DNA of 64,000 nt from Streptomyces hundungensis (GTDB taxonomy: Bacteria > Actinomycetota > Actinomycetes > Streptomycetales > Streptomycetaceae), in contig NZ_CP032698.1 of assembly GCF_003627815.1 (NCBI RefSeq), positions 682,001-746,000 on the forward strand, read 5' to 3'. Made by a program: the position numbers and the translations under genes. The notes under the pieces were generated by a model that saw only the letters and a list, made by a program, of their open reading frames with translations, had not been told where the DNA came from and searched no databases. Positions 1 through 64,000 of this stretch are shown here, piece after piece (within the stretch, counting starts at the first letter, position 1; each line of letters starts with the position of its first letter).

Positions 1-53
1 CTGCATTGCGGGCAAGTGTGGCAGGGCGGCTTTCGCCAGCTAGGGAGATGGAC

Positions 54-1808
54 ATGACGGGTCACGACGTTGGGGGCGCCTCCCATCCAGGTCCTGCCGC
101 GGTGTCGGACGCGCTGCTCGGCACGGCTTCGGAGGTCGTGCGGGCAGCTGTCATCGTCATCGACATCGACGGCCGCATCGTCTCGAGCAACCCCGCCGCG
201 CACAGCATGCTGGGCTACCGCGCCGAGGAGTTCCAGGGACAGGACCTGCACGACCTGCTGCACCGCAACAGTCACGGGCACCCCGTGCCGCGCGTGCGCT
301 GCCGATTGAGGAGGGCCCTTCTCGCCGGCGCCACGCAGCACGGGGAGGAGGAGTGGTTCGTCCGCAAGGACGGCGCTCTCGTCCAGCTCTCCTGGCTCAG
401 CACCCCGTGGACGTCGAGCTCGGGCGAGAGCGGCGCATGGGTGGTGCTGTACGAGGCGGATGCCGTCACCCTGGACGAAATGGGCGATGTCCATGCGGGC
501 CGGCTGACGGAGCTGGACCGCCTGGCGCTGCTGGCCGAGACGACCACGCAGCTGACCTCCACCTTGGATGTGGACGACGCGTTGCGTCGCCTGGCATCCC
601 TCACCGTGCCGCGGCTCGCGGACTGGGCGGTGATCGATCTGCTCACGGAGCAGGACGAAGTACGGCGTGCTCTGGTGGTGGAACACAAGGAAGGTCTTCT
701 GATCGAGCGCGAGGACCTGCAAGGTCCCATGCCCCCCGTGCTGGAGGACTCCCCCATGCCGCTCTCGCGGGCTCTGCGTGGAGCGGCGTCTTCCCTGGCC
801 GGGCCGGCCACCTATCAGGGCCCTCCCGACTCCGGGATCGCGGTCGAACAAGCTCGCCTGTTCACCGAGACCGGGATGCACTCCGCGATCATCGCGCCCA
901 TCCGGGGCCTGCGGAACGTGCTCGGAGCCCTGACCTTGGGACGCGCGGAACGGCCCGACGCCTTCACCTCCACCGACCTGCCGCTCCTGGAGGACATCAC
1001 CCGCCGCGCCGGTCTGGCACTGGACAACGCGCGCCTGTACGAGCGTCAGCGCAAGGTCGCCGAGACCATGCAACGCCACCTCTTGCCCCAGCTGCCCCGG
1101 GTACCGGGGATCCAGATGACGGCCCGATACGTGCCCGCCCCGCACGCCTCCTACGTCGGCGGAGACTGGTACGACGCCTTCGCCCTCACCGAGGGCACCC
1201 ATGCCCTGGTCATCGGTGACGTCGTCGGGCACGATCTCACGGCCGCCGCGGGCATGGCGCAGGTACGCAACATGCTGCGGGCCTTCGCCTGGTCCCGGCC
1301 GCGCGACGCGCCCAGCGCCGTCGCCGCCCAACTCGACGAAGCCCTGAAAAACATAGCCGAGGTGCCCATGGCGACCATGATCCTCGGCACCCTCGCCATG
1401 GGGGACGACGGTTTGTGGCGACTGCGCTGGACGAATGCCGGCCATCCTCCGCCGTTGCTCGTCGAGCACGACGGTCAAGCCCGCTACCTCACCGACGGTC
1501 ACGGCATTTTGCTGGGGGCCGGATCGAACGCGCCCCGCCCCGATGCGGTCACCGTCCTGCCGCCGAGCAGCACCGTCATGTTCTACACCGACGGCCTGGT
1601 CGAATCGCCGCACCACTGCATCGACGACGGCCTGGACCGGCTCCGCCGCCACGCGGCCGCCCTCGCCCGCCGCCCCCTCGAATCGTTCTGCGATCTACTT
1701 CTCCAGCAGGTCCGCCCGAGCGACAACGACGACGACGTCGCCGTGCTGGCGCTCCGCACACCCGCAAGAACCAGACAGGACACCGCCCACAGACGTGACG
1801 CTCCCTAG
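54..1808 (+). CDS. PAS/GAF-domain PP2C (SpoIIE-type) serine phosphatase
   Basis: A sensor phosphatase of about 584 residues, of the kind that dephosphorylates anti-anti-sigma factors in actinomycete partner-switching networks. Seen: an N-terminal PAS domain (about residues 25-130, with GYRAEEFQGQDL), a GAF domain (about 165-325) and a C-terminal PP2C/SpoIIE domain (about 350-570). The PP2C domain keeps its metal-binding motifs GGDWYDAF, GDVVGHD, TNAGHPPPLL and YTDGLVE. There is no membrane segment, so it should be cytoplasmic. The ATG at 54 is chosen because GGGAG lies 6-7 bases upstream; the ATG at 48 is too close to that site. The stimulus is unknown. The family call is secure; the partner protein is not identifiable here. 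Confidence 0.9.
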   Translation: MTGHDVGGASHPGPAAVSDALLGTASEVVRAAVIVIDIDGRIVSSNPAAHSMLGYRAEEFQGQDLHDLLHRNSHGHPVPRVRCRLRRALLAGATQHGEEEWFVRKDGALVQLSWLSTPWTSSSGESGAWVVLYEADAVTLDEMGDVHAGRLTELDRLALLAETTTQLTSTLDVDDALRRLASLTVPRLADWAVIDLLTEQDEVRRALVVEHKEGLLIEREDLQGPMPPVLEDSPMPLSRALRGAASSLAGPATYQGPPDSGIAVEQARLFTETGMHSAIIAPIRGLRNVLGALTLGRAERPDAFTSTDLPLLEDITRRAGLALDNARLYERQRKVAETMQRHLLPQLPRVPGIQMTARYVPAPHASYVGGDWYDAFALTEGTHALVIGDVVGHDLTAAAGMAQVRNMLRAFAWSRPRDAPSAVAAQLDEALKNIAEVPMATMILGTLAMGDDGLWRLRWTNAGHPPPLLVEHDGQARYLTDGHGILLGAGSNAPRPDAVTVLPPSSTVMFYTDGLVESPHHCIDDGLDRLRRHAAALARRPLESFCDLLLQQVRPSDNDDDVAVLALRTPARTRQDTAHRRDAP

Positions 1809-1890
1809 CCCGCGCCCCCCTCGACGCCTTCCGGCCAACGCGCGCCGCCTCTCGTGACCTCTCGTCACCTTGAGCGACAGACTGGTGACC

Positions 1891-3057
1891 ATGACGAGCG
1901 AGAAGCGGACATCCCTCTCCGACGCTGCCCCGGTCGACAGTCCCTCCCCTTCCCGTCACGCCGGTCCGCCCGTGGTGCGGGTGGGTGTGGAGGAGGAGTA
2001 CCTCGTGGTGGACCCGATCTCCCGGCAGCTGAGCACCCGCGCGGACAAGGTCGTCGCCGAAGCGGCGACCGAACTCGGCCCCCGCGTCACCACCGAACTG
2101 ACCCGCTATCAGGTCGAGGTCCGCACCCGGCCCCACACCAGCCTCGGCGCGCTCGGCGAGGAGTTGCGTCACACCCGCCACGCCGTGGCACGGGCCGCCG
2201 GCCGCCTGGGATTGCGCATCGTCTCCACCGGAACTCCGGTCCTGGGCCAGCACACTCCCCTGCCGCTCACCGCCGGCGAACGCTACGCGCAGAGCCTGGC
2301 CACGTTCCGCGCCCTGGACCACGAACAAACCGTGTGCGCCTGCCACATCCACGTGGAGATCCCCGACCTGGCAACCGCGCTCGCCGTCAGCAACCACCTG
2401 CGTCCCTGGCTTCCGGCACTCATCGCGTTGAGCGCCAACTCGCCCTACTGGGACGGCCAGGACACCGGTTACGACAGCTGGCGCACCCTCACCTGGGGCC
2501 GCTGGCCCGTGGCCGGGCCACCGCCCTACTTCGAGTCCCCCCGACAGTACGAGGACCTCGTCAGCACACTCCTCACCAGCCAGACCCTGCTGGACCGCGC
2601 GGGCGTGTACTGGGACATCCGTCCCTCCCACCACGTCCCGACCCTCGAAGTACGGGTCGCCGACGCCGCCCCCACCCCGGACGACACGCTCCTCCTGGCC
2701 GCCGCCGTCAAGGGCCTCGCCATCGCGGCCCTCACAGCGGTACGCGACGGACGGACCGCGCCGCGCCCCCAGGTGGAACTGCTCCGGGCCGCGTACTGGC
2801 GCGCGGCGCGGGACGGCATCCGGGGCCAGAGCATGGACCTGACCACCGGTCGGCTCCAGCCCGCCACCCGCCATCTCGACCACCTCTGGAACACGGCCCT
2901 GCCCGGGCTGCCCCCCGACGACCTCGCCACCGTGCAGTTGGCGCGCCAACGCCTAGCCGATCAGGGCAACGGAGCCGACCGACAGCGAGCCGCCTATCGT
3001 CGGCGCCACAGCTACCAGGACGTCGTCGACCACCTCGTCCAACAGACGACCGCCTGA
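1891..3057 (+). CDS. Carboxylate-amine ligase, GCS2 (YbdK) family
   Basis: An ATP-dependent ligase of the glutamate-cysteine ligase type 2 fold, 388 residues. Seen: the N-terminal VGVEEEYLVVD signature of this family, QVEVRTRP, the CACHIHVEI segment with metal/ATP-binding residues, and WDIRPSHHVPTLEVRVAD near the C-terminus. Streptomyces carry several paralogues; they weakly ligate glutamate and cysteine in vitro, but the true substrate is mostly unknown. The ATG at 1891 is preferred over a TTG at 1870, which has no clear ribosome site. It lies 82 bases after the phosphatase gene and could be cotranscribed with it, which is inference. Confidence 0.88.
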   Translation: MTSEKRTSLSDAAPVDSPSPSRHAGPPVVRVGVEEEYLVVDPISRQLSTRADKVVAEAATELGPRVTTELTRYQVEVRTRPHTSLGALGEELRHTRHAVARAAGRLGLRIVSTGTPVLGQHTPLPLTAGERYAQSLATFRALDHEQTVCACHIHVEIPDLATALAVSNHLRPWLPALIALSANSPYWDGQDTGYDSWRTLTWGRWPVAGPPPYFESPRQYEDLVSTLLTSQTLLDRAGVYWDIRPSHHVPTLEVRVADAAPTPDDTLLLAAAVKGLAIAALTAVRDGRTAPRPQVELLRAAYWRAARDGIRGQSMDLTTGRLQPATRHLDHLWNTALPGLPPDDLATVQLARQRLADQGNGADRQRAAYRRRHSYQDVVDHLVQQTTA

Positions 3058-3257
3058 CTCAGGGACGTCTCCCGCGGTACTCGGGCCGCGCCACACCCTC
3101 GCCGATGCGGTTCGCTGCCCGCCCGGCATGACGGGTCTCCGTCACGTGCGGGTGCGAGGGAGAACGGGGGCGCCTGGACCATGTGGCCCGGGCGTTCAAC
3201 TACCCGTACGGATGACACGTCCGGCGATCACCCGAGCCGGGGGGTAGTTCCTTCTAC

Positions 3258-4064
3258 ATGACCCGTGAGCCGGCGTCCGGCCGCCACCACGCACCCCTAC
3301 CTCACCCCGGCAGCGACGGCCCCAGCCCTGTGCCGGACGGCCCTCGCGCCGGGCGGCGGCGTACCGTCGCCTTCCTGCTCCTGGCCGTGTCCGCCCTGAC
3401 GTACAACGACTGGCTGCTGCAATTCCTGGTCCCGACCGGTCTGGACCAGGCCAACTCGTACGTCAGTGAAACGTTCGCCGCCAATCAGCCCCACCGCGTG
3501 CTCTTCAGCGGCATCGAGCTCCTCTGCGCCTGCCTGCTCATCCTCGCGGCGCTGTGCGCGTACCGGGACGACCAAAGGACTCTTGCCCGGGCCGGGTGGG
3601 CTGCGATCGTCGCCTTCGCTTCGTTCTCCATCCTCGACGTGCTGGTGCCGATGCAGTGCGCACCGTCCGTCGACGCGCAGTGCGCTCCCGTCCACGCCTG
3701 GCACACCACCACCAGCGCACTGGTCCATGTGTCGCTGTTCGCCTCGATGGTCCTGTTCATCGCGGACGCACGCGCGCACGGCCCTCGCGGCCCGGCAGGC
3801 CACCTTCGCGTCCACCGCTGGGGGCGATGGCTGCTCGCGTTCTCCCTCACCGCGGCCGTCGCCACGGTGGGCCCCCTGCTTGGCCACCCGGGTGGCCAAG
3901 GTGTTGCCCAGCGGCTGCATCTGCTGTCCGTCGGACTCTGGTTCCTGCTCCTGGCGGGCCGGACCATACCTCCCGGAGCCCCGGCAGGGCCGGACTCCAG
4001 CGGGGAACCAAGTGGGCGCTGGGGGCGCAAGTGGTACGGGGGGCGTAGAGGGCGTTGCGCATGA
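3258..4064 (+). CDS. DUF998 family integral membrane protein
   Basis: A 268-residue protein with about six hydrophobic segments, matching the DUF998 family. Seen: transmembrane stretches at about residues 35-55, 78-98, 105-125, 150-170, 195-215 and 225-245, and a conserved external loop with two cysteines (MQCAPSVDAQCAPVHAWH) that could form a disulphide. The C-terminus is a basic, low-complexity tail. The function of the family is unknown. The gene faces the MFS gene on the other strand, and the two reading frames overlap over the whole length of this gene unless the MFS gene carries a frameshift. The membrane topology and loop pattern support this gene as real. Confidence 0.8.
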   Translation: MTREPASGRHHAPLPHPGSDGPSPVPDGPRAGRRRTVAFLLLAVSALTYNDWLLQFLVPTGLDQANSYVSETFAANQPHRVLFSGIELLCACLLILAALCAYRDDQRTLARAGWAAIVAFASFSILDVLVPMQCAPSVDAQCAPVHAWHTTTSALVHVSLFASMVLFIADARAHGPRGPAGHLRVHRWGRWLLAFSLTAAVATVGPLLGHPGGQGVAQRLHLLSVGLWFLLLAGRTIPPGAPAGPDSSGEPSGRWGRKWYGGRRGRCA

Positions 4065-5540
4065 TCTGTTCGGCCGTACGGGACGGCCGGGGCAGGAACT
4101 TCCGGGGCCGGAACGTCCGGTGCGCCCGGCCTCAGTGCCCGATCTGCTCGATCGATCCGTACCGCTCGTCCGGCTCATCGGGCCGGCTCTGCTCATCGGC
4201 CGGTTCTGCCCGTCGTGCCCGTGCTGCGCATCCTGCTCGTCCTGCTCGTGCGTCTCGGGCGTGCGGATCAGCCACGTCGAGGTCAGGGACAGCGCGGCCG
4301 TGGCGCTCGCGATCCAGGGCACGAGCCCGATGTGGCCGGCCTCGGCCAGGGCTTCGGCCACGAGGGGAAAGGTGCCGCCGAACAAGGCGATCGAGAGGGT
4401 CAGGGGAAGGCCCAGAGCCACCACGCGCACCCGTACCGGGAAGAGGCTCGCGAAGAAAACGTTCGCGGTGGCCAGTGGACCGGCCAGGCAGGCCAGGTGG
4501 AGGGTGGCCGCGATCCACGGCGTCAGGCGCTCTGCGCTTATCGCCGCATAGAGCGGGATCGTGGCCAGCATGGTCAGCAGCAGGCCGCCGCGGAAGACGG
4601 GCCGGGCGCCGATCCGGTCCGCAAGGGCCCCCATCGCGGCCATGGCGACGAGCAGGACCAGGATCGGTGCGATCAGCAGCGCGGTCCCCTGCGCCCCGGA
4701 CGTCCCGGTGGTGTGTGCCGTGTACTGCGGCAAGTACGTGACCGTCAGGTAGTAGCCGCAGGTGAGCCCGGCGGTCATGAGGAAGACGGCGGCCGCATTG
4801 CGCCGGACAGCGCGCCAAGAGCTACGCACGGGCCTTGGCGGGTCGCCTTGTTCACGGCGTGCCCGAGCCAGGAACTCAGGAGATTCGGCGGCCCAGCCGC
4901 GGATGAGAAGGGCCGTGAGTCCGAGCAGGCCGCCCGCGGCGAATCCCGCCCGCCACCCGCCCTCACGCAGCCCCTCCGGCCCGAGCTGGGCGAGCAGGGC
5001 GGCCAACACCAGATAGCAGAGGGCGGTGCCGGCGATCACTCCGCCGTACGAGATTCCGCTGTAGAGCATCCGCCGCCCGCGCGGCGCCGTCTCGCTCACG
5101 TACGCGGCAACCGTCGCGTTCTCCGCGCCCAGGGCCAGGCCCTGGACGACACGCACCCCGACCAGGAGCACGACGACCGAACCCGCTCCCAGGCGAGCGG
5201 CCGTGGGCAGCACCGCGAGGGCGAAGGAGCCGGCTGCCACCACCGTCATGGACACCAGCATCGCCACCCGCCGGCCCTTGCGGTCTCCCCATCTGCCCAA
5301 CAGCACACTGCCCAGCGGCCTGGCAAGGAAGCCGACCGCGAACCCCCCGTACGCGACCAGCACTCCCCCGGCGCCCGGCGCGACCAACTGGCTTGAGAAA
5401 TAAGGAACCAACAGGGCGTACAGCGTCCAGTCGAACGACTCGACCGCGCTGCCGACCGTCGCCGCCAGCAGAGCCCAACGTCCGGGAGCCCGCCGGTCCC
5501 CGCTCGTCGTCGCCCCGCCTTGAGGCACCGGATCCCGCAC
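3297..5540 (-). CDS. MFS transporter, metabolite:H+ symporter (ShiA/KgtP-like) type
   Basis: A twelve-helix major facilitator for an organic acid or similar metabolite. Seen: GRWALLAATVGSAVESFDW at the first helix, the loop GRWGDRKGRR between helices 2 and 3, and further helices to about residue 440. The GTG at 5540 follows GGGAGGGGCGG. The frame then stays open for about 300 more residues of Pro/Arg/Gly-rich sequence antisense to the DUF998 gene, up to 3297; family members are usually 430-470 residues. The neighbouring frame stops at 4132, and a single missing base near 4165-4190 would give a 469-residue protein ending YGSIEQIGH. I think 4132 is the true end, but the sequence as given reads to 3297. 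Confidence 0.72.
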   Translation of the reverse strand: MRDPVPQGGATTSGDRRAPGRWALLAATVGSAVESFDWTLYALLVPYFSSQLVAPGAGGVLVAYGGFAVGFLARPLGSVLLGRWGDRKGRRVAMLVSMTVVAAGSFALAVLPTAARLGAGSVVVLLVGVRVVQGLALGAENATVAAYVSETAPRGRRMLYSGISYGGVIAGTALCYLVLAALLAQLGPEGLREGGWRAGFAAGGLLGLTALLIRGWAAESPEFLARARREQGDPPRPVRSSWRAVRRNAAAVFLMTAGLTCGYYLTVTYLPQYTAHTTGTSGAQGTALLIAPILVLLVAMAAMGALADRIGARPVFRGGLLLTMLATIPLYAAISAERLTPWIAATLHLACLAGPLATANVFFASLFPVRVRVVALGLPLTLSIALFGGTFPLVAEALAEAGHIGLVPWIASATAALSLTSTWLIRTPETHEQDEQDAQHGHDGQNRPMSRAGPMSRTSGTDRSSRSGTEAGRTGRSGPGSSCPGRPVRPNRSCATPSTPPVPLAPPAPTWFPAGVRPCRGSGRYGPARQEQEPESDGQQMQPLGNTLATRVAKQGAHRGDGRGEGEREQPSPPAVDAKVACRAARAVRACVRDEQDHRGEQRHMDQCAGGGVPGVDGSALRVDGRCALHRHQHVEDGERSEGDDRSPPGPGKSPLVVPVRAQRREDEQAGAEELDAAEEHAVGLIGGERFTDVRVGLVQTGRDQELQQPVVVRQGGHGQEQEGDGTPPPGARAVRHRAGAVAAGVR

Positions 5541-5680
5541 CGTGACCCGCCCCTCCCTACCGCCGGATTTCCGCGCCCGTGCACGGGTTGCGGTCAAGTC
5601 TCGCTCCGTCGCACCCCGGACGCCTGCCGGACGGGCGGACGGGTCGCCTGGGGTACGCGGCCCGGTAGCGCGGAAGGCAC

Positions 5681-5974
5681 TCAGTCCAGAGCGGCGATCA
5701 CCGCCTCGGACAGCATCACCCCGGCCTCCTGGATCCGCTGACGCACGTCCCCTTCGTACAGCCAGGCGCAAGCCTCGATCGCTGGGGAGAGTTCGGCGAG
5801 GATCAACGCCGCACGCTTCGGTACATGGGTTGCTCCCCGCCACGCCGACCCGCACCGATCGATTTCCTCACGCAGCTGGAGGAGCGCCCGCTCATCGAAC
5901 CCCTCGTTCATACGCAAAGGGGTCACGAAACGCGTCGCCGCCTCCTCCAGACGACCGACCAATTCCGTCTCCAT
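5681..5974 (-). CDS. Small conserved-looking protein of unknown function
   Basis: A 97-residue acidic, mostly helical protein starting METELVGRLEEAATRF. It has no membrane segment, signal peptide or motif that I recognise. The central part (ALLQLREEIDRCGSAWRG) and the C-terminal half (AALILAELSPAIEACAWLY) look like amphipathic helices, so a small helical bundle is likely. The ATG at 5974 has GGAG a few bases upstream, and a longer reading to 6103 has low-complexity sequence unlike a protein start. It lies 140 bases upstream of the MFS gene on the same strand and might share its transcript. I do not recognise the family. Confidence 0.6.
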   Translation of the reverse strand: METELVGRLEEAATRFVTPLRMNEGFDERALLQLREEIDRCGSAWRGATHVPKRAALILAELSPAIEACAWLYEGDVRQRIQEAGVMLSEAVIAALD

Positions 5975-6354
5975 GTGTGTCTCCGTCTCGGGCAGTTCGC
6001 GGCGCAGTCGGCGATGGTCAGCCTGGCACGTCCGAGCGGTATTCGCAGGCGAGGTGCGGTGAAACCGGTCAATGTGTGGACCCAGCGCGGCGGGGCGGGT
6101 CACGCTTCAGGGGGTGCGTCGTCGCGGCGCGAACCACGCCGTAGATGACCGAAAGAGCACCGCGCGGGCGAGCCGTCCAAGTGCCGGGTACTCGAATAAG
6201 CGGGTTTCAACTAGGCCTGCCCGTACGGGACTTGGGCCGTCGGCCTTTCATCGAACTGGCTTTCACTGGTCCGCTCTTCAAAACGCACATCGGTACCCGT
6301 CGGATGCGCTTAGCTGTCGCCCTGCACCCCTCACCCACCTCGCTGGAGGCCTCC
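5975..6354. other. Intergenic region between divergent genes
   Basis: 380 bases between the small protein on the minus strand and the coupled small ORF/ABC exporter on the plus strand. It must hold both promoters. The right half (about 6190-6300) is less GC-rich than its surroundings, has several T/A-rich patches, and contains a 10-base palindrome CCCGTACGGG at 6220-6229. I could not fix a convincing -10/-35 pair and see no gene of family type. Confidence 0.5.
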
Positions 6355-6477
6355 ATGCATGTGCTCTGCCTCGCCCCCGTACGGAGCGGACGTCTCGAAC
6401 AGCACCCTGGTCGCGCGGCCTGTTCGGTGTGCGGTGCGGCGGGTTCCGGCCGTGTGCGCTCGGGGAGTTGTCGATGA
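6355..6477 (+). CDS. Small upstream ORF coupled to the ABC exporter
   Basis: A 40-codon ORF with an ideal ribosome site (GGAGG at 6345-6349, five-base spacer). Its TGA stop overlaps the ATG of the ABC transporter gene as ATGA. The product begins MHVLCLAPVRSGRLEQ, has four cysteines, is rich in Arg and Gly in the second half, and resembles no family I know. It could be a regulatory leader whose translation feeds the ABC gene, a ribosomal peptide substrate for the exporter, or a chance ORF that only acts in translational coupling. The start site and overlap are seen directly; any function is inference. Confidence 0.45.
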   Translation: MHVLCLAPVRSGRLEQHPGRAACSVCGAAGSGRVRSGSCR

Positions 6478-8477
6478 GTCTGTGGCGGGCGCGGATGACG
6501 GAGCCGGCCGTCTCGGCGGCGGAAGAGGAGTTGTTCGGCGGGGCGTTGCGCTACGACGCGGCGTGGTCTGAGCACGAACGGTCGCGTGTGGAAGTGACGT
6601 TGCTGTCGGCCTTGCGGTCGATGCCGCGTCTGGTCGGGGCGACGGTGAGACGAGCGTGGCGGGCGGACCGGTCGGGTTTGGTGGTGCTGGGGATCGCGGA
6701 GATCGGTCAGGGCATCGCGGCAGCCGTCGGGCTGCTGATCGTGAACTCGGTCATGCACGCGCTGCTGGGCGGCGGGAGCGCGTCGGAGCGGCTGCATCAA
6801 GCGTTGCCGGCGGTCATGGCGGGGGCCTGTGCCGCGGTGGTCCGGTCGCTGCTGGCGGGGCTGTCCACGTCGCGGGCGGGGCGGCTGGAGCCGCTGGTGG
6901 AGCGGATCGCGACCGTCCAGTATTTGCGGGCCGCGGCCGAGGTGGAGCTGGAGGCGATCGAGGATCCGCAGTTCAAGCGGTTGATGGATGTGGCTCAGTT
7001 CGGGGTGGACGCCTCCCGCAGGATGATCTCCGCGTGCATCGCGGCGCTGAACGGGGTGATCAGCCTCGTGTCGGCGGCGGGTGTGTTGAGCGTCCTGGAC
7101 GTGCGGCTGTTGCCGATGCTCCTGCTGATCGCCGCCCCGCGCGCATGGGGGGCGATGCGGGTCGCCCAGGAGCGCTACGTCTCCCGGCTCACATGGATCG
7201 AGCACGTCCGGGCCTCCCGGCTGATCGGCAATCTGCTGACCGAGCGGACGGCGGCGCAGGAGGTCCGGGTGCACCAGGTCGGGCCCTATCTGCTGATCAA
7301 GTACGAGGAGATGGCGGAGAGCGCCGAGTCCGAGCAGCGGCGTCTCGCGACCCGCAAGGCCATGATCGAGTTGGTCGCCGCCGGTTTGTCCGGCCTCGCG
7401 ACGGCACTGACGTATGCGGCGGTGTACGGGATGATCACCACCGGGTGGATGAGCCTCGCGGTGGCGGGCACCGCGATCCTGGCGATCCGGTCCGGATCCG
7501 CGTCGCTCGGCTCCCTCGTCATGAACCTGAACCAGTTGAACGAGGAAGCCCTGTACGTCCGCGATCACGAGAACTTCGTGACCGGTGCCGCCACGCGCAC
7601 GCTCCCCTCCGGCGGCGCCCCGCTCGCGTGTCGGCTCGGCGCGGTGGAGCTGGAGAAGGTCTCCTACCGGTATCCCGACCGAGAGCAAGAGGCGCTGCAC
7701 GAGGTGTCGCTACGGCTGGAGATGGGCCGGGTGGTCGCGGTCGTCGGCGAGAACGGATCCGGCAAGTCCACGCTGATGAAGGTCCTTTCGGGGCTGGTGA
7801 GCCCCGGGACCGGCACGATCCGCTTCGGTCGCCAAGACCTGAGCGACGTCGACCGGCGTGACGTCTTCAGCCGCGTCTCCGTCCTTACCCAGGACTTCCA
7901 GAGGTGGCCGTTGACCGCCGCGATGAACCTGCGCATCGGGCGGCCCGAGCACCAGCACACCGAGGACGGGCTCATGGAGTCGTTGCGGCACGCGGACGCC
8001 GACCGGTTGTGGGAAAAGTTCCCGGCAGGCTGGCAGACGCTTCTCGGGCGCATGTTCCGGGGTGCTGCGGACCTGTCCGGGGGCGAGTGGCAGCGCATCG
8101 GTCTCGGCCGCACCCACCGGCGGACCGTCACTCAGGACGCGGACAGCGTCCTCATCGTCGACGAGCCGACCTCCGCCCTCGACCCGGAGACCGAGATCGA
8201 AGCGTTCCGGCGCGTACGGGCTCTGGCCTCACCCCACCGCGTGGTCGTCCTGGTCACCCACCGCATGTCCGGGGTACGCCACGCCGACACGATCCACGTC
8301 CTGCACCAGGGGCGCCTGATCGAGTCCGGCACCCACCAGGAGCTGATGGCCCGCCCCGACGGTCGCTACCGGGCCATGTTCCTGGCCCAGGCCGCCGAGT
8401 ACACGAGCCTCCCGGACGACGACTCCGTGCCCGGCCCACGCCCGAGCACACCGTCCTCGCACGGACAGCCGCAGTGA
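6474..8477 (+). CDS. ABC exporter, fused permease and ATPase
   Basis: A 667-residue half-transporter expected to work as a homodimer in the membrane. Seen: an N-terminal membrane domain (about residues 60-370) with several hydrophobic segments such as VVLGIAEIGQGIAAAVGLL. The nucleotide-binding domain (about 385-645) has Walker A GENGSGKST, Q-loop VLTQDF, signature LSGGEWQR, Walker B VLIVDEPTSALD and H-loop VTHRMSG, so it should be active. There is no N-terminal peptidase domain. The chosen ATG has GGGGAG six bases upstream and overlaps the stop of the preceding 40-codon ORF. The substrate is unknown; peptide or drug export is typical for this architecture. An aminoglycoside-type kinase follows. 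Confidence 0.87.
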   Translation: MSLWRARMTEPAVSAAEEELFGGALRYDAAWSEHERSRVEVTLLSALRSMPRLVGATVRRAWRADRSGLVVLGIAEIGQGIAAAVGLLIVNSVMHALLGGGSASERLHQALPAVMAGACAAVVRSLLAGLSTSRAGRLEPLVERIATVQYLRAAAEVELEAIEDPQFKRLMDVAQFGVDASRRMISACIAALNGVISLVSAAGVLSVLDVRLLPMLLLIAAPRAWGAMRVAQERYVSRLTWIEHVRASRLIGNLLTERTAAQEVRVHQVGPYLLIKYEEMAESAESEQRRLATRKAMIELVAAGLSGLATALTYAAVYGMITTGWMSLAVAGTAILAIRSGSASLGSLVMNLNQLNEEALYVRDHENFVTGAATRTLPSGGAPLACRLGAVELEKVSYRYPDREQEALHEVSLRLEMGRVVAVVGENGSGKSTLMKVLSGLVSPGTGTIRFGRQDLSDVDRRDVFSRVSVLTQDFQRWPLTAAMNLRIGRPEHQHTEDGLMESLRHADADRLWEKFPAGWQTLLGRMFRGAADLSGGEWQRIGLGRTHRRTVTQDADSVLIVDEPTSALDPETEIEAFRRVRALASPHRVVVLVTHRMSGVRHADTIHVLHQGRLIESGTHQELMARPDGRYRAMFLAQAAEYTSLPDDDSVPGPRPSTPSSHGQPQ

Positions 8478-8626
8478 ACCGCGCTCGTCACCTTCGGCCG
8501 GTGGACATCGACCGCCATCGGCCGGCGCGCCTCGCCATGCGAAGAGGTCAACGGTCAACCACCGTTCCAGCGTGGTCAGTTGATGAGTGCGACGAGTAGT
8601 CTGCGGCTGACCAGTAGTGTGCGGTC

Positions 8627-9502
8627 ATGCCTGATCCCGGGATCGCCGCCCTGCCGACGCTCGCCAAGGAGTTCTTGGACCGCTGGAACCTGCGGCTCGA
8701 TGGGCCGCCCATGCGCGGGGCCGTCGCACTCGTACTGCCGGTGCTTCAGGCGGACACCTCGCCTGCGGTACTCAAGGTCCAGCCCGTCGACGAGGAAACA
8801 CGGGACGAGCCCGTCGCCCTGCGCGTCTGGGGCGGCCGCCACGCGGTCGAACTGCTCAACGCCGCACCGGACTCCGGGGTCATGCTGCTGGAACGTCTCG
8901 ACCCCGCCCGGTCGCTCGCGACGGTGCCCGACGGTACAGCGGCTCTGGAGCGGCTGTCCGAGCTGCTGGCGCACCTGTCCACGGTGCCGGCCCCCGCCGG
9001 CCTGCGGCCACTGGCCGACATCGCTCAGGCCATGCTCGACCAGGTCCCCTCCTACTCGCGCTCTCTCGCGGCCCCTTCCGAACGACGACTGCTGGCTACG
9101 TGTGCGGCGGCGATGAGGGAACTGCTCGACGAGCCCGGCGACCGGCTGCTGCACTGGGACCTGCACTACGACAACGTTCTCGCTCCACTCCCTTCCTCGC
9201 GGGTTGCGGGACGGTCTCCCTGGCTCGCCATCGATCCCAAACCCCTTGCCGGTGACCCCGGCTTCGAGCTGCTGCCTGCGTTGCGAAACCGGTGGGACGA
9301 CGTCACCGCCACCGCAGACGTGTCCCGTGCCGTACGCCATCGCTTCCACCTGATGACAGAAGTCGTCGGTCTGGACCGGGAGCGGGCGGCCGGGTGGACG
9401 CTGGGCCGTGTCCTCCAGAACTGCCTCTGGGACATCGAGGACGGCGCGGTCGCACTCGATCCCGAGCAGACGGCCATCGCCCAGGCACTGCTCGACTCCT
9501 GA
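8627..9502 (+). CDS. Aminoglycoside/hydroxyurea phosphotransferase, APH(6) type
   Basis: A 291-residue kinase of the family that includes streptomycin 6-phosphotransferases. Seen: a kinase-like fold with VLKVQP (ATP-binding Lys in the N-lobe), the catalytic loop LLHWDLHYDNVLA with its Asp and Asn, and AIDPKPLAGDPGFEL, the metal-binding DPK segment typical of this group. Actinomycetes often carry chromosomal copies that confer little or no resistance, so actual drug modification is not certain. The gap to the ABC gene is 149 bases and includes an inverted repeat GGTCAG/CTGACC (about 8574-8612). It may be an independent unit. Confidence 0.87.
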   Translation: MPDPGIAALPTLAKEFLDRWNLRLDGPPMRGAVALVLPVLQADTSPAVLKVQPVDEETRDEPVALRVWGGRHAVELLNAAPDSGVMLLERLDPARSLATVPDGTAALERLSELLAHLSTVPAPAGLRPLADIAQAMLDQVPSYSRSLAAPSERRLLATCAAAMRELLDEPGDRLLHWDLHYDNVLAPLPSSRVAGRSPWLAIDPKPLAGDPGFELLPALRNRWDDVTATADVSRAVRHRFHLMTEVVGLDRERAAGWTLGRVLQNCLWDIEDGAVALDPEQTAIAQALLDS

Positions 9503-9507
9503 CCCTT

Positions 9508-9523
9508 CCGGCCATGGCGCCGG
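9508..9523. terminator. Hairpin between convergent kinase and MFS genes
   Basis: CCGGC and GCCGG arms around a six-base loop, six bases after the kinase stop, with no U run. Its position between convergent genes favours a terminator role. Confidence 0.4.
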
Positions 9524-9597
9524 CCAACTCGACCAGAGAGCATGACCTCGCCGGTGGGGCCGCCGGGCGGAGTAATTGACGTATACAGGCGGGGAGT

Positions 9598-11076
9598 TCA
9601 GTCGGCGTGGTTGTCGGCTCGCCTGGGCAGGCAGAACAACAAGGCCCACAGCAGGGCGAGGAGGCCGCCGACCCACCACAGCACGGTGATGAACGCGTCG
9701 CGGTTGAGTCCGGCGTCGGGTGAGCCGCCGGTGGTGGCGAAGTACACCAGGGCGGTCAGCGCGGTGCCGAGGGCGATGCCCAGGTGCATGGCGGTGTTGA
9801 ACAGGCCCGAAGCGGCCCCGGCGTCCTCGTGCTCCACCCTGGCCAGCGACATGTCGGCGAGGGGGCCGCTGACCATGCCGAGGCCGAAACCGATCAGGAC
9901 CACCGGGGTGGTCATCGCCAGCAGGGTCAGATCCCCCTGACTCCGTTCCGCCTGGAGGCCGTATGCGGCCATCGCGGCGGTCGCGATGAGGGCTCCGCTC
10001 TGCGGCAGCCGTCGCGCGAAACGCCCGGCGCTCTTCGCCGCGATCGTCGCGCCGGCCAGTTCTCCGAGGGAGAGCAGCACGAAGGCGACGGCCGCGTGGA
10101 CGGGGCTCATGCCCAGGCCGCGTTGGAGGTAGAGGGTCCAGGTCATGAAGAACAGCCCGCACAGCAGCCCGTGCACCACCTGTGCGGCGGTGCCGCCGGA
10201 GAAGTGGAGGTCCCTGAAGAGGGCGAGGGGCAGCAGGGGGGCGTTGTTCTGCTTGCGCCGCTGGTGGCGCAGAAAGGCTCCCAGGGTGAGGAGGCCGGCG
10301 GCGAGCAGGGCGAAGCACCACAGCGGCCAGTGGCGAAGATGGCCCTCGGTGAGCGGGAAGACGATGAGGATCATGGCCAGTGCGGACAGCACCATGCCGG
10401 CCAGGTCGAGCCGGCGGGCCGTCCCGGCCGTCGACTCGGGGATGAAGCGGCGCCCCAGGACAATGACGGCGAGGCCGACGGGCACGTTGATCAGGAAGAT
10501 CGGCCGCCAGGACAGTCCGTACAGGTCACCTTCGGTGAGCAGTCCGCCCATCACCGGTCCCAGGACGTTGGCGAGTGAGAGGACGGCTCCGTAGAGACCG
10601 AAGGCTTTGCTGCGGTTCTGCCCCGCGAAGGTGACGTGGAGGGTGGCCAGGATCTGAGGGATCATCAGGGCCACTCCCACGCCCTGGAGGGAGCGGGCAC
10701 CGATCAGCACGCCGGGCCCGGTGGCGAGGCCGCACAGTAGTGAGGCCACGGTGAAGACGACGGTGCCGGTGAGGAGGACCCTGCGCCGGCCGTAGAGGTC
10801 GCCGAGGCGGCCACCGGTGATCAGCCCGATGGCGACGGGCAGGGAATAGCCGGTGGTGAGCCACTGCACCGCGGCTGGTCCGGCGCCGGTCGATTCCTGG
10901 ATCGCGGGAAGGGCGGTCAGGACGACCGACTGGTCAAGGATGTCCATGAGCTCGGCTGTCAGCAGCACGACAAGGGCGATGCGGGCCGCCAAGCCCGTCT
11001 TCGACGGTCCGGGTGTGCGTCGGGTCGGGTGCTTGGTGGTGTGCTGCGGCTCGCTGTCGAGCGCGGAGGAAGACAC
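9598..11076 (-). CDS. DHA2-family (EmrB/QacA) MFS drug efflux pump
   Basis: A 492-residue major facilitator with 14 predicted helices, the DHA2 pattern of proton-driven multidrug pumps. Seen: motif ELMDILDQSVVLTALPAI in helix 1, GGRLGDLYGRRRVLL (motif A) between helices 2 and 3, and GPVMGGLLTEGDLYG near helix 5 (motif C region). It ends with a basic tail. The GTG at 11076 follows AGGAG at nine bases; a longer upstream reading is unlike an MFS N-terminus. No regulator is adjacent. A promoter candidate sits about 200 bases upstream. Substrate unknown. Confidence 0.9.
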   Translation of the reverse strand: MSSSALDSEPQHTTKHPTRRTPGPSKTGLAARIALVVLLTAELMDILDQSVVLTALPAIQESTGAGPAAVQWLTTGYSLPVAIGLITGGRLGDLYGRRRVLLTGTVVFTVASLLCGLATGPGVLIGARSLQGVGVALMIPQILATLHVTFAGQNRSKAFGLYGAVLSLANVLGPVMGGLLTEGDLYGLSWRPIFLINVPVGLAVIVLGRRFIPESTAGTARRLDLAGMVLSALAMILIVFPLTEGHLRHWPLWCFALLAAGLLTLGAFLRHQRRKQNNAPLLPLALFRDLHFSGGTAAQVVHGLLCGLFFMTWTLYLQRGLGMSPVHAAVAFVLLSLGELAGATIAAKSAGRFARRLPQSGALIATAAMAAYGLQAERSQGDLTLLAMTTPVVLIGFGLGMVSGPLADMSLARVEHEDAGAASGLFNTAMHLGIALGTALTALVYFATTGGSPDAGLNRDAFITVLWWVGGLLALLWALLFCLPRRADNHAD

Positions 11077-11513
11077 GACGGGAAACTCCTGATCCGGGGG
11101 AATCGGGGAGCCCTGCCGACAGCCGCGCCGGGGCCGGAAAGCACGAAACCCGGGGCAGATGGCAGAGCTGCACCCGGGGAAAGACGAACAACGGGGGGTG
11201 ACGCAACTCAGGCCGACGCGACGTCCGCCCCCGAACACGTGCGACACGACAGCACGTGGGGAACGCGGACGACTACATGGCCTGGTTAATAGGACGTCAC
11301 CTCGGGATCGACGCAGACGGAACAGGAAATCGGGCCCCTGCCACCACCACCGCGGCACAGGGACCCGTCCACGCTACGACACCCCGCGCTCAGCCGCACC
11401 GCAATTAACGCGCCCCCACCGCCGCCGGTCAGGTCGGTGGCTGAGGGTCGAGCCGTGGTGCGGCCGAACGTGCAGCAGGTCCCCGTCGTCAGTCCCCCGG
11501 AACGACGTACGTG
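11077..11513 (-). promoter_or_regulatory. Upstream region of the DHA2 pump, with a candidate promoter
   Basis: 437 bases without a gene, downstream of the MBL gene and upstream of the pump. On the minus strand GTGACG (11300-11295) and TGTAGT (11277-11272), 17 bases apart, form a plausible sigma-70 type promoter. This would give a 5' leader of nearly 190 bases. I see no leader peptide of clear type in it. The rest (11301-11513) shows nothing I can name. Confidence 0.35.
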
Positions 11514-12341
11514 TCAGGTGCCCGGGACCGTCTCCTGCTCGAAGCGGAGATAGCGTGCGACGGACCGGGCCAGAACCTCATTGCCCTGAGAGGTGACGAC
11601 TCGGTTCCACCAGGCGCCGTAGATCCGCTCGAAGCGGTACTCGGCGAGCAGCTCCGCGGCGGCGCGAACCGCGTGCGGGCGCTCCGGAATGTGGTTGGCG
11701 TAGCTGTACATGAGGGTGACCCAGCGGTTGTCCGGGCAGACGTTGACCACGTCGCCGGTGAAGAGGGCGCCCTCACCGGCGCTCCAGTGCAGGATCGCGC
11801 TGCCGGGGAAGTGGACGCCCGGGTTGATCAGGGTGAGTTCGTCGGTGAGGTGGAGGGTGCGGCCGCTCCAGAAGCGCACGGCCGGGTCCGGGCGGCCGAC
11901 CCACTGGCGGTCGGCCTCGTGGAGGTGGACCGGGGCGTCGAAGGCGTGGGCCCACTCCACCATGGAGGAGTAGAAGTGGGGGTGGCTGATGGCGATGTGG
12001 TCGATGCCGCCGAGTTCCTCGACGGCCCGAACCATGGTGTCGTCGAGGTAGGGGGTGCAGTCCCAGAGGACATTGCCGGCGGCGGTACGCAGCAGAAGGG
12101 CCCGCTGGCCGATGGCGAACTGCGGGGTGACGCCGATGCCGAGCACACCGGGGCCCTGCTCCTCGAAGCGGCCGGTGTGGCCCTCTTCGCGCAGTTCGGC
12201 CAGTGTCGTCCACTGTTGGCCGTCCGGACCCACATACTGCCGCTCGTCGAGACAGACCGGGCAGTCGGGGCGCGGAGCGGCGTACTGCGTACCACAGGTG
12301 CGGCAGATCGGGGTCGTCGTCAGGACGGCGGTGTCAGCCAC
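11514..12341 (-). CDS. MBL-fold hydrolase with N-terminal zinc-ribbon-like segment
   Basis: A 275-residue protein of the metallo-beta-lactamase fold. Seen: an N-terminal CxxC...CxxC pair (CRTCGTQY and CPVCLDER, about residues 12-35) that looks like a zinc ribbon, followed by the fold from about residue 60. The usual HxHxDH metal motif reads HPHFYSS here: the first two histidines remain, but the Asp and third His are replaced. LFTGDVVN keeps the later Asp. Activity as a classic two-metal hydrolase is therefore doubtful. The GTG at 12341 has GGAGG five bases upstream and overlaps the end of the epimerase gene by eight bases, so the two are translationally coupled. Confidence 0.8.
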   Translation of the reverse strand: MADTAVLTTTPICRTCGTQYAAPRPDCPVCLDERQYVGPDGQQWTTLAELREEGHTGRFEEQGPGVLGIGVTPQFAIGQRALLLRTAAGNVLWDCTPYLDDTMVRAVEELGGIDHIAISHPHFYSSMVEWAHAFDAPVHLHEADRQWVGRPDPAVRFWSGRTLHLTDELTLINPGVHFPGSAILHWSAGEGALFTGDVVNVCPDNRWVTLMYSYANHIPERPHAVRAAAELLAEYRFERIYGAWWNRVVTSQGNEVLARSVARYLRFEQETVPGT

Positions 12342-13203
12342 GATTGCCTCCGGCGAGCTCGGTGAGGACGTACGGTCGGCTCGGTCGCCAGCCCAGCTCC
12401 TCGACGGCCCGGCGTCCCGACACCACCTGGTCGAGCGCGAGGGCCTCGGCGAACGGCTCCCCGAGCGTCTCGGCGGCTTCCTTACGCGGCCACGGCTCGG
12501 CGCGGCCCGTGCCGCCCGCGGCGATGTCGACTGCGGCTGCGATCGCGGCCGCCGGGACGGACTCCCATGCCACGCCGTGCAGGAGGTCGCCGGACTCACT
12601 CTTGGTCAGCGCGAGGGCGTACAGCTCGGCTAGGTCGTCGACGTGCACCATCGGCCAGCGGGTCGTGACCGGCCCCACGTAGCGACCCGTGCCGTGTTCC
12701 CTGGCCCACCCGGTCATCAGACCCGGGATGCCACCGTCACGCCCGTACACGATGCCGGGGCGTATCACCACGGCTCGTACGTCGTCCTCGGCGGCGGCCA
12801 GCACCCGCCGCTCGATCCGCGGGCGGTAGCCGACGATGGCGATCGGGTCGGTGTCGGCGTCCTCGGTCAGGGCGGTGTCCCCCGTGGCACCCAGCACCCA
12901 GACGCCGCTGGTGTAGATGAACGCCCGGCCCGTGCCGCGCAGCGGAGCGAGCAGCGCCTCCAGGGCGGCGGTGTCGACCGCCTCGTCGCCGGTCGGCGTG
13001 GCCAGGTTCACCACCGCGTCCACGTCGTCCGTCACCGCGGCGCGCAGTGACGCGGGGTCCGTCAGATCCCCGACCCGCACCGCCGTCTCCGGATGCGCGG
13101 CCTTGTTCTTCACCAGGGGCACCACGTCGTGGCCTTCCCGTGTCAGCTGCGACGCGACCGCGGAGCCGATGTAGCCGGTGGCGCCGAGTACCAGAACCTT
13201 CAT
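12334..13203 (-). CDS. NAD-dependent epimerase/dehydratase-like protein (extended SDR)
   Basis: A 289-residue nucleotide-sugar epimerase-type or atypical SDR protein. Seen: the dinucleotide-binding GATGYIGSAVA at the N-terminus and PTGDEAVDT, then a Ser/Tyr region (YTSGVWVLG). The middle segment IVGYRPRIERRV shows a Tyr but not a clean YxxxK, so an atypical SDR that binds NAD(P) is possible. Its stop codon overlaps the start of the MBL gene, forming a two-gene operon. Four spaced copies of an ACATCGAC-type repeat lie directly upstream of the ATG. The physiological substrate is unknown. Confidence 0.82.
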   Translation of the reverse strand: MKVLVLGATGYIGSAVASQLTREGHDVVPLVKNKAAHPETAVRVGDLTDPASLRAAVTDDVDAVVNLATPTGDEAVDTAALEALLAPLRGTGRAFIYTSGVWVLGATGDTALTEDADTDPIAIVGYRPRIERRVLAAAEDDVRAVVIRPGIVYGRDGGIPGLMTGWAREHGTGRYVGPVTTRWPMVHVDDLAELYALALTKSESGDLLHGVAWESVPAAAIAAAVDIAAGGTGRAEPWPRKEAAETLGEPFAEALALDQVVSGRRAVEELGWRPSRPYVLTELAGGNRG

Positions 13204-13214
13204 GAACCGTCCCA

Positions 13215-13270
13215 AGTCGATGTTGCGGAAGTCGATGTGTCAGAGGTCGATGTGCCGGAGGAGTCGATGT
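13215..13270 (-). repeat. Four direct repeats upstream of the epimerase gene
   Basis: Four copies of ACATCGAC(T/C), seen as AGTCGATGT or GGTCGATGT on the plus strand at 13215, 13230, 13245 and 13262. They are spaced 15, 15 and 17 bases apart and end twelve bases before the start codon. This may be a multi-site operator or a short tandem duplication; the spacing is not a whole helical turn. Confidence 0.6.
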
Positions 13271-13412
13271 TTCAGAACAGGAGAACCGTAGGGAACGCGC
13301 CCGGATCGCGGATCCGTCGAACGACCGGGTGCCTTACCGGCCTGTGCGGGTGACGAGGCCGACCGCATGGGCGGGCTCAACAGGGCTTCAAGGGATGGCG
13401 GTTGAGTGGGCG

Positions 13413-16240
13413 TCAGCCGAGTTCGAGCGCTCCCAGGGCGGCCCGCGACGTCACGCCGAGCTTCGGGTAGGCGTTGGACAGGTGGTAGCCGACCGTGCGC
13501 GGGCTGAGGAACAGGCGCGCGCCGATCTCACGGTTGCTCAGGCCGGTCGCCGCGAGCAGGACGACCCTCAGTTCCTGCGCGGTCAACCGGTCGACGCGGT
13601 GCACGTCCGCCGAAGGAGCAGTCGGGGCGGCGCCGACGGCCCGCAGTTCCGTGCGGGCCCGGTCCGCCCACGCGGCCGCCCTCATGCGCTCGAACGACTC
13701 CAGCGCCACGGTCAGCGCCTCCCGGGCCGCGGCCCGGCGTTTGGCACGGCGCAGCCACTCCCCGTGCAGCAGCCGGGTACGAGCTTGCTCGAACGGGCGG
13801 CCGTCCCCCTCGTGGGCGGCGAGTGCCCGCTCGTAGAGCTCCTCCGCCCGCCCGTCGTCGGCGGCGAGCAGGGCCCGGCAGCGCAGCTCCACGGCGCCTG
13901 CCCACGCGGTCCCGGTGGCCTGGGCCCAGCGCGTGAACCGGTCGGCGGCCGGCCCGGCGTCGGGGGCGCGGCCGATCCGCACGGCGGCCTCCACCTGATC
14001 GGGCAGGCTGTGCACGGAAAGCATGAGGTGGCGGTGCGGGCCGCCGGTCAGACCGATGAAACGCTGCATCGCCACGTCGTAGCGGCCCAGCCCGAGGTCC
14101 AGCAGGCCCTGTGCCCTGGTCAGCCAGATGGGGATCGGCTCGACACCGGGACCCCGGGGCTCCCCCGCCCGCCCGGCGGGATCCCACCGGTATCCGCCGC
14201 CCGGTCCTTCGGTTCCCTTCGGTCCTTCCAGAGTGTCCGGCTCCTGCCCGTCGAGCGCTGCCAGCACCGCCAGGACGCCGCTGAGCATGGTGGCGAGATG
14301 GCGCTGACCCGTGTCACAAGCGATCTCCAGGCCCTCGATCGCGGTCGTGTACGCGTCCCGGTGCCGCCCCAGGAACAGCCGCAGGCGCGCGAGCCGCAGC
14401 AGCACCCGCGCCAGTACCCCGACGGCGCCCTCCTCGCGGCACTCCCGCTCCAGGGCCACGGCCTCGTCGTGCACCGTCCGGTACTCGCCGAGCAGCATGT
14501 CCCAGCCGTGCAGGCGCACCTGGTCGGTCAGGCTGCGCTCCTGCCGGGTCCGCACGACGTACGCGGCGAACTCCCGTATCGCCGCCGCCCCGCCGACCGG
14601 ATCACCCGTCAGCATGTCGAGCACTCCCGTCGCGCCCCGGTGTACGGGGTGCCCGGCGAAGTCCAGGCCTGCCACCCGCGCCCGGGTGTCCCGGGCCGCC
14701 GCGACCGGGTCCGGCGCGTCCCAGGCCATCGTGGCCGACTCGAACAGCAGGCGCGCCCCCTTGGCGGGGCAGCGCGCCGCCACCTTGGAAGCCGCCTCGA
14801 CGAGCAGCAGCCGCGCCGATTCCGGGCGGCCCCGCTCCCGCTCAAGCCCCGCCCGCACGCTGGCGATCCGGGCCGCCGCCGAGGGGCCGCTGACCGGGCC
14901 CGCCTCGTCGGCGAGCGCTTCGGCGAGCGGCGCCTGTCCGGCTTCCGCCGCGGCGGCCGACGCCGCGGCCAGGCGCAGCGACCGGGCCTCCCGGTCCTCG
15001 GTCAACCGCGCGGCCCGTCGATAGGCGGCGGCGACCGCGGCCCGGCCGCCCCGCGAGCGGAACAGCTTGGCGCTGCGCTCCAGTTCGGCCGCGACCGCCT
15101 CGTCGTAGCCGACGGTGGCCGCGGCCAGGTGCCAGGCCCGGCGGCCCAGGTCTCCGGCGGCCGACGTCGCTTCGGCGAGCGCCCGGTGAGCGGCTGTCCG
15201 CTCGCTCAGCACCGCCCCTGGTACGCCGCGGCCCGCACCAGCGGATGCCGGAACGTCAGCCGTTGCCCGGAGACCCGCACCAGGTCCGCCGCCTCCGCGG
15301 GCCCGAAGTCCCCGGCCGCCGCGCCCACCCGCTCCCCCGCCGCCACCACCAGCGCCACGTCCCCCGTGTCGTCCGCGGCGGCGACCGTCAGCAGCGAACG
15401 GGTCGGCCCGGGCAGCGCGCGGATCCGCTCGTCGAAGATGCGCCGCACCCGCCACGAGGCCGGCAGCACGGCGATCTCCCGTGCGTCCAACGGCTCGCTC
15501 CCCTCCCGCTGGGCCGTCGTCAGAGCCCCGAGGAGTTCGACCAGGGCGAGGGGATTGCCCTGCGCGAGCCCGAGGATGCGGTCACGCACGGCAGCGTGCA
15601 GGTGGGGCGCCCGGCCGGCGAGCAGGGCCGCTCCTTCTGCGTCGGACAGCGGACCGAGGCGCAGATTCGGCACGCCCGGCACACCGTCGAAGACCGCGGA
15701 CTCCTCGTGTGCGGCGAACACCATGGCCACCCGCCCCATCCCGAGCCGGCGGGCCGCGAACAGCAACGCGTCCACGGTCTCCAGGTCCAGCCAGTGCGCG
15801 TCGTCCACCAGAACCACGACCGGACGTTCCTCGGCCAACTCGTCGAGCAGGCCGAGCGTCGCGGCTCCCACGAGGAAGCGGTCCCCGGCGGGCGGGGCAT
15901 CCAGGGTGATCACCCCACGCAGGGCCGTCAACTGACGCTCCGTCAGGCGGCCGGGTCGATCAAGCGTGCCACGGAGGAGCACTTGCAGACCGGCGTACGG
16001 CAGCGCCGCCTCCGACTGGACGCCCGCGCACCGCAACAGTCGAGCTCCACCCGCCGCCGCGGCACACCGGTCGAGGAGCGCCGTCTTGCCGGATCCGGCC
16101 TCCCCGAGGAGCGCAACGGCCCCACCCCGGCCCTCCCGGGCTCCCCGCAAGAGCCCGTCGAGAAGCTCGCGTTCATCGTTCCGACCGCTGAGGTCGGCGG
16201 GTCTCCGCTCGGCGGCATCTGCCAGGACCGCGTCGGTCAT
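13413..16240 (-). pseudogene. LuxR-family LAL regulator split by a frameshift
   Basis: A large ATP-binding LuxR-type regulator. Seen: Walker A LLGEAGSGKTALLDRC and Walker B VVVLVDDAHWLD in the first 344 codons (16240-15206), then a helical repeat region and a C-terminal LuxR helix-turn-helix (LTAQELRVVLLAATGLSNRE) in a second frame ending at 13413. The first frame stops right after LVRAAAYQG, where family members continue with a stretch like AVLSERTAAHRALAEA, and that stretch is present in the other frame. One extra base in the four-G run at 15218-15215 restores a single 942-residue protein. This is either a real inactivating deletion or an assembly error. It is divergent from a LysR gene. 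Confidence 0.88.
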
Positions 16241-16581
16241 CGGCGCTCTTCTCCTCTTTCAGATGCCTCACCGTCGTGGTGGGCGAGGTTGGCAATGGCG
16301 TGGGTCTCGCGGTCGTGAATCTCGCGGTCGTGGGCCGGCCGCGTCGGGCAGGTTGGTGTTCTTCAGGGAAGGAGAAACCCGCCAACAGGCCTCAGCCTCA
16401 TCAAGTCCCCGCCGCATCAGCGCAGTTGAGGCAGGTGCTCGACCGGCCGCCGGGGCGCGACGGCGCCGGCCACGAACGGCGCCTGACGAGCGAGATGAAG
16501 TGTTTCAGCCATGGCGAACGATCGCCATATACTTCCGGGGCTCGACGGCCGCGGGGGCGTGGGGTGGGACACGGGGGCATC
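16241..16581. promoter_or_regulatory. Divergent region between LAL and LysR genes, with 13-base direct repeat
   Basis: 341 bases holding the promoters of both regulators. A perfect 13-base direct repeat TCTCGCGGTCGTG occurs at 16305-16317 and 16320-16332. LysR proteins commonly bind such divergent regions, but the repeat is direct rather than the expected T-N11-A dyad. No other gene is seen. Confidence 0.45.
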
Positions 16582-17469
16582 ATGGAGCTGCGTGACATCG
16601 AGATCTTTCTGGTGCTGTCCGAGGAATTGCACTTCGGCCGGACCGCCGAGCGGTTGCGGGTCTCCCAGGCCCGGGTCAGCCAGGCCATCCGGAAGCAGGA
16701 ACGACGCATCGGCGCCGCGCTGTTCGAGCGCACCAGTCGCACCGTGCGCCTGACCGAAGTGGGACGCCAACTGCGCGACGACCTTCAGCCGGTCTACGCG
16801 GGCCTGCACGCGTCCGTGGAACGCGCCCGGCTCGCCGCCCGCGGTGTCACGGGCCGCCTCCGCATCGGCATGATGCCGTTCAACGTCGCCGACCTGCACT
16901 TCTATTGGAAAGCCTTCCGATCGCGGTATCCCCAGTGGGAGCTGGAGATCCGTCAGTTGGTGTACATCGACCCCTTCGGCCGGCTCCGCGACGGCGACTT
17001 CGACGTCCTGGTCGTCTGGCTGCCCGTCGAGGAGCCGGACTTCACCATCGGCCCGGTTCTGATGAAGGACCCCCGGATCCTCGCCGTGACCGCCGACCAC
17101 GCACTCGCGCAGCGCACCTCGGTCCGCCTTGAGACGCTGGCCGACTTTCAGCACGCCATGCCGCCCGGCATCCCTGACTACTGGGAGGACGGCTATCTGC
17201 CCTTCAACACGCCGCGGGGCCGGATGATCGAGCGCGGCCGGCCCACGACCAACGCCGAGGACCTGATCAACCAGGTGGGCATGGGCGACACCATCCACGG
17301 CTTCCCCAGCCACGTCACCCGGCACTGGGGCATGGCGAACATCCGTTGGATACCCGTCCCCGACCTGGCCGCCCTGTCCTACGTCCTGATATGGCGGACC
17401 GAGTGCGAGAACGAGGCGATCCGGGCGCTCGCCGACACGGTCCGCGAACTCGGCGCGTTCCAGTTCTGA
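16582..17469 (+). CDS. LysR-family transcriptional regulator
   Basis: A 295-residue LysR regulator. Seen: an N-terminal winged helix (residues 1-60) with MELRDIEIFLVLSEELHFGR and RVSQARVSQAIRKQERRIGA, then a periplasmic-binding-protein-like effector domain from about residue 90 (GRLRIGMMPFNVADLHFYWK). The ATG at 16582 fits the usual family start, and GGGGG lies just upstream. It is divergent from the LAL regulator; the next gene downstream is convergent. The effector and targets are unknown. The divergent LAL gene or the hydrolase at 17587 could be regulated, but that is inference. Confidence 0.9.
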   Translation: MELRDIEIFLVLSEELHFGRTAERLRVSQARVSQAIRKQERRIGAALFERTSRTVRLTEVGRQLRDDLQPVYAGLHASVERARLAARGVTGRLRIGMMPFNVADLHFYWKAFRSRYPQWELEIRQLVYIDPFGRLRDGDFDVLVVWLPVEEPDFTIGPVLMKDPRILAVTADHALAQRTSVRLETLADFQHAMPPGIPDYWEDGYLPFNTPRGRMIERGRPTTNAEDLINQVGMGDTIHGFPSHVTRHWGMANIRWIPVPDLAALSYVLIWRTECENEAIRALADTVRELGAFQF

Positions 17470-17586
17470 CGCGCTGCCGCGGTGCTCGGTGATGGTGCCG
17501 GGATGGCGGTCCGGGCCGCCCGGTTACGCCTGCGGCCCGAAGCTCGCGCCCGCGACGGTACGCCGACTGCCGAGTGGACTGGCCCT

Positions 17587-18372
17587 TCATCGGACGGCCA
17601 GACGTGTCGTCCGCCGGGCGACCTCGTGGATCGCGGCGGCCACGAGGTCGGCGTCCCGGGCGAGGACGTGCGCAGGACGTCCGGCGGTCGTCGTGGCGAA
17701 CACGGTCACCTGGGCGTTGTCCGCCTCGGCCCGCGCGGCGGCCCGCAGCATGCGCGTCCGTTCGCGGGACGCCTCGGGATGCCCACCGCTCCCGACGACG
17801 AAGGCGGTCGGACAGCGCAAGGACGCGAAATCGGCGGCGAGTTGGCCGTTCACCTCGTCCGTCGCGATGACGGCCTCCGCCCTCTGCCGGGGGGACAGCC
17901 CCGGTGCACCGCCGAGCCGGGCCGTGACGCGGGTGAGCCGACCGGATCGCCGGAACGCTTCCCGCACGCCGTCCTTACCGGCCTCGTCGAGCACCGACAC
18001 CGGGCAGGCGCCGTCGACGAGGACCAGGCCGCCGACGACCTCCGGGTACTCCGCCGCATAACACACGGCGATCGTCGCGCCGTGGGACCAGCCGACCAGG
18101 ATCGGCCGTCGCAGAACCGTCGCCTCGATCACCCGGTCCACGTCGTCGATCGCGTCGCGCACCGCGTACTCCGCGGGAGTGCCCGGGCCGCCGCTGGTGC
18201 GGCCGTCGAATGTGACGGTCCGGTACCCGCCGCCCAGCCGGTCGATGACCCGGTTCCACTGCCGCCGCGTGGAGAACCCTCCGTTGAGGAAGAGCAGCGG
18301 GGGTCCGTCGCCGAGGGAGTCGACACCGCGCAGGCGGATGTCCACTGCCGCGACCGTGAACTCTCGTGACAT
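17587..18372 (-). CDS. Alpha/beta hydrolase
   Basis: A 261-residue cytoplasmic alpha/beta-fold hydrolase. Seen: the oxyanion region PLLFLNGGFSTRRQW, the nucleophile elbow GWSHGAT (catalytic Ser), LVLVDGACPVSV, and a late segment with TTAGRPAHVLARD that should hold the catalytic His. The acid is probably the Asp in the ATDEV region or at the end of strand 6. The ATG at 18372 has GAAAGGAAGG upstream. Its sequence type is common among esterase or lactonase-like enzymes of actinomycetes, and I cannot name the substrate. A hemerythrin gene follows 211 bases upstream on the same strand. Confidence 0.85.
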   Translation of the reverse strand: MSREFTVAAVDIRLRGVDSLGDGPPLLFLNGGFSTRRQWNRVIDRLGGGYRTVTFDGRTSGGPGTPAEYAVRDAIDDVDRVIEATVLRRPILVGWSHGATIAVCYAAEYPEVVGGLVLVDGACPVSVLDEAGKDGVREAFRRSGRLTRVTARLGGAPGLSPRQRAEAVIATDEVNGQLAADFASLRCPTAFVVGSGGHPEASRERTRMLRAAARAEADNAQVTVFATTTAGRPAHVLARDADLVAAAIHEVARRTTRLAVR

Positions 18373-18583
18373 GGGAACGGGCCTTCCTTTCTTGTGGCGA
18401 TGACGTGGGTTTGGCCGGTCGGCCGGTCCCGGTGCCGGGTGGCTGCGCGTCGGCGGGTCAACACGCGACGGGACCGTGGACAGGGTCGGCGCTCCGGACA
18501 AAGTTCCGCCCTCTCGCCTCGCGACTCCGGCAGGGGGACCAGGCGGGCGAGCTCGCGGAGTATGGGCCGTGCGGATCTCACGG

Positions 18584-19219
18584 TCAGGTGACGACGACGG
18601 TGTCTCCGGTGCCCCACAGGTCGAGCGCCTCGTACGCGGGTCGCCACCGGTGCGCATACGTGGGGTGGGCGTCCTTCGGCAGGAGCTGGTCCAGGACCGA
18701 GGCGGCGGTCCGCTCGTCGGCGCCGTCCAGGAGCCAGGGCAGGAGCCGCGCCGCGCAGGGTTCGATCCACCGGGCGTGGGCGCGGCCGAAGAATTCCCAC
18801 TGCTCCTGGCTCAAGACGGCCTGAACCAGCGGCAAAACCGCCTCCTCCTCGTGGTCGAGGTGCTTGTCGAGGCCGGTGACCAGGCAGTCGGCGAGTTCCG
18901 CGAGCAGGTCCGGTCCGGCCGCGACGCCGGTCAGCCCGTCGTCGACCGCTCCGACGAGGAAGACGAGAGCGGCGTGCTCGGCCTCGATCGCCTCCAGCCG
19001 TGTCAGGTCGAAGGGGCGACCGGCCAGGGCTCGGCGCAGCGGGGGCCACAACGCCTCGTCCTCGGCGGCTTGGTGTACGTGCAGGGCGCTCTGGAACATC
19101 CACCAGCCCGGGGCCGCGCGCAGGGCACGCCGTAAACCTGCGCGGTGGACGGTGATTGCCCGCGCGACGTTCCCCAACTCCCTGCGCAGCGCGTTGTGCA
19201 CCACGCGGGTCACGGTCAT
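18584..19219 (-). CDS. Hemerythrin HHE-domain protein
   Basis: A 211-residue helical protein with a hemerythrin-like cation-binding domain. Seen: several spaced His and Glu ligands of a di-iron four-helix bundle: HRAGLRR (about residue 24), HVHQAAEDEALWP (about 46-58), EAEHAALV (about 78-85) and KHLDHEEEAVLP (about 117-128). The C-terminal 60 residues are Trp- and Pro-rich. Such proteins bind oxygen or nitric oxide, or serve in iron sensing; which applies here is unknown. The ATG at 19219 is chosen because the domain starts immediately after it. A perfect 10-base inverted repeat lies about 145 bases upstream. Confidence 0.83.
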   Translation of the reverse strand: MTVTRVVHNALRRELGNVARAITVHRAGLRRALRAAPGWWMFQSALHVHQAAEDEALWPPLRRALAGRPFDLTRLEAIEAEHAALVFLVGAVDDGLTGVAAGPDLLAELADCLVTGLDKHLDHEEEAVLPLVQAVLSQEQWEFFGRAHARWIEPCAARLLPWLLDGADERTAASVLDQLLPKDAHPTYAHRWRPAYEALDLWGTGDTVVVT

Positions 19220-19362
19220 GTCGAGCCTCTCGCTCACGTAGGTCCAACTCCCGGGCGTCAATGGCTTGTTGAGGCTGCGTCAGGACTCGACGCACACGTC
19301 GTTCCTGGCACATGCCAGCCTCCTCCGGAGCCACCGCGGGATCAACGCGGACTTTGTGAGCC

Positions 19363-19388
19363 CATCGATAACTCAGCGGTTATCGATG
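19363..19388. promoter_or_regulatory. Perfect inverted repeat CATCGATAAC-N6-GTTATCGATG
   Basis: Ten-base perfect arms with a six-base spacer in the 267-base gap between the hemerythrin start and the MBL stop, about 145 bases upstream of the hemerythrin ATG. Its AT-richness stands out. It is either an operator for a dimeric repressor or, less likely, a transcription stop for the MBL gene, since no U run follows. Confidence 0.55.
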
Positions 19389-19486
19389 CCCCGCCTCCCC
19401 CGCCTCCCCGTCTCCCCCGTCTCCGCTTCTCGCGCGACGCCTTCGCGTGGCGCCCTCGCTCGAGAAGCCCTCTGGGACACGCCTCC

Positions 19487-20080
19487 TCATACCGGCGTGG
19501 TGTCGGTCGGGTGGAACGGGCTGCCGTGGCCCGGCACGATCAGGTCCGCCGTGGCCATCACCCGCAGCCGGGAGGCGCGCAGCACTTCACGGTCCGGGGC
19601 CACCGGGTCGTCCGCCGGGCCGTTGGCGTGCCACCACAGGTCGCCCGCGAAGGCCACCACGCCCTCGTCCGTGCCCGCCAACAGCGTGATGTCCTCAGGA
19701 CTGTGGCCCGGGGTGCGGATCAGACGCAGGGACGGGGTGAGTTCATAGCCCTCGGCATCCCTATTCGTCCACTGGTCGTCCAGGTACTCCACCTTGTGGT
19801 CGTGCACCCGGGCACGGCCGAAGAGACCCACGTTCATGGTGTTGTCGGGGTGGTGGTGGCTGAGGACGACGTCGGTGATGTCCTCGGGGGCGAGGCCTAG
19901 TTCGGCGAGCGGCGCCAGGATGTCGTCGCGGCTCGCCACCATGCCCGGGTCGAAGATCACATGGCGTCCCGCGTCGGAGACATAGGAAACGGTCGCGGCG
20001 ACCCCGGGGCCGGTGGAGCCCACGTAACCGGTGGTCAGGACCTTGAATGCGGCGCTGCGGCCGAGCGGTGCGTTTGTCAT
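19487..20080 (-). CDS. MBL-fold metallo-hydrolase (MBLAC1-like)
   Basis: A 197-residue, single-domain metallo-beta-lactamase-fold protein. Seen: the metal motif SHHHPDNTMN (HxHxD present, last His replaced by Asn), later RTPGHSPED with a ligand His, VAFAGDLWWHA with the bridging Asp, and VPGHGSPFHP with the final His. It should bind at least one metal. The ATG at 20080 follows a plausible site, and the protein start matches single-domain members. It is divergent from a GlxA-type regulator, with 92 bases between the starts, and is the probable target of that regulator. Confidence 0.85.
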   Translation of the reverse strand: MTNAPLGRSAAFKVLTTGYVGSTGPGVAATVSYVSDAGRHVIFDPGMVASRDDILAPLAELGLAPEDITDVVLSHHHPDNTMNVGLFGRARVHDHKVEYLDDQWTNRDAEGYELTPSLRLIRTPGHSPEDITLLAGTDEGVVAFAGDLWWHANGPADDPVAPDREVLRASRLRVMATADLIVPGHGSPFHPTDTTPV

Positions 20081-20116
20081 GACCGCAATCCTGCTGGGAC
20101 CGAGGCAGGGTGACGA

Positions 20117-20163
20117 GTGGCACCTCTGCCCATGATCGCAGGATTCGTGCCACCCTCTGCCAC
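20117..20163 (+). promoter_or_regulatory. Candidate GlxA/AraC operator between MBL and glxA-like genes
   Basis: Direct repeats GTGGCACCTCTGCC (from 20117) and GTGCCACCCTCTGCC (from 20147) lie 30 bases apart, close to three helical turns, which suits an AraC-type protein. The first seven bases of the two also form an inverted GTGGCAC/GTGCCAC pair. Confidence 0.5.
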
Positions 20164-20172
20164 ACTGCACTC

Positions 20173-21132
20173 ATGCCGCCCTTCAAAACCGTCGCCGCGT
20201 ACGCCCCCGCCGGCGTCGGCATGCTCGCCGTCGGCATCGTCAGCGAGGTGTTCGGCCCCCATGGAGCGGCGCTGCCCGGCTTCGACTTCGCGCTCTGCAC
20301 CGACCGGCCCGGAGAGGTGGCCGCGGACTGTGGAGTACCGCTCTCCGTCCGACACGGGGTGGACCGGCTCGCCGAAGCGGACCTCGTGATCGCCCTGCCC
20401 GGCGCCGGCTTCCGCACACCGCCCGCCCCACCCGTACTCGACGCGTTGCGGACGGCGCACGCGCGCGGAGCCGTGGTCGCGGCCCACTGCGTCGGTACGT
20501 TCGCGCTCGCCGCCGCAGGACTGCTCGACCAGCGCAGGGCAACCACGCACTGGCGGTTCGCCGAGCTCCTCGCCGGTCGGTTTCCCGGGGTCACCGTCGA
20601 AGCCGACGCCCTCTACATAGATGAGGGCAGCATCGTCACGGGCGCGGGTGCCGCCGCGGGCTTCGATCTGTGCCTGCACCTGCTGCGGCGGGAGTACGGC
20701 GCCGCGCAGGCCAATGCCATCGCCCGGGACATGGTGCTGCCCGCCCACCGCGACGGCGGCCAGGCCCAGTATCTCGCCACGCCCGTTCCCGAGGACGGTG
20801 ATGACGTACGGCTGGCGGAGGTCCTCGCGTGGGCCCGGGAGAACCTCCACGAGCCGCAGTCCGTGGCGGAGTTGGCGCATCGCGCCATGCTGAGCAAGCG
20901 GACCTTCGCCCGCCGCTTCACCGCCGCGACCGGCACCACCCCGCACGCCTGGCTACGACACCTGCGGCTGAGCAGGGCGGAGGAGCTGCTGGAGACCACG
21001 GACCTGGCCATCGAGGAGATCGCCCGCCAGGTCGGTTACGGCAGCGCGGCCGTACTGCGCGACCAGTTCGTACGACGCCGGGGCGTCCCACCCCGCTCCT
21101 ACCGGCAGGCCTTCACCACCGCGCCCCGCTGA
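20173..21132 (+). CDS. GlxA-family transcriptional regulator (DJ-1/PfpI plus AraC HTH)
   Basis: A 319-residue regulator. Seen: an N-terminal DJ-1/PfpI-like domain (about 1-190) with VVAAHCVGTFALAAAGLL (nucleophile-elbow-like Cys) and a C-terminal AraC double helix-turn-helix (about 215-310). The HTH region includes SVAELAHRAMLSKRTFARRF and IEEIARQVGYGSAAVLRDQF. The DJ-1 domain is usually a ligand sensor rather than an enzyme here. The ATG at 20173 fits the family start. It is divergent from the MBL gene and convergent with the Mrr-like gene, only 20 bases from it. The ligand is unknown. Confidence 0.9.
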   Translation: MPPFKTVAAYAPAGVGMLAVGIVSEVFGPHGAALPGFDFALCTDRPGEVAADCGVPLSVRHGVDRLAEADLVIALPGAGFRTPPAPPVLDALRTAHARGAVVAAHCVGTFALAAAGLLDQRRATTHWRFAELLAGRFPGVTVEADALYIDEGSIVTGAGAAAGFDLCLHLLRREYGAAQANAIARDMVLPAHRDGGQAQYLATPVPEDGDDVRLAEVLAWARENLHEPQSVAELAHRAMLSKRTFARRFTAATGTTPHAWLRHLRLSRAEELLETTDLAIEEIARQVGYGSAAVLRDQFVRRRGVPPRSYRQAFTTAPR

Positions 21133-21152
21133 CCCGTAAGTGCCAGCCACGC

Positions 21153-21854
21153 TCAGGCGGAGGGGCGCCGCCGGGTACCGGCGCCGCTACCGCCGCCCGA
21201 CCCGTTCAGGGGAATCAGGGTTTCCAAAGGGGCGCCCTTGACCCAGGCGCCGAGCAGATCTCGGTGGATGGCCACGATGTCCTGGCGCAGCGCCAGGCCC
21301 ATGGCGTCCTTGGTGAAGGCGCGGCAGGTCGCGACGAACAGGGCGACGTCCGCGCCATGTTCCAGGCGTGCGGTGCCGACGAACTTCTGCATGTCCTGTG
21401 ACGGCACGCTGCGGTGCGGGGCGTACTTCTTGCACTGGATGACGAGTTTGCGGCCGTCGGCGAGATAACCGATGACATCGGCGCCCAAGTCCCCGCTGCG
21501 GCCGCTGACGACGACCTTCGTGCAGCCGTCCCGCCGACACAGTTCGGCGATGTACGTCTCGAACTCCTGCCAGGACAGCGCGTCGACCTGCGCCATGGAC
21601 AACTCCCGGGCCTTCGCCTCCTCCTGAGCCCGCCATTCGCGGTCCCGTGAGACCGCCGTACGGTGCGCCCGCCACACCACCCACGCGACACAACCCAGCA
21701 CGGCCGCGCCCAACACCGTCACCAGGACAGGCCACACCGCCGACCAGTGCGCGGCCAGCCACACCACCGCGACCGCCCCCACGATCGAGCTCCAGCCCTG
21801 GACTTGCCTGAGCGTCCGCTTCCTCATGCGCCAAAGCCGTCGCTGTGCCGCCAT
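21153..21854 (-). CDS. Membrane-anchored Mrr-type restriction endonuclease-like protein
   Basis: A 233-residue protein with two hydrophobic segments near the N-terminus (about residues 22-66) and an Mrr-type PD-(D/E)xK nuclease domain (about 95-210). Seen: SWQEFETYIAELCRRDG, then the catalytic SGDLGADVIGYL and KLVIQCKKY. The Asp and QxK positions are intact. Such membrane-tethered Mrr-like proteins are widespread in actinomycetes; their role (degrading foreign or damaged DNA) is inferred from the domain. The C-terminus ends in a Gly-rich basic tail. The ATG at 21854 follows GGGGGAG. Confidence 0.83.
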   Translation of the reverse strand: MAAQRRLWRMRKRTLRQVQGWSSIVGAVAVVWLAAHWSAVWPVLVTVLGAAVLGCVAWVVWRAHRTAVSRDREWRAQEEAKARELSMAQVDALSWQEFETYIAELCRRDGCTKVVVSGRSGDLGADVIGYLADGRKLVIQCKKYAPHRSVPSQDMQKFVGTARLEHGADVALFVATCRAFTKDAMGLALRQDIVAIHRDLLGAWVKGAPLETLIPLNGSGGGSGAGTRRRPSA

Positions 21855-21954
21855 GACTCCCCCACTCCCGCACTCCCCCACCCTGCCCCGCAGTCTGCAA
21901 GCCGTTCTCACGCCCCGGCAAGAGGGCCCTCATGCCAGAAGACCCGCACCCACA

Positions 21955-22010
21955 TTTCCCACTGATTTACTAGGAAAGCATTGACGCTCCGTCGGTCCGG
22001 TGCGCAGGAT
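21955..22010 (+). promoter_or_regulatory. Promoter and dyad upstream of the cysteine leader ORF
   Basis: TTTCC at 21955-21959 and GGAAA at 21973-21977 form an inverted pair, followed by TTGACG (21981-21986) and CAGGAT (22005-22010), 18 bases apart. The expected transcription start falls at or just before the ATG at 22017, implying a leaderless transcript. Confidence 0.5.
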
Positions 22011-22016
22011 GGGGCC

Positions 22017-22100
22017 ATGGCCCCCTCGCAGCGACGACTCGTTCGCCGACGGCACGTCGACTTCGGTCGCGTCACCAGTGCCGCCTGTCGCCACGCGTAG
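22017..22100 (+). CDS. Probable cysteine-responsive leader peptide
   Basis: A 27-codon ORF starting about seven bases after a good -10 element, with no ribosome site, so translated as a leaderless message. The peptide contains RRRHVDFGRVTSAACRHA, the same type of small peptide (RRHVDL-RV-SALC) that I know from the start of sulfur-metabolism transcripts in actinomycetes. The single Cys codon lies near the end. A hairpin of two self-complementary ACGCGT arms with GAGC/GCTC overlaps the stop codon (22093-22118), and a second hairpin CTTGGCC/GGCCAAG spans 22119-22158. This favours ribosome-dependent attenuation of the following gene when cysteine is plentiful. Confidence 0.62.
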   Translation: MAPSQRRLVRRRHVDFGRVTSAACRHA

Positions 22101-22233
22101 AGCACCGCGCTCACGCGTCTTGGCCCCGTACGGGCGCCCGGATCGCTGCTTGGCCAAGGGATGCACGTACCTTGATCCAACCAGTGCGCGGCCCCAACAC
22201 CCCACCGTCCTACCGAACTTGAGGAGCGCCGCC

Positions 22234-23469
22234 ATGGGCGTTGCGATCGCGCCGTCCGTTACCGCTTCCGATGCCGGCCGGATCGGTCTCAGCCGTACAC
22301 ACTGGTCGCGCGTGGCCCGCGAGACCGCCGACGACCTGGCCACGGACGCCGTGGCGAGGGAGCAGGCGGGCAAGGCTCCTTTCGACGAGGTGGCCCGTTT
22401 GCGTGAGGCGGGGCTGTTGACGCTCCTCATACCGCGCGAGTTCGGGGGAGGCGGCGCGGACTGGTCGACGGCCTGCGGCGTCCTGCGGGAGATCTCCGCC
22501 GCCGATGGCGCGGTCGGTCAACTGCTCGCCTGTCACTACTTCCTGTCGTGGAGTGCCCGACTGTTCGCCGGACCGGCTCTGGCCGAGGAGGTCGAGCGGA
22601 AGTCCGCGGCGCAGCAGTGGTGTTGGGGTGGTGGGCTCGGCGGCCACGATCTGCCTCTCACGCTGACCAGGAAGGGCGCCGGCTATGTGCTCAACGGGCG
22701 GCAGAACTACGCCACCGGCGTCCTGGTGGCCGACCGCATCGCCGTGCGGGCGGAGCGGGCCGACACGGGCGAGACCTTCGCCGTCGTCGTCGATGCCACC
22801 TGTCTCGGCGTACGGATCGACGACGATGCCGACACCTTCGGCCAGCGGCTCGCGGCCGGCGGAAACGTGGAGTTCGATGCCGTACCGGTCGCCACCAAGG
22901 ACATACTCGGCTCCCTGTCCGAGGACGAGGACGTCCTGTCGCCCCGGACCGCTCTCGCATCGCCGATCGGGCGTCTCCTCTCGGCCCAGCTCCTGCTCGG
23001 CATGGCCGAGGGGATGCTCGCCGAGGCAAGGGAGTACGGCAGGGCGGCCCACTCCCCCTGGCGCCCGGACTGGCCGATCGGGTCGCTTCAGGACCCGCAC
23101 GTCCTGACCACCTACGGTGAGCTGACCGTCCTGGCCCGCTCCGCCTCCGCCCTCGCCGACCAGGCGGTCACCGGCGTTCAGGCCGGGCTGGCACGCGGCG
23201 AGGAGCTGTCCTTCGACGAGTACGCGGAGATCTCCGTCCTCGTGGCGATGGCGGAAGCCGCCGCTTCCAAGGCGGCGCAGGAGTCGACCACCCGTGCCCT
23301 GGACGTGATCGGCTCCCGCTCCGCCTCCGCGCGGCTGGGCTTCGACCGCTTCTGGCGCAATACCCGGGCCCACACGCTGTACGAGCCCGTCGCCCCCCGG
23401 CTCCGCGACGTCGGGGACTACTTCCTCAACGGCGCGCACCCCGCGTTCACACTCCCTGCCCGCCCTTGA
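22234..23469 (+). CDS. Acyl-CoA dehydrogenase-like flavoprotein (SfnB/DszC type)
   Basis: A 411-residue protein of the acyl-CoA dehydrogenase superfamily, closer to the flavin-dependent SfnB/DszC monooxygenase branch used for organosulfur compounds. Seen: FDEVARLREAGLLTLLIPREFGGGGA at the N-terminus, a central beta domain (WCWGGGLGGHDLPLTL; YVLNGRQNYATG), and a C-terminal helical bundle with RALDVIGSRSASARLGFDRF. No catalytic Glu of true dehydrogenases is evident. The ATG at 22234 has GAGGAG at eight bases. The cysteine-type leader upstream and the Rrf2 regulator downstream support a role in sulfur acquisition. Confidence 0.8.
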   Translation: MGVAIAPSVTASDAGRIGLSRTHWSRVARETADDLATDAVAREQAGKAPFDEVARLREAGLLTLLIPREFGGGGADWSTACGVLREISAADGAVGQLLACHYFLSWSARLFAGPALAEEVERKSAAQQWCWGGGLGGHDLPLTLTRKGAGYVLNGRQNYATGVLVADRIAVRAERADTGETFAVVVDATCLGVRIDDDADTFGQRLAAGGNVEFDAVPVATKDILGSLSEDEDVLSPRTALASPIGRLLSAQLLLGMAEGMLAEAREYGRAAHSPWRPDWPIGSLQDPHVLTTYGELTVLARSASALADQAVTGVQAGLARGEELSFDEYAEISVLVAMAEAAASKAAQESTTRALDVIGSRSASARLGFDRFWRNTRAHTLYEPVAPRLRDVGDYFLNGAHPAFTLPARP

Positions 23470-23572
23470 GGACCGGGAGCCCCACGCCCGTCACACGGGA
23501 GGCGGTGTCTCCTCTGCACGGCGGCGCCCAGCGCCTTGAACGCCGAGCGGCTCCGTACGGGATACTGCGGAC

Positions 23573-24031
23573 ATGAGGATCTCAGCCAGGGCCGACTACG
23601 CGGTACGCGCCGCGTTGCAGCTCGCCGCGTCACGCGATGCCGCGCCGCTGAAGGCCGAGGCCATCGCCGAAGCCCAGAGCATCCCGCACAAGTTCCTCGA
23701 AGGCATCCTGAACGACATGCGCCGGGGCGGTCTCGTGCTCAGCCAGCGGGGCGTCAACGGCGGATACCGGCTGGCCAAGCCCGCCGAGTCCATCAGCATC
23801 GCCGACGTCATCCGCGTCGTGGACGGGCCGCTGGTGTCGGTACGCGGAGTACGCCCTCCGGAGCTGTCCTACACCGGGCCCGCCGCATCCCTGCTCCCCC
23901 TGTGGATCGCGCTGCGGGCCAATGTGCGCGAGATCCTGGACGGCGTGTCCCTCGCGGATGTCGCGTCGGCCCAACTCCCGTCCCCCGTCTCGGAGTTGGC
24001 CGACGCTCCAGGGGCGTGGACGAACCCCTGA
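23573..24031 (+). CDS. Rrf2-family transcriptional regulator without Fe-S cysteines
   Basis: A 152-residue winged-helix regulator of the Rrf2/IscR/CymR family. Seen: MRISARADYAVRAALQLA, the recognition region SIPHKFLEGILNDMRRGGLV and GGYRLAKPAESISIADVI. It has no cysteine at all, so it cannot bind an Fe-S cluster as IscR or NsrR do. It resembles CymR-like members that act through protein or ligand contacts. It lies 103 bases downstream of the flavoprotein on the same strand, and could regulate the cysteine-leader promoter. Confidence 0.85.
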   Translation: MRISARADYAVRAALQLAASRDAAPLKAEAIAEAQSIPHKFLEGILNDMRRGGLVLSQRGVNGGYRLAKPAESISIADVIRVVDGPLVSVRGVRPPELSYTGPAASLLPLWIALRANVREILDGVSLADVASAQLPSPVSELADAPGAWTNP

Positions 24032-24091
24032 GGCGCCGGACCGCTCACCTTCGACGCAAGCGCGGCGTGACGGACTCGGATCCCGGGGCGC

Positions 24092-25957
24092 TCACTCCTG
24101 AACGATCCCCTCCGCCCCGAACCGCAGGGCGCAGTCCCATGTGTCGACGTCGCTGAACAGCAACTGCACCAGTTCGATGGACCACTTCCAGTCGCAGTTC
24201 TTCACCCCGAACAGCGCGGCCAGGGTGTCCCGCAGGGGCATGCCGATGTAGCGCCGCTTCAGGCCCACCCGGGACGGGACGCGTACCGAGCCGAGGTCCT
24301 CGGCCGTGACGGGACCCCGCTGCACCAGCCACTCCTCGATGAAGGACTGGGTCACGGGCTGCCCCTTCTCCTGGGCCGCCTCCACCAGGGCGGTGCGCAG
24401 CGCGTCGGCGCCACCCCCTTCACAGAGGCCGGCCAGCCAGGTTCCGAGCTCGGGGCGGAGTTCGAACGAGGTGTCGTTCGTCTGTCCGGCGCTCTGCTGC
24501 TTGCGCCACTTGTCGATCTTCTCCATCGCGCCGTACTGCTCGTCCCCCGTGAAGTCCTCGTGGTCGGGGCCGCCGCCGAAGTTCTCCAGGTTGGCCGCTT
24601 GCGTACCGGGCGATCCGCTGCTGCTGATCATGGTGGCGTTGGAGGTGCCGTCGGGCCGGTGGAACGTGCCGGCCATGGTGTAGATGAGGCCGTTGAGGTC
24701 GTCCGGCGACGTGATGTCGAGCTCCATCTGCCGGGCCGTCCTGATGACGTCGTAGTAGTACAGGTGCGCGCCCGACTCCTTGATCGCGTTCTGCACGGTC
24801 TCGCTGAGCAGAGCGCTTTCGACGGAGTTCTCCACGACGTCGACGCCGCCGAACTCGGCGAGCAGCCCCGCGTTCGTCTCGCCCACGTTGCCGAGCCCGA
24901 TCTGAGCGGCGACCCGGTCGCCCTTCAGCTCGGTGAGGACCTGCCAGGCCTGTGCGAGCACCCGCTTGTCGCCGTCGAGGTTGTGGATGACGAGGCTGTC
25001 GAAGCGCCCGTGGAACAGGGCGGCGACCCGTTCGAGGCGGGCGCGCAGCACGTCGGTCGACTCGCCGGAGCGGACGTCGAACTTGTACAGGATCTCGTAG
25101 CTGTCGCGCGGCAGACCGCTCAGCACCTCGGACACGAGCTCGGTGTTGCGGTAGCTCTCCGCCGTGTCGAAGCGCCGGTACCCCGCGTCGACGGCGCTGG
25201 TGAGCTGTTCCTTGCTGCGTCCGTCCACGCCGAAGACCAGCCACGGCTTGGCTGCCTCGGACGCGTGGGTGTCGGCCGGCATCCGGGCGATCACCGGGGA
25301 ATGCTGGTGCCGGGGGCCGTCATCGGGCACGGTGGCGCGCTGGAGCGGCGCCGAACCGGCCATCGCGCGGCGGGCGTTGGCCTCCGCCGCGCGCTCGAAC
25401 GTGTCCGAGGGGTCCGAGACGCGCAGGCCGTCGCCGCGGTCGGTACCGGTGACCGGCCCCTGACGCTGCTGGATGACATGGGTCAACTCGTGGGCCAGCG
25501 TGTGCTTGTCGGCGCCGTTGTCGCCGAGGACGACGTGGTCACCGCTCGTATAGGCGCGTGCTCCGACTTCGGCGGCGGACGCCTTGGCTTCGGGGCCGTC
25601 GTGGATGCGTACGCCGGTGAAGTCGGCCCCGAGGCGGGCTTCCATGTCCGTCCGGGTGTGGTCGTCCAGCGGACGACCGGGCGCGCGCAGCACATCGTGG
25701 ACGGCCGAGCGCCGCTGCACCGCCACGGCCTCTGCCTGGCCATGCTGCTGCTCCCCGCAGCCGTCCGTGGGGGCGTGCTGGTCCTGGGACCAGGCGTGGC
25801 CGGACCCTCGAAGCATCTGGACCACGGCCGCGTTGCCGGCGGCGCCCTGGAGTGCGAGGAGCCGAGGGGGTATCGCACTCTCCGGAGCCGGGGCCCTGCC
25901 CGCGCCCTTGCGGGGCGTCCTGCTCTGGGGGGTCCGGGCCTGCTCGTTGGCGTGCAT
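24092..25957 (-). CDS. DUF4157 (eCIS-associated) domain fused to aldo/keto reductase-like barrel
   Basis: A 621-residue fusion. Residues about 93-166 form a DUF4157 domain with RIHDGPEAKASAAEVGARAY and the zinc-protease-like motif HTLAHELTHVIQQ (HExxH at 156-160). Residues about 235-480 form an aldo/keto reductase-like barrel with Asp264 and Tyr269 in FDTAESYRN, Lys292 in ILYKFDVR and His325 in VIHNLDGD, the AKR catalytic tetrad, with the usual 5- and 33-residue intervals. The second half of the barrel is divergent, and an uncharacterised segment follows (about 490-621). DUF4157 is common on proteins associated with extracellular contractile injection systems. No such structural genes lie in this window, so cargo status is inference. 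Confidence 0.78.
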   Translation of the reverse strand: MHANEQARTPQSRTPRKGAGRAPAPESAIPPRLLALQGAAGNAAVVQMLRGSGHAWSQDQHAPTDGCGEQQHGQAEAVAVQRRSAVHDVLRAPGRPLDDHTRTDMEARLGADFTGVRIHDGPEAKASAAEVGARAYTSGDHVVLGDNGADKHTLAHELTHVIQQRQGPVTGTDRGDGLRVSDPSDTFERAAEANARRAMAGSAPLQRATVPDDGPRHQHSPVIARMPADTHASEAAKPWLVFGVDGRSKEQLTSAVDAGYRRFDTAESYRNTELVSEVLSGLPRDSYEILYKFDVRSGESTDVLRARLERVAALFHGRFDSLVIHNLDGDKRVLAQAWQVLTELKGDRVAAQIGLGNVGETNAGLLAEFGGVDVVENSVESALLSETVQNAIKESGAHLYYYDVIRTARQMELDITSPDDLNGLIYTMAGTFHRPDGTSNATMISSSGSPGTQAANLENFGGGPDHEDFTGDEQYGAMEKIDKWRKQQSAGQTNDTSFELRPELGTWLAGLCEGGGADALRTALVEAAQEKGQPVTQSFIEEWLVQRGPVTAEDLGSVRVPSRVGLKRRYIGMPLRDTLAALFGVKNCDWKWSIELVQLLFSDVDTWDCALRFGAEGIVQE

Positions 25958-26077
25958 GGGGTCCTCTCACGGACGCGAGCCGGAACTGGGTCTGCCAGCC
26001 TATAGCTACGCCCCTAACCCGGGTAACTGCGCCTGGAATCCGGCCACTTCGTTCCCGGCCACATAGCGGTTGCGTGG

Positions 26078-26132
26078 GCCCCAAGCGTGAGGCCGGCCCC
26101 TTGGGGCGTGGTGAGGATTGAAGTCACCACGC
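26078..26132 (-). terminator. Two abutting perfect hairpins downstream of the secreted hydrolase
   Basis: GCCCCAAG/CTTGGGGC (26078-26107) directly abuts GCGTGGTGA/TCACCACGC (26106-26132). The loop of the first (26088-26099) can also pair with GGGGTCGGCCTC at 26140-26151. This dense structure sits 36 bases after the hydrolase stop and probably ends its transcript. Confidence 0.6.
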
Positions 26133-26167
26133 GGCTGGAAGGGGTCGGCCTCCGGCGGTTCTCTCCC

Positions 26168-26824
26168 TTACCAGGGGTACCAAGCGCCGTTGTACCACTG
26201 CTCGTTGGAGTCGTCGGCGTGGTGGTTCATGTCGAAGTCCGGCCAGTAGTTGTTGTTGTGGTTGCCCGGGTAGGTCCAGAAGCCGGCGGACTCGTCGCAG
26301 ATGTAGTCCCAGTAGCAGATGGACTTCACCGGCACGTTGCCGAAGTCCCGGTCAGCGCCCGAGAGCGGAGGGCCGATGACGCCGCCGAACGGTGCGGCAC
26401 TGCCGTTGGTGCCGGGACCGCCCTGCCGCTTGGGGTCCGCGATGAGGACTGCGTTGACGTTGTCGAACGTCCTCCAGTTCTCGCTGACCCACACGTGGAC
26501 CACCGCGGCACCCAGGGAGTAGCCGCCCATCTTGACGTGCTGCCACGGGCACGCGGCACGCTGTTCCCGGACCAGCCGGTTCAGCTCGCCGACGCCCTGC
26601 CGGACGCTCGGGCCGCTCGGTACCTGGCTGGCGTAGCCCACGTGCTGCTGGATGTTGCCGACGAACCGGTCGTTGTCCCACGTGCTCCACGTGCCCCCGA
26701 CGACGATCGTGTACGTGCCGTCGCACGGGGCTGTGACCGCCTGTGCTGGGGATCCCTGCGCCAGTGAAAGCCCGGATGTCAGCAGGAGAGCGGCTAACGC
26801 GGCCGCGATCCTTCCTTTTCGCAT
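26168..26824 (-). CDS. Secreted serine hydrolase, PE-PPE/cutinase-like
   Basis: A 218-residue exported alpha/beta hydrolase. Seen: a Sec signal peptide (residues 1-29, basic MRKGR, hydrophobic core, SPAQA cleavage region), the PE-PPE-type segment IVVGGTWSTWDNDRF, the nucleophile motif GYSLGAA (Ser103), Asp130 in VLIADPKRQ, and a late acid/His region (CYWDYICDE and NHHADD). The four or so cysteines suggest a disulphide. Related mycobacterial domains and cutinases are esterases or lipases; the natural substrate here is unknown. The ATG at 26824 is chosen for the signal peptide. Confidence 0.78.
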   Translation of the reverse strand: MRKGRIAAALAALLLTSGLSLAQGSPAQAVTAPCDGTYTIVVGGTWSTWDNDRFVGNIQQHVGYASQVPSGPSVRQGVGELNRLVREQRAACPWQHVKMGGYSLGAAVVHVWVSENWRTFDNVNAVLIADPKRQGGPGTNGSAAPFGGVIGPPLSGADRDFGNVPVKSICYWDYICDESAGFWTYPGNHNNNYWPDFDMNHHADDSNEQWYNGAWYPW

Positions 26825-27019
26825 GCGGTTCTCCCTGTGTAGTGGGCCTGCCCGTCTGCCGCCCGGTGCGGTGCACGGTCGGCCGAGTTCATGAACGACC
26901 GTGGCAGTGACGGATGAAATTCCACTGAAACCGCCGAGGGATCGAGACATGCCAGGCGTTGCGTCCCCGGTACGTCATGCCACGGCCGGGGGCGGGGTCG
27001 GGCTGGCGCCGCCCTGCCG

Positions 27020-27799
27020 TCAGGAGGCCGCTCGGGCGCACAGGGCGCGTAGGACGTCCGCCACCTCTCCGGCGCGCTCGTTGGTGAAGAAGTGGCCGCC
27101 GTGGAAGGTGTGCATCCGGAAGGTGGCAGCCGTGTGCTGTTCCCACGCCTGGACGTCGGCGGGGTCGGTGAGCGGATCCGCGTTCCCCATGAGGGCGACG
27201 ACGGGGCAGGCGACGGTACCCCCGGGCTCCGGCCGGTAGCGGCCGTGGGCGGCCAGATCGCCGCGGATGACGGGCAGGAATACGCTCCGCAGGACGGGGT
27301 GGTCCAGGAGCCCGGAGTCGTCGCCCAGCGACCGGAGCAGATCGACGAGCGGCTGGTCCGGATCCTCGGTGCCGTCCCCGGGCGGGACGATGGACGGCAG
27401 GCCGAGCCGGGACGGCGCGGGGTGCCCGGAGGCCACGAGGACCAGCCGCCGCTGGTCGGCCGTCCTGCGGACGACCTCGTACGCCACGACCGCTCCCAGG
27501 CTGTGCCCGAACAGGACGACGGGCCCGCCCTCGTGCCACGCGGCGAACGCCTGGGCCAACTCGTCGGCGAGGGCGTGCACATCGGTGAAGGGCGGGCTCG
27601 AACGGCGCTCCGCCCGGCCCGGGTACTGGACGCAGGCAGGCCGCGCGGTGTCGGCGAGCCGGCCTGCGAGGCCCCGGTAGGAGCCGGCCGAGCTGCCCGA
27701 GTGCGGGAAGAACAGGAGCTGCGGGTGGCCGTCGGCGGACGCCGTGGTCGGGAAGGGGCGGATGTGCGGGGCGAACCCTGACGGTGCGTCAGATCGCAT
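27020..27799 (-). CDS. Type II thioesterase
   Basis: A 259-residue thioesterase of the GrsT/TEII family, which removes wrong or stalled groups from carrier proteins of polyketide and peptide synthases. Seen: LLFFPHSGSSAGSYRGLA (oxyanion region), VQYPGRAERR, the nucleophile GHSLGAVVAYEV, and the His in TFHGGHFFTNE. The ATG at 27799 overlaps the end of the GntR gene by 11 bases, so the two are cotranslated. The only carrier protein in this window is at 35783, on the opposite strand. A role for this enzyme there is possible but unproven. Confidence 0.87.
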   Translation of the reverse strand: MRSDAPSGFAPHIRPFPTTASADGHPQLLFFPHSGSSAGSYRGLAGRLADTARPACVQYPGRAERRSSPPFTDVHALADELAQAFAAWHEGGPVVLFGHSLGAVVAYEVVRRTADQRRLVLVASGHPAPSRLGLPSIVPPGDGTEDPDQPLVDLLRSLGDDSGLLDHPVLRSVFLPVIRGDLAAHGRYRPEPGGTVACPVVALMGNADPLTDPADVQAWEQHTAATFRMHTFHGGHFFTNERAGEVADVLRALCARAAS

Positions 27800-28478
27800 G
27801 AAGGCGTTCGAGGGTCCGCTTCAGTTCTTCGCGCAGGGTTCGCCCGGCGGACTCCGCGTCCGCGCGCGCGATGGCCTCCACCAGCAGGGTGTGGCCGTCG
27901 TCGCCGTGGTTGGGGTCCCCGGAGCGCAGGCCGAGCAGCTCCACCAGGTCGATCAGCCCCTGGCGCAGTACGGGCACGAACTCGGCGAACAGGCCGGTCA
28001 GTACGGGGTTGTGGGCCGCGGCGACCACGGCCGCGTGGAGGGCGATGTCGGCGTCGACGAACTCCGCGTCACCCGCTTCCGCTGCGTCCCTGCGGTGGGC
28101 CAGCGCCTTGTCGAGGGCGACGAGGTCATCGTCGGTGCGGCGCTGCGCGGCCATCTGCGCGGCTTCGACCTCGATGAGCATGCGCACTTCGTACACATCG
28201 GTGACGGCCGCGCGCCGCAGGCTCGTGGGCCAGTCCTCCTGGGGCTTGGTGGCGATGACGAAGACACCGGCGCCCTGACGCGGCTGCACGAGTCCCGCGC
28301 CGGCCAACGCGCGCAGGGCCTCACGCACGGTCGAGCGTCCCACGCCGAGGATCTGGGCGAGCGCGTTCTCGCCGGGAAGTTTGGTCCCGACGCTCCACTC
28401 GCCCTGCGTGATCTGCTCGCGCAGCCGCTCAGTGGCCTGCTCGACCAAGGGAGTTGGCCGCAGTGCGCCCAGTGGCAT
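27789..28478 (-). CDS. GntR-family regulator, FadR/FCD subfamily
   Basis: A 229-residue regulator with an N-terminal winged helix (residues 8-72; LPGENALAQILGVGRSTVREAL) and a C-terminal FCD ligand domain (about 90-220). In the FCD domain the metal ligands Asp and His are visible in DADIALHAAVVAAAHN and a late His in DDGHTLLVEAI. FCD regulators usually sense small carboxylates or amino acids. It overlaps the thioesterase gene and is divergent from leuA, with only 69 bases between its start and the leuA leader ATG. It could therefore regulate leuA and itself. Confidence 0.9.
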   Translation of the reverse strand: MPLGALRPTPLVEQATERLREQITQGEWSVGTKLPGENALAQILGVGRSTVREALRALAGAGLVQPRQGAGVFVIATKPQEDWPTSLRRAAVTDVYEVRMLIEVEAAQMAAQRRTDDDLVALDKALAHRRDAAEAGDAEFVDADIALHAAVVAAAHNPVLTGLFAEFVPVLRQGLIDLVELLGLRSGDPNHGDDGHTLLVEAIARADAESAGRTLREELKRTLERLHAI

Positions 28479-28509
28479 TCGACGTTCACCTTCGCTTTCA
28501 CATCTCGGG

Positions 28510-28539
28510 TTGTCTGAGGTGTTGGATTGTGGTTACTGT
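28510..28539 (+). promoter_or_regulatory. Promoter of the leuA leader
   Basis: TTGTCT (28510-28515) and TACTGT (28534-28539), 18 bases apart. The expected start is at about 28546, at or just before the leader ATG at 28547, implying a leaderless leader ORF. Confidence 0.5.
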
Positions 28540-28546
28540 ACCCGGC

Positions 28547-28594
28547 ATGTCGCTGTGCGAGCTTCTTCTTCTCGGTTGCCGCTGCGGGGCCTGA
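28547..28594 (+). CDS. leuL: leuA leader peptide
   Basis: A 15-residue leader, MSLCELLLLGCRCGA, with four consecutive leucine codons (28562-28573), the first three of them CTT, a rare codon in this kind of genome. It lies in the 5' region of leuA and precedes two mutually exclusive hairpins. This is the classical composition for leucine-sensed attenuation, and leucine leaders are known for leuA in actinobacteria. Confidence 0.82.
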   Translation: MSLCELLLLGCRCGA

Positions 28595-28635
28595 ATCGAC
28601 CGGCACCCCGCAGCGGGTGTCGAGACGTGCCGGTC
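28581..28635 (+). promoter_or_regulatory. leuA transcription attenuator
   Basis: Two competing stems. GCTGCGGGG (28581-28589) pairs with CCCCGCAGC (28606-28614) as antiterminator; GACCGGCAC (28598-28606) pairs with GTGCCGGTC (28627-28635), with an inner CACCC/GGGTG pair, as terminator. A ribosome stalled at the Leu codons leaves 28581 onward free, so the antiterminator forms; one at the stop codon (28592) covers it and the terminator forms. No U run follows. Confidence 0.7.
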
Positions 28636-28667
28636 ACCAGTTGGCCGACTGAAAGTGGTTCCGTCTC

Positions 28668-30464
28668 ATGGCTACATCCCCCACCCAGGCTTTCGCCACG
28701 CTGCGCACCCCGTCGGGGCCCGTTCCCGAGGGTGCTCCCGCGTGGAACCCCCAGCGGCCGAGCGCGATGCCGCACGAGCGGTACCGGCCCGCGCACGACC
28801 GCGTGGCGCTGCCGCTGACCGACCGGACCTGGCCGTCGCGCCGACTGGAGCGGGCCCCGCTCTGGGTGCCGGTCGATCTGCGCGACGGCAACCAGGCGCT
28901 GGCCGAGCCCATGGACACCGAGCGCAAGCGCCGGATGTTCGACCTGATGGTCACCATGGGCTACAAGGAGATCGAGGTCGGCTACCCCTCCGCCAGCCAG
29001 ACCGACTTCGACTTCGTGCGCCACCTGGCCACCAGCGGCGCCGTGCCCGAGGACGTGACCATCTCCGTCTTCACCGCCGCCCGCAACGACCTGATCGACC
29101 GCACCATCGCCTCCATCGAGGGGCTCCCCCGCACCGTCGTGCACCTCTACACCGCGACCGCACCGGCCTGGCGCGACGTGGTACTCGGCCGCTCCCGCAC
29201 CGAGCTGCACGGGATGATCCTGGACGCCGCCGGCTATCTGATGCGGCGCGCCGAGGAGCAGTCGGGAGCCGACATCCGGTTCGAGTTCTCCCCCGAGGTC
29301 TTCAACCTCACCGAACCGGACTTCGTCCTGGAGGTCTGCAACAGCATCACCGAGCTGTGGGACGCCTCCCCTGACCGGCCGGTGATCCACAACCTGCCGG
29401 CCACCGTGGAGATCGCCACCCCCAATGTGTACGCGGACCAGATCGAGTACATGGACCGTCACCTGGCCCGGCGCGACGCGGTGATCCTCTCCGTGCATCC
29501 CCACAACGACCGCGGCACGGGCGTCGCGTGCGCCGAACTCGCGGTGCTGGCAGGGGCGCAGCGGGTGGAGGGCTGTCTGTTCGGCAACGGCGAGCGGACC
29601 GGCAACGTCGACCTCGTCACGCTGGCCCTGAACCTGTACGCGCAGGGCGTGAACCCCATGGTCGACTTCTCCGACATCGACGCCGTGCGCGAGGTGGTGG
29701 AGCACTGCAACCGGCTGCCCATCCACCCGCGCCACCCCTATGTCGGTGAGCTCGTGCACACGGCGTTCTCCGGGACCCACCAGGACGCCATCTCCAAGGG
29801 CATGGCCCACCACACCAAGCGGGCGGCGGAGCTGGGCGTCCCGGCGAAGCAGGCGCCGTGGGAGGTCCCGTACCTGCCGATCGATCCGGGTGACATCGGG
29901 CGCACGTACGAGGAAGTCATCCGCATCAACTCGCAGTCCGGCAAGGGCGGCATCGCCCACCTGCTCCACACCCACCACGGTCTGGACCTGCCCAAGCGGA
30001 TGCGTCCGGACTTCTCCGGCGCGGTGCAGCGGGCCACCGACGCGAGCGGGCAGGAGCTCTCGCACAAGGACCTGTGGGACCTGTTCCGCACGCACTACAT
30101 CGCCCCGGCCCAGGACGGTCCGGTCCTGCTCAACTCGTGGAGCACCACGGAGACCGGACCCGGTGAGCACCGGTTCAGCTGTGTCCTGACCGCGAACGGC
30201 CAGGAACGGTCCTACGAGGGCACCGGAAACGGGCCGCTGTCCGCCTTCACCCAGGTCCTCACCAGCGCCGGCATCGCCGTCGACATCCTGAACTACGCCG
30301 AGCACGCCACCAGCGTGGGGCCCGGCAGCCCCGCGGTCGCGTACGCCGAGTGCCGGGTGGACGGGGAAACGTTCTGGGGCGCCGGCTGGGACACCTCCAT
30401 CCTCGCGGCGTCGGTGCAGGCCGTGCTCGCCGCCGTCAACCGGGCCGGACAGGCCGGACGGTGA
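28668..30464 (+). CDS. leuA: 2-isopropylmalate synthase
   Basis: The first committed enzyme of leucine synthesis, joining acetyl-CoA and 2-ketoisovalerate; 598 residues, cytoplasmic. Seen: the HMGL-like TIM barrel (about 65-345) with [14 protein letters not shown] (catalytic Arg/Asp), [33 protein letters not shown] (metal His) and [20 protein letters not shown]. The C-terminal LeuA dimer/regulatory domain (about 470-590) is complete, so leucine feedback is expected. As I recall the usual housekeeping Streptomyces LeuA, this one differs at many positions and has a longer N-terminus, so it may be a second copy. The leader attenuator gives a second level of leucine control. Confidence 0.92.
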
Positions 30465-30524
30465 CCGTGCTCCACGTGTCCTCGGTCCGGGTGAGCGGCG
30501 CGCCGTAACCCGGCCCGACGGCGG

Positions 30525-30566
30525 GTTGCCGGTGGGTGTGCCGACCCGGCGCGTCCCACCGGCAAC
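30525..30566 (+). terminator. leuA terminator hairpin
   Basis: A perfect 12-base inverted repeat, GTTGCCGGTGGG (30525-30536) and CCCACCGGCAAC (30555-30566), 60 bases after the leuA stop. No U run follows, as is common in actinomycetes. Confidence 0.7.
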
Positions 30567-30651
30567 ACCCTTGACCAACACCCTTACGAGGGGCCAACTC
30601 ACCTGCTCAGCAAGGGCTTTGCTGCCGCCCGGATCGCTCGTTAAGGTAACA

Positions 30652-30676
30652 CCTCAGAGGACCTGAGGACCTGAGG
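30652..30676 (+). promoter_or_regulatory. Palindrome and tandem octamer upstream of the exporter gene
   Basis: CCTCAG-N5-CTGAGG (30652-30668) overlaps two tandem copies of AGGACCTG (30658-30673) and a third partial copy, 40 bases before the start codon. This is a good operator candidate for a dimeric regulator controlling the exporter and possibly the whole downstream run. Confidence 0.5.
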
Positions 30677-30714
30677 TCAACCGCACCCCTACCGACGGAA
30701 ATGAACGGTTCAGG

Positions 30715-31944
30715 ATGAAAAAAGGGCAACTCGGCTTCTTGGCCGGTACGCACGTGGTCAACGACCTGTACCAGGGCGCGATCCCCGCGATGCTGCCGCT
30801 CCTGATGTCACAGCGGCACTACAGCTATGCCGCCGTCTCCGGTCTCGCGTTCGCCGCGAGCGGCGTGTCCAGTCTGTTCCAGCCGCTGTTCGGGCTGCTG
30901 TCCGACCGCAAACCACGGTCCTGGCTGGTGCCCGTCGGGTTCGCGACGGCGGCGTTCGGCGTGGTGGCCGCCGGCCTTGCCGGCAACTACCTCCTCACCT
31001 GGCTGTGTGTCGCCCTCGCGGGCATCGGCATAGCGGCCTACCACCCGCCGGCCACCAGCGAGGCCCGTGCGGCCGGCGGCTCCTCGCAGAAGGCCATGAG
31101 CGTCTTCTCCGTCGGCGGCACGGTCGGCGGCTCGCTCGCCCCCGCCCTCGTCACCCTCGTGATCGGCTCCCTGGGGTTCTCCAGCAGCTACCTCCTGGCC
31201 ATCCCCGCCCTGGCCATGGTGGCGCTCTGGCTGCTGCGCGGGCCCTGGATGCGGTGGCGCGGGTACACACCGGCGGCACCGCTGGTCATCCGCGCCCCGG
31301 CCGGCACGGGCGCGCAGGACGGCGGACGCAGGGACGACTGGCGCTCCTTCACCCGCCTGGTGGTCGTCATCATCGGCTGGTCGATCCCGTTCGTCACGGT
31401 CACCTCGCTGGTGTCCCTGCACGCCCAGCGCGACCTGGGGCAGTCCGCCGGGGCAGGGGCCACCGTGCTCACCTGCTACACCGCGGCGGGAGCTGTCGGC
31501 ACCCTGCTCGGCGGCTGGGTCGGTGACCGCTACGGCCGGATGGCCTCGGTCCGGATCGGCTATCTCGTGGCCCTGCCCGCCCTGTTGGGCATCGCCTGGG
31601 CTCCCGCGTTCCCCGTCCTGGTGGTGAGCACGGTGGTGTTCGGCGCCGCGATGTTCCTGCCGTTCGCCGCCCAAGTCACCCTCGCCCAGGACTACTTGCC
31701 CAACCGCCCGGGCACGGCCAGCGGACTGACCCTGGGCCTCGCCATGGCAGCGGGCGGCCTGTGCTCCCCCCTGTTCGGCTGGCTGGCCGACCGGGCCGGT
31801 CTTGGCGCGACGTTCTACGCGCTGCTCGCCGTCTTCGTGGCTCCCGTCGTCCTGGCACTGCGCCTCCCCGACCACAAGGCCGCCGGGACCGAGCACCCGG
31901 CCCCCACCTCGGCCAACGCCACGGAGTTTTCCCGGAACACCTGA
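30715..31944 (+). CDS. MFS exporter, fosmidomycin-resistance (Fsr) family
   Basis: A 409-residue, 12-helix major facilitator of the Fsr group of small-molecule exporters. Seen: QLGFLAGTHVVNDLYQGAIP at helix 1, the highly typical Fsr HVVNDLYQG start, YHPPATSEARAA in the helix 4/5 region, a charged central loop (about 195-215), and GGWVGDRYGRM (motif A of the second half). It is the first gene of the long co-directional run to 43849, with a 186-base gap to the cupin gene. In context it could export the product of the carrier-bound pathway downstream, which is inference. Confidence 0.87.
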   Translation: MKKGQLGFLAGTHVVNDLYQGAIPAMLPLLMSQRHYSYAAVSGLAFAASGVSSLFQPLFGLLSDRKPRSWLVPVGFATAAFGVVAAGLAGNYLLTWLCVALAGIGIAAYHPPATSEARAAGGSSQKAMSVFSVGGTVGGSLAPALVTLVIGSLGFSSSYLLAIPALAMVALWLLRGPWMRWRGYTPAAPLVIRAPAGTGAQDGGRRDDWRSFTRLVVVIIGWSIPFVTVTSLVSLHAQRDLGQSAGAGATVLTCYTAAGAVGTLLGGWVGDRYGRMASVRIGYLVALPALLGIAWAPAFPVLVVSTVVFGAAMFLPFAAQVTLAQDYLPNRPGTASGLTLGLAMAAGGLCSPLFGWLADRAGLGATFYALLAVFVAPVVLALRLPDHKAAGTEHPAPTSANATEFSRNT

Positions 31945-32005
31945 GGAAACCCCCTGCCTCCCAATGTCGGCCGCCACCCTCAACTGTCCAGTATTTGAAA
32001 TGGCA

Positions 32006-32035
32006 TTGAGCACGGCCGGAAGTACCACGTACGGT
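32006..32035 (+). promoter_or_regulatory. Candidate promoter upstream of the cupin gene
   Basis: TTGAGC (32006-32011) and TACGGT (32030-32035) with an 18-base spacer, giving a leader of about 90 bases before the cupin ATG. It may be an internal promoter of the biosynthetic run. Confidence 0.35.
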
Positions 32036-32130
32036 CGAAACAGATTCGGGAAACGCCGCCGAATGGAACTCAAGGGCCGGCGCGCGACTTTCCCGTTCCG
32101 TCACGTCGCCATACGATCACAGGGGGACCG

Positions 32131-32499
32131 ATGAAGATTAACTGGGACGACCACGAGGAACTGAAGGCCGAAGGAATCGCATTGGCCCGGCGGTTCGCAT
32201 TCGGCCAGGAGATGTCCTGCCTCAAGGTGGTGGCCGACCAGTCCGGTGACCTGAACCTCCCGCCGCACTGGCACGAGAACGAGCAGTGGGTCGTGGTCAC
32301 CGAGGGGTCCATTCGCTTCGTCTGCGAGGGCACCGAGTACGAACTCAATTCCGGTGACGTGGCCTACATCCCCGCGCGTTCGCGGCACACCGCCACCTTC
32401 GTCGGAGAAGAGGGAGCCGTGCTCCTGGAATTCTCCGCTCCTCCGCGGCTCGACCTCGCCCCCGGCTCGATCGTTCCGTCGTCGATGAAGTTCGACTGA
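32131..32499 (+). CDS. Single-domain cupin protein
   Basis: A 122-residue cupin beta-barrel with an intact metal site: HWHENEQW (two His and a Glu) in motif 1 and GDVAYIPARSRHTATF (fourth ligand His) in motif 2. Small cupins in biosynthetic clusters act as isomerases, dioxygenases or cyclases, or bind a pathway intermediate; the role here cannot be fixed. It has a GGGGGACC ribosome site, 43 bases before the adenylation gene, so it belongs to the same transcript as the adenylation, P450, carrier and SDR genes. The substrate is likely a free or carrier-bound acyl/amino-acyl compound, which is inference. Confidence 0.83.
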   Translation: MKINWDDHEELKAEGIALARRFAFGQEMSCLKVVADQSGDLNLPPHWHENEQWVVVTEGSIRFVCEGTEYELNSGDVAYIPARSRHTATFVGEEGAVLLEFSAPPRLDLAPGSIVPSSMKFD

Positions 32500-32542
32500 G
32501 CCGGGCGACGGCCAGCAACTGCATCGAACGGGGGCATCGATC

Positions 32543-34078
32543 ATGAGCAGCATGTACGGCTCGACCAACGGGGAAGCGACCATCCACGACGCGTTCGCGC
32601 GGGTGGCCCGGCAGTTCCCCGATCGCCCGGCCGTGGTCTCGGCCGCCGGCGCGACGACGTACGCGGAGTTGGCCGCCGAGGCCCGGCGCATCGCCCACCA
32701 CCTGGGGGGACTCGGGATCCGGCCCGGCAGTGTCGTTCCCGTGGTGGCCCGCAGGTCTTCTGAGCTGGCCGCGGTCCTCCTGGGCATCCTGATGGCCGGC
32801 GGCGCCTACGGAATCCTCGACGTGCGGTGGCCGGCCGCCCGGATCGCCCAGTTCCTGGACACCATGGGCGCCCAGGTCGTCCTCGCGGACACCGCGGGAT
32901 CCGCCGGCCTGGAACAGGCGGCCATCGGTCACCTCACCTTCAGCGAGCTGCTGGACCCGGCGGCGCCCCAGAGCGCTCCGTCCCGCCCGCTGCCCACGGT
33001 CGCACCCGACGCGTGCGCCACCGTCTTCTGGACCTCCGGAAGCACCGGTACCCCCAAGGCGGTGCTCTCCCCGCACCGGGCGACCACCCGGCTGTTCACT
33101 CCCGAGCCCTTCATGGACTTCGGCGAACGACCGGTGATGATCCATGCGGCGGCGGTGGCCTGGGACGCCTTCACCCTGGAGTTGTGGGGCATGCTGCTCA
33201 CCGGCGGCACCGCGGTCGTCCACGACGGCGACCTCCTGCTGCCACCTGCGATCCGCGCCTACATCAGCGACTTCGGCGCGACCCACCTCTTCCTCACCCC
33301 GTCGCTCTTCGATGTGATCGCGGCCGGCGACATCGACTGCCTCGCCGGTCTGCGCGCGGTGCTCCTCGGCGGCGACAAGCCGTCACCCGCCAGCTGCCGC
33401 AGGCTCTTCGAGGCCCATCCCGGCATGGAGTTGTACAACGGGTACGGCCCCGTCGAGGCGTGCGTGTTCGCCAGCACTCATCGCATCACGGAGGCCGACA
33501 CCGCCCAGGCGGGCGGCATTCCGGCCGGCCGGCCGGTGCCCAGCACGGATCTCCATGTCGTACGGGACGGCTCCCTCGTGCCCCCCGGCGAGACCGGTGA
33601 GATCGCCATCGGCGGCGCCGGGCTCGCTCTCGGCTATCTGAACGCCCCCGAGCAGACCGCGGCCGCCTTCACGAACGTGCTGGTCGACGGGCACGAGCGC
33701 CGGGTCTACCTGACCGGCGACCACGGCTGGATCGACGACGTCGGCCGTCTGCGTTTCGCCGGCCGCAAGGACGCCCAGCTCAAAGTCGCCGGGCACCGGA
33801 TCGAGCCTGCGGAGATCGAGTCGGCGGCCCGCTCGCTGGGCAGCAGGCGGTCGGTCCTGATGCCGATCCCCGACCGCAGCGGGACCCCGCGCATCATCCT
33901 GTTCGCGGAGACCCCCGATGACTCCATGACGGAAGCGGACATGAAGGGCCGGCTGGGGAAGCTGCTGCCCGCCTACATGGTGCCCGCCAAGGTCCACTTC
34001 GTCTCCGCCATGCCGCTGCTGGAGAACACCAAGATCAACAAGCGCGAACTCTCGGCACGCTTCGGCTACGTCTCCTGA
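32543..34078 (+). CDS. Stand-alone NRPS-type adenylation enzyme
   Basis: A 511-residue amino-acid-activating enzyme of the NRPS A-domain family. Seen: A3 FWTSGSTGTPKAV, A4 region AAVAWDAFTLELWG (with the Asp typical of alpha-amino-acid binding), A5 LYNGYGPVEACVFAS, A7 YLTGDHG, A8 RKDAQLKVAGHRIEP and A10 NTKINKREL with the catalytic Lys. There is no condensation, carrier or thioesterase domain attached. It should form an aminoacyl-AMP and load the separate carrier protein at 35783. The Asp favours an alpha-amino acid, but I do not assign the substrate. It is codirectional with the P450, carrier and SDR genes, with short gaps. Confidence 0.9.
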   Translation: MSSMYGSTNGEATIHDAFARVARQFPDRPAVVSAAGATTYAELAAEARRIAHHLGGLGIRPGSVVPVVARRSSELAAVLLGILMAGGAYGILDVRWPAARIAQFLDTMGAQVVLADTAGSAGLEQAAIGHLTFSELLDPAAPQSAPSRPLPTVAPDACATVFWTSGSTGTPKAVLSPHRATTRLFTPEPFMDFGERPVMIHAAAVAWDAFTLELWGMLLTGGTAVVHDGDLLLPPAIRAYISDFGATHLFLTPSLFDVIAAGDIDCLAGLRAVLLGGDKPSPASCRRLFEAHPGMELYNGYGPVEACVFASTHRITEADTAQAGGIPAGRPVPSTDLHVVRDGSLVPPGETGEIAIGGAGLALGYLNAPEQTAAAFTNVLVDGHERRVYLTGDHGWIDDVGRLRFAGRKDAQLKVAGHRIEPAEIESAARSLGSRRSVLMPIPDRSGTPRIILFAETPDDSMTEADMKGRLGKLLPAYMVPAKVHFVSAMPLLENTKINKRELSARFGYVS

Positions 34079-34154
34079 GGGCCGGCTCTCCTCCGCACCG
34101 CGCCACCCTTTCCCCTTGTCATTTGGCGGTCCCATACAGGGAAGGACTCTCGTT

Positions 34155-34586
34155 TTGAGTACGCAAAGCCGCACGGAAGAGAAATTTTCCTTAGCGCTGG
34201 AATCCATACAGAGCAAGCGCCGGATCGAGCGGGTCATGGAAGCGGCGAACGCTCTCCTCGACAGGTATGCGAAGGAGCAGGACCCACAAGAGCGCCTGCG
34301 CCTCGCCTTCGAACTCATTCGCCGCAATTTCACCGAAGAAGTCTCCATTTCCTTCGGTGACCTCTCCTTCACGACCGATGAGAAGGCCCCCGAAGAAGGG
34401 AGCCGCGGCACGACCCGATTCCACTGTGACATCGTCGGCGCCGAGGGGCGCTCGGGAACACTCACCGCATTTTACACAGCCCCCGGTTCCATGGGGCTCA
34501 CCGATTCCGAATGGCTCGATGCGATGCGTCTGCTGGCCGGTATCAGCGGCTTGGGCGTCGGAGGGTACGTCACGTGCTCGGGGTAA
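34155..34586 (+). CDS. Unknown protein, possibly GAF-like
   Basis: A 143-residue protein from a TTG start at 34155, which has GGAAGGA eight bases upstream; an ATG at 34116 has no site. Seen: an N-terminal helical region (SKRRIERVMEAANALLDRYA) followed by beta strands and a final helix (SGTLTAFYTAP, SDSEWLDAMRLL-like), a pattern that resembles a GAF sensor. I do not recognise the family with certainty. Its stop lies inside the P450 gene, which starts 13 bases earlier at 34574, so the two are translationally coupled. It could be an accessory or sensor for the pathway. Confidence 0.65.
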   Translation: MSTQSRTEEKFSLALESIQSKRRIERVMEAANALLDRYAKEQDPQERLRLAFELIRRNFTEEVSISFGDLSFTTDEKAPEEGSRGTTRFHCDIVGAEGRSGTLTAFYTAPGSMGLTDSEWLDAMRLLAGISGLGVGGYVTCSG

Positions 34587-35752
34587 GTACCGAAGAAATT
34601 CCCGCCAGGCCCTCGGAAAGCCCCGCGAATCTGCTGGCGCGGCCTTACTGGTACCGGGAGTTGCCTCCGGGAACCGATGTGCACCGGCTCGACGACGGGC
34701 TGTTCGCCGCCACCGGGAACGCCGCCGTGCACGAGGTGCTCACCCACCCCGGGATCGTGGCCGAGCACCCGCTCAAGGCCAGCGCCCGAGCCTTCGGGCC
34801 CAATGTGCTCGACGCCGACGGCCCCGCCCACCGGGCCTTTCGCGCCCTGCTCGCTCCGGTCCTGTCCGGGGGGCGGATCGCGGAGTACAAGCAGACCCTG
34901 ATGCCCCGGCTCATCGACGCGCTCGTGGACGCCATCGCCGGGACCGAGACGGACGACTTCTACAACTCCTTCGCGCACAAGGTCCCTTACGGCATCGTCT
35001 GCACCATCCTCGGCATCGACCCGGCCTTGGAGGACCGCTTCCACAAGCTGACCCGCCCGCTGGCCCGGCTCCTGGACTATCCCACCGAGGAGACCGCCCA
35101 GACCCATGCCAACGTCAGCGAGCTGCTGAGGTTGATCGAGGAGCAGCGCGCGGTGGGGGCGGCCGACCCGCGGTCCCTCCTGGAGACCATCGAGCGGACC
35201 CGCGACCGCAAGGGCATCACCCTCACGGACAGCGAAGTGCGTTCGACGGCCCTGCTGTTCTTCCTGGCCGGCACCGAGACCAGCAGCGCGTTCATCACCT
35301 CGCTGGTGTACTGCATGGGGCGTTCCATCTTCGATCTGGACGAACTCCGTGACGAAGTGGCCCGGGACGAGTTCATCGAAGAGGTCCTGCGGCTGTACCC
35401 ACCGGTGCAGACGATCGTGCGCTTCGCGGCCGACGACGTGACGGTCCACGGCGTCGACATCCCACGGCACTCGGCGGTGCTCGCCTCGATCGCCGGGGCC
35501 AACCGGGATCCACGGATCTTCGACCATCCCGACCGGTTCACCACCGGCAGAAGCCTGAAGGGCTCCATCCCCTTCGCGGTCGGGGCGCACGCCTGCCCGG
35601 GAGCGATGCTCGCCAAGGCGGAGTTCTCGCTGCTCGTCGAGAGGCTCGTCGAGCGCTGCTCGGAGGTGGTCGTCACCCGCGACCAACTGGCCATGGAGAG
35701 CCAGTCGTTCGCGCACCCGGCCGGTTTCTCCGTGCATTTCAGGACCAAGTAA
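34574..35752 (+). CDS. Cytochrome P450
   Basis: A 392-residue bacterial class I P450. Seen: the I-helix AGTETSS (232-238) with the oxygen-activating Thr, the K-helix EEVLR (ExxR), and the heme-binding loop FAVGAHACPGAMLA with Cys341. The GTG at 34574 has GGAGGG at eight bases. It lies between the adenylation and carrier genes. In known clusters that pair a free-standing or A-PCP loading unit with a P450, such as the aminocoumarin tyrosine beta-hydroxylase NovI, the enzyme oxidises the carrier-bound amino acid at the beta carbon. That role fits but is inferred. Ferredoxin partners are not encoded nearby. Confidence 0.93.
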   Translation: MLGVSTEEIPARPSESPANLLARPYWYRELPPGTDVHRLDDGLFAATGNAAVHEVLTHPGIVAEHPLKASARAFGPNVLDADGPAHRAFRALLAPVLSGGRIAEYKQTLMPRLIDALVDAIAGTETDDFYNSFAHKVPYGIVCTILGIDPALEDRFHKLTRPLARLLDYPTEETAQTHANVSELLRLIEEQRAVGAADPRSLLETIERTRDRKGITLTDSEVRSTALLFFLAGTETSSAFITSLVYCMGRSIFDLDELRDEVARDEFIEEVLRLYPPVQTIVRFAADDVTVHGVDIPRHSAVLASIAGANRDPRIFDHPDRFTTGRSLKGSIPFAVGAHACPGAMLAKAEFSLLVERLVERCSEVVVTRDQLAMESQSFAHPAGFSVHFRTK

Positions 35753-35782
35753 TCGCATGTCAAGCAAGAGAAAGAGGAAGCC

Positions 35783-36019
35783 GTGGAAGGCAAGATAGCG
35801 CTGCTCCGTGAGTGGCTCGGCGACCTGCACGAGGAGCCCGTCAGCATCCAGGGCGACACGGACCTCGTCGAGTCGGGCGTGGTGACCAGCCTCCAGTTCG
35901 TCCAGATGGTGATCGAGATCGAGCGCCTGCACGGCCGGAAGCTGGACCCGGGCGTCATCAACATCGAGTCCATGCGGACCCTCGACGCCATCAACACGAC
36001 CGTGTTCCAGGCTGCCTGA
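35783..36019 (+). CDS. Stand-alone acyl/peptidyl carrier protein
   Basis: A 78-residue, four-helix carrier protein starting with a GTG and a GAAAGAGGAAG ribosome site. Seen: TDLVESGVVTSLQFVQMVIEIE, in which the Ser of VTSLQ is the expected phosphopantetheine site; the usual Asp before it is a Thr here. It should accept the aminoacyl group from the adenylation enzyme and present it to the P450 and SDR. Its TGA overlaps the ATG of the SDR gene (TGATG), a tight coupling. No phosphopantetheinyl transferase lies in the window. Confidence 0.85.
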   Translation: MEGKIALLREWLGDLHEEPVSIQGDTDLVESGVVTSLQFVQMVIEIERLHGRKLDPGVINIESMRTLDAINTTVFQAA

Positions 36020-36759
36020 TGGGCTCGGACACCTCCCGTGTCGCAGTGGTCTCCGGGACCTCGTCCGGGATCGGTGCGGCGGTCGCGACGGAGTTCCTGA
36101 ACCGGGACTACACCGTCGTCGGCCTGTCCCGGCGGGGAAACCCCACGCTCGCGCAGGAGAAGGGGTACGTCGACTGCGTGGCCGACCTCCGGGACGACTC
36201 AGCCGTGCGGTCGGCGCTCGACTCGGTGTCGTCCACGACGGCCGGCGGTGTGCGAGCCGTGGTGCTCAACTCCGGTGTCTCGCCCGACCCGGTCGACCTC
36301 CGCAAGCTCGACTGGCAGGTGGCGGCCGACGCGTACGAGAACAATGTGCACACCGCCCTGAGTCTCATCCAGGCGACGGCACCTCTGCTCGGGCGAGGCG
36401 GCGACGGCTCGCTCACCTTCGTCGGGGCGAGCCTGGCCAACGGCTACCAGCCCGACCGGTGGGCCTACGCGGCGAGCAAGGCCGCGATGACCGCCCTGAT
36501 GCGGGCCTGCTCGGTCGAGTTCGCCGACGACGGCGTCGTGGCGAACGAGGTGCGACCGGGCCCGGTCGCAACTGCCATGACTTTGGCGGGACTTGACGGC
36601 GAGGTGAGCGATCAGGTCATCCGCGCCATCAACGAGGGCTTCGGCACGGACTGGCTCAAGGCGCCGCGCACCGTGGCCGAATGGATCGTCTCCATCGCCG
36701 AGTTCCCGTCGAACGGGCCCACGGGCCAGGTCTTCAACTACAGCCGCAAGGTGCTGTGA
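36019..36759 (+). CDS. Short-chain dehydrogenase/reductase
   Basis: A 246-residue classical SDR. Seen: the cofactor loop VVSGTSSGIGAAVA, the LSRRG segment that favours NADP, LNSGVSPDP (the NNAG-like position), Ser in FVGASLANG and the catalytic WAYAASKAA (YxxxK). It starts at the stop of the carrier gene. By analogy with NovJ/NovK of aminocoumarin synthesis, it could oxidise the beta-hydroxyl made by the P450 to a ketone, or reduce a ketone. This is inference; the family is clear. Confidence 0.9.
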   Translation: MGSDTSRVAVVSGTSSGIGAAVATEFLNRDYTVVGLSRRGNPTLAQEKGYVDCVADLRDDSAVRSALDSVSSTTAGGVRAVVLNSGVSPDPVDLRKLDWQVAADAYENNVHTALSLIQATAPLLGRGGDGSLTFVGASLANGYQPDRWAYAASKAAMTALMRACSVEFADDGVVANEVRPGPVATAMTLAGLDGEVSDQVIRAINEGFGTDWLKAPRTVAEWIVSIAEFPSNGPTGQVFNYSRKVL

Positions 36760-36828
36760 CCGGCCCCTCCCCCGCGTTCTTCCCCTGCGAACAACCCCCT
36801 CTTCCGTCCTCCTTCGAAAGGCACAGCC

Positions 36829-37650
36829 ATGTCCAACTACCCTTCGTCCGAGCAGCTTCTCGACCTGTTCAACTGGGCCTCGCCCGCCATGCTGGTGACG
36901 GACGCCGACGGTCTCGTCGTGCTGGCGAACAAGGCGGCCGTGGAGCTCCTCGCGGACCGGGCGAGCTCCGGCACCAAGCTCGCCGACGCCCTGGGCATCA
37001 ACGGCTACACCGCTCTGCTCGCGGCCGGTGAGCCGGTGGAGAACCTGGACGCCACCTTCGTCAACCCCGACTTCGCGTCCGGCTACGCCAACGTCGGTTT
37101 CGGCGAGGTCGAGGGCAGCACCTACGGCTTCTGGGCGCTGCGCCCCGTCACCACGCACCCGACCCCCTCCTCGCAGGCCGGTGAGGGCAACTCCACCGCG
37201 CAGGCGTGGATCAGCCAGGTCGACCGGAGCAACGCGGCGTACACCCCCGTGGGCGAAGACGCCGTCAAGTTCATCCGGGCGTACTACGACAACTGCCCGG
37301 TCGCCATCCACCTCATCGAGGAGGACGGCACCGTCGCCCACGCCAACTGGAAGGACATCGCGATCGTCGGTGCCAGCGAGCAGCCGGACACCTACGTCGG
37401 TCACCACATCCGTCACATCTACGCCGACCAGGAGGTCGTGGAGGACTTCCTCGGCCGCTGGGGCGAGGACGCTCCGATCATCGACTTCCGTGCGGACTTC
37501 CTCAACAAGGGCGAGCGGGTGCCCGTGGTGATCTTCTCCACCGCCAAGGTCGAGGACAACAAGCTCAAGAACACCCGCTGCTTCGTCTTCCCGGACAGCC
37601 ACCCGGACCGCAAGCGGGACAAGGTCAAGGCGCTGGACCTCAACTTCTGA
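36829..37650 (+). CDS. Tandem PAS-domain protein without output domain
   Basis: A 273-residue protein of two PAS-like domains: about 1-105 (LLDLFNWASPAMLVTDADGL, VVLANKAAVELLA) and about 145-270 (YDNCPVAIHLIEEDGTVAHANWK, IRHIYADQEVVEDFLGRW). There is no kinase, cyclase, HTH or membrane segment, so it is a pure ligand or redox sensor, or a small-molecule-binding protein. It has a GAAAGG ribosome site, 69 bases after the SDR gene and 119 bases before the nitrate transporter gene. PAS domains can bind heme or flavin; no ligand can be fixed here. Confidence 0.8.
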   Translation: MSNYPSSEQLLDLFNWASPAMLVTDADGLVVLANKAAVELLADRASSGTKLADALGINGYTALLAAGEPVENLDATFVNPDFASGYANVGFGEVEGSTYGFWALRPVTTHPTPSSQAGEGNSTAQAWISQVDRSNAAYTPVGEDAVKFIRAYYDNCPVAIHLIEEDGTVAHANWKDIAIVGASEQPDTYVGHHIRHIYADQEVVEDFLGRWGEDAPIIDFRADFLNKGERVPVVIFSTAKVEDNKLKNTRCFVFPDSHPDRKRDKVKALDLNF

Positions 37651-37769
37651 GCAGCGGCACCACACCACCACCCCCTTTCGCTGTTCGCCGCGAAACCCGG
37701 GCTCCGGGCGGCCACTGGTCGCCGGGGCCCGGCCCTGCCCCGGAACCCCTGACTCATCTGGAGCACACC

Positions 37770-39149
37770 ATGGCTGACACCACCGCCGGGCGGGGCCGCT
37801 GGCTCACCGGCTGGGATCCCGAGGACGAGGACGCCTGGGACAGGGGCGGCGACCGCATCGCCCGCCGCAACCTGATCCTCTCCGTCCTCGCCGAGCACAT
37901 CGGCTTCTCGGTGTGGACCCTGTGGTCCGTGCTCGTCCTGTTCATGTCCCCCGCCATCGGCCTCGGTTTCAACCCGGGTGAGAAGTTCCTCCTGGTCGCC
38001 ACCCCGACCGTCGTCGGCGCGCTGCTGCGCCTGCCGTACAGCTACGCGGTGACCCGGTTCGGCGGGCGCAACTGGACCGTGTTCGCCACCGCGATCCTGC
38101 TGGTGCCCGCGCTGCTCGCCCTGTACTTCGTGCAGCGCCCCGGCACCCCGCTGTGGGTGTTCCTGGTGATCGGCGCCACGGCCGGCGTCGGCGGCGGCAA
38201 CTTCGCCTCCTCGATGACGAACATCACCGCGTTCTACCCGCAACGCCATCAGGGCTGGGCCCTCGGGCTCAACGCGGGCGGCGGCAACCTCGGCGTGGCG
38301 GCGGTCCAACTCGTCGGCCTCGCGGTCATCTCCCTCGCCGGCAACACCCACCCCTCCTATGTCGCGGCCGTCTATCTGCCGCTGATCGTGGTCGTGGCCC
38401 TGCTCGCCGCGTGGAAGATGGACAACGTCGACGCCGTACGGGCCGAACCCGGCGCCCAGCGCGAGGCGGCCCGGCACCGTGACACCTGGTGGATCTCCCT
38501 CCTGTACATCGGCACGTTCGGCTCGTTCATCGGCTACGGCTTCGCCTTCGGTCTCGTCCTACAGAACGAGTTCGGCTCCACCCCGCTCCAGGCGGTCGGC
38601 TACACCTTCCTCGGCCCGCTGCTCGGGTCCTTCTCACGCCCGCTGGGCGGCAAGCTGGCCGACCGCAAGGGCGGCGCACGGGTCTCGTTGTGGAACTTCC
38701 TCGGCATGGGCGCCGGCACCGTCGTGCTCATCGTCGCCGCGGGCCTGCACTCCTTCGCGCTGTTCATCGGGGGGTTCACCGCGCTGTTCGTGCTCAGTGG
38801 CCTCGGCAACGGGTCGACGTACAAGATGATCCCGGCGGTGTTCGCGAAGAAGGCCGAGGACGAGATCACTCGCGGCCACGACGCGAGCGGGGCCTTTGCC
38901 CGCGCCCGCCGGCTGTCGGGCGCGGTCATCGCGATCGCCGGTGCGGTCGGCGCGCTCGGCGGTGCCGCCATCAACCTCGCGTTCAAGCTGTCGTACGCGA
39001 ACGGCTCCAGCTCCGGCATCCCGGCCTTCGTGGTCTTCCTCGCCTACTACGCGCTGTGCGTCGCCATCATCCGCTTCGTCTATCTGCGCCCTTCTGCCAC
39101 GGGCGGCGGGCACACCACGAAGAGCGTCAAGGAAGCCAGCCATGTCTGA
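37770..39149 (+). CDS. narK: Nitrate/nitrite transporter (NNP family)
   Basis: A 459-residue, 12-helix MFS protein of the nitrate-nitrite porter family. Seen: RLPYSYAVTRFGGRNW and the NNP signature in GGGNFASSMTNITAFYPQ and GLNAGGGNLGVAAVQ, with the conserved Arg in RLPYS, then a second signature in FLSGLGNGSTYKMIP-like sequence. It imports nitrate or exchanges nitrate and nitrite. The start overlaps nothing, but its stop overlaps the start of the nitrate reductase gene by eight bases. No GlnR box is obvious in the 119 bases upstream. Confidence 0.92.
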   Translation: MADTTAGRGRWLTGWDPEDEDAWDRGGDRIARRNLILSVLAEHIGFSVWTLWSVLVLFMSPAIGLGFNPGEKFLLVATPTVVGALLRLPYSYAVTRFGGRNWTVFATAILLVPALLALYFVQRPGTPLWVFLVIGATAGVGGGNFASSMTNITAFYPQRHQGWALGLNAGGGNLGVAAVQLVGLAVISLAGNTHPSYVAAVYLPLIVVVALLAAWKMDNVDAVRAEPGAQREAARHRDTWWISLLYIGTFGSFIGYGFAFGLVLQNEFGSTPLQAVGYTFLGPLLGSFSRPLGGKLADRKGGARVSLWNFLGMGAGTVVLIVAAGLHSFALFIGGFTALFVLSGLGNGSTYKMIPAVFAKKAEDEITRGHDASGAFARARRLSGAVIAIAGAVGALGGAAINLAFKLSYANGSSSGIPAFVVFLAYYALCVAIIRFVYLRPSATGGGHTTKSVKEASHV

Positions 39150-41238
39150 ACTCGGCCCGCCACTGCGGGAGGTGGCGACCCACTGCCCGTACTGCGCGTT
39201 GCAGTGCGGTACGCGCCTTGCCGGTGACCGGGAGACCGGCGTGGTGGTGCGGCCCGACGATTTCCCGGTCAACCGGGGCCGGCTGTGCCAGAAGGGGTGG
39301 ACCGCCCCCGCGGTCCTGTCCGCCACCGACCGGCTGACCCGGCCGCTGGTCCGCCGCCGCGACGGCCGGCTCGCCGAGGCGTCCTGGGACGTCGCGCTGG
39401 AGAGGGTGGCCGGGGAGCTGCGCCGCATCCGCGCCGAGCACGGCCCGGACGGTGTGGCGGTCTTCGGTGGCGGCGGGCTCACCAACGAGAAGGCGTATCT
39501 GCTGGGTAAGTTCGCCCGTCTCGCGCTGGGGACCAGCCAGATCGACTACAACGGCCGGTTCTGCATGTCGTCGGCGGCCGCGGCGGGCAACGCGGCGTTC
39601 GGCGTGGACCGGGGTCTGCCGTTCCCGGTCACCGACCTCCAGGGTGCGCGGACGGTACTGCTGGCGGGTGCGAACGTCGCCGAGACGATGCCGCCGCTGA
39701 TGCAGCACCTCGACGGGGCCGAGCTGATCGTCATGGATCCGCGCCGGACCGCCAGCGCCCAGCGGGCGGCGCTGCACCTGCAACCCGCGCCGGGCACCGA
39801 TCTGGCGCTCGCGCTCGGCCTGTTCCACATCGCCGCCGTGGACGGTCTGCTCGACCGGAACTACATCCAGGACCGCACCCGGGGCTTCGAAGCCGCGCTG
39901 CGGCGCGCGATGGACTGGTGGCCCGAGCGGGTGGAAGCCGTCACGGGCATCCCCGCGAGCGACCAGCGCGCCGCCGTACACATGCTCGCGAGGGCGGGCG
40001 GCGCCTATGTGCTGACGGGCCGCGGAGTGGAGCAGCACAGCACGGGCACCGACACGGTGGCGGGCTTCATCAACCTCGCCCTCGCCCTCGGCCTGCCGGG
40101 CCGCGCGGGCAGCGGATACGGGTGTCTGACCGGGCAGGGCAACGGTCAAGGCGGCCGCGAGCACGGGCAGAAGGCCGACCAGTTGCCCGGCTATCGGTCC
40201 ATCACCGATCCGGCGGCGCGGGCCCATGTCGCCGCCGTGTGGGGCGTGGCGCCGCAAGAGCTGCCGGGTCCCGGACGCAGCGCCTATGAACTCCTGGACG
40301 CCCTGGGCGGCGACCGGGGCCCGCGGGCACTGCTGGTGTTCGGGTCGAACCCGGCCGTCTCGGCCCCGCACTCCACACGGGTGACCGAGCGGCTCGCAGC
40401 CCTCGATCTGCTGGTGGTGGCCGACTTCGTGCCGTCCGAGACGGCCCGCCTGGCCGATGTGGTGCTGCCCGTCACCCAGTGGGCCGAGGAGGAGGGCACC
40501 CTGACGAATCTGGAGGGCCGGGTGCTGCGCCGCCGCGCGCGGCTTTCGCCGCCGGGGCAGGTGCGCAGCGACCTCCAGGTCCTGCACGAACTCGCGGTAC
40601 GCCTGGGCGAGCCCGCGAGCCGCTACCCCACGGTCCCGCAGGAGGTCTTCGACGAACTGCGCGCCGCCTCCCGGGGCGGCAGGGCCGACTACGCGGGTAT
40701 CTCCTACGAGCGCCTCGACGCCGGGGAGAGCCTGCACTGGCCCTGCCCGGACACCCCCGACCCCCACCCGGGCACGCCCCGGCTCTTCCTCGACCGGTTC
40801 GAACACCCCGACGGCAGGGCGCGGTTCGCCGCCGTGGACCACCAGGGCCCGGCGGAGGAGCTCAACCCCCACTACCCGCTCCACGCGACGACCGGCAGGG
40901 TCCTGGCGCACTACCAGTCGGGTGCGCAGACCCGCCGCGTGGCCGAACTCAACGACGCCGTGCCGGGGCCCTTCGTCGAGATGCACCCCGACACCGCGCT
41001 CCGGTCCGGGGTGTCCGACGCGGGCCTCGCCCGGGTCATCTCCGCGCGCGGCAGCATGACGGCCCGCGTCCGGGTCGATCCGACGATGCGTCTGGACACC
41101 GTGTTCGCGCCCTTCCACTTTCCCGGCGAGGGCCGGGCCAACCTGTTCACCCATCCGGCCCTTGACCCGCACAGCGGGATGCCCTCGTTCAAGGTGTGCG
41201 CCGTGCGGGTCGAGCCCGTGTCAGGAGTCGCGCCGTGA
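39142..41238 (+). CDS. nasA: Assimilatory nitrate reductase catalytic subunit
   Basis: A 698-residue molybdopterin oxidoreductase that reduces nitrate to nitrite in the cytoplasm. Seen: the [4Fe-4S] motif HCPYCALQCG with the fourth Cys in GRLCQKGW, YNGRFCMSSAAAAGN, the molybdopterin segments (GCLTGQGNGQGGREHGQKAD) and a C-terminal dinucleotide-binding half with HATTGRVLAHYQSG. The length is that of the Nas/Nap type without a fused [2Fe-2S] domain; that domain is in the next gene. The ATG overlaps the transporter gene, and the stop overlaps the next start as GTGA. Confidence 0.93.
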   Translation: MSELGPPLREVATHCPYCALQCGTRLAGDRETGVVVRPDDFPVNRGRLCQKGWTAPAVLSATDRLTRPLVRRRDGRLAEASWDVALERVAGELRRIRAEHGPDGVAVFGGGGLTNEKAYLLGKFARLALGTSQIDYNGRFCMSSAAAAGNAAFGVDRGLPFPVTDLQGARTVLLAGANVAETMPPLMQHLDGAELIVMDPRRTASAQRAALHLQPAPGTDLALALGLFHIAAVDGLLDRNYIQDRTRGFEAALRRAMDWWPERVEAVTGIPASDQRAAVHMLARAGGAYVLTGRGVEQHSTGTDTVAGFINLALALGLPGRAGSGYGCLTGQGNGQGGREHGQKADQLPGYRSITDPAARAHVAAVWGVAPQELPGPGRSAYELLDALGGDRGPRALLVFGSNPAVSAPHSTRVTERLAALDLLVVADFVPSETARLADVVLPVTQWAEEEGTLTNLEGRVLRRRARLSPPGQVRSDLQVLHELAVRLGEPASRYPTVPQEVFDELRAASRGGRADYAGISYERLDAGESLHWPCPDTPDPHPGTPRLFLDRFEHPDGRARFAAVDHQGPAEELNPHYPLHATTGRVLAHYQSGAQTRRVAELNDAVPGPFVEMHPDTALRSGVSDAGLARVISARGSMTARVRVDPTMRLDTVFAPFHFPGEGRANLFTHPALDPHSGMPSFKVCAVRVEPVSGVAP

Positions 41239-42632
41239 ACCGTGTCCTCGTCCTGGGCAACGGCCCGACAGCCCATCACTTCGCCGACCGGCTGCGCCAG
41301 CACGGGCACGAAGGGCCCCTCACCCTCCTGGGGACCGAACCCGGGGCCACCCACCACCAGGCGTTCCTCGACGCCCTGCTCGCCCCTGCCGACCTTCAAC
41401 TGCCGCCCCCGCCCGGCCTCGACGTCCGCACCGACACCCGGGTGGTCGCCATCGACCGCGCGCAGCGCCGGGTGCGGGCGCTGGTCGGCGAGGCCGAGAC
41501 CGTCTTCCCGTACGACACGCTGGTCCTCGCCCTGGAGGCGCGCCCCCTCCTCCCCCGCCTTCCCGGCATCGCCGCCCCCGACGGGCGCCTCGGCCCGGGG
41601 GTCGTCGTCCCGCGGACCGCGGCCGACCGCGAGCGGATCAGCGGCGAGAGCGCCGTCGTGCTCGGCGGCGGGCCGCAGGCCGTGGAGATTGCGAGCGCGC
41701 TGGCCGCTCGGGGTACCAGGACCACGCTGGTGTGCGAGCGCCCCCACCCCTTGGAGGAGCGCCTGGGTGAGACCTGTGCCGCCTGGCTCGCCGAGCGGCT
41801 GGAGCGGGCCGGGGTCACCGTGCTCGGCGGCCGCACCGCCGTGCGGCGCACCCCGGGCCGGCTGCACCTCGATGACGGAACCGTCCTGCCGGCCGACACC
41901 CTGGTGCTGTGTCCCAGCGTCGTGCCTGACCTTGAACTCGCCGTCGCAGCACGTCTTTTGACGGACAGTGGGATCGTTGTCGACGCCCAGCTACGCAGCA
42001 GCGACCCCCACGTCCACGCCATCGGCCCCGGCGTCGAGCACGAGGGGCGGGCGACGGAGGGCCCCGCTGCCGCTCTGGAGCAGGCCGACACCCTCGCGCG
42101 GATCCTCACCGGGCGAGGCGGTACCTACCGGGCCGCACCGCCCGTGCTCCGACTGCGCATCCGCGCGGCGGACGTGTGCCACATAGGAACGCCGGCCGAC
42201 TTCGACGGCCCGGACACCCGCCTCGTCACCCTCACCGACCCGAAGGAGCGACGGTACGCCCGGCTCGCGCTGCGGGGCGAACGCGTCGTCGGCGCCGTCC
42301 TGTTCGGCCTTCCGGGGGCCATCGCCCCGATCGTCCGCAGTCACCGGCTCAGCCAACAACTCCCGTACGACCTCGTGGGATTGCTCCTGGGATGGCCGCC
42401 CAGATCCGCGTCCGACGCGGCCGAGCCCGAGGCCCGGTCGCTGGTGTGCCTCTGCAACAGCGTTACGGAGACGGCCCTGCGCCAGGCCTGGCAGGCGGGC
42501 GCCCGCACGGTCCCGGCGCTCGCCACGGCGACCCGCGTCACAACGGGGTGCGGCGGCTGCGGTGAGCGCGTACGGGAACTGTGCGCGGCATGGGCACCTG
42601 GGCGGCATACCGAACTGAAGGATGCGGCGTGA
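41235..42632 (+). CDS. FAD/NAD oxidoreductase with C-terminal BFD [2Fe-2S] domain (nitrate reductase electron transfer)
   Basis: A 465-residue flavoprotein. Seen: an N-terminal VLVLGNGPTAHHFADRL FAD site, a second nucleotide site ESAVVLGGGPQAVEIAS, and a C-terminal bacterioferritin-associated-ferredoxin-like [2Fe-2S] domain with LVCLCNSVT and TGCGGCGERV cysteines. In assimilatory nitrate reductases the BFD domain is often fused to the catalytic subunit; here it is fused to the reductase, so this protein probably feeds NasA from NAD(P)H. The GTG start overlaps NasA, and its stop overlaps the next gene as GTGA. Confidence 0.88.
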   Translation: MNRVLVLGNGPTAHHFADRLRQHGHEGPLTLLGTEPGATHHQAFLDALLAPADLQLPPPPGLDVRTDTRVVAIDRAQRRVRALVGEAETVFPYDTLVLALEARPLLPRLPGIAAPDGRLGPGVVVPRTAADRERISGESAVVLGGGPQAVEIASALAARGTRTTLVCERPHPLEERLGETCAAWLAERLERAGVTVLGGRTAVRRTPGRLHLDDGTVLPADTLVLCPSVVPDLELAVAARLLTDSGIVVDAQLRSSDPHVHAIGPGVEHEGRATEGPAAALEQADTLARILTGRGGTYRAAPPVLRLRIRAADVCHIGTPADFDGPDTRLVTLTDPKERRYARLALRGERVVGAVLFGLPGAIAPIVRSHRLSQQLPYDLVGLLLGWPPRSASDAAEPEARSLVCLCNSVTETALRQAWQAGARTVPALATATRVTTGCGGCGERVRELCAAWAPGRHTELKDAA

Positions 42633-43849
42633 CCCGGAGACTCGTCGTCGTCGGCCATGGAATGGTCGGGCATCAACTCGTGGACCGCTTGACGTCGTTG
42701 GACACCGAGGGCACCTGGCGCATCGTGGTTCTGGGTGAGGAGCGCCACCTCGCCTACGACCGTGTCTCCCTCTCCTCGTATCTGGACGGCAAGAGCAAGG
42801 ACGACCTGACCATCGCCGGGCCGGTCCTCCGTCACGACGCCAGGGTGGAGGTGCGCCTCGCCTGCCCGGCAGTGTCCGTCGACCGCACGTCCCGTACGGT
42901 CACAACCGCCGACGGCGACGACATCGCGTACGACGCCCTGGTACTGGCCTGCGGCTCCCGCCCGTTCGTCCCCCCGGTCCCGGGGCACGACCTCGTGGGG
43001 TGTTTCGTCTACCGCACCTTCGACGACCTCGACGCCATTCGCGCGGCCGCCCGCGCCGGCCGGCCCGGCCTGGTGATCGGCGGTGGTCTCCTAGGCTTGG
43101 AAGCGGCCAACGCCCTGCGTCTGCTGGGGATGCATCCGCACATCGTGGAGACGGCGCCGCATTTGATGTCGGCCCAGCTCGACCCGGGCGCGGCGCGCGT
43201 GCTCCACCAGCAGGCCACCGAGCTCGGTCTCCGGCTGCACTGCTCGACCGCGACCGCGTCGATCGAGGCCCGCCCCGACGGCACGGTGCGCGCGGTGCGG
43301 CTCTCCGACGGAACCGTTGTGGAGACGGAGCTGGTGGTCTTCGCCGCCGGGATCCGCCCCCGCGACGAGCTGGCCGTATCGGCGGGTCTGGCACTCGGGG
43401 AGCGCGGCGGCATCGCGGTCGACGACCGGTGCCGTACGCGGGACGGGCGCGTCTGGGCGATCGGTGAATGCGCCGCCGTCGAGGGGCGCTGCCACGGTCT
43501 GGTCGCCCCGGGCTACCGCATGGCGGACAACGTGGCGCGTCAGCTGATGGGCCAGGACACCGAGCCCTTCGACGGTTCGGACACCGCCACCACGCTGAAA
43601 CTCCTCGGTGTGAACGTCGCCTCCTTCGGCGCCACCCGCCCTGCGGATGGCCAGGCCCTCGAAGTCGTCTTCGCCCAGGGCAGCACCCGGTACGCCAAGT
43701 TCTTCCTGCGGCGGGACAGCGGAGCGCTCCTCGGTGGAATGGTCGCCGGAGGCACCGCCTCCCCGCTCGCCCTCGCGTCCTTCCTCGGCCGACGACCGCC
43801 CGCGGACCTGGAACAGCTCCTCGCTCCCGACCTCCCCTTCCTTCCATGA
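42629..43849 (+). CDS. NirB-like FAD/NAD nitrite reductase flavoprotein, siroheme part absent
   Basis: A 406-residue protein matching the N-terminal FAD/NAD half of NirB. Seen: RLVVVGHGMVGHQLVDRL, the AYDRVSLSSYLDG segment typical of NirB, LVLACGSRPFVPPVPG and GLVIGGGLLGLEAANALRLLG. NirB itself is about 850 residues, with a BFD and a siroheme/[4Fe-4S] nitrite reductase half; those are missing, and no fragment follows. It therefore cannot reduce nitrite alone and may serve as an additional reductase for NasA. It is coupled to the previous gene by a GTGA overlap. Confidence 0.88.
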   Translation: MTRRLVVVGHGMVGHQLVDRLTSLDTEGTWRIVVLGEERHLAYDRVSLSSYLDGKSKDDLTIAGPVLRHDARVEVRLACPAVSVDRTSRTVTTADGDDIAYDALVLACGSRPFVPPVPGHDLVGCFVYRTFDDLDAIRAAARAGRPGLVIGGGLLGLEAANALRLLGMHPHIVETAPHLMSAQLDPGAARVLHQQATELGLRLHCSTATASIEARPDGTVRAVRLSDGTVVETELVVFAAGIRPRDELAVSAGLALGERGGIAVDDRCRTRDGRVWAIGECAAVEGRCHGLVAPGYRMADNVARQLMGQDTEPFDGSDTATTLKLLGVNVASFGATRPADGQALEVVFAQGSTRYAKFFLRRDSGALLGGMVAGGTASPLALASFLGRRPPADLEQLLAPDLPFLP

Positions 43850-43855
43850 CGGCCC

Positions 43856-43870
43856 TTTCGAGACTCGAAA
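43856..43870. repeat. Palindrome between convergent genes
   Basis: TTTCGAG-A-CTCGAAA, a 15-base palindrome six bases after the stop of the NirB-like gene, in the 59-base gap to the convergent TPR gene. It may help end transcription; no U run is present. Confidence 0.3.
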
Positions 43871-43908
43871 CACCGCTCTGAAGGAGTCTGCGTTGAAGGC
43901 GACCGGAT

Positions 43909-45714
43909 TCAGGGGCGGGTCCCGGTTGCGGAATCCGTCGTGGGCGGGTCGAGCAGCCAGGTCACCGGCCGTGCCGGGTCCGGGTCGTAGTGGCAGCACG
44001 CGCCCGTGTGGACGGTGTCGCGCAGCAGCCGGGCGAGGGCGGCGTCGTGCTGCTGGATGCGGTCGAGGGCGGCGGCGATGGCCTTGCGGACCGCGACCCG
44101 GGCCCGCTCCTCCGTCGAGCTGAATCGGCGGCGCCGTCCGCCCAGGCCGGTGGCCGCGCGTACTTCGGCGAGCAGCGCCTCGCGTTCGAGCCGTAGCCGG
44201 TCGAGCCCGGCCTCGTCGTTCCAGGACCCGGCCGTGTCCAGCTCGGCGTCGATCTCGCGCAGCCGTTGGCGGTAGGCCGCCAGCGCCTGCCTGTCGATGA
44301 CCGCGCCGGTTTCGGAGTCGGCGACGACGGTCCCCGCATGGCCCGGCGCCGCGGCGGACAGGGCGAGCGCGCTCCTTTCGACGCCGGGGTTGCGGAGCAG
44401 TTCACGTACGTAGTGCAGCCCTTTGAGGTCGGGCAGCCCGACCGTGGCGTCGCCCGTGCCGACGACCCAGCCGCGGTTGCCGTCCTGGTGCAGGTGCACG
44501 GTGAGCGGGCGGGCCGTCGCGCTCGGTGGCCGGGCGGCGACGAGCCGCTCCTGCCACCAGGTGGCACCGATGCGCTGATAGGAGGTGGCCGCGCGATGAC
44601 GCCAAGCCGTCGCACCGGGGTGGCCGAGTGCCTGCCCGGCGCGGTGGAGGTAGTCGTCGACGACGCCGTGGAACGTGACCGCGCCCGCGTTGAGCACGGC
44701 GCGCCCGGCGAAGGGTTCGAGCAGGCGGACGCCGTCGCTGAGGATGTCGTCGACGTGCAGCTCGGCCGCGACGCCGACGAGCGAGGTCACGGTGAGCAGA
44801 AAGTCGACGTCGCGTGCCACGGTGTCGAGCCCGGCGCCGGCGAGCTGGTTCAGGAGCCCCAGCGCACGGTCGGGTTCTTCGGCGGCCAGCCAGAGGCGTG
44901 CGGCCTCCGCCGACACCGAGGGCACCCCCTCGGCGGCGCCGAAAGCGGCGAACGCGGCGGCCTCCTCCCGCAGCGAGGTGATGTCGCCCGCGCGCAGCGC
45001 CCGGGCGGCGGCCAGGCTGTGCGTGACCGCCTCCACGTCGGGTTCGGCCGTCCTCCGACCCAGCTCGTCGGTGACGGCGATGAGGCGGTCGACTGCCTCG
45101 ATGTCGCCGGTGACCAGGGCGTGCATGGCCCGGCGTGACGCGGCGAAGAAGGCGTCACGCGGGGCGCCGGACTCCTCGGCGAGCAGGTCGAGCGCGCGCA
45201 GTTGGCGCTGTACCGACACCACGTCGAGGCATTCCCACGCGGTGGTCAGGCGCCACAGGTGGGCGGTGGACCGCTGCCCGGGATCCGTGAGATGGGCCGC
45301 GGCGTCGGCCAGGCGTGCCGACAGGGCCAGCCGTTCGGTGAAGTCGTCGGGCCCCCAGTGAGCCACCAGCGCCGCGTCGAGGGCCTCGGCGACGACCTCG
45401 GGTTCGCCGAGGCCGTCGGCGAGGGCGACCGCCTCGCGTGCGAAGGTCACCGCCCGCTGGGCGTCGCCGCCGTAGACCCAGGCCCGCGCGAGCGCGGCGG
45501 CGAGCCGGCAGCGGCTGACCGGCGTGACCGCCGCGGCGTAGGCCTCGTGGATCAGGGCCGGTACGTGGCCCGGGTGGGTGCCGAAGCGCTGGCTCGACGG
45601 CAGATCGAGTGCCGCCGCCGCCATGAGGTCGGCGTCGCCGGTGTCACGGGCTCGGTAGTAGGCCTCCAGCAGTGCCGCTCGGGCGGCGGCGACCCGCTGG
45701 GCCGCTGAATCCAT
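43909..45714 (-). CDS. TPR-like protein resembling the C-terminal part of an actinomycete regulator
   Basis: A 601-residue, almost entirely helical protein with Ala- and Asp-rich TPR-like repeats (about 1-370). A conserved C-terminal part (about 390-590) holds TVHLHQDGNRGWVVGTGD, a coiled region of Arg/Glu/Leu (about 490-520) and ACCHYDPDPARPVTW. I know this C-terminal block from large AAA-type regulators of actinomycetes; the ATPase and any DNA-binding domain are missing here, and no remnant precedes it. It lies 31 bases downstream of the SnoaL gene on the same strand and is likely cotranscribed with it. Function unknown. Confidence 0.7.
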   Translation of the reverse strand: MDSAAQRVAAARAALLEAYYRARDTGDADLMAAAALDLPSSQRFGTHPGHVPALIHEAYAAAVTPVSRCRLAAALARAWVYGGDAQRAVTFAREAVALADGLGEPEVVAEALDAALVAHWGPDDFTERLALSARLADAAAHLTDPGQRSTAHLWRLTTAWECLDVVSVQRQLRALDLLAEESGAPRDAFFAASRRAMHALVTGDIEAVDRLIAVTDELGRRTAEPDVEAVTHSLAAARALRAGDITSLREEAAAFAAFGAAEGVPSVSAEAARLWLAAEEPDRALGLLNQLAGAGLDTVARDVDFLLTVTSLVGVAAELHVDDILSDGVRLLEPFAGRAVLNAGAVTFHGVVDDYLHRAGQALGHPGATAWRHRAATSYQRIGATWWQERLVAARPPSATARPLTVHLHQDGNRGWVVGTGDATVGLPDLKGLHYVRELLRNPGVERSALALSAAAPGHAGTVVADSETGAVIDRQALAAYRQRLREIDAELDTAGSWNDEAGLDRLRLEREALLAEVRAATGLGGRRRRFSSTEERARVAVRKAIAAALDRIQQHDAALARLLRDTVHTGACCHYDPDPARPVTWLLDPPTTDSATGTRP

Positions 45715-45745
45715 GATCAGATCATACTGCGGTGGGGGTTCGCGG

Positions 45746-46168
45746 TCAGGGCCTGAGCAGCCGCACGGTCCGTCCGTGTTCGGCGACGCGGGCCCGGTCC
45801 CAGTCGCCGGTGCAGTACACCGACAGCTGCGAGATCGACCCGTCGGACACATCGGCTCGGAACAGCTCCCGGCAGTACCAGGACTCGCCGTCCTGCTCCC
45901 ACTGCTCCTCGACCTCCAGGACGAACCCCGTCGTCGTGGCGTCGAACCGGGACCGGGGCACCCGGCTGGGGCCGGGGTGACCGGCCAGCCGCAGGGCCAC
46001 GGCCTCCTCGATGCCCTGCGCTTGCAGACGCCATTGCGGCATCGTGAAGTCGATGAACGTGTCCGGCGTGAACAGGCCCCGCGGCGCGGCGCCGGTCTCC
46101 AGGAAGGTGATGAACGTGTCGGCCAGCTCGTGTGCCGTGGTTTCGGCGGTGGCTTGCACGGTGCTCAT
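45746..46168 (-). CDS. SnoaL-like (NTF2-fold) protein
   Basis: A 140-residue NTF2/SnoaL-type alpha+beta cone protein. Seen: an N-terminal helix (AHELADTFITFLETGA), then LFTPDTFIDFTMPQWRLQ and a run of beta strands (FVLEVEEQWEQDGESWYCRELFRAD). Such proteins are polyketide cyclases, isomerases or binding proteins; no catalytic pair can be assigned. The ATG overlaps the stop of the cupin gene (ATGA), so both are made together. The TPR gene follows. Confidence 0.75.
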   Translation of the reverse strand: MSTVQATAETTAHELADTFITFLETGAAPRGLFTPDTFIDFTMPQWRLQAQGIEEAVALRLAGHPGPSRVPRSRFDATTTGFVLEVEEQWEQDGESWYCRELFRADVSDGSISQLSVYCTGDWDRARVAEHGRTVRLLRP

Positions 46169-46545
46169 GACGCACCTCCGGCCTGGCTCATGTTGGCGGC
46201 CACGACCTCCATCGTCCGCCGGAGTTCCGCGGTCGGGCTGAATTCGACGGTTTCGGTCCCGGCGGTGACGACGGGTATGTGTCCGGGCGGCGCGTAGTAG
46301 ACGTCGCCGGCCTGGTAGCTCTCGTCGTGGTCGCGGTAGTGCAGCACCAGGCGGCCGGAGATCACCATGCCCCAGTGCGGGCACGGGCACCGGTCGTCGG
46401 GCAGTCCGCGGAAGGCCGGCGTGCCGTCGGCGTCCTCGGGGAAGGTCTCGAAGGAGACCGTGTAGTCGTCGAGTTCGGCGTACCGGCCCTTGATGACCGG
46501 GGTGTCGACGAGGAGCGGGGCCTCGTCCTTGCGTGTGCGCGGCAT
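46165..46545 (-). CDS. Cupin-domain protein with reduced metal site
   Basis: A 126-residue cupin. Seen: CPCPHWGMVISGRLVLHY and SYQAGDVYYAPPGHIPVV. Motif 1 keeps only one of the two usual histidines, and HxH is absent, although motif 2 keeps a His. A metal-dependent enzyme is therefore less certain; ligand binding is possible. The ATG at 46545 has GGAGG at six bases; two upstream ATGs lack a site. It forms an operon with the SnoaL and TPR genes. Confidence 0.75.
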   Translation of the reverse strand: MPRTRKDEAPLLVDTPVIKGRYAELDDYTVSFETFPEDADGTPAFRGLPDDRCPCPHWGMVISGRLVLHYRDHDESYQAGDVYYAPPGHIPVVTAGTETVEFSPTAELRRTMEVVAANMSQAGGAS

Positions 46546-46651
46546 GATGGCCTCCAGTGTCGTTTCGATGCCGTCACCCATGAGGCGTGAGCTTTCCCCG
46601 TCACAAGGTGACGTCACGACGCCGGACCGCGCTTGAGGGCCCCCCGGTCAG

Positions 46652-46663
46652 CCGGTTAATCGG
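46652..46663. promoter_or_regulatory. AT-rich near-palindrome between cupin and GNAT genes
   Basis: CCGGTTAATCGG lies in the 154-base divergent gap, 36 bases before the GNAT start. It is a possible operator or -10 region; the evidence is only position and symmetry. Confidence 0.3.
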
Positions 46664-46699
46664 TTGCGGGCGACCGGGACGGGGTGTGGGATCCCGACC

Positions 46700-47560
46700 A
46701 TGACGATGGTGCTGAGTACGCCGACGGCCGACGGGGTGCGCGAGGCGGTTGCGGCGCTGCGGCAGTGGCAGCACGACGAGGCGCCGATGCAGCTGCATCC
46801 CGGGGACATCTGCTGGAACTACCGCTTGGGAACGGCCGAGACGGCCGCGGCGGTCAGGACGTGGAGCCGGGACGGACGGATCCTCGCGGTCGGGCTGCTG
46901 GATTCGCCGACCGTGGTGCGGATGACGGTCGCGCCCGACGCCTTCCGGGACGAGGCCCTGGCGCGGCGGCTCGTCGAGGACCTCTCGCTGCCTGAGCGCG
47001 GCGTGCTGCCGGACGGCGCGGTGTCCATCGAGGCGCCGCAAGGCCTGCTGCTCCACGACCTGTTGACCGTGGAAGGGTGGGGCTTCGACGAGCCGTCGCT
47101 CATCCGCGACCTCACCGATCCGGTGGAGGACCCCGGCGTGCGGATCGAGGCGATCGGCCTGGAGCAGGCGCGGGACTTCGCGGACGTCCTGCGCTCCGCG
47201 TTCAACACCGCGAGGCCCACTGGCGCGTACCGGCACGCGATGGCCGCGGCGCCGTTCTCCGCCGACGCCCGATGTCTGGGTGCCTACGACGACCGGGGCA
47301 GCCCCGTGGCGGTGGTGACGGTCTGGTCGGCGGGGCCGGGGAAGCCGGGCCTCGTCGAGCCGATGGGCGTCCACGCGGACCACCGCGGCCGCGGCCATGG
47401 CCGGGCGATCACCGTCGCCGGGGCGGCCGCGCTGCGGGAGTTGGGCTCGTCGAGCGTGCGGGTGTGCACACCGAGCTCGAACGCCGGCGGCGTCGCCACG
47501 TACGCGGCGGCCGGGTTCGCGGCGCGGCCGGAGATCGCCGACCGGATCCGGAAGGCGTGA
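46700..47560 (+). CDS. GNAT-family N-acetyltransferase
   Basis: A 286-residue acetyltransferase with two GNAT-like halves; the C-terminal half (about 155-280) is the catalytic one. Seen: SPVAVVTVWSAG, then the acetyl-CoA binding signature VEPMGVHADHRGRGHGRAITVAGA and VRVCTPSSNAGGVATYAAAGF. The N-terminal half shows no acetyl-CoA motif. The start at 46700 is a choice among nearby codons, with no strong ribosome site. It is divergent from the cupin operon. The acceptor is unknown. Confidence 0.85.
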   Translation: MTMVLSTPTADGVREAVAALRQWQHDEAPMQLHPGDICWNYRLGTAETAAAVRTWSRDGRILAVGLLDSPTVVRMTVAPDAFRDEALARRLVEDLSLPERGVLPDGAVSIEAPQGLLLHDLLTVEGWGFDEPSLIRDLTDPVEDPGVRIEAIGLEQARDFADVLRSAFNTARPTGAYRHAMAAAPFSADARCLGAYDDRGSPVAVVTVWSAGPGKPGLVEPMGVHADHRGRGHGRAITVAGAAALRELGSSSVRVCTPSSNAGGVATYAAAGFAARPEIADRIRKA

Positions 47561-47620
47561 CGCCGGTAGGGACCCCCGCTGCGAGGGCACGAGGTCGACC
47601 CGCCCGAAACGTCCGGCGCC

Positions 47621-48568
47621 TCATATCCAGCCCCGGCGCACCGCGATCACCCCCGCCTGGAAGCGGTTCGCCGCGTTCAGGTCCTCGTGGAGACGGCTGA
47701 TGCGGCGCCGCATCGTCCGTACCGACCAGCCCAACTGGCGGGCGATCGCTTCGTCCTTGAGGCCGCTGACGAGGAGGGTGTGCATCTGGCGGTCCTCCTC
47801 GCTGAGCGGGTCGTCGGCCGGGGCGTCCAGGGGGGTGGCCGTCCGCCAGCACAGTTCCCAGTAGTCGATCAGGCCGTCCAGGAGGGCGCAGGGGCGGATG
47901 ACGGCGGCCCGTACCTCCGTCGTGAAGTCGAGGGTGAGCGGCAGCAGGGCCAGGCGCCGGTCGGCGATGGCCAGCTTGACGCGCAGGCCTGGAAGGACGC
48001 GGGCCTGCTCGCCACGGGACACCACCTCCCTTATGTCGCCCAGGACTCCGGGCCACTCCAGGGCCTCCGGGGCGTACACGGCGCGGTAGCGGACGCCCCG
48101 CGTGAGGGCGGTCGACTCGACTGGGTTGGAGGTGGTGAGGGCGTACGGCGGACTGTCGAGCGTGATGACTTCCTCGTGGGCCTCCTGCTGGAGCTGTACG
48201 AACCAGCGGCCCAACGCCTCGCCGCCGCTGATGACTTCGATCTGTTCGGCGCCGCCGCGCTGAGCCGCGGTGAACAGCAGGGAGAGCTCGCCGGCGGCCG
48301 CCCGTACGGCGTCGAGGTCTTCGACGCGGGAGCGCACCAGGGATTCGAGGGCCGCTCCGGGCACAATGGCCGCGTAGCGGCGGCGCGTTCCGGACAACCG
48401 GCCCACCAGGCCGTTCTCGCGCAGCCGGTCAAGGGCGCGGGCGACGCGCTCGGGCGAGCAGGAAAGGTCCTCGGCGAGTTCGGCGGGCGAGGCGGTGTGG
48501 CGGACGAGGATCGCCCGGTAGACGCTCTCGTCGAAGGGCTCGATTCCGGCCGCGGTCAGCTGGGACAT
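47621..48568 (-). CDS. Regulator with TrmB-like N-terminal and LuxR-type C-terminal HTH
   Basis: A 315-residue regulator with two DNA-binding-like parts. The N-terminal winged helix (about 10-65; SPAELAEDLSCSPERVARAL) resembles TrmB proteins. The middle region (about 70-235) has a phospholipase-D-like or ligand fold with VITLDSPPYALTTSN. The C-terminal LuxR-type HTH (about 250-305) has LSEEDRQMHTLLVSGLKDEA and SVRTMRRRISRLHEDL. It is divergent from the secreted protease gene. A perfect inverted repeat CTGGACCA/TGGTCCAG immediately before the protease start is its likely site, which is inference. Confidence 0.82.
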   Translation of the reverse strand: MSQLTAAGIEPFDESVYRAILVRHTASPAELAEDLSCSPERVARALDRLRENGLVGRLSGTRRRYAAIVPGAALESLVRSRVEDLDAVRAAAGELSLLFTAAQRGGAEQIEVISGGEALGRWFVQLQQEAHEEVITLDSPPYALTTSNPVESTALTRGVRYRAVYAPEALEWPGVLGDIREVVSRGEQARVLPGLRVKLAIADRRLALLPLTLDFTTEVRAAVIRPCALLDGLIDYWELCWRTATPLDAPADDPLSEEDRQMHTLLVSGLKDEAIARQLGWSVRTMRRRISRLHEDLNAANRFQAGVIAVRRGWI

Positions 48569-48626
48569 GCCCTGGATCTTGGCCCCTAGGTGCCAGGGGC
48601 AGCAATGGGCCAGGCGAAAACGTTGT

Positions 48627-48658
48627 CTGGACCACTGGATTCCGATTACTTGGTCCAG
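48627..48658. promoter_or_regulatory. Operator-like inverted repeat at the protease promoter
   Basis: CTGGACCA (48627-48634) and TGGTCCAG (48651-48658), perfect 8-base arms, 16 bases apart, ending one base before the protease ATG at 48660. TTGTCT at 48624 and TTACTT at 48647 could be the promoter. A bound repressor would occlude initiation. Confidence 0.5.
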
Positions 48659-48659
48659 C

Positions 48660-51600
48660 ATGACCCCTCGAAGAACCCTTACCGCCGCGCTCACAGCCGC
48701 CGTCCTCGGCGGTCTGCTGTCCGCGGCGCCCCAGTCCGCCACCGCGGAACCGCAACAAGATCCCGGCCGGCGCGTCATCGTCACGCTGGCCGGGGAAGCC
48801 GCCCTCGCGGGCAAGGGCGCCGTGCGCTCCGCCGACACCGGCCGGGTCGACGCCGATCGCGTCGCCATCGCCGCCCGCCAGAAGTCGTTCCTCGACCGAG
48901 CCAAGGGCGCGGGGCTGCACACCTCGTCGACGCGCAAGCTGAACCTGCTGCTCAACGCGGTCGCGGTGACCGTGAAGAGCTCCGAGGTCGCCGCCCTTGG
49001 CAAGCTGCCCGGGGTGGTGTCCGTGGTCCCCGACGCCAAGATGCGCGTCCTCACCGACGCGAGTGTGCCGCTGATCAACGCCCCGCAGGTGTGGCAGCGC
49101 AAGGATCCGGCGGGCCACGGCGCCGACGGCCGGGGCACCACCGTCGCCGTCCTGGACAGCGGGGTCGACTACACCCACCCCGACCTCGGCGGTGGTTTCG
49201 GCGAGGGCCACAAGGTGGTCGGCGGCTACGACTTCGCCAACGGCGACGGCGACCCCATGGACGACAACGGGCACGGCACCCACGTCGCGGGCATCATCGC
49301 CGGCAAGGCCGCCGAGAAGGACGGCGTGACCGGTGTGGCGCCGGGGGCGAGCATCCTGGCGTACAAGGTCATGGACGACGCCGGAGAGGGCTACACCTCC
49401 GACATCGTGGCCGGCATCGAGGCCGCCGTCGACCCGGCCAACCCCCATCGCGCCGACGTCATCAACCTGAGCCTCGGCGGCGTCGGAGACGGCACCGATC
49501 CGCTCGGGGCGGCCGCAACGGCCGCCGTCAGGGCGGGAGTTGTCGTCGTGGCCTCCGCGGGCAACGAGGGCCCGGGCGGCAACACCATCAGCACCCCGGC
49601 CGCCGCCGACGGCGTGATCGCGGTCGGCGCCTCCATCAGCGGGCTGCGGATACCCGCCGCCGCCTACAAGGGCAGCGGAAAGATCCAGATCTATCGCGGA
49701 CTCGTCTCCGCCAACCCGCCCGTGAAGCCCCTCACCACCCCGCTCGTCGACGTCGGCCGGGGCACCCCGGAGGAGTGGGACAGGGCGGGTGACGTCACGG
49801 GCAAGGCCGTCCGCGTGGACATGCTGGTGGCCCAGTCCTCGCTCGACCTCTACATGACCGAGATCGACATGGCCCGTGAGGCCGAGCGGCGCGGGGCGGT
49901 CGCTCTCTTCGGCGGGCCGTCCGGGAACAGCGGCCCGGTGTTCGCCGCGCCGCACTCCACGGAGCAGGGCCCGCTGCGCTCCTCCGCCGACGGTTCGGTC
50001 CCGCTCGTGGCGCGGACCTCGCTCAAGGACTCCGGCGACTCGCTGCGCATGGACCGCATCGTCATGTTCGGCATGGACTCCACCCAGTACGCCGAGCTCG
50101 GCCGCCGCCTCGCCGGGGCAAGGTCGAGGTGACGATCACCGGTACGGACGTCACGGACCGGATGGCGTCGTTCTCCTCGCGCGGCCCCGACCAGCGCTGG
50201 AACCTGAAGCCGGACCTGGTCGCCCCCGGCTACGACATCCGCTCCACCATCCCCAAGTCCCTTTACGCGCCGGGTTATTACCGCATGTCGGGTACGTCGA
50301 TGGCGGCGCCGCACGTCGCGGGCTCGGCCGCCCTGCTGCGCCAGCTGCACCCGGGTGAGGCGCCCGCGAAGATCACCTCGGCACTGGTGGGCTCCAGCAA
50401 GCGGCTCGGGGATTACGGCGCGAGCACCGTCGGCTCGGGGCGCCTCGATGTCGCCGCGGCCGCGGACGCGGCGGACACCGGCATCACCACCACCCCGGCG
50501 ACCCTCTCCTACGGGCTCGCCGACCTCGCCACCCGCACGGTGGGCGGCAGCAAGAAGCTCACCGTCACCAACTCCGGCACCAGGGCCCGTACGGTCCGGC
50601 TCGCGGTGAGCGGCGGGGCCCGGGTCAGTCCGGACGCCCTGCGCATCCCGGCCGGGGGCAGCGCCACGGCGACCGTGACTCTGCGGGCCGACCGTCCCGC
50701 GGGCGAGGCCGAGATCTCCGGCACGGTCACCGTCACCCCGGATCACGGCAGCGATTTGCGCGTCCCGTACCTCCTGGTCGTACGGCAGCTGTTCCTCCAG
50801 GCCGGCCCCGACCCCAGCGACGGCACCTCCAGCGCCGTCGTCTTCACCCCGGCGGCGCTCGCCGAGCCGCCCGTCCTGACCGTCACGCCGCCGCACGGCA
50901 GGCCCTACACGGTCGCCACCACGCCGCGCTCCGGCAACGTCTACGAGGCGCGGATCACCGGTCGCGGCGTCGGCGCCCATCTGGTCTCCGCGAGCGGCCG
51001 CACCCTCGACGGCAAGACCCTCACCGCCAACCAGGACGGCTTCGAGGTCACCCCCGAGAACAGCCGCCGCTCGCGGTGGCAGCCCGTCGGTCCGAACTCG
51101 GAGAGCGGCGACATCACCACCGCGCCGAGCGCCCCGGGCGCCGCCGTGCTCACCCAGTACGGCAAGCTCGGCCCCTGGTCGACCGCGGACAACGGCGCCA
51201 CCTGGCAGCAGCACACCCGGCTGCCGCTGGGTGACGTGGCGGGCCGCGCCTTCACCGCCATCGACCCGAAGAACGCCAAGCGTTGGTGGTACGCCGCCAA
51301 CAGCAGGTCCGGCATTCCCCGCAAGGGATCGATCCTGCGCACCGACGACGCCGGCCGCACCTGGGCGACCCTGAACACCCCGGACGCGTACCTCACGGAC
51401 TTCCTCACCGACGAGACGGGCAGGACCCTCGTCGCGGTCACCGCCACCGACCTGCTGATCAGCAAGGACGGCGGCGACACCTGGACCACCGAACCGCTCG
51501 GCCTCCCCGTCGACCGGATCTACGACGTGGCGATCGGCGGTGACAGCCTCTACTTCTCGGCGGGCAAGTCCCTCTGGAAGCGCGACGGGCTCTCCCTGGG

Positions 51601-52872
51601 CGCCCTGGGCAAGGCGACCAAGGTGTACGACTCCCCCGGCGGCAGGGTCTCCGTGAACGTCGTGGCGGACAGCCAGGTGGTGGCGGTCTACGAGATCGGT
51701 TCGGGCATCGTCGGCTCCTTCGACGGCGGCCGGAGCTGGGCCACCCTCGACAACCACGGCCCCGGCGCCACGGGTCTGACGCTCACCGGCGGCGACCTGT
51801 ACGCCGGCTACGGCAAGGAGATCCGGGTCGGCCGTGACCACGGCCGTCGCTGGGCGGCCATCCCCTCTCCGAACAAGGCCTCCACCACCTCCGACTTCGA
51901 CCGCTGGGCCGACGGTTCACTGACCGTCTCCGCGGACGCGGCCGGCGTCTACCGGGGCACCCCCGACGGCAAGGACTACCACCGGCTCGGCGTACAGGGC
52001 GGCACGGTCAACTCCCTTGCCGTCAGCGGCGATCGGCTGCTCGCGGCGGGTCCGCAGGGCACCCACCGCACCTCGCTGCCCGCCTCCGGCGCGGAGTGGG
52101 GCACCACCGGCGGCGAGGGCATGATCGGCGCCGAGACCCGGCTGCTCCAGGCCTCAGCGAAGGACTCGCGGATCGTGTGGCGGGTGCGGTACAGCGCCTG
52201 GGGCGACTTCCACCTGCAACGCAGCGGCGACGCGGGAGCCACCTGGCAGGACAAGGGCCAGAGCAACGGCACAGTGTACGCCTTGTCGGTGCACCCCGCC
52301 GACCCCGACCGCGTGTACGTCGCGTACTCCAACCTGCTGGGCAAGGGCCTGTTCGCCACCGAGGACGGCGGCACCACCTGGAAGAACCTCCTCCACGACC
52401 AAACGCACTTCACCGCGGTCGCGGGCGACCCGAAGAACCCCGAGCGGCTGTGGCTCGGCGCCCCCGACGGCCTCTACCGCTCGGACAACGGCGGCGACGA
52501 CATCACCAAGGTCGCCGACGGCCGCGTCGACACCATCGAGTTCGCCGGCTCGAAGATGCTGACCGGCGGGGACACGATCAAGGTCTCGACGGACGGCGGC
52601 CGGACCTTCCGCACCGCCGACACGGGTCAACTACCCTGCGCGTAGGCGACTTGATCACGGTAGGTGAAACCCTGTACGCGGCCACCACCAGCTCCTGGGA
52701 CGCGGCCCTGCCGCGTGGCGGCCGGGGCGTCCTGCGCTCCACGGACGGCGGCCGCAGCTGGCAGAACATCTCCAACGGCCTACAGAACCTCAACGCCACC
52801 AGCCTGGCGACCGCGGGCGGCTGGCTGTACGTCGGCACGGTGCGGGGAGGTGTGCACCGCATGAAGCTGTGA
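48660..52872 (+). pseudogene. Secreted subtilisin-like protease with Asp-box repeats, two frameshifts
   Basis: A subtilase (S8) of 1404 residues if two lost bases are restored. Seen: a signal peptide (residues 1-29), a propeptide, catalytic Asp166 in VAVLDSGVDYTHPDL, His205 in NGHGTHVAG, and Ser near 547 in MSGTSMAAPHVAG. A long C-terminal half follows, with about eight Asp-box-like repeats (for example RTDDAGRTWATL, SKDGGDTWTT, STDGGRSWQN) typical of beta-propellers. The first frame stops at 50132 just after RRLAG, and the second begins at 50129. The second frame stops at 52645, and the tail continues in a third to 52872. One G added near 50120 and one near 52625 give a single open frame. 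The catalytic residues are split across frames. Confidence 0.88.
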
Positions 52873-52887
52873 TCGCCGTCCGCACGT

Positions 52888-52928
52888 CGGTGTGCCCCCG
52901 CCGCTTCCCTTGCGACGGGGGCACACCG
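52888..52928. terminator. Bidirectional terminator between protease and chitinase
   Basis: Perfect 13-base arms CGGTGTGCCCCCG (52888-52900) and CGGGGGCACACCG (52916-52928) with a 15-base loop, between the converging protease and chitinase genes. Confidence 0.85.
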
Positions 52929-52944
52929 GCATCGTCCGTACCCG

Positions 52945-53838
52945 TCAGCAGCTCAGGTTGCCGCCGGCCGGGACTCCGAGGATCGAGACGAAGCTCTGAT
53001 AGGCGTTGATCCGGCTCTGCACTTGAGCCGGGTTGCCGCCGTTGCACTCGATGCTGCCGTTGATGCTGCGGATGGTCTCACCGAACCCGGCGCCGTTGAC
53101 CATGGCGTTGTGCGGGGTCATGGTGCCGGGGCCGCTCTGCGTGTTCCAGTACCACAGGCCGGTCTTCCAGGCGATGGCCGAGTCGCTCTGCACGAGGTTC
53201 GGGTTGTGCAGCAGATCGATGCCGAGCGCGTCGCCCGCCGCCTTGTAGTTGAAGTTCCAGCTCAGCTGGATCGGGCCACGCCCGTAGTAGGCGGACTGGC
53301 CGGCCGGGCATCCGTAGGGCTGTGTCGCGTCGCAGTAGTGCGGGTAGTTGGCGGTGTTCTGCTCGACGATGTAGACGAGGCCGCCGGTCTCGTGGCTGAC
53401 GTTGGCGAGGAACGCCGCGGCCTCCTGCTTCTTGACCGTGTCGCTGCCGGTGGTCGCGAAGCCCGGGTACGCGCTGAGCGCGGCCGTCAGACCGCTGTAG
53501 GTGTAGAACGAGTTCCGGTTCGGGAACATCTGGTTGAACTGGGCTTCGCTGACCACGAAGGAGCCGCTGGAGGGCGGCGTGGTCGAACCGCCGCCGCAGG
53601 CGCCCTGGTCGGCCCAGACCTCGGCCACGCCGGGCGTCTCGCCCTGAGTCCACCACTTGGCCTGCCAGTTGTGGCTGTTGTACGAGGCGGACATGCCGCC
53701 GGTGTACACCGAGGAGGAACTCCACGCGCCGACACAGCCGGCGGCGGCCGAGGCGGTGGACGCCAGCGGCACGAGGAGGGCGAGCCCCAGTGCGACCGCG
53801 AACGCGGTGAGAAGTGCGATGAGCCGTTGTCTCGACAC
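52945..53838 (-). CDS. Secreted chitinase, family GH19 with chitin-binding domain
   Basis: A 297-residue exported chitinase of the Streptomyces ChiC type that cuts chitin beta-1,4 links by inversion. Seen: a signal peptide (1-32), an N-terminal type-C chitin-binding module (about 34-81, with WTQGETPG and Trp pairs), a Gly/Ser/Thr/Pro linker (about 82-92), and the GH19 catalytic domain. In the latter the acid/base pair is Glu150 (VSHETGG) and Glu159 (IVEQN). YYGRGPIQLSWNFNY is the family hallmark. The upstream region carries two DasR-like sites. The domain order and length match ChiC-type enzymes. Confidence 0.95.
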   Translation of the reverse strand: MSRQRLIALLTAFAVALGLALLVPLASTASAAAGCVGAWSSSSVYTGGMSASYNSHNWQAKWWTQGETPGVAEVWADQGACGGGSTTPPSSGSFVVSEAQFNQMFPNRNSFYTYSGLTAALSAYPGFATTGSDTVKKQEAAAFLANVSHETGGLVYIVEQNTANYPHYCDATQPYGCPAGQSAYYGRGPIQLSWNFNYKAAGDALGIDLLHNPNLVQSDSAIAWKTGLWYWNTQSGPGTMTPHNAMVNGAGFGETIRSINGSIECNGGNPAQVQSRINAYQSFVSILGVPAGGNLSC

Positions 53839-53890
53839 GCGACCACTCCTTCTAGGAGTTGAGGGGGGATCACGCCAGACTCAAGCGGAA

Positions 53891-53918
53891 TGGTCTGAAC
53901 CTGTCAAGGTCCAGACCA
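53891..53918 (-). promoter_or_regulatory. Chitinase promoter with two DasR-like elements
   Basis: Two copies resembling the chitinase 12-base element: TGGTCTGAACCT (53891-53902) and AGGTCCAGACCA (53907-53918), flanking TTGACA (minus strand, 53907-53902). DasR, the GlcNAc-responsive GntR repressor, binds sites like ACTGGTCTAGACCACT, so repression by it is expected. The likely -10 (TTGAGT at 53884-53879) is weak. Confidence 0.7.
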
Positions 53919-54039
53919 ATGTGCGGTGCGCCCTGCGAGCAGCGAGACGCGCCCGCCCCGCGAGCCGCAGCCGCAGGCGTCGTCCGCTCAGGGCAGTGCT
54001 TGCCGGTGCGTCAACCGCCGTGCGGGCCGCGCCCTGTCG

Positions 54040-56508
54040 TCAGGAGCGGGCGAGCCGGGCCGCGAGGTAGGGCGCGGTGGCGCTGCGACGGGACTTCGCC
54101 ACCTTGGCCGGCGGGCCTGCCGCGACCACGCGGCCGCCCGCGTCGCCGCCGCCCGGCCCGAGGTCGATGACCCAGTCGGCGCCGGCGATCGTGTCCAGGT
54201 CGTGCTCGACGAGGACGACCGTGTTGCCGGCGTCGACGAGCCGGTGCAGTTGTCGCAGCAGCAGCGCGATGTCCGCGGGATGCAGCCCCGCCGTCGGCTC
54301 GTCGAGCAGGTAGAGCGCGTGCCCGCGGCGGGCCCGCTGGAGTTCGGTGGCGAGTTTGATGCGTTGCGCCTCACCACCGCTGAGTTCCGTCGCGGGCTGC
54401 CCAAGACGCAGATATCCAAGGCCCACCTCGCGCAGTGTCTCCAGGCTGCGGGCGGCGGACGGGACGGCGGACAGGAATGCGGCGGCGGCATCGACGGACA
54501 GGGCCAGCACTTCGGCGATGTTCTTGCCGCGGTAGGTGACCTCCAGCGTCTCGGCGTTGTACCGGGCGCCCTGACAGGTCGGGCACGGCGCATAGGTGCC
54601 GGGCAGGAACAGCAGTTCCACCGCGACGAACCCTTCGCCCTGGCAGGTCTCGCACCGCCCGTCGGGCACGTTGAAGGAGAACCGCCCGGCGGAGTAGCCG
54701 CGCGCCCTGGCCTCGTCCGTCGCCGCGTACAGCTTGCGCACCGCGTCGAACATGCCCGTGTACGTGGCCAGGTTGGAGCGGGGTGTCCGGCCGATGGGCC
54801 GCTGGTCGACCAGGACCAGCCGGTCGAACGACTCGACCCCCGACGCGTCCTGGACGTCGACCTCCAGGCGCGCCTCGTCGGGTTCCTCGGGTACGAGTCC
54901 GAGGTGGCCGCGGACGACCTCGGCGAGCACCTGTGTCACCAGCGTGGATTTGCCGGAACCGGACACGCCCGTCACCGCGGTCAGTACGCGCAGCGGCACC
55001 TCGACGGACACGTCGTGGAGATTGTGGCGGGAGACTCCGCGCAGGCGCAGTCGGCCGTGCGGTGTGCGCGGGCGGTGATCGAGCGGCCGGGCGCGCCCGA
55101 ACAGGTACTGGCTCGTGGCCGACTCCCGGACCTGTTCGAGTCCGGCGACCGGGCCGCTGTAGAGCACGCGTCCGCCGCCCTCGCCGGCGCCGGGGCCGAT
55201 GTCGACCACCCAGTCCGCGCGCCGTACGACGTCCATGTCGTGCTCGACCACGAACAGGGAGTTGCCCGCCGCCTTGAGGCGTTCCAGCACGTCGAGGAGC
55301 GGTTCGGCGTCGGCCGGGTGCAGGCCGGCGGAGGGTTCGTCGAGGACGTAGACGACGCCGAAGAGACCCGAGCGGAGCTGGGTGGCGATCCGCAGGCGCT
55401 GCGCCTCGCCGGGCGACAGGGTCGTCGAGCGGCGCCCGAGGCTGAGGTATCCCAGACCCAGCTCCAGCAGTACGTCGACCCGGGCGACCAGATCGCGGCA
55501 GATCCGGACCGCGACCTCGGTCGTCTCCCCCGACCTGGCGGACGACGTGGCGGCGTCGGCCTTGGCCCTGCCTGCGACGGGCCGTAGCAGCGCCACGACC
55601 TCGGTGAGCGGCATGGCGTTGACCTCGGCGATGGAACGCCGGGCGAAGGTCACGGCCAGCGCTTCGGGCCGCAGTCCGCTGCCGTGACACTCCGGGCAGG
55701 GCACGCTCCTGACGAACCGCAGCGCCCGTTCGCGCATCCTCTCGCTCTTGGAGTCGGCGAGGACGTGCATGACGTGTTTGCGGGCGCTCCAGAACGTGCC
55801 CTGGTAGCCGTAGTCGACGCGTTCCTCCTCCGGCTCGATGTACACGGAGGGCTGCTCGTCCGTGTACAGCAGCCACTCGCGGTCCTTCTTCCTGAGCCTG
55901 CGCCACGGCCGGTCGATGTCGATCCCCAGGCCGTTGACGACACTGCGCAGGTTGGCACCCTGCCAGGCGCCCGGCCAGGCGGCGATCGCCCCCTCGCGGA
56001 TGCTCAGCGAGGGGTCCGGGACGAGCAGGTCCTCGGCGACGTCGTGCACGACGCCCAGTCCGTGGCACTCCGGACAGGCGCCGGCCGCCGTGTTGGGTGA
56101 GAAGGACTCGGCTTCGAGACGGTCGGCCCGGGGCGGATAGGTACCGGCGCGGGAGTACAGCATGCGCAGCAGGTTGGACAGGGTGGTGAGGGTGCCGACC
56201 GTCGAGCGCGAGCTGGGCGAGCCGCGTCGCTGCTGGAGGGCCACGGCGGGCGGCAGGCCGGTGATTTCCTGGACGTGCGGCGCGCCGACCTGCTGCAACA
56301 GTCTTCGGGCGTACGGCGCCACGGACTCGAAGTAGCGCCGTTGGGCCTCCGCGTAGAGCGTGCCGAACGCGAGCGAGGACTTGCCCGAACCGGAGACGCC
56401 GGTGAAGGCGACCATCGCGTCCCGCGGAACGTCGACATCGATGTTCCGCAGGTTGTTCTCAGTGGCGGCCCTGACGTGCACGAAGGGGTCGCTCGCGTCC
56501 TTGTTCAC
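54040..56508 (-). CDS. UvrA-like ABC-type DNA-binding ATPase (UvrA2/DrrC class)
   Basis: An 822-residue protein with two ABC ATPase halves of the UvrA type. Seen: Walker [21 protein letters not shown] and [16 protein letters not shown], two Zn-finger regions CPECHG...[14 protein letters not shown] and [19 protein letters not shown] with CPTCQGARY, and signatures LSPGEAQRL and LSGGEAQRI. It is shorter than UvrA (about 950) and lacks most of the UvrB-binding insertion, the pattern of UvrA2 and DrrC. Such proteins may protect DNA against intercalating drugs. It stands alone between the chitinase and RsbW-like genes. Confidence 0.9.
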
Positions 56509-56680
56509 CGTTCCTGACTACCTCATCGCGCCGCGAGCCGCGCGACGGGCGCCGCCAGCAGGCGCGCACCGAAGGCACCCTGGACGTGCTCGGCACACCG
56601 GCGCGCCCCCGCTCCTCCCCATGACGTCAACGCGCCCCAGAACAACCGGACTTGACGATCGCGGCAGTCGTCGTTCGCGG

Positions 56681-57244
56681 CTAGCAGAGTGCCATTCGGG
56701 TCGACCCACGGCCGGCCGGACGGTTCGCCGGTTCCGCGTCGGCCGCGTGCCATTCGGCTCGGACGGTCTTGCCGTGCGGGTGCGGCAGAACGGTGAGCGA
56801 GGAGGTCAGGTCTTCGGCGATGTGCCATCCCATGCCGCCTCCCTCGGCCAGGTCGGGCCGGCGCGGGGCCGGAGGAGCGGTGCTGGTGTCCTGGACGTCG
56901 GCGGTCAGGACCGGGCCCTGGCAGCGGAGGTACAGGAGCCAGTCGCCGCGTTCCGTGTGACGTGCGGCGTTGCCGACCAGTTCGCTGACGACCAGCACGA
57001 CGGCGTCGCGGTCGACCCACGGGCAGGCGTCCCGCACATAGTCGGCGGTGGCACGGCGGGCCTGGGCCGCGTCTGCGGCACGGGATTCGATGACGAGCAC
57101 GGGATGCTTCCACCCTTCTTCGAGGAGCGAGTGTTCTGCCGCGCCCGGCCTTCGCCCCGGACTCGGCATTCTCCAGTGCACCGCCATGCGGTCCGCGCGA
57201 ACATCGGCCATCGAGACGGTCTCGGTCCCGCCGCTTCGGGCCAT
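56681..57244 (-). CDS. Anti-sigma factor-like ATP-binding protein (RsbW/HATPase)
   Basis: A 187-residue GHKL ATPase of the kind found in many copies in Streptomyces as anti-sigma-factor kinases or their relatives. Seen: the N box VVLVVSELVGNAARHTERGD, DVQDTSTAPP (G1 region) and GGGMGWHIAEDLTSS (G2). No histidine phosphotransfer domain is present. The start is uncertain: ATG codons at 57244, 57211 and 57187 are all possible, none with a strong ribosome site. The remaining 170 bases toward the UvrA-like gene hold nothing I can name. The partner could be any sigma or anti-anti-sigma factor. Confidence 0.78.
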   Translation of the reverse strand: MARSGGTETVSMADVRADRMAVHWRMPSPGRRPGAAEHSLLEEGWKHPVLVIESRAADAAQARRATADYVRDACPWVDRDAVVLVVSELVGNAARHTERGDWLLYLRCQGPVLTADVQDTSTAPPAPRRPDLAEGGGMGWHIAEDLTSSLTVLPHPHGKTVRAEWHAADAEPANRPAGRGSTRMALC

Positions 57245-57276
57245 TGGTCCCGCGTCGGCAGGACGGCTCGAAGGGA

Positions 57277-58395
57277 TCAGGATGGCTGGACCTGGTCGAA
57301 GAGGGCGAGGGCTTCCGTCGGGTCCGCGCTGACCAGGCGTTCAAGGCCCGCCGTCGTGATGCGTGCCCATCTGGCGGCCCGCACCCACATCCTTTCCTCG
57401 AAGGCACGGACGGCGTCGTCGAGGTCGTCCGGCCCCAGGGCGATGGTCTCGGCGAGTTCGGCGCCTTCCAGCATCGCGAGGTTCGCGCCTGCTCCGAGCG
57501 GAGGCATCAGATGGGCGGCGTCGCCGAGGAGCGTCACCCCGGGGACATGCGTCCAGGTGTGGGACACCGGCAGGACGTGGAGGGGGCGGTGGACGAAGGC
57601 CGTGCCGTGGCGCAGGAGGTCGAGGACGGGCTCCGCCCAGTCGTGGAAGCGGGCCAGCAGATGCGACCGCACGGCCTCGACGTCGGTCAGGTCCAGGTGC
57701 GCGTGCCAGTCGAGCGGTGCGCGGAACCTGGCGTACACCTTGACGTGCCCGCCGCTGTTGCGCTGGGCGACGAGGGAGCGGTGCACGCCGTACACGGCCA
57801 CCGAGCCGCCGCCGATCAAGCGGGCGAGGTCGGGGTGGCGGTCGTCGACGTCGTCCAGGAAGGTCTCCATCGCGGTGACCCCGGTGTACTGCGGTGTCGC
57901 CGGTGACACCGCGGGGCGGGTCCGGGACCAGGCGCCGTCGGCGCCGACGACGAGGTCGAACGTCTCCTGCCGCCCGTCGGCGAAGTGCACCGTGGCGCCG
58001 TTCCGACCCTCCGGCTCCACCCGTGCCACCCCTCGCCCCCACTGGACGTCGAGGGGCCCGAGCAGCAGGTCACGCAGGTGTCCGCGGTCGATCTCCGGGT
58101 TGGCCCGTTCGTCCGGGCCGGGCCGCCAGTCGCGCAGTACGGTTCCATCCGTATCCAGGATGCGCATGGCCTGCCCCTCGGGACGGGCCAGCGCCTGGAA
58201 CTCCGCCAACAGCCCCGCCTTTCCCATGGCGAGCTGGCCCATCCCTTCGTGCAGGTCGAGCGTGCCGCCCGCGGGTCGGGCGTCGGGGGCGGTATCGCGT
58301 TCGAAGACGGTCACGGGGATGCCGTGGCGGTGCAGGACGCGGGCGAAGGTGAGCCCGCCGGGGCCACCCCCGATGGTTCCGATACGCTGTCTCAT
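57277..58395 (-). CDS. FAD-dependent monooxygenase, Tet(X)-like
   Basis: A 372-residue class A flavoprotein monooxygenase. Seen: the FAD motif IGTIGGGPGGLTFARVL, the NAD(P)H/FAD motif region LVVGADGAWSRTR and GVTLLGDAAHLMPPLGAGAN (the GDAAH motif). The nearest named relatives that I recognise are Tet(X)-type tetracycline-inactivating and aromatic hydroxylase enzymes, but the substrate is not fixed by sequence. Its start is two bases from the palindrome that lies between it and a divergent TetR gene, so it may be leaderless and is surely controlled by that regulator. Confidence 0.87.
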   Translation of the reverse strand: MRQRIGTIGGGPGGLTFARVLHRHGIPVTVFERDTAPDARPAGGTLDLHEGMGQLAMGKAGLLAEFQALARPEGQAMRILDTDGTVLRDWRPGPDERANPEIDRGHLRDLLLGPLDVQWGRGVARVEPEGRNGATVHFADGRQETFDLVVGADGAWSRTRPAVSPATPQYTGVTAMETFLDDVDDRHPDLARLIGGGSVAVYGVHRSLVAQRNSGGHVKVYARFRAPLDWHAHLDLTDVEAVRSHLLARFHDWAEPVLDLLRHGTAFVHRPLHVLPVSHTWTHVPGVTLLGDAAHLMPPLGAGANLAMLEGAELAETIALGPDDLDDAVRAFEERMWVRAARWARITTAGLERLVSADPTEALALFDQVQPS

Positions 58396-58397
58396 AT

Positions 58398-58412
58398 CGA
58401 TACACCGTATCG
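58398..58412. promoter_or_regulatory. TetR operator between monooxygenase and tetR genes
   Basis: A perfect 15-base palindrome CGATAC-ACC-GTATCG, with flanks that extend it imperfectly, in the 69-base divergent gap and directly before the monooxygenase start. It is a strong candidate for the operator of the adjacent TetR protein. Confidence 0.75.
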
Positions 58413-58464
58413 GTACGCTTCGACACACGGCAAGGCTCGACGGATCGGCACGTACGGTGTGGGC

Positions 58465-59154
58465 ATGACTGTGTGGGACCGTCCGGAACCGACGACTCGC
58501 CCCGTGCCGCTCGACCGGGAGCGCATTGTCGCCGCCGCCCTGGCGCTGGCCGACGAGGGCGGGCTTGAAGCGGTGTCGGTACGCAAGGTGGCGGCCCGCC
58601 TGGACGCCGGCCCGATGCGGCTCTACAGATTCGTCTCCTCCAAGGAGGAGTTGTTCGACCTCATGGTGAACGAGGTCCAGGGCGAGATCGTCCCGGAGGG
58701 GCAACCGGCGGACTGGCGCGAGACGTTGAGTGCCCTGGCCCACCGCACGAGGCAGGCCGCTCTGCGTCATGAGTGGCTCGCCGACCTGCTCGGCGGCCGT
58801 CCGGCCCTCGGCCCGAACGGTCTCGCCGTGGCCGAGGCGACGCTCGCCGCCTTCGACGGCCTCGTGGACGTCGACACCGCCATGCGCGCCGTGGAGACCG
58901 TCAGCGCCTACTACATCGGCGCGATCCGACGGGAGATCGCCAACCTGCGGGCCGAGCGCGCCACGGGTCTGTCCAAGCACGACTGGCAGCGCGCGTCCGG
59001 CCCGCACTTGACGCACATGCTGGCCACGGGCGACTTCCCAGCGCTGGCCAAGATGGTCCACGACGGTACGCACGTGGACGCCGAGACATCCTTCACGACC
59101 GGCCTGGAGTGGATCCTCGACGCGGTGTCCGCCAAAATCGGCCCGCCCGCCTGA
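58465..59154 (+). CDS. TetR-family repressor (TetR C-terminal domain class)
   Basis: A 229-residue regulator. Seen: an N-terminal TetR helix-turn-helix (about 18-65; DRERIVAAALALADEGGLEA, VSVRKVAARLDAGPMRLYRF) and a helical ligand domain with a His/Asp-rich end, of the TetR_C class. The ATG at 58465 is the natural start. It is divergent from the monooxygenase, whose promoter contains a matching palindrome, so autoregulation and repression of the monooxygenase are expected. The ligand may be that enzyme's substrate. Confidence 0.9.
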   Translation: MTVWDRPEPTTRPVPLDRERIVAAALALADEGGLEAVSVRKVAARLDAGPMRLYRFVSSKEELFDLMVNEVQGEIVPEGQPADWRETLSALAHRTRQAALRHEWLADLLGGRPALGPNGLAVAEATLAAFDGLVDVDTAMRAVETVSAYYIGAIRREIANLRAERATGLSKHDWQRASGPHLTHMLATGDFPALAKMVHDGTHVDAETSFTTGLEWILDAVSAKIGPPA

Positions 59155-59253
59155 AAACCCTCTGGAGGAGCAGGTGGCAGAATCACGGCACATGACCGGA
59201 GAAGGAATGCGCAGCACGCCACGCCAGGCGGCCCGTTGGGGCGGAACCGGGTC

Positions 59254-59607
59254 ATGAGCGGGCGCCCCGTGCTGATCGTCGACGCGGCGAACGTCGTCGG
59301 ATCCGTGCCCGACGGCTGGTGGCGCGACCGCAAGGGAGCGGCGGAGCGCCTGCGGGACCGACTTGCCGAACGGCACGTTGGCGAGGAGGTCGTCCTCGTC
59401 GTCGAAGGAGCGGCCCGGGGCGTCGAGTCCGTGCCCGGAGTGCGGGTCGAGTCCGCGTCGGGCAGCGGGGACGACCTCATCGTCGAACTCGCCGCCGCCC
59501 ATGCCGACCGTCCCTGCACGGTCGTGACCGCGGACCGCGAGCTGCGCGAACGGGTCAGGGCGTACGGCGCCGAGTGTGTCGGCCCCCGTACGGTGCGGCC
59601 CGCCTGA
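59254..59607 (+). CDS. NYN/PIN-like nuclease-fold protein
   Basis: A 117-residue protein of the NYN (YacP-like) type of the PIN nuclease superfamily. Seen: LIVDAANVVGSVPDGWWRDR (first acidic residue), EGAARGVE, SGSGDDLIVELAA (second acidic cluster) and VVTADRELRERV (third). These Asp residues fit a metal-binding site. The family is proposed to act on RNA. The ATG at 59254 fits the domain start; an ATG at 59236 is also possible. It stands alone between the tetR gene and a convergent unknown gene. Confidence 0.75.
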   Translation: MSGRPVLIVDAANVVGSVPDGWWRDRKGAAERLRDRLAERHVGEEVVLVVEGAARGVESVPGVRVESASGSGDDLIVELAAAHADRPCTVVTADRELRERVRAYGAECVGPRTVRPA

Positions 59608-59705
59608 GCCTCGGTCCTGGTCCTTGACCGGTCCTCCAACACCTTGGCGCCCGGGTCATTCGCGGCCCGCGCCGGTCTTCGTCCGCACACGCCGGGTGGA
59701 GGGAA

Positions 59706-60152
59706 TCAATCGCGCTCGGGACGCGTCCGGGCAGGGCTGCCCGGGGGCGCCCAGGGCTCCGGGAGGGGCGGCGGCCCGTCCAGTGCGCCACGGAGCTTCT
59801 CCTTGAGGGTTTTCGGCGGCGCTTCGGCCTCCTTCCGCGCGTGCACGAGGCGGGCGGCCGACACCCGGATGTGGCACACCCGTTGACGCTGCCTCACCAG
59901 CACCACCCAGGTGCCGTCCCGCCCGAGGAACGCCTCCCGGGCCGGCTCGTCACCGGGCCGGGCACGTCGGGCAAGGGCACGCGGTATGTAGTGCAGGGCC
60001 GCGTCCTCGGCGGCGGCGACCGCCTCCGCCTCGTCCTGACCGATGCGGTACGTACCCGCCAGCGTCCAGCGGTGCAGCCGCAGAGCGACGCCGTCGGCGC
60101 GCTCGTTGGTCCAGGTGTCCTCCTCGATGAGGACATGCCACTCATGGGTCAC
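59706..60152 (-). CDS. Unknown protein
   Basis: A 148-residue protein from a GTG at 60152 with AGGGAGA seven bases upstream. Seen: an N-terminal beta-rich region (THEWHVLIEEDTWTNERAD) with several acidic and aromatic residues, a helical middle (AEAVAAAEDAALHYIPRAL), a strand pair (TWVVLVRQRQRVCHIRVSA), and a Pro-rich basic C-terminal tail of about 30 residues. No membrane or signal segment. I do not recognise the family. It lies 108 bases downstream of glgX on the same strand. Confidence 0.62.
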   Translation of the reverse strand: MTHEWHVLIEEDTWTNERADGVALRLHRWTLAGTYRIGQDEAEAVAAAEDAALHYIPRALARRARPGDEPAREAFLGRDGTWVVLVRQRQRVCHIRVSAARLVHARKEAEAPPKTLKEKLRGALDGPPPLPEPWAPPGSPARTRPERD

Positions 60153-60260
60153 GACGTACTTCTCCCTGCCTTGTCGGTGCGGGAGTTCATACTGGACCAC
60201 GCCACCGCGCATGGCATGGCCGGCCCGGTTGGCTGGTTCGACGAGCCGTTGCCGCGGCCG

Positions 60261-62378
<2,118 letters not shown>

Positions 62379-62445
62379 GCACGCATCAAAACACGAGACC
62401 CTGGACGGCACTCCTCGACGACACTCCCCGACAGGGGCGCGGGCG

Positions 62446-62703
62446 TCAGGCTTCGACGTACGCGACGATGGTGATCGTCCTCAGGGCGGTGACGTAATAG
62501 ATCACGCGGACCGCGTCGATGTCGTCCGCGTAGTCGCGCAGCAGGGTGCCCGGCACCTCGGTGCCCAGCTCCGGGTTGACGCTGACGGCTACGATCGCGC
62601 GGTCCAAGCGGTGCGTCTCGCTCGCGCTGAGCTTCGCCAGCTGGGTGAGCGCGGGCTCCACCATGACGACGCGCGAGCGGCGCGCTCCCTGATCAGGCGA
62701 CAT
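62446..62703 (-). CDS. RelE/ParE-type toxin
   Basis: An 85-residue protein with the compact alpha/beta fold of RelE/ParE toxins. Seen: an N-terminal helical region (EPALTQLAKLSASETHRLDRA), then the strand series VPGTLLRDYADDIDAVRVIYYVTALRTITIVAYVEA. The likely role is an mRNA interferase or gyrase inhibitor. Its gene starts four bases after the end of the 71-residue upstream gene, the usual toxin-antitoxin order. The strength of the toxin call rests on fold pattern and context. Confidence 0.72.
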   Translation of the reverse strand: MSPDQGARRSRVVMVEPALTQLAKLSASETHRLDRAIVAVSVNPELGTEVPGTLLRDYADDIDAVRVIYYVTALRTITIVAYVEA

Positions 62704-62707
62704 GCGG

Positions 62708-62923
62708 CTACTCGTCCACGACGCGGGCGAGGTGGGCGTCCCGCGCGGTTTCCCACGGCACGCCGGACTCGGGCGAGGGGTAGCCGTGGGCGGCGATGTC
62801 CTCCAGGACCGAGGCGAGGGCATCCGTCCTGGCGCGCTCCGCGGCCGCGTACGCACGGGCCGCTTCGGCGGCATGCTCATCGAGGGGCTGGCGGGCGGGC
62901 GCGGGGGCCGGTTGCTGGCTCAT
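62708..62923 (-). CDS. Putative antitoxin partner
   Basis: A 71-residue, helical, Ala/Glu-rich protein directly upstream of the toxin-like gene. Seen: a disordered, Gln/Pro/Ala-rich start, then ERARTDALASVLEDIAAHG and WETARDAHLARVVDE, a helix typical of toxin wrapping. There is no clear HTH, so DNA binding is doubtful. The ATG at 62923 has AGGAG at seven bases; the one at 62944 is weaker. Confidence 0.62.
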   Translation of the reverse strand: MSQQPAPAPARQPLDEHAAEAARAYAAAERARTDALASVLEDIAAHGYPSPESGVPWETARDAHLARVVDE

Positions 62924-63032
62924 CCGGGGCTCCTGGACGGTCATCTGTCGTGTGCCACCACGGTATCGCCGGGCCGGCCGGCCAAACCCCGATTCCCTCA
63001 ATCCCGCCCGGGCCGGAGCACCGCCCGCGACG

Positions 63033-63046
63033 GGCGGGCGCCCGCC
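63033..63046. terminator. GC-rich palindrome after arsM
   Basis: GGCGGGCGCCCGCC, a 14-base perfect palindrome, between the antitoxin start and the ArsM stop, only six bases after the latter. It is a likely hairpin at the end of arsM. Confidence 0.45.
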
Positions 63047-63051
63047 TGCCG

Positions 63052-63939
63052 TCAGGCGCAGTCGCAGCCGGATGCACTCTTGGCTTCGGCGACGGTGCTG
63101 TTCGGGTCGTCGGCCTGTTCGGCGGTCGTGCAGCAGGCGGTGACGCCGCAGCAGGAGTCGCCGGCCGTGCTCGACCCGGACTCGTCGCTGGTGATGGGCT
63201 TGGTGGCGCGGACGATCGCGGAGTGCATGCCGTCGGCGACGGCATGGGTGGGGCGAAGTTCGATGTGGGTGAAGCCGACGGCTTCGAGGCCTCGGCGGTA
63301 CTCCCCGAAGGAGAGGGCCCCGGCGATGCAGCCGACGTAGTCGCCGCGCTCCGCCCGCTGGGCCGGGGTGAGTTCGTCGTCGGCGACGACGTCGGAGATG
63401 CCGATCCGGCCGCCGGGCTTGAGGACCCGGATCATCTCGGCGAAGACGGCGGGCTTGTCGGTGGACAGGTTGATGACGCAGTTGGAGATCACGACGTCGA
63501 TCGTGTTCGCGGGGAGCGGGATCGCCTCGATGGTGCCCTTGAGGAACTCGACGTTGGTGGCGCCCGCCTTCTTCTGGTTCGCCAGCGCGAGGGCGAGCAT
63601 CTCCTCGGTCATGTCCAGGCCGTACGCCTTTCCGGTGGGGCCGACGCGACGGGCGGAGAGCAGGACGTCGATGCCGCCGCCGGAGCCGAGGTCCAGGACG
63701 CGTTCGCCCTCGTGGAGGTCGGCGACGGCGGTCGGGTTGCCACAGCCGAGCGAGGCGGCGACGGCTTCGGCGGGCAGGGTGTCGCGCTCGTCGGCGGCGT
63801 AGAGGGTGGAGCCGAAGTTGTCGTCGACCTCGATGGCCTGCGGCCCGCAACAGGTGGTTCCACCCTCGGTGACCTGCACGGCAGCCGCGGCGTAACGTCG
63901 GCGGACGGTCTCGCGGAGGTCGATGTGGGGCTCGGTCAT
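63052..63939 (-). CDS. arsM: Arsenite methyltransferase
   Basis: A 295-residue S-adenosylmethionine methyltransferase that converts arsenite to volatile methylated forms. Seen: the SAM-binding VLDLGSGGGIDVLLSARR, and the arsenic-binding cysteines Cys66 (SLGCGNPTA), Cys154 (ISNCVINLS) and Cys204 (YVGCIAGAL), with the 50-residue gap between the last two typical of the family. A Cys pair near the N-terminus (TTCCGPQ) and a Cys-rich tail (SCCGVTACC, CDCA) add thiols. The ATG at 63939 follows AAGGAG. Only the 61 bases before its start are in the window; a typical ars repressor gene would lie beyond. Confidence 0.93.
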   Translation of the reverse strand: MTEPHIDLRETVRRRYAAAAVQVTEGGTTCCGPQAIEVDDNFGSTLYAADERDTLPAEAVAASLGCGNPTAVADLHEGERVLDLGSGGGIDVLLSARRVGPTGKAYGLDMTEEMLALALANQKKAGATNVEFLKGTIEAIPLPANTIDVVISNCVINLSTDKPAVFAEMIRVLKPGGRIGISDVVADDELTPAQRAERGDYVGCIAGALSFGEYRRGLEAVGFTHIELRPTHAVADGMHSAIVRATKPITSDESGSSTAGDSCCGVTACCTTAEQADDPNSTVAEAKSASGCDCA

Positions 63940-64000
63940 GGCGGTGACTCCTTGGTCGTGGGGCACGGCCCCGATGGAGCTGCATTGACGTTTCTCGATG

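What the first reader, a model, noticed from the sequence alone, without database searches (positions are those of the whole stretch)
32131..36759. Free-standing carrier-bound amino-acid oxidation unit without an assembly line
Seen: cupin, stand-alone A domain, unknown protein, P450, stand-alone carrier and SDR, several of them coupled by overlaps or tight gaps. Established: in aminocoumarin synthesis an A-PCP unit (NovH), P450 (NovI) and SDR-type enzymes (NovJ/K) make beta-hydroxy and beta-keto amino acids. Inference: this run loads an amino acid, oxidises its beta carbon and releases a small product, with the Fsr exporter in front. I recall no described cluster with this gene order and no condensation domain.
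Basis: partly seen in the sequence, partly recalled or inferred. Interest (0 to 1): 0.8.

Follow-up and report, generated by a model that had tools for sequence, protein, structure and literature searches.

The report
Nitrite-fed carrier-bound amino-acid pathway
A Streptomyces gene cluster appears to load a leucine-like amino acid onto a small carrier protein, oxidise it, and probably join it to nitrogen from nitrite supplied by the cluster's own nitrate reductase, which would make a small molecule with a rare nitrogen-nitrogen bond.

Summary
In detail: cupin, stand-alone A domain, unknown protein, P450, stand-alone carrier and SDR are there, with no condensation domain within about 130 kb. 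The unit is larger. In 10 of 10 loci (window plus 9 relatives) it includes the MFS exporter and a two-PAS protein; a LeuA paralogue lies upstream wherever the contig reaches. A NarK-nitrate reductase-flavoprotein module follows in 7 of 10 loci. It is distinct from the housekeeping nitrate genes, and the window has no siroheme nitrite-reductase domain, so nitrite should be its end product. In 295 Streptomyces genomes this NarK type (70% identity or more) occurs at 16 places; all 15 that I read lie in candidate biosynthetic clusters, eight with CreD/CreE-like nitrous-acid genes, two L-alanosine-like. In 392 Streptomyces genomes the PAS protein occurs in 8, four with this cassette, four alanosine-like. 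Best reading: a leucine-type aminoacyl carrier oxidised by P450/SDR and nitrosated or diazotised with nitrite. All chemistry is inferred; no product is known.

The parts
27020..27799 (-). type II thioesterase, possible release or editing enzyme
   Evidence: Thioesterase PF00975 5e-32; a match beside GntR-LeuA in 7 of the 8 relatives whose contig reaches there, only 52 residues in L010, none in the 396 bases held in L006; in 24 genomes other than the own copy 57-67% homologues only in G392 and G302, best elsewhere 44%
27789..28478 (-). GntR/FCD-type regulator
   Evidence: PF00392 and PF07729; next to LeuA in 8 of 8 relatives whose contig reaches it; the pair also occurs in G019 without the cassette
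28668..30464 (+). 2-isopropylmalate synthase paralogue (LeuA), apart from housekeeping LeuA
   Evidence: NCBIfam PRK03739 809 bits and leuA_yeast 731 bits, both over cut-off; separate clade; 72-83% homologues only in cassette genomes G392, G375, G302 and in G019 of 24, other copies 51-57%
30715..31944 (+). MFS transporter, probable exporter
   Evidence: MFS_1 1e-29; 66-93% in 9 of 9 relatives; 36-41% homologues at three of four alanosine-like loci
32131..32499 (+). single-domain cupin with metal-ligand motif (HWHENE...H)
   Evidence: Cupin_2 3e-14; 82-100% in 9 of 9 relatives; both His of HxH in 10 of 10
32543..34078 (+). stand-alone adenylation domain, aliphatic alpha-amino-acid code
   Evidence: AA-adenyl-dom over cut-off; code DALFLGGVFK in 9 of 10 loci, DALFMGGVFK in L012 (positions by recalled GrsA numbering)
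34155..34586 (+). 143-aa protein of unknown fold, cassette hallmark; start TTG, uncertain
   Evidence: no Pfam family; 55 other proteins found, 31 of them aligned at 61-88% identity; 47-88% in 9 of 9 loci; two source names say GAF, one says histidine kinase
34574..35752 (+). cytochrome P450; start uncertain
   Evidence: PF00067 4e-28; 72-94% in 9 of 9 loci; heme and I-helix motifs
35783..36019 (+). stand-alone carrier protein
   Evidence: PP-binding 2e-05, weak DltC-like hit under cut-off; TSL serine in 10 of 10 loci
36019..36759 (+). short-chain dehydrogenase
   Evidence: adh_short 1e-25; YAASK in 10 of 10 loci
36829..37650 (+). two-PAS-domain protein without output domain, shared with alanosine-like clusters
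   Evidence: PAS_8 and PAS_4 just over cut-off; 72-95% in 9 of 9 loci; 56 invariant columns over 24 rows including four alanosine-like loci
37770..39149 (+). NarK-type nitrate/nitrite transporter, dedicated paralogue
   Evidence: NarK model TIGR00886 280 bits, cut-off 312; bimodal identity in 295 genomes
39142..41238 (+). NasC/NasA-type molybdopterin nitrate reductase, dedicated paralogue
   Evidence: PF00384 2e-59; best NCBIfam NasC 754 bits, cut-off 1100; clade separate from housekeeping NasA
41235..42632 (+). FAD/NAD(P)H oxidoreductase with BFD-like [2Fe-2S] domain, NirB-like without siroheme domain
   Evidence: no NIR_SIR in the window
42629..43849 (+). NirB N-terminal-like FAD oxidoreductase without siroheme domain
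   Evidence: matches NirB model positions 1-383 of 794, under the model's cut-off

Best explanation
This is a compact biosynthetic cluster for a small exported molecule with a nitrogen-nitrogen bond (nitroso/diazeniumdiolate or diazo). The A domain loads a leucine-type amino acid, helped by a dedicated LeuA, onto the free-standing carrier. The P450 oxidises it on the carrier (at N, or at Cbeta followed by SDR oxidation to a ketone). NarK imports nitrate, the dedicated nitrate reductase with its two flavoproteins turns it into nitrite, and nitrite or a derived NOx reacts with the carrier-bound nitrogen, with the PAS protein, unknown protein and cupin as candidate helpers or catalysts. The thioesterase releases the product and the MFS protein exports it. 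Shown here: gene content, conservation, the separate LeuA and nitrate paralogues, and the company this nitrate module keeps. Inferred: every chemical step.
For: MFS-cupin-A-unknown-P450-carrier-SDR-PAS collinear in 10 of 10 loci (window plus 9). The NarK-NasA-flavoprotein module follows in 7 of 10, with a NarK remnant in L013. NasA of the cassette, alanosine-like and G009 loci forms one clade apart from housekeeping NasA. Survey of 295 Streptomyces genomes: dedicated-type NarK at 16 places (at most 5 candidates scored per genome); 15 read: 2 cassette, 2 alanosine-like with diaminopropionate genes, 10 with a shared acyl-ligase plus SRPBCC protein, 1 short contig with CreD/CreE. Full CreD and CreE-like genes in 8 of the 15; CreD of L076 is over its NCBIfam cut-off, CreE is named by position beside CreD and a Pfam FAD-NAD(P)-binding hit. 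Four housekeeping NarK loci that I chose as controls had none of these. The alanosine-like locus without the module (G096) has CreE-like and CreD genes instead. No siroheme nitrite reductase domain in the window; nearest over 1.2 Mb away. Review PMC11705231 section 21 (read): some alanosine clusters lack CreD/CreE and are thought to use nitrate/nitrite reductases. PMC10777205 (passages): 72 of 134 ava-type clusters with a diazotase gene lack the nitrous-acid pair.
Against: No product or assay. Three of 10 cassette loci lack the nitrate module, so it is not obligatory. Eight module loci also have CreD/CreE, so the module may do something else there (nitrite export, nitrogen supply). The window genome holds a CreD-like gene about 460 kb away (C1:255108-256487, 71%), so nitrite could also come from elsewhere. 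The A domains of this cassette and the alanosine-like loci are only about 30% identical. The unknown protein showed no profile similarity to the alanosine-like GAF protein. No protein here was matched to a known N-N-forming enzyme. The ten ligases cannot be called diazotases: the three scanned score 80-84 bits on the AvaA6 model, cut-off 975. LeuA-GntR also occurs without the cassette in G019.
Confidence: 0.6

Rival explanations
1. One reading: the unit makes a beta-hydroxy or beta-keto amino acid on a carrier and releases it; the nitrate genes are an unrelated neighbour.
For: P450, carrier and SDR match the NovI/NovJ/NovK logic (recalled). Polyoxypeptin PlyQ/PlyR/PlyS is proposed to hydroxylate leucine on a free-standing carrier with thioesterase release (PMC3943440, passages). 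Three of 10 loci lack the nitrate module.
Against: The nitrate module is a separate paralogue that recurs beside different N-N-type clusters. The PAS protein is shared with alanosine-like clusters.
Confidence: 0.22
2. Alanosine-like end product: the P450 N-hydroxylates the loaded amino acid and nitrite or NO gives an N-nitrosohydroxylamine (diazeniumdiolate). A chemical sub-case of the best explanation.
For: Shared PAS protein with the four alanosine-like loci L022-L025, a related carrier and MFS, and in three of the four the same nitrate module. A hydroxylamine precursor reacts with nitrite to a diazeniumdiolate without enzyme (PMC5878181, passages). Valdiazen induces two LeuA-like genes in Burkholderia (same passages).
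Against: The SDR has no obvious role. The alanosine-like loci have an acyl-CoA-dehydrogenase-type enzyme, not a P450, at that place. Nitrosation there is attributed by the review to a cupin-AraC protein, AlnA, as a hypothesis, not to a PAS protein.
Confidence: 0.3
3. NO-dependent nitration: the P450 uses NO from nitrite and O2 to nitrate the carrier-bound residue, as TxtE does for tryptophan.
For: A dedicated nitrite source beside a P450; weak TxtE model hit, 50 bits.
Against: The TxtE cut-off is 500 bits and several other P450 models score higher. TxtE pathways use a NO synthase (recalled); none was recognised among the 15 window genes scanned.
Confidence: 0.07
4. The cassette makes a building block for a distant NRPS.
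For: 30 condensation domain matches elsewhere in the genome. Polyoxypeptin precedent.
Against: None within about 130 kb. The cassette is conserved as a block with its own exporter in 10 of 10 loci.
Confidence: 0.08

Closest known systems
L-alanosine clusters (aln/ala, Streptomyces alanosinicus, and alternative clusters with nitrate/nitrite reductases)
   Same: Free-standing A domain and carrier, no assembly line; in the loci found here also thioesterase, PAS protein, mostly an MFS protein, and a nitrate module or CreD/CreE. The published cluster has a cupin protein too (review).
   Different: Alanosine-like loci make diaminopropionate (SbnA/SbnB, seen in three of four), use an acyl-CoA-dehydrogenase-type oxidase and a GAF-like protein. 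Here: LeuA, P450, SDR, a single-domain cupin, another unknown protein and an aliphatic A code.
Aminocoumarin NovH/NovI/NovJ/NovK
   Same: Amino acid on a carrier, P450, SDR-type oxidation (recalled).
   Different: A and carrier are separate genes here; the P450 is not specially close to solved carrier-bound amino-acid hydroxylases; a nitrate module is present.
Fragin/valdiazen/leudiazen (ham, pvf, mgo)
   Same: Branched-chain amino acid on a carrier, cupin gene, nitrite-type nitrogen proposed.
   Different: Those use an AurF-like N-oxygenase and an NRPS-like protein with a reductase domain; here P450, SDR and no reductase domain.
Polyoxypeptin PlyQ/PlyR/PlyS leucine hydroxylation
   Same: Leucine on a free-standing carrier, P450, thioesterase (proposed there).
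   Different: There a building block for an NRPS; here no NRPS nearby, with exporter, PAS protein and nitrate module.

Membership tests
L-alanosine cluster | diaminopropionate synthesis genes SbnA/SbnB | tested here: not met
   tblastn of L022 SbnA/SbnB finds nothing in the 64-kb window at 1e-8; both are over their NCBIfam cut-offs in L022
L-alanosine cluster | free-standing A domain and carrier, no condensation domain | tested here: met
L-alanosine cluster | acyl-CoA-dehydrogenase-type N-oxidase | tested here: not met
   No match in the window; P450 in the cassette instead
L-alanosine cluster | two-PAS protein (seen in the four alanosine-like loci here, not taken from print) | tested here: met
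L-alanosine cluster | nitrite source, CreD/CreE or nitrate/nitrite reductase | tested here: met
   Nitrate module present, no CreD/CreE in the window
Aminocoumarin NovHIJK unit | fused A-carrier protein | tested here: not met
   Separate genes 32543-34078 and 35783-36019
Aminocoumarin NovHIJK unit | P450 hydroxylating the carrier-bound amino acid at Cbeta | not testable with these tools
   Best solved relatives are EryF and PikC; an entry I recall as OxyD ranks 14th
N-N bond pathway fed by nitrite | known N-N-forming enzyme (CreM/AvaA6 ligase, SznF cupin, AzpL, KtzT) | tested here: inconclusive
   No AvaA6-model hit among the best 25 of 102 for the A domain; the cupin is a single domain without the SznF diiron part; SznF, AzpL and KtzT were not searched directly
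N-N bond pathway fed by nitrite | product with an N-N bond | not testable with these tools
   needs metabolite analysis

The most novel reading that the evidence does not exclude
The two-PAS protein is the missing nitrogen-nitrogen bond-forming (nitrosating) factor shared by alanosine-type pathways. In this cluster it acts on a carrier-bound alpha-amino-beta-keto leucine made by P450 and SDR to give an alpha-diazo-beta-keto acid or its N-nitroso relative, with nitrite made on site by a nitrate reductase module that Streptomyces reuses as a plug-in nitrogen source across unrelated clusters.
Probability: 0.22. Interest if true: 0.85.

Novelty: new variant of a known kind. Interest (0 to 1): 0.62.

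Why it matters
It ties an overlooked eight-gene cassette to nitrogen-nitrogen chemistry, names a PAS protein as a candidate for the unsettled nitrosating step in alanosine-type pathways, and shows a dedicated nitrate reductase module recurring in several cluster classes. That gives a genome-mining handle for N-N compounds that searches for CreD/CreE or SznF can miss, and a possible answer to where the nitrite comes from in diazotase clusters without the nitrous-acid pair.

Tried and rejected
Homology of the unknown 143-aa protein to the GAF-like protein of alanosine-like loci: pairwise and profile comparison gave nothing (both profiles are shallow), so not claimed, though two database entries call it GAF. 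Solved structures for the PAS and unknown families: nothing significant. Promoter and terminator scan: nothing above shuffles. 'Fsr' identity of the exporter: no family support. Simple adjacency as an explanation of the nitrate genes: rejected because they are a separate paralogue with the same kind of neighbours elsewhere. LeuA as housekeeping: rejected by identity and tree. Structure prediction never ran. Distant PAS relatives in another actinobacterial family (26-30%) sit in other contexts and were not used; two of them were read in a wrong frame and left out of alignment A3. The contexts of the 67 PAS proteins were not read. In one search the scripted A code was wrong at one position for some loci and was recomputed on an alignment.

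That I found no printed description of this cluster rests on the searches in an open-licence library; the two alanosine papers I tried by id are not held, so the JACS 2023 work is known only through the review and its reference list.
Full report
What is there. The window is a Streptomyces chromosome (G000, 8.39 Mb, one contig; the genus follows from the named relatives). The reported run is real: cupin 32131-32499, stand-alone A domain 32543-34078, a 143-aa unknown protein 34155-34586, P450 about 34574-35752, carrier 35783-36019, SDR 36019-36759. Unknown/P450 and carrier/SDR overlap; the other gaps inside the run are 30 to 76 bases. Cupin HxH, heme Cys, carrier Ser and SDR Tyr-Lys are kept in 10 of 10 loci. 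No condensation domain lies in the window; the nearest of 30 in the genome is about 132 kb away.

How far it extends. In 9 of 9 the order MFS-cupin-A-unknown-P450-carrier-SDR-PAS is kept. The scan used strict peptide patterns, so 9 is a lower bound: a protein search found 56 proteins for the unknown family, one the window's own, with Streptomyces, Micromonospora and Actinokineospora among the names. In an even sample of 392 Streptomyces genomes 4 have the unknown protein, G000 included.

Upstream genes. GntR and LeuA lie upstream in 8 of 8 relatives whose contig reaches there (L011 does not). A TE match follows in 7 of these 8; in L010 it is 52 residues long, so that TE looks broken (G375 gave no TE hit), and L006 has only 396 bases left there. 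The LeuA is not the housekeeping one. In 24 genomes its 72-83% homologues occur only in G392, G375, G302 (all cassette genomes) and G019, while 51-57% homologues occur in all 24, and the tree separates them (bootstrap rough, as the tool notes). G019 has GntR-LeuA without the cassette. TE homologues of 57-67% occur only in G392 and G302 besides the own copy. A paralogous LeuA fits an A domain with a branched-chain-like code, DALFLGGVFK in 9 of 10 loci and DALFMGGVFK in one. A valine code printed as DALWMGGTFK (PMC3943440, passages) shares seven of ten positions. This is a prediction, not an assay.

A gene missing in the window strain. In 9 of 9 relatives a gene on the opposite strand just before the MFS gene encodes a homologue of amino acid--[acyl-carrier-protein] ligase (PDB 3mey, 1e-24; NCBIfam PRK07080 135 bits, cut-off 357). 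No match was found in the window strain's genome at 1e-5. Either it is dispensable or this copy of the cluster has lost a step.

The PAS protein. In the 392 genomes its relatives occur in 8, each beside a stand-alone A/carrier cluster: four with this cassette (73-100%) and four (41-44%) with a different cluster (at most six candidates were scored per genome). The latter, L022-L025, have an A domain, acyl-CoA-dehydrogenase-like protein, GAF-like protein, carrier, thioesterase, PAS and FMN reductase in 4 of 4 and SbnA/SbnB-type diaminopropionate genes in 3 of 4 (not in the stretch read of L025); in L022 SbnA and SbnB are over their NCBIfam cut-offs. This agrees with L-alanosine clusters as the review describes them, with a diaminopropionate precursor and an acyl-CoA-dehydrogenase-type oxidase (PMC11705231, section 21 read); I had no alanosine cluster sequence to compare, so 'alanosine-like' is by content. 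The review names a cupin-AraC protein, AlnA, as the putative N-N enzyme; the cupin in the window is therefore a candidate as well as the PAS protein. Across 24 rows of both kinds, 56 columns of the PAS protein are invariant, 43 of them from residue 153 on, including His161, His193 and Cys251. Much weaker relatives (26-30%) in another actinobacterial family have other neighbours.

The nitrate module. Downstream come NarK, a molybdopterin nitrate reductase and two NirB-like flavoproteins, in 7 of 10 cassette loci (window, L005, L006, L007, L009, L011, L012; not L008, L010, L013). L013 keeps a short NarK remnant at that spot, so loss is likely there. The module follows in 3 of 4 alanosine-like loci too, with a broken NarK in L025. 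The flavoproteins match only the N-terminal part of the NirB model, under its cut-off, and no siroheme domain (NIR_SIR) is in the window, so nitrite is the expected end product (inference; not tested at the other loci).

The module is a paralogue with a pattern. NasA of cassette, alanosine-like and G009 loci forms a clade apart from housekeeping NasA, with the G104 copy outside it; G000 has both kinds. Searching NarK in 295 genomes gave a dedicated type (70-100%, 16 places in 15 genomes), two places at 65%, then 63% and below (at most five candidates scored per genome and the tail of the list not shown). I read 15 of the 16 places; the second G124 copy, with the same score, was not fetched. 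Two are this cassette, two alanosine-like, ten have one kind of acyl-ligase with an SRPBCC protein, and one is a short contig with CreD/CreE. Full CreD plus CreE-like genes are in 8 of the 15 and a partial CreD in one more. CreD of L076 is over the nitrosuccinate lyase cut-off (779 against 650); CreE has no NCBIfam hit and is named by its place beside CreD and a Pfam FAD-NAD(P)-binding domain. The ligases are only superfamily relatives of AvaA6: three were scanned, at 80-84 bits against a cut-off of 975. Of the two 65% places, G196 lies beside another A/thioesterase/PhyH cluster with a carrier recognised by eye, and G233 beside none seen. As controls I picked five loci with NarK at 57-63%: four have no NasA and one (G104) has the module, and none has a CreD/CreE, A-domain or ligase match. 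The alanosine-like locus lacking the module (G096) has a CreE-like gene at its edge and CreD 11-12 kb from the PAS gene, while L022, L023 and L025 have none in the stretches read. So module and CreD/CreE look interchangeable there. But eight loci have both, which speaks against a simple either-or and leaves room for another role such as nitrite export. CreD-like genes also lie elsewhere in 13 of 18 genomes searched, the window's among them (C1:255108, 71%); the weaker of these may be a catabolic relative.

Most likely mechanism. Shown: gene content, conservation and association. Inferred: a leucine-type amino acid is adenylated and loaded; P450 oxidises it; nitrite from the dedicated reductase supplies the second nitrogen; TE releases; MFS exports. 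Two chemical endings fit. (a) N-hydroxylation then nitrosation to a diazeniumdiolate, as in alanosine and fragin; a hydroxylamine precursor and nitrite gave some diazeniumdiolate without enzyme, beside an oxime (PMC5878181, passages). (b) Cbeta hydroxylation and SDR oxidation to an alpha-amino-beta-keto thioester, then diazotisation; this uses the SDR, and the order hydroxylate-oxidise-diazotise is known from alazopeptin (recalled). I cannot decide between them.

Comparison with the known. It works like an alanosine pathway in using a free-standing carrier and an inorganic nitrogen source, but it is not one: diaminopropionate genes and the acyl-CoA-dehydrogenase-type oxidase are absent from the window. 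It resembles NovHIJK in P450 plus SDR, but the A-carrier fusion is absent and the P450 shows no special closeness. Polyoxypeptin proposes leucine hydroxylation on a free-standing carrier with thioesterase release, but for an NRPS. Nitrate reductases as nitrogen source are reported for alanosine (review), and 72 of 134 ava-type diazotase clusters were reported without the nitrous-acid pair, with an alternative route suggested (PMC10777205, passages). What appears new is this gene set, the recurrence of one dedicated module across cluster classes, and the PAS link. 'Not in print' rests on the listed searches in an open-licence library only.

Noticed in passing
window 30464-30715 and L005-L013 just upstream of the MFS gene: An amino acid--[acyl-carrier-protein] ligase-like gene present in 9 of 9 relatives was not found anywhere in the window strain's genome.
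   Followed up: partly
L085 (G196), 6851-10350: A third kind of stand-alone A/carrier/thioesterase cluster with a PhyH-type dioxygenase lies a few kb from a NarK-nitrate reductase module; carrier by eye.
   Followed up: partly
L037, L075-L082, L084: Ten clusters with an acyl-ligase, an SRPBCC protein and a quinone-oxidoreductase-like protein beside or near the nitrate module, seven of the ten also with full CreD/CreE; L037 carries a DAHP-synthase-like gene (under its cut-off) and genes labelled by eye as isochorismatase and dihydroxybenzoate-type dehydrogenase.
   Followed up: partly
L010 12126-13169; L013 from 13428: In two cassette loci without the nitrate module a 3-hydroxyisobutyrate-dehydrogenase-like gene lies downstream of the PAS gene (family scan of L010; L013 by sequence start).
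   Followed up: no
G000 C1:1311564 and C1:1325539: The genome has two more LeuA-type genes besides the housekeeping and cassette copies; condensation domains lie close by, at C1:1332218-1347987.
   Followed up: no
L033, L034, L036: Distant two-PAS relatives (26-30%) lie near AraC-cupin genes (L033, L034) and, in L033 and L036, near genes that look like type II polyketide ketosynthases; labels by eye.
   Followed up: no
window 63052-63966 (-): An open reading frame that by eye looks like an arsenite methyltransferase; not tested.
   Followed up: no
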